Virus record (IMG/VR): IMGVR_UViG_3300032086_000028
Location: 1 to 20,326 of that record
DNA: 20,326 bases
Source: a virus
Reading direction: 5' to 3' (one strand)
Shown: piece after piece, positions 1 to 20,326 of the stretch
Layout: each line of letters begins with the position of its first letter
Numbering within the stretch: position 1 is the first letter of the stretch
The notes under the pieces: generated by a model
Database searches by the model: none
What the model saw: only the letters and a program-made list of their open reading frames with translations
What the model was told of the DNA's origin: nothing
Position numbers and translations under genes: made by a program

Positions 1-246
1 GAACGTGGTGTCGGCGGTCACGCTTGATGGCGCTTGCAGTTTGATGCTGTTGGTGTCGGTGTCGTCCTGCAACTTCAGAACGTCCACGCCGCTGGTGCCA
101 GCCGCAAAGTCAGCGAGATGGCTCATCTGCTCCCGGATGGCGTTGTTCACGCCACTGGGCAACATACCTTCGGCTACAGATATACCGCCCACATCCAGAT
201 TTGAAGATGCGACGCTGTCGTATTGGGTGAGTTTATCCTTGGCCAT
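1..246 (-). CDS. Tail fibre N-terminal protein, partial (C-terminus beyond left edge)
   Basis: The reading frame starts with ATG at 246 and stays open for 82 codons to base 1, so the gene is cut by the window edge. The visible protein begins MAKDKLTQYDSVASSN and contains NNAIREQMSHLADFAAG followed by IKLQAPSSVT. This matches the N-terminal part of the fibre-base protein at 931-1419 position by position (EG..P.G.NNAIR.Q, GVDVL.L.DD, IK.QAP.SVT), so the two are paralogues. In tailed phages this type of N-terminus is found on fibres and probably anchors them to the tail; that role is inference. The start overlaps the stop of the upstream fibre gene by one base (TAATG), which suggests coupled translation. 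The distal receptor-binding part is not visible. Confidence 0.8.
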   Translation of the reverse strand, partial: MAKDKLTQYDSVASSNLDVGGISVAEGMLPSGVNNAIREQMSHLADFAAGTSGVDVLKLQDDTDTNSIKLQAPSSVTADTTF

Positions 247-929
247 TATGCGTTCTCCAATGCGGCTACACGCGCCTCAAGTTCTTGTATGGTTTTCACC
301 AGCAACGGCACTAGCTTACTCTGGTCAATTTTCTGATACACAGGGTTGCCATCGTCATCTACCTCATTGTGTGTGCCGCTGATTGCCTCTGGCACTACGC
401 TTTGCACTTCGTGTGCTAAGAAGCCATCGACTGTGGTGTCAGGGTCAGCGATAAAGTTAAAGCGAACAGGGTTGAGTTGCTTGAGGCGTGTGGTTGCGTC
501 CCAGTTTGCTACCACGTTTTCTTTGAGGCGGTGGTCGGATGATGTAAAGTAGGTTGTGCTTGTCGTTGTAACATAAATACTACCAACCTCTGTTCCGCTG
601 TTATTTACCATTCGTATATGGTTTTGTGCAGAAGTGTTGAAACTATTTGTTTCAATAATCGTGTTTATGTCTGACGGCACAACCTCAAGCGTTGCTGATA
701 TGCTTGTCGTGCCAATTCCTATTTTTCCATTGCTGTCGATACGCATACGTTCTGATGCGGCAGTGTCAAATGTCATCACATCATCTGTGCTGGCAGATAT
801 TTTAGTGTCACCATCAGCATCTAAAATAAGGTCATTGCCGTTGATGTCTACGTTTCCACTGCTATCAATGTTGATAGCCGCAACTGCGCCGCCGCTGTGT
901 CTGATTTCATCTACATAAATCTTACTCAT
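246..929 (-). CDS. Tail fibre protein with C-terminal S74 intramolecular chaperone domain
   Basis: This 227-residue protein has a beta-rich, Asn/Asp/Gly/Ser-rich N-terminal half, including SNGKIGIGTT typical of fibre shafts. The C-terminal half carries the signature of the S74 peptidase/intramolecular chaperone family: SSDHRLKENV at residues 130-139, then LKQLNPVRFNFI, GFLAHEVQSVVPEAI and a terminal helix with VPLLVKTIQELEARVAALE. In this family the domain trimerises the fibre and cuts itself off at the Ser-Asp bond with a Ser/Lys pair. Here Ser131 and Lys136 are in the expected places, so release of about 96 C-terminal residues is predicted. The gene starts one base after the preceding fibre stop. 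It is clearly AT-richer than its neighbours (one 60-base stretch near 601-660 is below 30% G+C), a hint of module exchange. Confidence 0.92.
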   Translation of the reverse strand: MSKIYVDEIRHSGGAVAAINIDSSGNVDINGNDLILDADGDTKISASTDDVMTFDTAASERMRIDSNGKIGIGTTSISATLEVVPSDINTIIETNSFNTSAQNHIRMVNNSGTEVGSIYVTTTSTTYFTSSDHRLKENVVANWDATTRLKQLNPVRFNFIADPDTTVDGFLAHEVQSVVPEAISGTHNEVDDDGNPVYQKIDQSKLVPLLVKTIQELEARVAALENA

Positions 930-930
930 A

Positions 931-1419
931 TCAAACCACCGTCAGGTTGCCGTTAATGGTTATCGTGGCGTTTACAATAAGTGGCCCCGCCGCCAGGCCA
1001 TTGGTATTAGCCGCAACCGTCACATCTGTGTCGATTTGCTCTTCGTGTACGCGGATAATATCGCCCAGACCGCCGCCAGCTTCGCCCAAGAACGAGCCAC
1101 CGCCGCCTAGCCCCCAACTGAGTGTGCCAGCGCCGTCAGTGAGCAATGTCTGGCCGTCAGTGCCGTCACCATCGGGCAAGGTAAACGTGGTTGTGGTCGT
1201 TACACTCGCTGGCGCTTGTATCTTGATCTGTGCGCTGTTGTCGTCGTCTGCAAGGCTCAACACGTCCAGCCCGACGTTACCGGCCACCACGTCAGCCACA
1301 TCCGCGAGCTGTTGGCGTATCGCGTTGTTGATGCCCGCCGGGCTACAACCCTCGGAAATATCAATAGACGCAATCGTCGTATTGCTGGCTGGTGTGGTGC
1401 TGTAATCTCTTACGCTCAT
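931..1419 (-). CDS. Tail fibre base protein
   Basis: The 162-residue protein starts MSVRDYSTTPASNTTI and has the EGCSPAGINNAIRQQLADV segment common at the N-terminus of phage tail fibres. It is followed by a QAPASVTTTTTFTLPDGDG stretch, a Gly-rich linker (GGGGSFLGEAGGGLGD) and a beta-rich C-terminus ending TINGNLTVV. Such short proteins usually act as the proximal, tail-attached part of a fibre, or as one chain of a multi-protein fibre. A good Shine-Dalgarno (AGAGGAA, about eight bases upstream) precedes the ATG. This is one of the few genes here with about 50 untranslated bases in front of it. The partial gene at the left edge is its paralogue. The fibre assignment is firm at family level; the host receptor is unknown. 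Confidence 0.85.
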   Translation of the reverse strand: MSVRDYSTTPASNTTIASIDISEGCSPAGINNAIRQQLADVADVVAGNVGLDVLSLADDDNSAQIKIQAPASVTTTTTFTLPDGDGTDGQTLLTDGAGTLSWGLGGGGSFLGEAGGGLGDIIRVHEEQIDTDVTVAANTNGLAAGPLIVNATITINGNLTVV

Positions 1420-1469
1420 GTCTTGGTTCCTCTAAACCTAATCCTTTATACCATAGTCACGCGCCCGCG

Positions 1470-3509
1470 TCATTGCCCCATCCGGCGCTGGAATGGCAGG
1501 CTCTCGGTGATGTCTACGCGGGGTAACATCTGCGGCGCAACTTGCTGTGCCGTAGAATAAAGCAACCCACGCGGAACCGCTGTCTGCATTGCACTAGCAA
1601 CCCTAGACGCAATAGATGGTATACGCGTTTGCTGTGGCAAGACAGGCGCACCACTTGGGCGGCCAAATCCTCTAGCCTGTTGCACCTTAGATATAGCCGC
1701 CGCCCGTTGCGCTGGATCTGTAGCGAACAGCAGTTGCCCAAGCTCTCGGCTGGTGCGCGGGCCAACAGCAGAAACCGCTTGTCGGGCAATAGGCTCTGCC
1801 GCCTCAGCTACAGCTCCGAGCATACCGCCCTGACGGGCGCCAGCCATACCGCGCTGTGCCATTGTTAGGTCTTCAGCCCCAGCCCTCATAGCCTCAGCCG
1901 CTGTTTGGAACGACTGGCTTCCCTTCATAACGCCTGATCTGGTGGCCGCCATCCGGCTTTCTTTTGCCAGCGCCTCTTCAAGCGGCGCTATGCTCTCCTC
2001 TGGAAACGCCTCTCTGAATTGACGTATTTGGCGCTGGTTGCCCGCAATTTTAGCCGCAAAGTCTGCGCCGCTTCTGGCGCCCTCTAAGTCGTCCCGGATT
2101 GTCTGTGCCATACCGGTGCGGAAGTTGTGCATCTCGTCTGCGCCAAAGTCTTTTGTGGCTTCAGCTATTTCGCCTTCACTACGCATCGTTTTGAATTTAC
2201 GCCCCAGAGACAAGGCGTTTTCTCTGGCCGACGCGTCAGCATATAAACTTCTGGCCGACGCAAAGTCAGGGTTTGCCTTATCAAGAACACTCAAAAAATC
2301 AGTTCTTGTGTCTTTAATGGCCTTAGCCATTTGTGTGTCACCGCCCATATACGCGCGCGTGATTTTTTTATTTAACGCACGCTGGACATAGTCTAGCCCG
2401 TTCATGTCGATGTTATCGAGCGTAGTCCCGACAAATGGCTTGCCCTCTTCTGCGGCTAATTTCTTTGCCTGACCGATAATGTTTATCATCGACGGCCGGT
2501 CAAAAAACGGCTTCAATTTTTGCCGCAGTGACGCAGTTACTTGAAATGCGTTTGACTTGTTATAAGCATCAGCCGCCTTGCCGCCCTTCATCTGATCTAC
2601 AACAGCCTTAGCCTCAAGGGCTGTTTGCTTAGGCACGCCTGCGTCAATCAAATCCTGCTCAATACGCTTGGCCGCGCCTTCCACGGCCTCGTCGCCAAAT
2701 TGACGCACATCTAAACTGCGGGCAAGTTCAGCACCCTTACCGGGCGATTGAGCTACCAATCGAGCCAAAGACTGGATGCCGCGACTATCTATATCCGCAA
2801 GCGCCATTGGCTTCGGGTCTTTTTTAAGAGCCTCAAGCGCCTGACTTGTTACACCGGCCTCTTTAAGCCTGCGGGCAACCATTCTAGCCGCGCGGACACT
2901 TGGTTCAGATACGCCAGCCTCAAACAAACGCCCGGCTGTGCGCGCTACTGGCGCCGTCACAGCCCTTGCGGCAGGTATTGCGGCGGCTATGGCTGGGGCT
3001 AACGCCGCGCCCGTCGCGCCATATGTTAAAGCCTCTTCTGCACGACTTTTTGCGTCTGTGCCTGCGCCCGCACCAGCAACGCCACCCAAAAGTGCGCCAG
3101 CGCCCGCTGTCCGAGCCAGTTTACCCAACATAGTAGCACCTCTAGTTGCCGCACCAATGGCGGCCCCGGGCGCTAACACCCCACCTAATATCTCAGACCC
3201 AACAGCTAGTCCCGGCTCTTGACGACGAAACGCGCTTTCCAAAACGCGCTGACGTGTCAGTTCTTTTTCATATTCTCGCCCAGCCTCATCATCCATAAAA
3301 CTGCCAATAAATGATGACGGCTCCGATAACGCGGCAACAATCTCGTCTCTAAAGTTAAAAAGCATGCCGCTGGCAAACGCCTTACCGGCACCTGTTACAG
3401 CGTCTTGTATAACCGCCTGATCGACGATTTCACTTTGTTCTTTTGGTGATAGCTTGGTGAAGTTGTCATCAACTTCAATAACGCCAAGACCTTCAATGTT
3501 TATTTTCAT
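1470..3509 (-). CDS. Large internal virion / DNA-ejection protein candidate
   Basis: I place the start at ATG 3509 (MKINIEGLGVIEVDDNFTKL), which overlaps the upstream TGA as ATGA; an upstream GTG-type start at 3527 is less likely. The protein has 679 residues. The first 35 residues, ending in a LSPKEQSEIVD motif, resemble the N-termini of large marine-phage virion proteins. Residues of about 95-195 are Ala/Gly-rich and could form amphipathic or membrane-active helices (for example GALLGGVAGAGAG). The rest is a long helical region rich in Ala, Lys, Arg and Glu. There is no lysozyme or transglycosylase signature that I can see. Its position after two other ejection-like genes and before the fibres is that of the large ejected proteins in podoviruses such as T7 and P22. 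The function is inferred from position and composition. Confidence 0.7.
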   Translation of the reverse strand: MKINIEGLGVIEVDDNFTKLSPKEQSEIVDQAVIQDAVTGAGKAFASGMLFNFRDEIVAALSEPSSFIGSFMDDEAGREYEKELTRQRVLESAFRRQEPGLAVGSEILGGVLAPGAAIGAATRGATMLGKLARTAGAGALLGGVAGAGAGTDAKSRAEEALTYGATGAALAPAIAAAIPAARAVTAPVARTAGRLFEAGVSEPSVRAARMVARRLKEAGVTSQALEALKKDPKPMALADIDSRGIQSLARLVAQSPGKGAELARSLDVRQFGDEAVEGAAKRIEQDLIDAGVPKQTALEAKAVVDQMKGGKAADAYNKSNAFQVTASLRQKLKPFFDRPSMINIIGQAKKLAAEEGKPFVGTTLDNIDMNGLDYVQRALNKKITRAYMGGDTQMAKAIKDTRTDFLSVLDKANPDFASARSLYADASARENALSLGRKFKTMRSEGEIAEATKDFGADEMHNFRTGMAQTIRDDLEGARSGADFAAKIAGNQRQIRQFREAFPEESIAPLEEALAKESRMAATRSGVMKGSQSFQTAAEAMRAGAEDLTMAQRGMAGARQGGMLGAVAEAAEPIARQAVSAVGPRTSRELGQLLFATDPAQRAAAISKVQQARGFGRPSGAPVLPQQTRIPSIASRVASAMQTAVPRGLLYSTAQQVAPQMLPRVDITESLPFQRRMGQ

Positions 3510-4804
3510 TGTGTCACCACGCTCCAAGTGTTTCCGCCGGTAGTTGTGTTGGAGCCAGATGCCCCATCAGCCGCTGAGGTTGATGACCCTACTTTGCTCC
3601 AGTCAAAGCCGCTGTATGGTTTCAACTGCATCTTTTCAGCTCTTACGATTGGCTGACGATTGTACGTTTTTATGGCATCCTCATATGTAGACAGGAAGCT
3701 CTGCCTAAAGTTGTTCAACCTTTGCAACGCTACGCTTTTGTTCATTCTATCGAAGTTGCCCGCAAGAATTTCTCTAGCCATAGCTTGTTCAAACTCTGTC
3801 ATTACACCGGGGCCGAATAACTCAAGACGTGCCGCGCCAACTAACTGTGTCAGCGTCCCTTGTTGCAGGGCGAGCATCAGCTCATCTTGCTCGTATTCTG
3901 TGTTTGCGGACAGGTTTTTAATAGCAGAAGAAATCTTTGCCTTTTGCCTTTGAACAAAGCCCTCTGGCCCTGCCTCAATTTGCGCGGCAAAGTTATCTAT
4001 CAATCTAAGCGTTTTTTCTGGTGCTAGAATTTTGTCGGTTTTGTGTTTTTCTATCTGATTATAATCCATTGTCGTGTACTGGTCGACAATTTGCATCTTT
4101 GCTGGGTCAAGCTCTTGTCCTGCCGCTACGTTTCCAGCCTCATACAGCTTGCCATTTTTGCCCAAAACAGCATTTATTACGCGGCCATCATCAGTTACAT
4201 ATCGTCCAGCTTCTGACTTAATCTCGATAGGCTCTGGGCCTCTGCCACCAGTCAACCTCTCAACGCGCCCGTCTGGAAAAATTCTAAATATATCTTTACC
4301 GGCGACCTGTATTTTAGGCTGTTGTCTATCCTCAATTAAACGCTGGCGCTCTTCACCAGCCGCATACCCCTTACTAGCCGCCGCACCCATCTCAGCCAAT
4401 ACACGTCCGAGAGACACCGGCGTGGGCGAATAGTCGCTGGCACGCGCACCCGCAATCGCGGCTTGGCTAATCGCCTGACCGACCGGTGACGTCAGCGGCT
4501 GGCTAAATGCGCCCATAAAGCCGCTAGGTTGGCTCGGTGGCGGCGTTGGCTTGGACATTGGCAGTACGCCGGGCATACCAGCACCAGACGCCGTCTGCGC
4601 CTTTTTCATCTGCGCCTGACGCAATACTTCCCGCATCATAGGTGATAACGTCGGTGCCGCTGGGCGCATCATCATTGGTGGGTTGCGACGACTACCGCCA
4701 AAACTGCGTTGGCCGTATTGATTAGTGGCGGTAATTCCGGCTGTCGGCGCCAAGCGTGATGGCATCTGCAAGCGATTAAATCTGTTAGCTATACTGTCCG
4801 CCAT
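3506..4804 (-). CDS. Internal virion protein candidate, function unknown
   Basis: This 432-residue protein starts MADSIANRFNRLQMPS. Residues 1-140 are rich in Pro, Met, Gln and Ala and look disordered. Residues of about 140-215 contain a short beta-rich part (IFRIFPDGRVERLTGG, GRYVTDDGRVINAVLG). The C-terminal 200 residues are helical, with LQQGTLTQLVGAARLELFGP, a pattern I associate with putative internal proteins of marine podoviruses. It ends in a Ser/Thr/Gly tail. It starts one base after the upstream stop and overlaps the next gene by four bases (ATGA). Its neighbours suggest that it is packed in the head or tail and ejected with DNA. No enzyme motif is visible, and the assignment rests on context. 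Confidence 0.68.
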   Translation of the reverse strand: MADSIANRFNRLQMPSRLAPTAGITATNQYGQRSFGGSRRNPPMMMRPAAPTLSPMMREVLRQAQMKKAQTASGAGMPGVLPMSKPTPPPSQPSGFMGAFSQPLTSPVGQAISQAAIAGARASDYSPTPVSLGRVLAEMGAAASKGYAAGEERQRLIEDRQQPKIQVAGKDIFRIFPDGRVERLTGGRGPEPIEIKSEAGRYVTDDGRVINAVLGKNGKLYEAGNVAAGQELDPAKMQIVDQYTTMDYNQIEKHKTDKILAPEKTLRLIDNFAAQIEAGPEGFVQRQKAKISSAIKNLSANTEYEQDELMLALQQGTLTQLVGAARLELFGPGVMTEFEQAMAREILAGNFDRMNKSVALQRLNNFRQSFLSTYEDAIKTYNRQPIVRAEKMQLKPYSGFDWSKVGSSTSAADGASGSNTTTGGNTWSVVTQ

Positions 4805-4805
4805 A

Positions 4806-5561
4806 CTAAGCCCCCAACAATCCCGCTAGGCCGCCGCCAATAGCGCCTAAGCCAGCGTAGGCCGGATTAATTGATCCGAGCATTTGAGCGCCGCCAAGCG
4901 CGCCTGACAACGCCGAGCCGATAGGCTGACGATACACCGGCGTGGCAGACGTGCTACCCACCGTGCCGCCTTGGATCATCGCCATATAATTCGCTAATGC
5001 CTGACCGGGCGCCTCTTGCTCAAATTGGAAGCGTTGCATATCCGCCTCAAGCTCGGCTTGCGATTGCGCCTCGCGTGCCGCGCCAACTTGCGCCAGCTTC
5101 TGTAGGTCGGCGAACCCAAACTCGTATGCGGCTGGTGCCTGCGCTAGTGCGTCTTGCTGTGCCTGATACGCTAGTGGCGCCAGCGCCTGACCAAGTGCCG
5201 CCTGCTGGTAGCCTGAGCCGTAGCGGCCGGACTTAGCCGCCTCAGCCTGCACCGCCTCGATTGCTGGGCGAAACGCGGCCGACTGTAGCGGGTTTGTGCC
5301 TGCTAGGTTTTGCGCCACAACGGCCTGCGTCATTGGGATAAGAGGCGATCCGGTAGTCGCCATCTGACGTTGCGCCGACAGCGCCTGCTCGCTTTCTGGC
5401 GAAAAACCAATCACCGTCTGACCGGGGTAATACTGCTGACCGGTGCCGCTGGCATAGAGCTGTTTAGCCTGCCCCATACCGTACTCAAGAAACGGCTTCG
5501 CGTATTCTGGTGGGCCGCTAGTCTGGGTGATTGTGCGTGTTGATCCGCCGCCTTTACTCAT
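4806..5561 (-). CDS. Small internal virion / ejection protein candidate
   Basis: The 251-residue protein starts MSKGGGSTRTITQTSGPPEY and contains YYPGQTVIGFSPESEQAL, SGRYGSGYQQAALGQALAPL and AELEADMQRFQFEQEAPGQA. I recognise these as features of a virion protein family common in marine podoviruses. It is strongly Ala/Gln-rich and helical. The last 40 residues are hydrophobic and Gly/Ala-rich (for example GLGAIGGGLAGLLGA), which could insert into a membrane, as proposed for the smaller ejected proteins of T7 and P22. It overlaps the end of the upstream GNAT-like gene by eight bases. Virion location is well supported by the family pattern and operon position; a channel-forming role is inference. 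Confidence 0.72.
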   Translation of the reverse strand: MSKGGGSTRTITQTSGPPEYAKPFLEYGMGQAKQLYASGTGQQYYPGQTVIGFSPESEQALSAQRQMATTGSPLIPMTQAVVAQNLAGTNPLQSAAFRPAIEAVQAEAAKSGRYGSGYQQAALGQALAPLAYQAQQDALAQAPAAYEFGFADLQKLAQVGAAREAQSQAELEADMQRFQFEQEAPGQALANYMAMIQGGTVGSTSATPVYRQPIGSALSGALGGAQMLGSINPAYAGLGAIGGGLAGLLGA

Positions 5562-5955
5562 CGTTCAAATCCTTCGCCAAAATAACCGCCGTCGCGGTGT
5601 AATCTTTGAGGTGCCGTTGCCAGCCCTTCCTGCCGATAATTTCCATCGCGTCACAACCGAGTGACTTCGCCCAAACCGATATGGACTTCTCCGCCTCAGT
5701 CAACTCGCTCAAGTCCCCGCCAGCTAACCAGATGCGGCATATAGACCGCTGTGGGTAGTCCACTATCTCGGTAATAATAGCAGACTTCTCTAGCGGATGT
5801 AACTGTGCCTTGCCGGTAGCCACAGCGTGGTAGACGTCTTCCATTGTGTGCGTGCCGCCAGCATATTCCAGCGCGTCGCTGATCCACTTGTGGCACCGTT
5901 CCCAGTGTCCACCTAGCCGGTCACTATCCGATAATAAGATAGGCGAAACGTGCAT
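5554..5955 (-). CDS. GNAT-like small phage protein in the ejection gene cluster
   Basis: I prefer ATG 5955 (MHVSPILLSDSDRLGGHWE, 133 residues) because AGGA lies five bases upstream; an in-frame ATG at 5967 would add four residues. The protein contains TMEDVYHAVATGKAQLHPLE, then beta-strand segments SAIITEIVDYPQRSICRIW and LAGGDLSEL. It ends with WAKSLGCDAMEIIGRKGWQR and a closing strand ATAVILAKDL. This order matches the acetyltransferase-like fold of small phage proteins encoded just before internal virion genes, among which T7 gp13 is a distant analogue. The usual acetyl-CoA loop (Q/RxxGxG/A) is not evident, so catalytic activity is doubtful. It overlaps the upstream gene by 32 bases and the next by eight. 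A structural or assembly role is inferred. Confidence 0.75.
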   Translation of the reverse strand: MHVSPILLSDSDRLGGHWERCHKWISDALEYAGGTHTMEDVYHAVATGKAQLHPLEKSAIITEIVDYPQRSICRIWLAGGDLSELTEAEKSISVWAKSLGCDAMEIIGRKGWQRHLKDYTATAVILAKDLNDE

Positions 5956-6247
5956 CGTGTCCTGCATTTTGATAGTTAATAACCATAGTACCGTCTGTGC
6001 TTGTGCTGTCTATGTATGGGTTGTGATGCCACGGGTCGTGGTCAACGCCAGTAAAAAACACCAAACTACTGGTTGAGTATCTAGGCTCATCAACAGTTAC
6101 CTGTGTTGTGGTAGCTAACAAAGTAACATATCCGATACTATTTAAGCCGCCATTTATCGTGCGATTAAGAACCTCTGCAATCTCTCTTGTGGTTGCTGTA
6201 ATTGGGTTTAATATTCTAAAATTAGTTATTCTTTCAGAAGTTGTCAT
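5924..6247 (-). CDS. Conserved small phage structural protein, function unknown
   Basis: The 107-residue protein starts MTTSERITNFRILNPITATT and is beta-rich. It has the pattern NPITATTREIAEVLNRTING near the N-terminus, STDGTMVINYQNAG in the second half, and a C-terminus ending FAYLIIG. Small beta-sandwich-like proteins of this pattern are common in marine podovirus tail operons, but I know of no assigned role. The start overlaps the TGA of the stabilisation gene by four bases (ATGA). Its G+C content is low (about 30-38% over 6121-6240), against well over 50% in flanking genes, which suggests a separate history. A minor virion protein of the tail or its plug is a reasonable guess. Confidence 0.65.
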   Translation of the reverse strand: MTTSERITNFRILNPITATTREIAEVLNRTINGGLNSIGYVTLLATTTQVTVDEPRYSTSSLVFFTGVDHDPWHHNPYIDSTSTDGTMVINYQNAGHDARFAYLIIG

Positions 6248-7707
6248 CGCCTACCCACCGGCCTCACGTCAACGTCAATGCCGTGCGCGTATGACCATAA
6301 GCCACTCAATACCATCTTCACGCGGTGATAACGGTCGTGCGCCCTAAACGGCACAAACCCCGAGGCATTTGTCGTGCCGCCAGCCTTAAAGTTTACCGTG
6401 TCTGTGGGCGTGCCTCTAAGGCCGATTGACAAGTTAACCGTGCCACCTTCGTGGTACGGGTACAGGCGCGTGACGATTGAATGATTGCCGACTTTGACCG
6501 CCGCCTCACCTGTTACAATAGTGCCTTCCATTGGGTCGCCAGAAAACGCCGCTATCTTTGCGCCGTTTGCGCCGCCAAACAAATACTGGCCGCCTTTATA
6601 CAGCGCGCTATCAAGCGAGGCTGGCAGGGCGTCTAGGCTGGTGTTGATGTTGTCTAATTGCTCTAGCGAATAGCCAGCCGTAAAGAATGGCGCGACCAAA
6701 TCGTTTTTAACCCTCACCAAAGACCACCTGTTAAGGGCGTAGTTGAATATCAACAATGTATCTGGCTGATCGTCGAGTGAGCTGTTCGACACATACGACC
6801 AGACCGCAAGCTGATTTTGCGGATCAACGGTAGACGTCATCTTATCCTTATACGAGAAGTTGAAATCTTGCGTCAGGAAAAACCGATCCACCTTCTCGGC
6901 TCCGATCGGCTGTGAGCGCGCCCCGTCGAACATGTAAAAGCCGTCGTCAGACAGGTAGAATATGTTGTGGCCGATATTGCAAACCGACCCCGGCACCTGA
7001 CAACCTCTAGCGGTCTCAACTTTGTCAAACTGGAAGATCAACGGCGGGCCAGAGTAAGTGGCTCGCACGATGGCGCGCTCCATCAGGATCGTGCAGTATT
7101 CTCCGCCGACCATACCGGTAATGGCACCGGCGTCTGGTATTTCTTGGAAGTCACTTTGGTCGGTGCCAGCCGTCCAACTTGTTGCGTCGTTAAATCCAGA
7201 CCAGCGCACCTTATACGGCACACGCCCAGAGCCTTCGTCGATATTAGCCGTCCACACAAAGTCACGCACAACCGTAATAAAGTCAGCCTTTGGCGGCGTG
7301 CCGGACAAGTTAGAAAACGCGGTGTCGGTGCCTAGCTGAAACTTTTGCAACTCTTCGCCAATGCCGCCGGACGCAATAACCGTGTCGCCAAACTGCACAA
7401 AGCGCCAACGCTCGTTACTCTCCAAGTCATAAGCAGGTGTTCCTGACTTACTGACGTCGTCTAGGTTTGTTGTGCCAGCGTTAAACAGATACAGCTTTGA
7501 TGCGTCACCGGCGAACAGGCGCACGGTGCCGTCGTTATCTTTAGCCGCAAACACGTTTAGCAAGGTGTTGGACGCCGCGTTTGAATAATCAACAAACTGG
7601 TTAAAACTGCGATAGCCATTGTACGCCGGTATCACGTTTGTGGCCTCGACGACGCCAGCGTTGGTAAAGTCAGGCTGATCCGGTAGCCATTCGCCAAAAG
7701 TAATCAT
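6244..7707 (-). CDS. Packaged-DNA stabilisation protein (P22 gp10-like)
   Basis: I place the start at ATG 7707 (MITFGEWLPDQPDFTNAG), which overlaps the upstream TGA by four bases, giving 487 residues; an upstream TTG at 7749 is less likely. The protein has the beta-propeller-like sequence of phage stabilisation proteins: VRWSGFNDATSWTAG, QSDFQEIPDAGAITGMVGG, ERAIVRATYSGPPLIFQFDK, ISYL-type strands and DGFYMFDGARSQPIGAEKVD. In P22, gp10 attaches below the gp4 adaptor and closes the packaged head; here it should sit between the adaptor and the tail tip. An insert with SLEQLDNINTSLDALPASLD recurs in shortened form in the neighbouring 241-residue protein. Family assignment is strong; the length is near that of P22 gp10. 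Confidence 0.88.
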   Translation of the reverse strand: MITFGEWLPDQPDFTNAGVVEATNVIPAYNGYRSFNQFVDYSNAASNTLLNVFAAKDNDGTVRLFAGDASKLYLFNAGTTNLDDVSKSGTPAYDLESNERWRFVQFGDTVIASGGIGEELQKFQLGTDTAFSNLSGTPPKADFITVVRDFVWTANIDEGSGRVPYKVRWSGFNDATSWTAGTDQSDFQEIPDAGAITGMVGGEYCTILMERAIVRATYSGPPLIFQFDKVETARGCQVPGSVCNIGHNIFYLSDDGFYMFDGARSQPIGAEKVDRFFLTQDFNFSYKDKMTSTVDPQNQLAVWSYVSNSSLDDQPDTLLIFNYALNRWSLVRVKNDLVAPFFTAGYSLEQLDNINTSLDALPASLDSALYKGGQYLFGGANGAKIAAFSGDPMEGTIVTGEAAVKVGNHSIVTRLYPYHEGGTVNLSIGLRGTPTDTVNFKAGGTTNASGFVPFRAHDRYHRVKMVLSGLWSYAHGIDVDVRPVGRR

Positions 7708-8429
7708 TGTCCCAACCAAGTTGCAGTTGTTGTTGTCTGTGTCGCCCAAATGCCAGCCGCGTCAGGTATGTCAGTCCACGTCGCTGGTGTGTCGGCTTCA
7801 CCCGTCCACTCTTCGCCCAATATACTGCCGGTGATTGTAGCAGTAATTTCTGGCTGTGCCGACCCGACCATAGCAAACTCGCCAACCGGTGCCGCTGTGG
7901 CCGTGGCGGCGATTTCTGCTTCACCTTCAAATGCGTAAACCAAAAACGCCTGAGCCGTGGCGTTAAATGCAACAGTCGCCGCGCCGCCGTATGACGCAAT
8001 AAAGTTGGCGCTTGCAGTGGCGCTGGCCGCACCAGTGACTGACGCCGCAAATGGCTGTATGCGATTGGCTGTCGCAGTGGCAGTCGCCGCAATAGACGCG
8101 GCGCCGTCAGTGACCTGCACATGCTGAGGCGTGGCGGTGGCGGTTACAGCCACAGTCGCGGCGCCTGCTATATCGATAGCAAACTGCACAGCGCCGGTGG
8201 CAGTTAGCGCGACAGATGCGGAACCCTCAAACGCGCGAACCTCAAGGTTCGCCATTTGCTCAAGCGTGCCAAACGTGTCTAACTGCTCAAGCGTACCCCA
8301 GTTGTCTAGCTGTTCTAGCGTGGGGTTTGACCAGTCGACTTTAGTTAGCAGTAACGCGCTATCCAGTGAATATGGTAGCGCGTCAAGGCTTGACGTAAAG
8401 TTGTCTAGGCTCGGGGTTCCTGTCGCCAT
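7704..8429 (-). CDS. Ala/Thr-rich repeat protein, probable virion component
   Basis: This 241-residue protein has no recognised domain but a striking layout. Residues 5-26 hold SLDNFTSSLDALPYSLDSAL, which resembles an insert in the adjacent stabilisation protein. Residues of about 35-62 hold three copies of a nine-residue unit, TLEQLDNWG, TLEQLDTFG and TLEQMANLE. The rest consists of about seven imperfect repeats of about 20 residues with a core like GAATVAVTATAT, which alternate small and beta-branched residues as in beta-solenoids or beta-sandwich stacks. Trp-rich residues near the C-terminus (EEWTGEAD, TATWLGQ) may cap the array. AGGTG eight bases before ATG 8429 supports the start. It lies between virion genes, so an elongated tail or surface protein is likely; this is inference. 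Confidence 0.72.
   Translation of the reverse strand: MATGTPSLDNFTSSLDALPYSLDSALLLTKVDWSNPTLEQLDNWGTLEQLDTFGTLEQMANLEVRAFEGSASVALTATGAVQFAIDIAGAATVAVTATATPQHVQVTDGAASIAATATATANRIQPFAASVTGAASATASANFIASYGGAATVAFNATAQAFLVYAFEGEAEIAATATAAPVGEFAMVGSAQPEITATITGSILGEEWTGEADTPATWTDIPDAAGIWATQTTTTATWLGQ
7775..8250 (-). repeat. About seven imperfect ~60-bp coding repeats (Ala/Thr module)
   Basis: Within the repeat protein gene, units of roughly 60 bases each encode one copy of a G-A/S-A-S/T-V/I-A-x-T-A-T-A motif, for example GSASVALTATG, GAATVAVTATAT, GAASIAATATAT, GAATVAFNATA and GEAEIAATATA. Copies are diverged at DNA level, so slippage is not currently favoured, but the regular spacing points to growth by internal duplication. 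Confidence 0.75.
8245..8328 (-). repeat. Three tandem 27-bp coding repeats (TLEQLD unit)
   Basis: Three consecutive nine-residue units encode TLEQLDNWG, TLEQLDTFG and TLEQMANLE. The underlying DNA repeats a core close to CTCAAGCGT or CTAGCGTG on the plus strand. This is a separate short repeat lying N-terminal to the longer Ala/Thr repeats. Confidence 0.8.
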
Positions 8430-8437
8430 TACCGCAC

Positions 8438-8824
8438 CTAAGCCGCAGTGATGTCGAGATCACCCGTCGGTATTTTCAAGATGTCGCCGGACGCGATTGT
8501 CTTGGCTGTGGTGAACGCGCCGTGAATGAGCAGGTTGCCCGCGCTTGCCGCGTCAAAAATGCCGAAGTGCGACACGCTACCCCAAGAGCCAGTGGCGGCG
8601 GCAAACTCGATAGCCGCGCTGTTTGATGTGGTGCCACTAGCCGCCGCGCTAAACGTAGCCGCCACGCGGCTGTAGTTGTTGCCGGTCAACTCGGTGCCGC
8701 TGTTGTCGTCGTTAAACGACCCAGTCGACAGGCCGACATATACGGCTGATGGCATAGTGTAGGAACCGACAGACAGGATATGATCCAGTATCTCGTTCTC
8801 CAGGTAATCGGACATAGCAGACAT
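8438..8824 (-). CDS. Small virion protein, often annotated as tail fibre-like
   Basis: The 128-residue protein starts MSAMSDYLENEILDHILS and contains AVYVGLSTGSFNDDNSGTEL, NNYSRVAATFSAA, a WGSVSHFGIFDAASAGNLL segment and a C-terminus of short strands (SGDILKIPTGDLDIT). This YLEN..LDH / YVGLST / HFGIFDA pattern is a widespread phage virion family usually annotated as tail fibre or structural protein; its exact place in the virion is not settled as far as I know. GGAG nine bases upstream supports ATG 8824; the second Met (residue 4) is an alternative. It follows the adaptor gene by three bases, so a tail or connector site is more likely than the distal fibre. Confidence 0.78.
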   Translation of the reverse strand: MSAMSDYLENEILDHILSVGSYTMPSAVYVGLSTGSFNDDNSGTELTGNNYSRVAATFSAAASGTTSNSAAIEFAAATGSWGSVSHFGIFDAASAGNLLIHGAFTTAKTIASGDILKIPTGDLDITAA

Positions 8825-8827
8825 AGT

Positions 8828-9472
8828 TTAGCTCTCCACTGCTGAATTTTGGCGTTGATATACACTGCTGATAAACAACGACCCGGTGCCATAATGCGAG
8901 CGTTGCTCATCGACCTTGATCTCTTCGAGCGCAAGGTTGAACCGTTGCAGGTACTGCGACGCACGCGCCTCATCTAGCAAGAAAGCATACGCCTCGGCCA
9001 GTGCGCCGTAAAGGTAGGCATCCGGCGACCGGCTCAGGATGTTGTTTGTCTGGTTTGCGGCTGACAGGGCTGTGATCGTGCCGATGTAGATAATCTCCAT
9101 CGTGTAAACCGCATCCGGCACTGGGCGCAGTTTAATCTCGTCGCCCACAATGCTGTAGCCTAACGGCTTGCCTTGACCGCCCGACGAAAACTTTGTGTCT
9201 AGGGCTGACGGGCTGTAGTAGGACAGCACGGTCAGCGGCGTGGTGTTTAGCTTCACCTCGCGCACCTCGCGCAAGTCAGTCGGCAGGGCTAGGTATTCGT
9301 TACCCGCAACAGTTGACGCTGTGGCGCGTTTTTCCTGACTGCGTGTCTCCAGCTCGCGGCTCATGCGAGCCTCAGCCATTGTGATGAAGTCAGGTATCTG
9401 CGACGTTAGGTCGTCGCGCGCCAAGAAGTCGGCGATCGCCAGCTTCAGATTGTTGTAGGTATCGACTGCCAT
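8828..9472 (-). CDS. Head-tail adaptor protein (SU10/P22 gp4-like)
   Basis: This 214-residue protein starts MAVDTYNNLKLAIADFLARD and continues with IPDFITMAEARMSRELETR, a helical hairpin typical of phage adaptors. The middle has LALPTDLREVREVKLN and strands IVGDEIKLRPVPDAVYTMEI. The C-terminal part has LSRSPDAYLYGALAEAYAFL followed by a long helix that reaches the C-terminus. In SU10 and P22 this protein forms a ring under the portal and supports the stabilisation protein and tail. Gene order agrees: it lies downstream of capsid genes and upstream of the gp10-like gene. Its start overlaps the preceding stop (TAATG). Length and motifs fit the family well. Confidence 0.88.
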   Translation of the reverse strand: MAVDTYNNLKLAIADFLARDDLTSQIPDFITMAEARMSRELETRSQEKRATASTVAGNEYLALPTDLREVREVKLNTTPLTVLSYYSPSALDTKFSSGGQGKPLGYSIVGDEIKLRPVPDAVYTMEIIYIGTITALSAANQTNNILSRSPDAYLYGALAEAYAFLLDEARASQYLQRFNLALEEIKVDEQRSHYGTGSLFISSVYQRQNSAVES

Positions 9473-9795
9473 TATACGGTTCCGCCGCCTGTTCTAAAAT
9501 CACGGTTTTGATGATCGTTCAGCCACGCCTTCCAACCCTTCGGGTTTTCCTGCGGTGTGCCAAGCGTCTCAATCAGGTGATTATACACGACGTTGGGGAT
9601 TTCCGCTACATGTTGCATGTGGCGCTGGGTATTGCCGATCATACTGCCCTTGGAGTAGTCGTTATTCATTTGCCGGTTTAGTTTTACCAAGCCCTCAAAA
9701 CTTTGCTTTTGCTCAAGGTATGTCGAACCGTCGTTGTTTTGATGCAGGTAAATCTCTTTGCCGGTTAGCGGGTCTTTTTGTATTACGCGCTTCAT
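9472..9795 (-). CDS. Conserved phage protein between capsid and adaptor genes, unknown function
   Basis: The 107-residue protein starts MKRVIQKDPLTGKEIYLHQN and has a conserved-looking C-terminus, PKGWKAWLNDHQNRDFRTGG. This WLND..NR.FRT ending is a recurrent feature of small phage proteins encoded next to the adaptor in marine podoviruses. The middle (MQHVAEIPNVVYNHLIETLG) is helical. AGGTGGAA just upstream of ATG 9795 is a clear ribosome binding site. It is the first gene after the hairpin that follows the capsid gene and overlaps the adaptor start by one base. No function can be assigned; a role in virion assembly is inferred from position. Confidence 0.72.
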   Translation of the reverse strand: MKRVIQKDPLTGKEIYLHQNNDGSTYLEQKQSFEGLVKLNRQMNNDYSKGSMIGNTQRHMQHVAEIPNVVYNHLIETLGTPQENPKGWKAWLNDHQNRDFRTGGGTV

Positions 9796-9817
9796 ATTCC
9801 ACCTATGAATTAGAAGA

Positions 9818-9841
9818 GAGGGGGCAGTCGCCCGCCCCCTC
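9818..9841 (-). terminator. GC-rich hairpin after the major capsid gene
   Basis: An eight-base-pair perfect stem (GAGGGGGC with GCCCCCTC) encloses an eight-base loop and lies seven bases past the capsid stop. On the minus strand it is followed by TCTTCTAATTC, which is T/C-rich but not a strong T run. It is probably a rho-independent terminator or partial attenuator that keeps capsid mRNA more abundant than tail mRNA; an mRNA-stabilising 3' hairpin is the alternative. Confidence 0.7.
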
Positions 9842-9848
9842 AGTGATA

Positions 9849-10799
9849 TTATGAACCGCTGAGATCAAAAATCCCGGCGTGGGCCTTGGGGGCCGTAGGC
9901 TTGAGTGACCACTCAGTCACCAGGTGACTGGTGGTTGCATCGCCGTCCTTGGCCAGGTCTTCTTCAAGGAAGTTACGGCCGTTCAGTGTGCAGATTGAAA
10001 CAAAATCTGGATCAATCAAGAACACCCGGTCGTTACCCATCAGGCGTGATGGAACCGCCTCGACCGTACCGAAATCGGTCAAGAAAACACTGGTAGACCC
10101 GACGTATGTGACTTCCTTAGCGGCAGTCATATTTACGTCGTTAGAAACCAGATTACCTGACGCACTTAGGTCAGAAAAATTGGCTCTATTGGTGGCACTG
10201 GCAACCATCAGACGTGGGTTACCGCCGTCTGTCCAGGCGTCCTGCATGCCGTCTTCGATAAGGGCAAGTGTCAATGCCCGGTCGTCGCCGTCAGTGATTG
10301 TGTCTGTGCCATCACCAGTCGCAAAAGCACCGGCAGTCGCACCGACTGACCCGTTTGTGATCCAGCAAGAAAGTGACGCTGACTTGCGTGGGTCTGAACC
10401 AGAACGGGCAACGTCGGTGTCACCGATTGCCTTTTCGATGTCACGACGAAGCTCCAGGGCTTTTAACACTTTTTGGTAGTTGTGTTCACGCTCACGCCCG
10501 GCAGTATCGACAGCGTCGAGGGTGCCAGATGTTGCGAAGACCTTTTTGGAGATCTGGTGATAATTTCCAACGCGGCTTGTTGGAGTAGCGGCGGCGGTTG
10601 AAGTTGTCGCCCCCTCATTATGATAGTTGGTAGCTGACGCCGCTGTCAGCTCCTGGACCTGCCATTCAACAAAAATGCCGTTTGAGGTCTCTTTTTTTAC
10701 GTTAGAAAAAATTGGTGTTTCGGCCGGGTCGATCCGGTAGATAATATCCGCCAGTTGTTCCCGTTCACCTATAGCCGCTCCAGTAGCGAATACAGTCAT
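9849..10799 (-). CDS. Major capsid protein (SU10-type, HK97 fold)
   Basis: This 316-residue protein starts MTVFATGAAIGEREQLADII and continues with YRIDPAETPIFSNVKKETSN, TSRVGNYHQISKKVFATSGT and the helix NYQKVLKALELRRDIEKAIG. These segments identify the SU10-like capsid family (formerly a domain of unknown function), which has the HK97 fold. Later parts include ALIEDGMQDAWTDGGNPRLM and a C-terminal strand-rich domain ending KAHAGIFDLSGS. It follows the scaffold gene, as expected. It has the best ribosome binding site in the window (AAGGAG, eight bases before the ATG) and a hairpin after it, both consistent with very high expression. Length is normal for the family. Confidence 0.93.
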   Translation of the reverse strand: MTVFATGAAIGEREQLADIIYRIDPAETPIFSNVKKETSNGIFVEWQVQELTAASATNYHNEGATTSTAAATPTSRVGNYHQISKKVFATSGTLDAVDTAGREREHNYQKVLKALELRRDIEKAIGDTDVARSGSDPRKSASLSCWITNGSVGATAGAFATGDGTDTITDGDDRALTLALIEDGMQDAWTDGGNPRLMVASATNRANFSDLSASGNLVSNDVNMTAAKEVTYVGSTSVFLTDFGTVEAVPSRLMGNDRVFLIDPDFVSICTLNGRNFLEEDLAKDGDATTSHLVTEWSLKPTAPKAHAGIFDLSGS

Positions 10800-10816
10800 T
10801 TTATTTACTCCTTGGG
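10800..10816 (-). promoter_or_regulatory. Strong ribosome binding site of the capsid gene
   Basis: On the minus strand AAGGAGTAAATAAA precedes the capsid ATG. The full AAGGAG core at 10808-10813, with an A/T-rich eight-base spacer, contrasts with the weaker AGGTG-type or overlapping starts elsewhere. This is fitting for the most abundant virion protein. Confidence 0.8.
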
Positions 10817-11827
10817 CTATCTACCCATTAGATACTCAACAGCGGCATCCACGGTTCCAGCGTTTTCAAAACGCTTTTTCGCTTCTTGCCGAGAACGTGT
10901 AGCAACTTCACGCTTGGTTTTCGGGCGTCCTGCCTTAGCCATCTTTGGCGCCTGCCGGGTGCGTTTTTTGGCGGCGGGCTTCTTCGACTGAAGGTTGTCC
11001 CACTTCCACGCTTTGTAGAGAAGCTCAATAGCCCGCGCGTCAGACGCGTTGGCGATCTCTTCTTCGCTAAACCCAATACGACGCTGTGCGTACTTGATGA
11101 CTTCCTGACGCTCATTCTCGCGAATGTCGTCGTTCTGCCAGTCAGGTATGCGTTGCAACATATCGGCGCGCTGGTGCTGTAAGTGCTTTTCCAGATTGCG
11201 CTGATGATCCTGCATCTGCTGTTCTGCGACGCGTTGCCTCTCGGCTTCGACTGCTTTCTGCTGTTCCTTGTACTGATCCCATTCGGTCTTAGCTAGGAAC
11301 AAGTCACGCTCGCTCATCGTTTCGGCTAATGCTCTCCAATCAGGTTCCTGCTGGACTGTCTGTTGGATTTGGGCGCTCAACAAATCAAGTTGCTGTGCGT
11401 AGGTGTCGCGCATTTGCTTAACCTCGGCCGCCTCTTGCTCAAAGGCTTTGCGCTGGTTAGCCAATTCCATCGACTTCCTAGTAAATGACTTCTGCATCAT
11501 AAATCCAGACTTCAAAGTGTCCAGGTCTACCTCTACCTCTTCGCCGTCGATTTTGACTTTGTAGGTCTGTTGAGGCTCTTCGACAACTTCGTCGTCTTCA
11601 TCATCGTAGTAGTCATCTTCACCGTCAGCGGCTTCATCATCATCGATGTCGTCATCCGGCGCCTCGTCGGCGTTATCGGTGGCGGCATCTAGTGCCTCAG
11701 CCTCAGGCTGTTGAGGCTCGTCTTGAGCCTCGTTCTCTTCTGCCGCAGTATCCGCTGGGGGATTGCTCAGAAGGCTTAATGCGTCATTCATTGAAAGGGT
11801 GTCGGTTCCACTCGGATTATCGACCAT
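10817..11827 (-). CDS. Capsid scaffold protein
   Basis: The 336-residue protein lies directly upstream of the capsid gene. Residues of about 20-85 are extremely acidic, with long Asp/Glu runs. Next comes a short folded piece, YKVKIDGEEVEVDLDTLKSG, followed by FMMQKSFTRKSMELANQRKA. The remainder is a long Gln/Glu/Arg-rich coiled-coil region. The last 80 residues are Lys/Arg-rich (KKPAAKKRTRQAPKMAKAG and onward), the kind of basic helix by which scaffolds hold capsid subunits. This acidic-helical-basic layout is typical of phage scaffolds that are lost or degraded when the head matures. AAGGTGA, which overlaps the upstream stop, serves as ribosome binding site. Confidence 0.85.
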   Translation of the reverse strand: MVDNPSGTDTLSMNDALSLLSNPPADTAAEENEAQDEPQQPEAEALDAATDNADEAPDDDIDDDEAADGEDDYYDDEDDEVVEEPQQTYKVKIDGEEVEVDLDTLKSGFMMQKSFTRKSMELANQRKAFEQEAAEVKQMRDTYAQQLDLLSAQIQQTVQQEPDWRALAETMSERDLFLAKTEWDQYKEQQKAVEAERQRVAEQQMQDHQRNLEKHLQHQRADMLQRIPDWQNDDIRENERQEVIKYAQRRIGFSEEEIANASDARAIELLYKAWKWDNLQSKKPAAKKRTRQAPKMAKAGRPKTKREVATRSRQEAKKRFENAGTVDAAVEYLMGR

Positions 11828-11834
11828 AATGTCA

Positions 11835-12122
11835 TCACCTTATGTTGTTAATAATATTGCGGCGCTTTAACTCTTCTATCTGCGCCTCTGCCAACTTACC
11901 ATCCTCGACCACGCTTTGAAAATACCCCCTTAGAGCATAAAGCGCTTGGCTCAGATTATAAATACGCTCGCGTGCCTCAGTGTCGGCAACTTCGCTCGAC
12001 TTCCACGCCTCAATAAACTTGGCGTCCAAATGCTCAAACGCCTCGATAAAAAGCTCATGCCGTAGCAGGCTGGCGGCCTTCTCAGCCCGCGCCTGCTTGT
12101 CCCTTAGTTTGTGTTTGTCCAA
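11835..12122 (-). CDS. Small helical protein upstream of scaffold, TTG start
   Basis: The 95-residue protein has no internal Met and must start at TTG 12122, preceded by GGTGGAG seven bases upstream; that sequence also encodes the end of the previous gene. It is entirely helical and charged: RDKQARAEKAASLLRHELF, FEHLDAKFIEAWKSSEVADT, RERIYNLSQALYALRGYFQS and VVEDGKLAEAQIEELKRR. Small proteins with this W-S/D-E-RE-LW/Y-L-G-V...GKLA pattern occur beside scaffold and portal genes in many phages, without known function. A head-assembly cofactor is a plausible role. The rare start codon may keep the level low relative to the scaffold. Confidence 0.72.
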   Translation of the reverse strand: MDKHKLRDKQARAEKAASLLRHELFIEAFEHLDAKFIEAWKSSEVADTEARERIYNLSQALYALRGYFQSVVEDGKLAEAQIEELKRRNIINNIR

Positions 12123-12124
12123 AA

Positions 12125-12727
12125 TTAATCTCCACCTTCAGACAAAACCGCTACATTGCCGTAATCATCAATATACTTACTGCCGCCTTCCCACGTCCAC
12201 TTCATCTGACCACCGGGCGGACTAATACGCCGTTCAGCCTCAGTCATTGGGTCAAGTACCCGATACCTAAATTCTTCTTGTGGTGTAAGCCGCCGTCTTT
12301 GACGCTGTTGCTGTTGCTGTCGTTGTTGTTGCTGTTGTTGCTGTTGCGCGGCCTCTCTGTCTGCCATCTGCTGTAAATAATCAGGCGTAATCTGTTGAGC
12401 CTGATAATTTGAAACGCCGCCTTGAGGTTGTGCAATCGGGCCTAACAGGGACATACCGGAAAGGTCTGGCGCGGTGCCAAAGTATGACGGCACAGTGGCT
12501 GACCCCATTCTAAATAATAGGTTTTGCTTTAGAAAATCTTGCTCCGCCTGCTGATTTTCCATTTCCGGCGAAATGTCCAGAAGCCCCATACGGGCATACC
12601 CAACAGGCCCAGTTCCGCCGACCTGTTCCATTATTGGGCTGTACAAGTTGTTAAAATACTCAGGCGTGTACGCTTCCTGCGGAACAGAAACCTGACGAAT
12701 ATAATCTTGAGAAGATGCAAGTCCCAT
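12125..12727 (-). CDS. Portal-adjacent protein with MGLLD module and polyglutamine stretch
   Basis: This 200-residue protein starts MGLASSQDYIRQVSVPQEAY; AGGTGA upstream includes the stop codon of the previous gene. Residues of about 40-100 contain GYARMGLLDISP, LLFRMGSATVPSYFGTAPDL and SGMSLLG, a module also present at the C-terminus of the upstream protein. Residues of about 125-145 are a nearly pure Gln/Arg run. The C-terminus has LTPQEEFRYRVLDPMTEAER and a terminal beta-type segment (YIDDYGNVAVLSEGGD). I do not recognise an enzyme. The shared module suggests that both proteins bind the same partner, possibly portal or capsid. Its function is unknown. Confidence 0.7.
   Translation of the reverse strand: MGLASSQDYIRQVSVPQEAYTPEYFNNLYSPIMEQVGGTGPVGYARMGLLDISPEMENQQAEQDFLKQNLLFRMGSATVPSYFGTAPDLSGMSLLGPIAQPQGGVSNYQAQQITPDYLQQMADREAAQQQQQQQQRQQQQQRQRRRLTPQEEFRYRVLDPMTEAERRISPPGGQMKWTWEGGSKYIDDYGNVAVLSEGGD
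12298..12352 (-). repeat. Polyglutamine-coding trinucleotide tract
   Basis: The plus strand shows a run of TTG and CTG triplets with CGT interruptions, which encodes about 15 Gln with a few Arg on the minus strand. Such a tract is prone to length change by slippage. Confidence 0.85.
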
Positions 12728-12734
12728 ATTTCAC

Positions 12735-13862
12735 CTACGATAAAAGTGTGTATCCTGTTAGGTCAGGCGCTTTGCGGAAATACTGCGGCCGCGTAGCGCC
12801 AGCGCGCCGGAACGCCAAGTTGGCTGTGTCAAAATCCATCTGCGGTATGCCGTAGCGATCAGCAAACAGGCTCATGCCCATAGGCGCAATATCCAGCAAT
12901 CCCATACGCGCATAGTCGCCAGCCTCATACGGGCCAGCGCCGGTAACCGGTGTGCCAAACGGTAGGTCGGCGCTCATGCGGCACGCCTGCAAGTCCTCGT
13001 CGAAGACGTAGCCGTCTGGGCATTGGTCTTGCTCGCCGGTCACGGGGTTGTACTCTGCGGGTACAATGTCTGGGCCGTCGCCGCCCATATCTGAGCCGTC
13101 GCCCATACCACTTTCACCAAAACCTGTTGTTACATATGGGTCTAGACCAAAAACATCCGAAAAAAAGCCTGTCATACCAAAAGACGGGGCTTGGCTTTGG
13201 AAGCTCTCAAAAATTCCAAGGCTTGGATTTGTTGTTCTGGTAAAGTTTTGTGTTCGACCCAAATCAAACCCAAGCAGGCCCATAAGTCCGGGCGCTTTTC
13301 CGGTTTGGTAGGCGTTTCTTATAGCCCTATCAACCCAATTTTCCCTTTGATCTGGCGGAGCCATAGCTATTGTCGTCATAGCTTTTGCAAGGTTTACGTC
13401 AAAGCCCCTGCCGCTACTTTGGTAATCTGCTCTAGCCGCATCAATTTCGCCTTGGCTGGGTGCAGTAGTCCTGCCAGCAAATGCAGGGGTTCCATATCTT
13501 GCCTGACTTTCGCCGGGTGACATACCAAGGCCAGTTTGACTTTGGCTTGATGCGTCATCGTGGGTGCCATAACCATACCCAGTGTCTGCGTATCCACTGC
13601 TGTATCCGCTATCAAAACCACTATCTTGTCCGCCCATATCACCGGGGCCACTCATGCCCGCATCACCACCGGGGTCGCCATCATTCTCACCACCGGTTCC
13701 GCCCCAGCCACCGCCGTGTCCCACGTCAGCATAAGCCGGTATGCCGTGTACCTTTTCACCCGATCCACCCATAGCCTTTAACAGCTTTGCTTCGTCTGGC
13801 GTGATGTATGCCAGCAGGTGCTTCTGGCCTCTAATCTTGGTGGTGCGTGGCGGATTTTTCAT
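12735..13862 (-). CDS. Portal-adjacent Gly/Asp-rich protein with C-terminal MGLLD module
   Basis: The 375-residue protein begins with the last base of the portal stop (TAATG). Its N-terminus, HLLAYITPDEAKLLKAMGGS then KVHGIPAYADVG, resembles the start of proteins encoded next to the portal in other marine phages. Residues of about 50-115 are a Gly/Asp/Ser low-complexity region. The middle (about 150-220) has a helical part including IRNAYQTGKAPGLMGLLGFD. A small Cys-containing motif, CPDGYVFDEDLQAC, lies near residue 290. The last 60 residues hold ARMGLLDIAPMG, ANLAFRRAGATRPQYFRKAP and DLTGYTLLS, which are repeated in the next gene. It is probably a virion or head-assembly protein; no specific function can be given. 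Confidence 0.72.
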   Translation of the reverse strand: MKNPPRTTKIRGQKHLLAYITPDEAKLLKAMGGSGEKVHGIPAYADVGHGGGWGGTGGENDGDPGGDAGMSGPGDMGGQDSGFDSGYSSGYADTGYGYGTHDDASSQSQTGLGMSPGESQARYGTPAFAGRTTAPSQGEIDAARADYQSSGRGFDVNLAKAMTTIAMAPPDQRENWVDRAIRNAYQTGKAPGLMGLLGFDLGRTQNFTRTTNPSLGIFESFQSQAPSFGMTGFFSDVFGLDPYVTTGFGESGMGDGSDMGGDGPDIVPAEYNPVTGEQDQCPDGYVFDEDLQACRMSADLPFGTPVTGAGPYEAGDYARMGLLDIAPMGMSLFADRYGIPQMDFDTANLAFRRAGATRPQYFRKAPDLTGYTLLS

Positions 13863-15925
13863 TACTGCGCCCTCGGTAGGTTCGTTGATATTTCGGCGTC
13901 GGTCACTGCCTTAGCCACGCGTAGTTGCGCCTCAGCTTCTAGCTCTTGTCGCCGTATGTCCATTTCCATAATCAGCTTCTCGCGCTCCAGCTCAAGCTCG
14001 GCCTGCATGCGCTCGCGCTTCAACGCGATATCGGCCTCGGCCTTTTGCTGTGCAAGTTGCATATCCATTTGCGCTTTTTGCTGTGCCATCATCAGCGCCG
14101 GATCTTGTTGCGGCTGTTGCTGTGCGGCCTGCTGTTTCTGCATTGCCAGCGTCTGGGCGACAACCTGCGGCGGGTTGAAGAATTGGTCGGCATCCTTAAA
14201 GCCGCCAATCTCGGCAATCGAGCGCAGTGTGTTGACGTATTGCGGCGCTGACACCAGCGGGTTGTCGGCGCCCAACTGCATCAAAATTTGCTCTTGCTTC
14301 GCCGCGATCTGCGTCAGGAACGCAATCTTGGTTTCGTCGTCAGTGGTGCCAAGCCCGACCTGCACGATGGTGTCAAACTGCGACTTCCACTCGGCCGGGT
14401 TAATCGGCACAAAGCTGTTGTTGAGGCGTAGCATCTTCTCGTTGGTGTCGTGCTTTAGCACAAGCGCCAAGATGCCCTTAAACAAGTCCTTCACGCCGGT
14501 CTCGGCCATTGTGCGCGCGTAGCTTTCCAACTTGATCTGCGCGCCGCGTACCGTGGCGGCAACCGCACTAGCGGTAGACGACTGCAATGCGTTTGCGTCG
14601 AGGCCCTGCGACGCGGCTGACATGCCGGTGCGCTGTTCCTTGACCGTGTCCAGGTAATCCATCAGCGGCCGTATTTCGTTACCCACAGACGCGCCAGCAA
14701 GTGGCTGGATCATGCCCGGTTGGCGAACCCGGATCACACCGCCAGCCTGTGCATCCAATAAATCGTCAAGATTTACGGCGCCCTCGACCGCCGCTATGCG
14801 CGGCAGTGTCGACGAATAGACGCTGTCCAGATACTGGCGCATCAGCGTAGTCTTGATGACCTGCAAGTCCTCGGTCATGTCGTAGATCGAGCGACCGACC
14901 AGCCGGTGCGGCATCAGGATAGGCGACGCAACCGCAAACGGGATGTGATCCCACGGCTCGTTGTGCAAAATCTCGGCGCCGTCGGTGCCAATCGCGCAGA
15001 TGCGGCGGCGCTCGGCAATGCCGTCGCCGTCGAAGTCGACGTTCATGATGCACTCGTGATAGATGACCGAGCGCAAAGTCGGGTCGGCCGGATCAACGCC
15101 GGTCGCGGCCTCGATGTCTTGGAAACGGTTGTTTACCTCGCGGTCGGTGTCCAGCTCATTCTCGCCTGCGTACTTCTCGACCAAGTCGCGGTCGTAACCC
15201 ATAGCCACAAGCTCGGACACAGTCAGCGACGTGCGGTGCGCCATAAAGTGCGCGTCCTCAAGCGAGGTGCAGTGACGCGACACGAGAAACTCTTCGGGCG
15301 GCACGTTGATGACCTTGATCTCGCCCTCGCGCCGTGTGACGCGGACGGTCAGGTCGTACTCAGAGCGAAGTGGCACGGTCTCGCCGGTTTCTTCGCTGTA
15401 CATGCTTTCCATTACGGTTTCGGCCTGCTCGACAATTTCGACGTCGGGGTCATTCATCAGCATGACCAGCTCGTCTTCGGACAGGCCGGTGTACTCTTCC
15501 TCGTCTACCTGTTCTTTTTCCTCGTAGAAGAATTTGACGACGCCCATACGAAATAACAGCGCGTCCTTGAAAAACGTGTGAAGCAGTTTATAGCCGTCAT
15601 TACGCTGGTTGATGATGTAGTTAACGTAATTCGACGCCTGCTCGGCGGCCTCGACGTCCTCGGCAGTGCGAGGCGCAAAGCGGACGTATTTGTCATTTGC
15701 CGTAAACACGCGCATCAAATTTGGCATGATGGCTTCGACGGTGTCGGCAACCTCTGTGGCGACTACAGACGACCGGCCCTCTACCTCGTTGCCCAGCGGC
15801 TCACCCAGATAAAAATCAAGGGCGCGTAGGCGCTCCTCGGTGTACTCGCTGTCAAAGTGGTTTAGCGCGTCGGTGATTTCACCTGACACGATCGAGCCGA
15901 GCTGGTAGTCGTCCATTTTAGCCAT
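13862..15925 (-). CDS. Portal protein (P22-type)
   Basis: I place the start at ATG 15925 (MAKMDDYQLGSIVSGEI), giving 687 residues; a GTG at 15937 in frame is less likely. The N-terminal half has the family pattern RLRALDFYLGEPLGNEVEGR, SSVVATEVADTVEAIMPNLM and VFTANDKYVRFAPRTAEDVE, then FFKDALLFRMGVVKFFYEE. The core includes NVPPEEFLVSRHCTSLEDAH, PFAVASPILMPHRLVGRSIY and DNALQ-type helices before the clip region. Residues of about 605-675 form a long Gln/Glu/Lys/Arg helix that corresponds to the barrel of P22-type portals reaching into the head. The protein forms the ring at the DNA-entry vertex and binds terminase and adaptor. It overlaps the preceding small gene by eight bases. Confidence 0.92.
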   Translation of the reverse strand: MAKMDDYQLGSIVSGEITDALNHFDSEYTEERLRALDFYLGEPLGNEVEGRSSVVATEVADTVEAIMPNLMRVFTANDKYVRFAPRTAEDVEAAEQASNYVNYIINQRNDGYKLLHTFFKDALLFRMGVVKFFYEEKEQVDEEEYTGLSEDELVMLMNDPDVEIVEQAETVMESMYSEETGETVPLRSEYDLTVRVTRREGEIKVINVPPEEFLVSRHCTSLEDAHFMAHRTSLTVSELVAMGYDRDLVEKYAGENELDTDREVNNRFQDIEAATGVDPADPTLRSVIYHECIMNVDFDGDGIAERRRICAIGTDGAEILHNEPWDHIPFAVASPILMPHRLVGRSIYDMTEDLQVIKTTLMRQYLDSVYSSTLPRIAAVEGAVNLDDLLDAQAGGVIRVRQPGMIQPLAGASVGNEIRPLMDYLDTVKEQRTGMSAASQGLDANALQSSTASAVAATVRGAQIKLESYARTMAETGVKDLFKGILALVLKHDTNEKMLRLNNSFVPINPAEWKSQFDTIVQVGLGTTDDETKIAFLTQIAAKQEQILMQLGADNPLVSAPQYVNTLRSIAEIGGFKDADQFFNPPQVVAQTLAMQKQQAAQQQPQQDPALMMAQQKAQMDMQLAQQKAEADIALKRERMQAELELEREKLIMEMDIRRQELEAEAQLRVAKAVTDAEISTNLPRAQ

Positions 15926-16064
15926 TTTTCTTCGCACCTTTAGCCACGCGTTTTGGCGCGGGTTTTGCTTTTATTGCAGTGGCATTATCGCACACTTCCT
16001 TTGTTTGTTCTAGCGGGGGCTGGACGCGGCGTATGCGGCCCACTGTCGGGCGACGCACCATCAT
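15918..16064 (-). CDS. Tiny basic protein just upstream of portal
   Basis: A 48-residue reading frame starts with ATG ATG (16064), where the first ATG overlaps the TGA of the upstream gene. It reads MMVRRPTVGRIRRVQPPLEQ and ends in a Lys/Ala/Pro-rich tail (KAKPAPKRVAKGAKKNG). It fills the only gap between its neighbours and overlaps the portal start by eight bases. This tight fit is the main reason to accept it, along with its likeness in charge to the other small genes upstream. I do not recognise a family. Binding to nucleic acid or to acidic head proteins is possible. Confidence 0.6.
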   Translation of the reverse strand: MMVRRPTVGRIRRVQPPLEQTKEVCDNATAIKAKPAPKRVAKGAKKNG

Positions 16065-16282
16065 TGCATTGTCACCTTGCGCGTCTTCTTTTTCGCGCCC
16101 TTGCCCGTGCCTTTAACCGGCGTGTTTATCTTGGCCGCAGTCTCGGTGTGACCGCTGGTTGTCGCCACAGTCTTTGGCGGGCGAGGCGCTGGTGTAGTCT
16201 CAGCGACAGGGTTTTTGCCTTGGATACAGCGTTGCTTAATTTCGCAACGCCCACGATATGGGCAGTTGTCACATACAATCAT
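16061..16282 (-). CDS. Small protein with four-cysteine N-terminus and basic tail
   Basis: This 73-residue protein starts MIVCDNCPYRGRCEIKQRC. Cysteines at positions 4, 7, 13 and 19 are spaced CxxC-x5-C-x5-C, which would suit one zinc ion. The remaining 50 residues are Thr/Pro/Lys-rich and end KGAKKKTRKVTMQ, probably disordered and strongly basic. It overlaps both neighbours by four bases (ATGA at each end). A zinc-ribbon plus basic-tail layout suggests nucleic acid or protein binding, but no specific family is recognised. Confidence 0.7.
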   Translation of the reverse strand: MIVCDNCPYRGRCEIKQRCIQGKNPVAETTPAPRPPKTVATTSGHTETAAKINTPVKGTGKGAKKKTRKVTMQ

Positions 16283-16443
16283 TTTTTCGCCTTTTTCTTT
16301 TTCTTCGCAGTTTTTGCCGCCTTCTTAAACGCGGCGGCGCTCGGCGCGCCACGCGTGCCGGGCTTTCTCATTCTCTCGCCGGAGCCAGCGGCAATGCGCT
16401 TACGCTTGGCGTGGATGTTTGCGTATAAACCTTTAGCGGGCAT
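16279..16443 (-). CDS. Tiny conserved basic phage protein (KGLYANIHAKRKRIAAGSGE type)
   Basis: The 54-residue product starts MPAKGLYANIHAKRKRIAAG and continues SGERMRKPGTRGAPSAAAF, ending in a run of Lys and Ala. I recognise this N-terminal motif from many small hypothetical proteins of marine phages, so the gene is real despite its size. About one third of the residues are Lys or Arg. The stop overlaps the next start (ATGA), and the start lies inside the end of the preceding 16-residue frame. The function is unknown; a DNA-binding or virion-packaged basic peptide is a reasonable guess. Confidence 0.8.
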   Translation of the reverse strand: MPAKGLYANIHAKRKRIAAGSGERMRKPGTRGAPSAAAFKKAAKTAKKKKKAKK

Positions 16444-16483
16444 ACTTCTTGCCGCCCTTGCCTTTTTTCTTCATGCAAGCCAT
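16433..16483 (-). CDS. Possible 16-residue microprotein
   Basis: A frame of 16 codons begins with the last base of the upstream stop (TAATG) and ends ten bases inside the next gene. It encodes MACMKKKGKGGKKYAR, which is half Lys/Arg. It fills the only gap between two well-supported small genes, and ultrashort Lys-rich frames are seen in related phages. It could also simply keep ribosomes moving across the gap. Evidence is limited to position, start context and composition. Confidence 0.45.
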   Translation of the reverse strand: MACMKKKGKGGKKYAR

Positions 16484-16653
16484 TACCTTTTTCTCGCTTT
16501 CTTTTTTGCCGTGTCAGATAGCTGACTGAAGTGTAACACCTTTTTGCTTTTCGGTGTCATCCGCGCGCCGGTCATAATTGTGCCGTCCTTGTGCTTATGC
16601 ACGGCGCCACGATATTTTGTGCCGTTACGAAAGTAGTGTAGTCCTGCCGCCAT
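16483..16653 (-). CDS. Tiny conserved basic phage protein (YFRNGTKYRGAVHKHKDGT type)
   Basis: This 56-residue frame starts MAAGLHYFRNGTKYRGAVHK one base after the stop of the upstream gene (TGATATG). It continues with KDGTIMTGARMTPKSKKVL and ends HFSQLSDTAKKKARKR. The arrangement of a short beta hairpin with K.G..HTG.TH-like text, then L.HF.LS..A..KAR, is one I recognise from small hypothetical proteins of marine phages. The pI is very high. It probably belongs with the other tiny basic genes in function; no role is known. Confidence 0.78.
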   Translation of the reverse strand: MAAGLHYFRNGTKYRGAVHKHKDGTIMTGARMTPKSKKVLHFSQLSDTAKKKARKR

Positions 16654-16654
16654 A

Positions 16655-16912
16655 TCAACACTTCCATCTGCGTCGAGCCGCCTTGCCGCGCGGGCTAGTC
16701 CAGCTCCTCGATCTGGCGCAAAAGCTCTTGCGCCGCTTGGCGTCCTTACTGCCCGGCTTTACTTTGCCGGTCACTGGCGCCTTTAACTTTGAGCCGGTGG
16801 CTCGGTTGTATTTTGCACGACCCTTCGCGGTAAGTCCACCGCCCTGCTTAACCGACAGCTTCTCGCCGCGACCGACTGACAGGCTTACGTTTTTCTTTTT
16901 GCGGGCGGGCAT
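16655..16912 (-). CDS. Small basic protein, DUF6321-like
   Basis: This 85-residue protein starts MPARKKKNVSLSVGRGEKLS and contains GGGLTAKGRAKYNRATGSKL and RRKSFCARSRSW, ending AARRRWKC. The GGLTAKGRAKYNRATGS core and the KRRKSFCAR segment are the signature of a small phage family that I believe is catalogued as DUF6321 (recalled, not searched). The family has no known function. Nearly a third of the residues are Lys or Arg. The start overlaps the stop of the polyvalent-protein gene by one base (TAATG). The conserved single Cys in SFCAR and the terminal RRWKC are worth noting. Confidence 0.85.
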   Translation of the reverse strand: MPARKKKNVSLSVGRGEKLSVKQGGGLTAKGRAKYNRATGSKLKAPVTGKVKPGSKDAKRRKSFCARSRSWTSPRGKAARRRWKC

Positions 16913-19086
16913 TAGTACAGTATTCCTTGCTGTGGCTGTTGGCGCATGCCTTCGCCTGCGGCTAGTAAGCCCTGACCGCCAGTAACAAATAGTGGCACGC
17001 CCTCTTGTATCGCCGCACGCATTTTAGGCGTGATTTCGATGGTGAAGCGGTCGCCCAGCTCTTCAACGTATTTGTTGCCGATAAAGGCATCTTTGTCGAA
17101 GCGTTTGGCTACTTTTTTGGCTACTTTCGGGATGATCTCGTCGTAATAAACTTCAAGTCCGGGGTTATTCCACCGATCAGCCTGCAAATCACCCGGTGAA
17201 AACGACACATATCTTTTGCCTTCGTTTGCGGCCTGTATCAAAAGACGCTTGATGCCAGCCTCAGCAAATTTCTCTGAGTTTCCGACAAGCGGGCCTATAG
17301 GTATGTCAGCCCTAAATTCACCCCTAGTATTGTCAAGCTCATCTCTGGCGCTTCTTATTCTAAAGTCAAGATCTCCCATCTTTGTGGCAATGTCTACGCC
17401 GTCAAAATTTGACGGGTCAATCGGAAGTTCTCTGCCATCAGCAGTTAGCGCAACTTGGTCTGTGCCTCTCATAAGAGCGTTTACCTCTCTGCGGCTGAGA
17501 AGCTCTGAACCGTCTTTTGCTTTTATAGCCAAACCGGCCATAGCATAATCTTTGTCAAATTCGTCATTTGTTATTTTTACACCGCCAACTTTTTTAGCGA
17601 TTTTGTTCATAAAGTCTCTATAAAAAGCATCCCTCTCATCCACAGCATTGTTTAGTTTTTGCTGTATCGGCTCTACCTGCTTTTTTATTTGAGCCAGTTT
17701 TTCCCTGTCTTTTGGGGTATCAAATCCGTATTTTCTGCCTTGTTGTCCCCAATCAGACTGCAACTCTTCAACATACAAAACATCATTTACACCGCTTTCG
17801 GTATTACGATCTTTGGTGCGAGAATGAACCGCAATATTAGGTTCGTCAAAATGGCCTTTTTCATAGAAATAACCTGTCATGCCTTCATATTCAGGTATTT
17901 GTAAAAGGTTTTCGCGGTAGTTTGTGCCACCCTCTTCGACCCAGCCCTCTTCGCCAAATCTAGCCTCGCCAGCTCTGCCAACGCCTATATCGCCAGCATC
18001 ATAGGCCGCATTAGTTGCTAAGGCTCTAGCTTCGTTCAAGCTCCAAGCCTCTCCGCGTATCGGAGCGCCAGAAGGGCCATAAACCTCGTAACCAAAGTTG
18101 TCATTCCCTCTAATTTCATAATCAGTGTCTTGGTCGCGCCAAACAAATCTAGGCTCTTCATAATACTCTGCCTTTGCTTGATCTGCAAAAGCGCTTTCAA
18201 TTTCCTTTTGTTCAGTGTGTGAAAGCCTGTCCGCCCAAGACGTCATTTCGTTAGGAAAGTTCTCATTATTCGCCCTAAACGCTAAGTTTGACGCGTAATC
18301 TTCATCAAAGCCAGCGCCTATCAAAGCTGACTTTATATCGTCTGGATCGAACATATACATTAGATCATCGACGCGTCCAGATATGTCGTAATCGTAGTCA
18401 GGCTCCATAATTTCTGGTTCGCCAAAGCGAAGCTGACTTTCGCCAAATATATCGCCACCCTCAAGCACCGTTTCCTGCGGCCTAATCTGCTTCTCCTGCA
18501 ACAGACCAACCAGCTCTTCGCGTGTAACCTGCGGCTGATCTAATAATCCGCGCAGTCCGGGTGTAAACGCTATTTCGTCAGGCTTTACACCGGCGTTTAT
18601 AAGCATCTTTTCCATCTGCTGACCGGTGCCTTTAGCTTGCGGTAAACGCGCGGCCGCCTCTAACGCCTGACTATAAAAACCCAGATCGTCGACTTGGCGC
18701 GGCGGTATTGTGCGCGTTACGCCGCCACCGCCCCCAGACATGCCGATAGCGCCCGCTGGCTTGGGTGCCAGTAGTCCGGCGCCAGTAAACAGCCCAGCGG
18801 CCTCTGCGGCGTCTGCAAGCACGTTTTCGGACAGCATACCGGTATATGGGTCGGTTTCTAGGGGCATACCGCCCATACCGCGCGCCACAGTGCGCGCGAC
18901 CGACTGAATAGGCGCAGGGAACGACAAAACGCGCTCGCCCTGCGGAGTAATGGCAAACGGCAAAATCATGCCAGCGTCGGCGTAGTCGCCCAAGCCGTAC
19001 AGCGACTGCATCAGGGCGTCTGAGTTATTCGGCGTACCTTGTGCGCCTCGCATCATCATGTCGTCGGGGGACAGTAAGCCGTTCAT
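16912..19086 (-). CDS. Large polyvalent-type protein with LPD-like domain
   Basis: I place the start at ATG 19086, which overlaps the terminase stop as TGATG, giving 724 residues; an in-frame TTG at 19098 is less likely. The first 130 residues are Met/Gly/Ala-rich and end in a polyglycine linker. The second half has motifs of domains found in phage polyvalent proteins: GGTNYRENLLQIPE (about 386-399), IAVHSRTKDRN, LYVEELQSDWGQQGRKYGF (about 436), YVSFSPGDLQADRWNNPGLE (about 625), YYDEIIPKVAKKVAKRF and a closing EITPKMRAAIQEGVPLF. Polyvalent proteins are thought to be delivered with phage DNA and act against host defences or on host targets. The activity of this domain is not known to me. The conserved half is AT-richer than the first 130 codons. 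Confidence 0.82.
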   Translation of the reverse strand: MNGLLSPDDMMMRGAQGTPNNSDALMQSLYGLGDYADAGMILPFAITPQGERVLSFPAPIQSVARTVARGMGGMPLETDPYTGMLSENVLADAAEAAGLFTGAGLLAPKPAGAIGMSGGGGGVTRTIPPRQVDDLGFYSQALEAAARLPQAKGTGQQMEKMLINAGVKPDEIAFTPGLRGLLDQPQVTREELVGLLQEKQIRPQETVLEGGDIFGESQLRFGEPEIMEPDYDYDISGRVDDLMYMFDPDDIKSALIGAGFDEDYASNLAFRANNENFPNEMTSWADRLSHTEQKEIESAFADQAKAEYYEEPRFVWRDQDTDYEIRGNDNFGYEVYGPSGAPIRGEAWSLNEARALATNAAYDAGDIGVGRAGEARFGEEGWVEEGGTNYRENLLQIPEYEGMTGYFYEKGHFDEPNIAVHSRTKDRNTESGVNDVLYVEELQSDWGQQGRKYGFDTPKDREKLAQIKKQVEPIQQKLNNAVDERDAFYRDFMNKIAKKVGGVKITNDEFDKDYAMAGLAIKAKDGSELLSRREVNALMRGTDQVALTADGRELPIDPSNFDGVDIATKMGDLDFRIRSARDELDNTRGEFRADIPIGPLVGNSEKFAEAGIKRLLIQAANEGKRYVSFSPGDLQADRWNNPGLEVYYDEIIPKVAKKVAKRFDKDAFIGNKYVEELGDRFTIEITPKMRAAIQEGVPLFVTGGQGLLAAGEGMRQQPQQGILY

Positions 19087-20326
19087 CAAACCACCCAATT
19101 CGTCTTAGGTTTCAGTGTGCGATTGTGATTATAACCCCTTGAGTAGCCGCCAGCAACCGCACCCTGCCCCGCGAAGGTCAGCACAAACGCGTCGGCCACG
19201 TCGGGCGACCTTTGGCCCCTACGCTTCATCTCGTCCTTGCTCTCGACCTTCAGCTTGCCGGTCGACAGGTATTTGTACCGTATGCCCGACAATTCCGCCA
19301 TTAACGTGCCGTCGTCCGGTATGTGGCAGTCTCGCGCCTCAAACCACTCGCGGGCGCCCCAAAACAGCTCATCGCGTAGCCGGTTAAAGCGATCCTTTAG
19401 CGACGCAGTCTCGGATACCGACACAGCGACGGCGGGCATGTCCAGCTCGCGCAGGCGATCCGCCAGACCGGCGCCCAAGCCGATTGCGTCAATGTATATC
19501 GCCTGCGGGCGCATGCTGTACGGCACGGCGTCGTATTCCGATAGCACGATACCGGCCAGCTCCATCAGGTCTTTGTTCTGCCACGTCTTAATCGGCTCGA
19601 CCAGCACGTTGCCCTGTCGCTTCGCCAGTGCCGACCGGTCGCCGCCAAACCGCGCCACGTCCAAGCCCCAGACGACGGGGGTGGTTGGCCCCGCCTCGAC
19701 GTCGCGTGTCACGGCGTCCTCGATTAAGTGCAACGGCAACAACACGTCGTCAGATTGCGTCGGAAACTCGCCCAGCACGCGCACCTTAAACACGTTGCTT
19801 TCGGCGCCGTATTTTTGCGCCATTTCGTCGATAAATTTGGGGTCGACGTACTCGCCCTCTTCGCAAGACACAGTGATGCAGTGCCACTTGTCGCGGTCAT
19901 TATGGAACGCGTCGTAAAAATACCCGTCGGATCGCGTGGGGTTCCCGCACATGATGATTTTCGCGCCGGGGGTACTTAGCGCGCCGCTGGCCGTCTCAAA
20001 TATCACGTTAGGCACGCCGGACGCCTCTTCGACCACAAACAGCATGTGGGGGCTGTGGAAGCCCGCCAAGCTCTCAGGGTTTTCGCGCCTCGATGTACGC
20101 GCCACGGCGAAGCTGTCGGTTGCCCCTTTGAGCGATATTTTGTCGCTCTTAAACTCCAGCAGGTCTTTGAACGCCGACGGCATATTGCGCGCCCAGCGGT
20201 CTATCTCTGTCCACAGCACGTCGGATAGCTGGTGCGCGCTGTTGGCCGTCACGGCGACTTTGCAGGGGTAGTGCGTCATCAGCCACCACAGCACGACCCA
20301 GCTCTCAAATGCGGTTTTTCCGACGC
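19086..20326 (-). CDS. terL: Terminase large subunit, partial (N-terminus beyond right edge)
   Basis: The frame is open to the right edge, where the first complete codons read VGKTAFESWVVLWWLMTHYP; this is the GKT of the Walker A loop, so only the region before it is missing. HMLFVVEEASGVP carries the Walker B acidic pair, and IIMCGNPTR looks like the coupling motif. The nuclease domain shows VWGLDVARFGGDRSALA, then AIYIDAIGLGAGLADRL, and DVADAFVLTFAG near the C-terminus. These are the three acidic sites of the RNase H-like fold. The enzyme threads DNA into the procapsid through the portal and cuts it at the end. About 413 codons are visible. The small subunit is not in the window and probably lies to the right. 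Confidence 0.94.
   Translation of the reverse strand, partial: VGKTAFESWVVLWWLMTHYPCKVAVTANSAHQLSDVLWTEIDRWARNMPSAFKDLLEFKSDKISLKGATDSFAVARTSRRENPESLAGFHSPHMLFVVEEASGVPNVIFETASGALSTPGAKIIMCGNPTRSDGYFYDAFHNDRDKWHCITVSCEEGEYVDPKFIDEMAQKYGAESNVFKVRVLGEFPTQSDDVLLPLHLIEDAVTRDVEAGPTTPVVWGLDVARFGGDRSALAKRQGNVLVEPIKTWQNKDLMELAGIVLSEYDAVPYSMRPQAIYIDAIGLGAGLADRLRELDMPAVAVSVSETASLKDRFNRLRDELFWGAREWFEARDCHIPDDGTLMAELSGIRYKYLSTGKLKVESKDEMKRRGQRSPDVADAFVLTFAGQGAVAGGYSRGYNHNRTLKPKTNWVV

What the first reader, a model, noticed from the sequence alone, without database searches (positions are those of the whole stretch)
16912..19086. Polyvalent-type effector gene embedded between terminase and portal
A 724-residue protein carries the YVEELQSDWGQQGRKYGF and YVSFSPGDLQADRWNNPG motif pair of large polyvalent proteins, yet sits in the packaging operon, start-coupled to terL. 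Its position suggests that it is made with virion proteins and could be packaged and ejected to act on the new host. I see no recognisable catalytic signature of a known effector in the first 380 residues, so what it delivers is open. The motif recognition is from family knowledge; packaging and delivery are inference.
Basis: partly seen in the sequence, partly recalled or inferred. Interest (0 to 1): 0.72.

Follow-up and report, generated by a model that had tools for sequence, protein, structure and literature searches.

The report
Swappable effector gene in phage packaging operon
This marine phage gene is one of many interchangeable versions at a single spot between two packaging genes, each pairing one of a few shared front ends with a different predicted enzyme, here of acetyltransferase-like shape, which suggests that the phages carry swappable weapons into bacteria along with their DNA.

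Summary
The gene is real: minus strand, 724 aa, start overlapping the terL stop (TGATG). AlphaFold gives the module a GNAT fold (compact relative: Z 11.0 to the ICL2 C-terminal domain, 9.8 to the tRNA-acetylating toxin AtaT). The usual acyl-CoA loop motif is absent and is replaced by the invariant EExQSDWxQ, so the chemistry is open.

The larger result is the locus. Across about 70 related phages (terL 76-100% identical), the terL-portal gap holds such a gene, built from one of four unrelated N-terminal heads plus one of at least nine unrelated cargo domains. DNA homology between near-identical backbones breaks at the start codon (or within about 170 bp) and resumes at the stop codon. Cargo type is random with respect to the terL tree. 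57 of 62 slot proteins end in a G/S-L/I-L/M motif, also seen at the C-terminus of the phage's DNA-ejection protein.

Best reading: a polymorphic, probably virion-packaged and ejected effector. Packaging and activity are inferred, not shown.

The parts
19086..20324 (-). terL (large terminase subunit), cut by the window end; its stop codon overlaps the slot gene's ATG
   Evidence: PHROG phrog_2 terminase E=2.5e-45; TGATG junction
16912..19086 (-). slot gene: 724-aa head-plus-cargo effector candidate (P0001)
   Evidence: relatives
18733..19014 (-). N-terminal head of type A (residues about 25-118), low-confidence in AF2, shared with slot proteins that carry unrelated cargo
   Evidence: HMM matrix; pLDDT mostly under 55 over residues 1-122
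16951..18699 (-). cargo: QSDW module, residues about 130-712, predicted GNAT fold
   Evidence: AF2 pLDDT about 90, VIA-align to PDB, family alignment
17722..17775 (-). motif YVEELQSDWGQQGRKYGF (residues 438-455), end of strand 432-443 and the loop where GNATs hold the acyl-CoA pyrophosphate
   Evidence: E441, Q443, S444, D445, W446, Q448 invariant in 61 sequences; secondary structure
17158..17211 (-). motif YVSFSPGDLQADRWNNPG (residues 626-643), strand 626-629 and start of the next helix
   Evidence: R638 invariant, G632 and G643 nearly so
17287..17718 (-). lineage-specific helical insert (residues about 457-600) inside the GNAT-like fold
   Evidence: helices 458-499 and 566-589; missing or shorter in relatives
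16915..16926 (-). C-terminal GILY, the terminal G/S-L/I-L/M motif
   Evidence: 57 of 62 complete slot proteins have it in the last 10 aa, background 4.9%
13862..15937 (-). SU10-type portal gene, downstream border of the slot region
   Evidence: PF23899 E=4.5e-202
4806..5561 (-). DNA-ejection-type protein whose C-terminus GLLGA carries the same terminal motif
   Evidence: phrog_4287 DNA ejection protein E=1.1e-14; 16 of 22 distinct tails in its family match

Best explanation
The gene is one allele of a polymorphic effector slot in a marine SU10-portal phage group. Shown: a single locus between terL and portal carries, in different phages, genes made of one of four interchangeable N-terminal heads and one of at least nine unrelated cargo domains, and whole genes are exchanged between near-identical genomes. 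Inferred: the protein is translated with the packaging genes; the head and the terminal G-L-L-type peptides recruit it into the procapsid, as the DNA-ejection protein with the same terminal motif would be; it enters the host with the DNA; and there the cargo acts as an enzyme on host or defence components. In this allele the cargo is a GNAT-fold domain (predicted) with an unusual active-site loop (EExQSDWxQ), most likely a group-transfer enzyme acting on a protein or RNA target.
For: (1) Head x cargo matrix: heads A-D each pair with several of QSDW, FADR, HDYAGHG, ART, ParB-type, HEIQH metallopeptidase, DUF7178, PBECR5 and GNAT cargo. (2) DNA homology between L001 and L089, L090, L092, L094, L096 and L099 ends at the slot start codon or within about 170 bp and resumes at the stop codon. 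(3) terL tree of 65 loci: 28 cargo changes against 29.3 (26-31) for shuffled labels; heads 27 against 37.1 (30-42). (4) Base composition: terL 60% GC, head 63%, cargo 42-51%. (5) Terminal motif in 57/62 slot proteins and 16/22 ejection-protein tails; 0 in terL, portal, scaffold, capsid and three other proteins. (6) The cargo families are parts of polyvalent phage proteins. (7) GNAT fold: all 50 best-ranked entries for the compact relative are GNAT-fold.
Against: No virion proteomics was found for this group, so packaging is unproven. The canonical acyl-CoA loop motif [RQ]xxGx[GA] is absent in 52 of 61 members, so acetyl transfer may be wrong. Plain Foldseek against PDB is weak (best E=4.8e-3). 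The terminal motif was noticed post hoc, the proteins are not independent, and the ejection protein's tail is Gly/Ala-rich. Heads have no detectable relation to any known virion protein.
Confidence: 0.66

Rival explanations
1. The slot is an accessory-gene hotspot whose proteins act inside the producing cell (counter-defence, superinfection exclusion or host shut-off) and are never packaged; the shared heads only mediate folding or membrane association.
For: Accessory hotspots with fast turnover are common in phages (general knowledge). Cargo turnover is near random with respect to the terL tree. No direct packaging evidence exists.
Against: Translational overlap with terL; conserved heads and terminal motif across unrelated cargo, the motif shared with the ejection protein; the same cargo families lie next to portal, terminase, tail or ejection genes in other phages.
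Confidence: 0.22
2. It is an ordinary structural or head-completion protein that happens to contain an enzyme-derived domain used as a scaffold.
For: Position between terL and portal; 824-955 aa relatives follow portal or tail genes in other phages; Rhodococcus phage E3 gp205, which carries a sibling cargo domain, is annotated as structural protein.
Against: The domain is replaced wholesale by unrelated folds in otherwise 85-95% identical DNA backbones, which a structural role would not tolerate; 14 invariant, mostly polar or aromatic residues look catalytic; the related phages have no such gene between terL and portal.
Confidence: 0.07
3. It is a polymorphic toxin in the strict sense (MuF-like), delivered to kill or inhibit competitors, with immunity in the producer.
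For: Constant N-terminus, variable C-terminus, location in the packaging module, toxin-like cargo such as PBECR5, ART and AtaT-like GNAT folds.
Against: No MuF domain; no co-exchanged immunity gene, because DNA homology resumes at the stop codon in most pairs.
Confidence: 0.12

Closest known systems
MuF polymorphic toxins of temperate phages (Jamet et al. 2017, PMC5576092)
   Same: Constant N-terminal part plus variable C-terminal effector, gene in the DNA-packaging module, predicted delivery with DNA.
   Different: No MuF domain, four unrelated heads instead of one, a terminal G-L-L motif at both ends, no linked immunity gene, and a different phage group (marine, SU10-type portal).
Polyvalent proteins (Iyer et al. 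2017, PMC5512222)
   Same: Same cargo repertoire (ART, GNAT, metallopeptidase, PBECR, ParB-type); encoded among virion genes; predicted to be ejected.
   Different: Here usually one cargo per protein behind a shared head. The 2017 paper states that polyvalent proteins did not conform to the constant-N/variable-C layout of secreted toxins.
GNAT-fold tRNA-acetylating toxins (AtaT, TacT, KacT) and the GNAT-like C-terminal domain of mycobacterial ICL2
   Same: Predicted fold of the cargo (compact relative: AtaT Z 9.8, 128 residues, 3.8 A; ICL2 Z 11.0, 139 residues, 3.2 A).
   Different: About 10-13% identity, large helical insert, no canonical acyl-CoA loop, invariant EExQSDWxQ instead.
P22 and T4 internal or ejection proteins (P22 gp7/gp16/gp20, T4 Alt, T4 capsid targeting sequence)
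   Same: Proposed route: enter the procapsid by recognition of a peptide or domain, leave with the DNA.
   Different: No sequence relation tested or found; here the passenger domain varies between sibling phages.

Membership tests
Polyvalent protein | two or more domains of disparate activity in one polypeptide | tested here: not met
   Only one module besides the head was found in P0001; a few slot proteins (L137) do have two
Polyvalent protein | domain shared with known polyvalent proteins | tested here: met
   Module present in ORFs that carry LPD22, LPD38, ART-PolyVal, ddrB-ParB
Polyvalent protein | match to a curated LPD or polyvalent Pfam model | tested here: not met
   0 of 61 module members
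Polyvalent protein | encoded near virion genes | tested here: met
   terL and portal neighbours
Polyvalent protein | delivered into the host with the DNA | not testable with these tools
   needs virion proteomics or a translocation assay
MuF polymorphic toxin | MuF domain at the N-terminus | tested here: not met
   No Pfam match in P0001 or family members; the four heads matched no PHROG
MuF polymorphic toxin | constant N-terminus with variable C-terminal domains | tested here: met
MuF polymorphic toxin | linked immunity gene | tested here: not met
   Homologous DNA resumes at the slot stop codon in all close pairs with different cargo but L100, where it resumes about 260 bp on
MuF polymorphic toxin | toxic activity of the C-terminal domain | not testable with these tools
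   needs expression assay
GNAT acyltransferase | GNAT fold | tested here: met
   Predicted models; all 50 best-ranked entries GNAT-fold for the compact relative, top Z 11.0 over 139 residues at 3.2 A; fold predicted, not solved
GNAT acyltransferase | acyl-CoA loop motif [RQ]xxGx[GA] after strand 4 | tested here: not met
   9 of 61 members; P0001 has QSDWGQQGRKYGF there
GNAT acyltransferase | acyl transfer activity | not testable with these tools
   needs enzymology

The most novel reading that the evidence does not exclude
The phages have a general cargo-loading system: short G-L-L-type peptides at both ends, together with a disordered head, are recognised by the procapsid (portal, scaffold or capsid protein), so that any enzyme gene captured at this one site is packaged and ejected. 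The effector is exchanged as a whole-gene cassette so often that its type is uncorrelated with the phage backbone.
Probability: 0.33. Interest if true: 0.88.

Novelty: new variant of a known kind. Interest (0 to 1): 0.75.

Why it matters
If the proteins are packaged, this is a natural plug-in site for ejected effectors. It would give a head and a terminal tag that can be tested directly, a catalogue of enzymes that marine phages deploy at the first moment of infection, and a fold assignment for a widespread motif of polyvalent proteins that Pfam does not cover. It also joins two ideas kept apart so far: polymorphic toxins and polyvalent proteins.

Tried and rejected
Pfam, NCBIfam and PDB sequence searches with P0001 or its profile gave nothing. 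Plasmids: no match. Profile-profile comparison found no relation among heads, among cargo types, or between heads and cargo (one weak short HDYAGHG-headA match, probability 17%, ignored). Heads match no PHROG and no non-slot ORF in the loci. Heads as strongly hydrophobic or membrane segments: not supported (5 of 71 above 1.6 mean hydropathy). Host identification by a terL search of bacterial genomes failed (only distant MAG contigs). PHROG label 'endolysin' for phrog_7348 rejected: the match covers the QSDW module of a 2,564-residue profile, not a lysin domain. Promoter and terminator scans are at chance level. Literature searches for such a slot gave no description; the library holds open-licence papers only. 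No paper on E3 virion proteomics was found in the library, so gp205 'structural protein' is annotation only.

Full report
Observation. The ORF at 16912-19086 lies on the minus strand and encodes 724 residues. Its ATG overlaps the terL stop codon in TGATG. terL and an SU10-type portal flank it; about 975 bp of small, mostly lysine/arginine-rich ORFs lie between it and the portal. The window is a 20-kb virus record; a 37-kb IMG/VR contig, L001, matches 11.4 kb of it at 99.87%.

Is it polyvalent-type? Pfam and NCBIfam give nothing for this protein, and none of 61 aligned relatives matches an LPD model. A search with residues 382-465 nevertheless finds 125 relatives in IMG/VR, many in ORFs of 2,000-4,500 residues. 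Iterative HMM searches show that the whole region from about residue 130 to 712 is one conserved module in those giants. Of six giants scanned with Pfam, four carry LPD22, LPD38, ART-PolyVal or ddrB-ParB above cut-off.

What is the module? AlphaFold2 on the 61-row alignment gives about 90 pLDDT over the module and mostly under 55 over residues 1-122 and at the last 21 residues. Its order of elements (strands 388-396, 418-429, 432-443, helix, long helical insert, helix 604-621, strand 626-629, helices 632-663, strands 669-674 and 678-684) is that of a GNAT with an insert. A compact relative without most of the insert aligns best to GNAT-fold structures throughout the 50 entries shown: ICL2 C-terminal domain Z 11.0 (139 residues, 3.2 A), AtaT Z 9.8 (128 residues, 3.8 A), TacT3 and KacT 9.4, GCN5 8.9. 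The full model agrees more weakly (ICL2 Z 9.3, 144 residues, 3.3 A; GCN5 7.8), and plain Foldseek is weak. The loop after strand 432-443, which in GNATs holds the acyl-CoA pyrophosphate (general knowledge), carries EELQSDWGQQGRKYG with E441, Q443, S444, D445, W446 and Q448 invariant. The canonical [RQ]xxGx[GA] is absent in 52 of 61 members. I therefore call it a GNAT-fold enzyme of unknown donor. Iyer et al. describe two RimI-like GNAT families in polyvalent proteins; whether this module is one of them was not tested.

The locus. A terL-anchored survey of IMG/VR shows that in related phages the gap between terL and portal holds a slot gene, but often with a quite different product. HMMs built from seeds sort 71 slot proteins into four heads and at least nine cargo families, in some fifteen combinations. 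Cargo families identified by Pfam or motif include PBECR5 nuclease (5.6e-17), ART-PolyVal (1.3e-5, below the curated cut-off), DUF7178 (5.1e-25), GNAT (4.1e-5, below cut-off, with canonical loop RSQGVG) and a HEIQH metallopeptidase. FADR and HDYAGHG are my labels for unnamed families. Among backbones with terL at least 98% identical to that of the window, all four heads and six cargo families occur. Some phages carry two slot genes in tandem.

Exchange. Nucleotide alignments of L001 with L089, L090, L092, L094, L096 and L099 stop at L001 position 3496-3663 (the slot ATG is at 3494) and resume at 5661-5667, at the stop codon. Besides short matches to the head-coding DNA, nothing else in the gap is homologous, so there is no co-exchanged immunity gene. 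Cargo coding DNA is 42-51% GC, while terL is 60% and the head 63% (profile). On a terL tree of 65 loci, cargo changes 28 times, against 29.3 (26-31) for shuffled labels, while heads change 27 times against 37.1 (30-42). The predominance of FADR cargo limits the power of this test, but the cargo carries no detectable signal of backbone ancestry.

Packaging. No virion proteomics was found for this group. Circumstantial evidence: (a) the gene overlaps terL; (b) 57 of 62 complete slot proteins have G/S-L/I-L/M in their last ten residues (background 4.9%) and 59 in the first forty (background 24%), whatever their cargo; (c) 16 of 22 distinct tails of the DNA-ejection-type protein family (window 4806-5561) carry the same motif, against none in terL, portal, scaffold, major capsid, p214, p501 and p432; (d) related cargo modules sit close after portal or tail genes in other phages, and an HDYAGHG relative, Rhodococcus phage E3 gp205, is annotated as structural protein. 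The motif was found post hoc, the sequences are related, and the ejection protein tail is glycine-rich, so (b) and (c) are leads, not proof.

Conclusion. Shown: module identity, modular slot, whole-gene exchange. Predicted: GNAT fold. Inferred: loading into the procapsid through head and terminal peptides, ejection with DNA, and enzymatic action on host targets. The nearest known systems are MuF polymorphic toxins (PMC5576092), which share the layout but not the head, and polyvalent proteins (PMC5512222), which share the cargo but, according to their authors, did not conform to the constant-N/variable-C layout. I rate it a new variant of a known kind.

Noticed in passing
window 15930-16667 (minus strand): Several small ORFs between slot gene and portal, most of them rich in lysine and arginine (21-35% K+R); just upstream (16650-16911) is coding-like sequence with a KSFCARS motif. 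Possibly DNA-binding or head-internal proteins.
   Followed up: partly
window 12125-12727 and 12735-13862 (minus strand): Two neighbouring proteins share a segment 'YARMGLLDI...LxFRxG...APDLxGxxLL'; the 375-aa protein's family ends in a conserved TLLS/G/A, similar to the terminal motif of slot proteins.
   Followed up: partly
window 1470-3527 (minus strand): 685-aa protein (phrog_5880) with a long Ala/Gly-rich stretch, perhaps an internal or ejection protein; contains GLLY near its C-terminus.
   Followed up: no
window 246-929 (minus strand): Tail fibre C-terminal region matching many tail fibre PHROGs; the sequence looks like an S74-type chaperone domain (from memory).
   Followed up: no
L083 and L014 (C72C1 lineage): These two share a slot N-terminus (FDIPVDEGTR..LLP..GEFSFAVP) resembling head A, with different cargo (FADR and QSDW) and extra DNA (1.6-2.3 kb) between terL and the slot gene.
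   Followed up: partly
L249 (MW202675) 5174-10455: QSDW and HDYAGHG modules lie in one 848-aa protein and FADR in the next gene, soon after the portal: cargo types that are alternatives in the slot occur together here.
   Followed up: partly
L094 7439-8272: Short slot protein with head C and a ParB-like C-terminus (FVRDGHHR), only a weak Pfam match (E=0.042).
   Followed up: no
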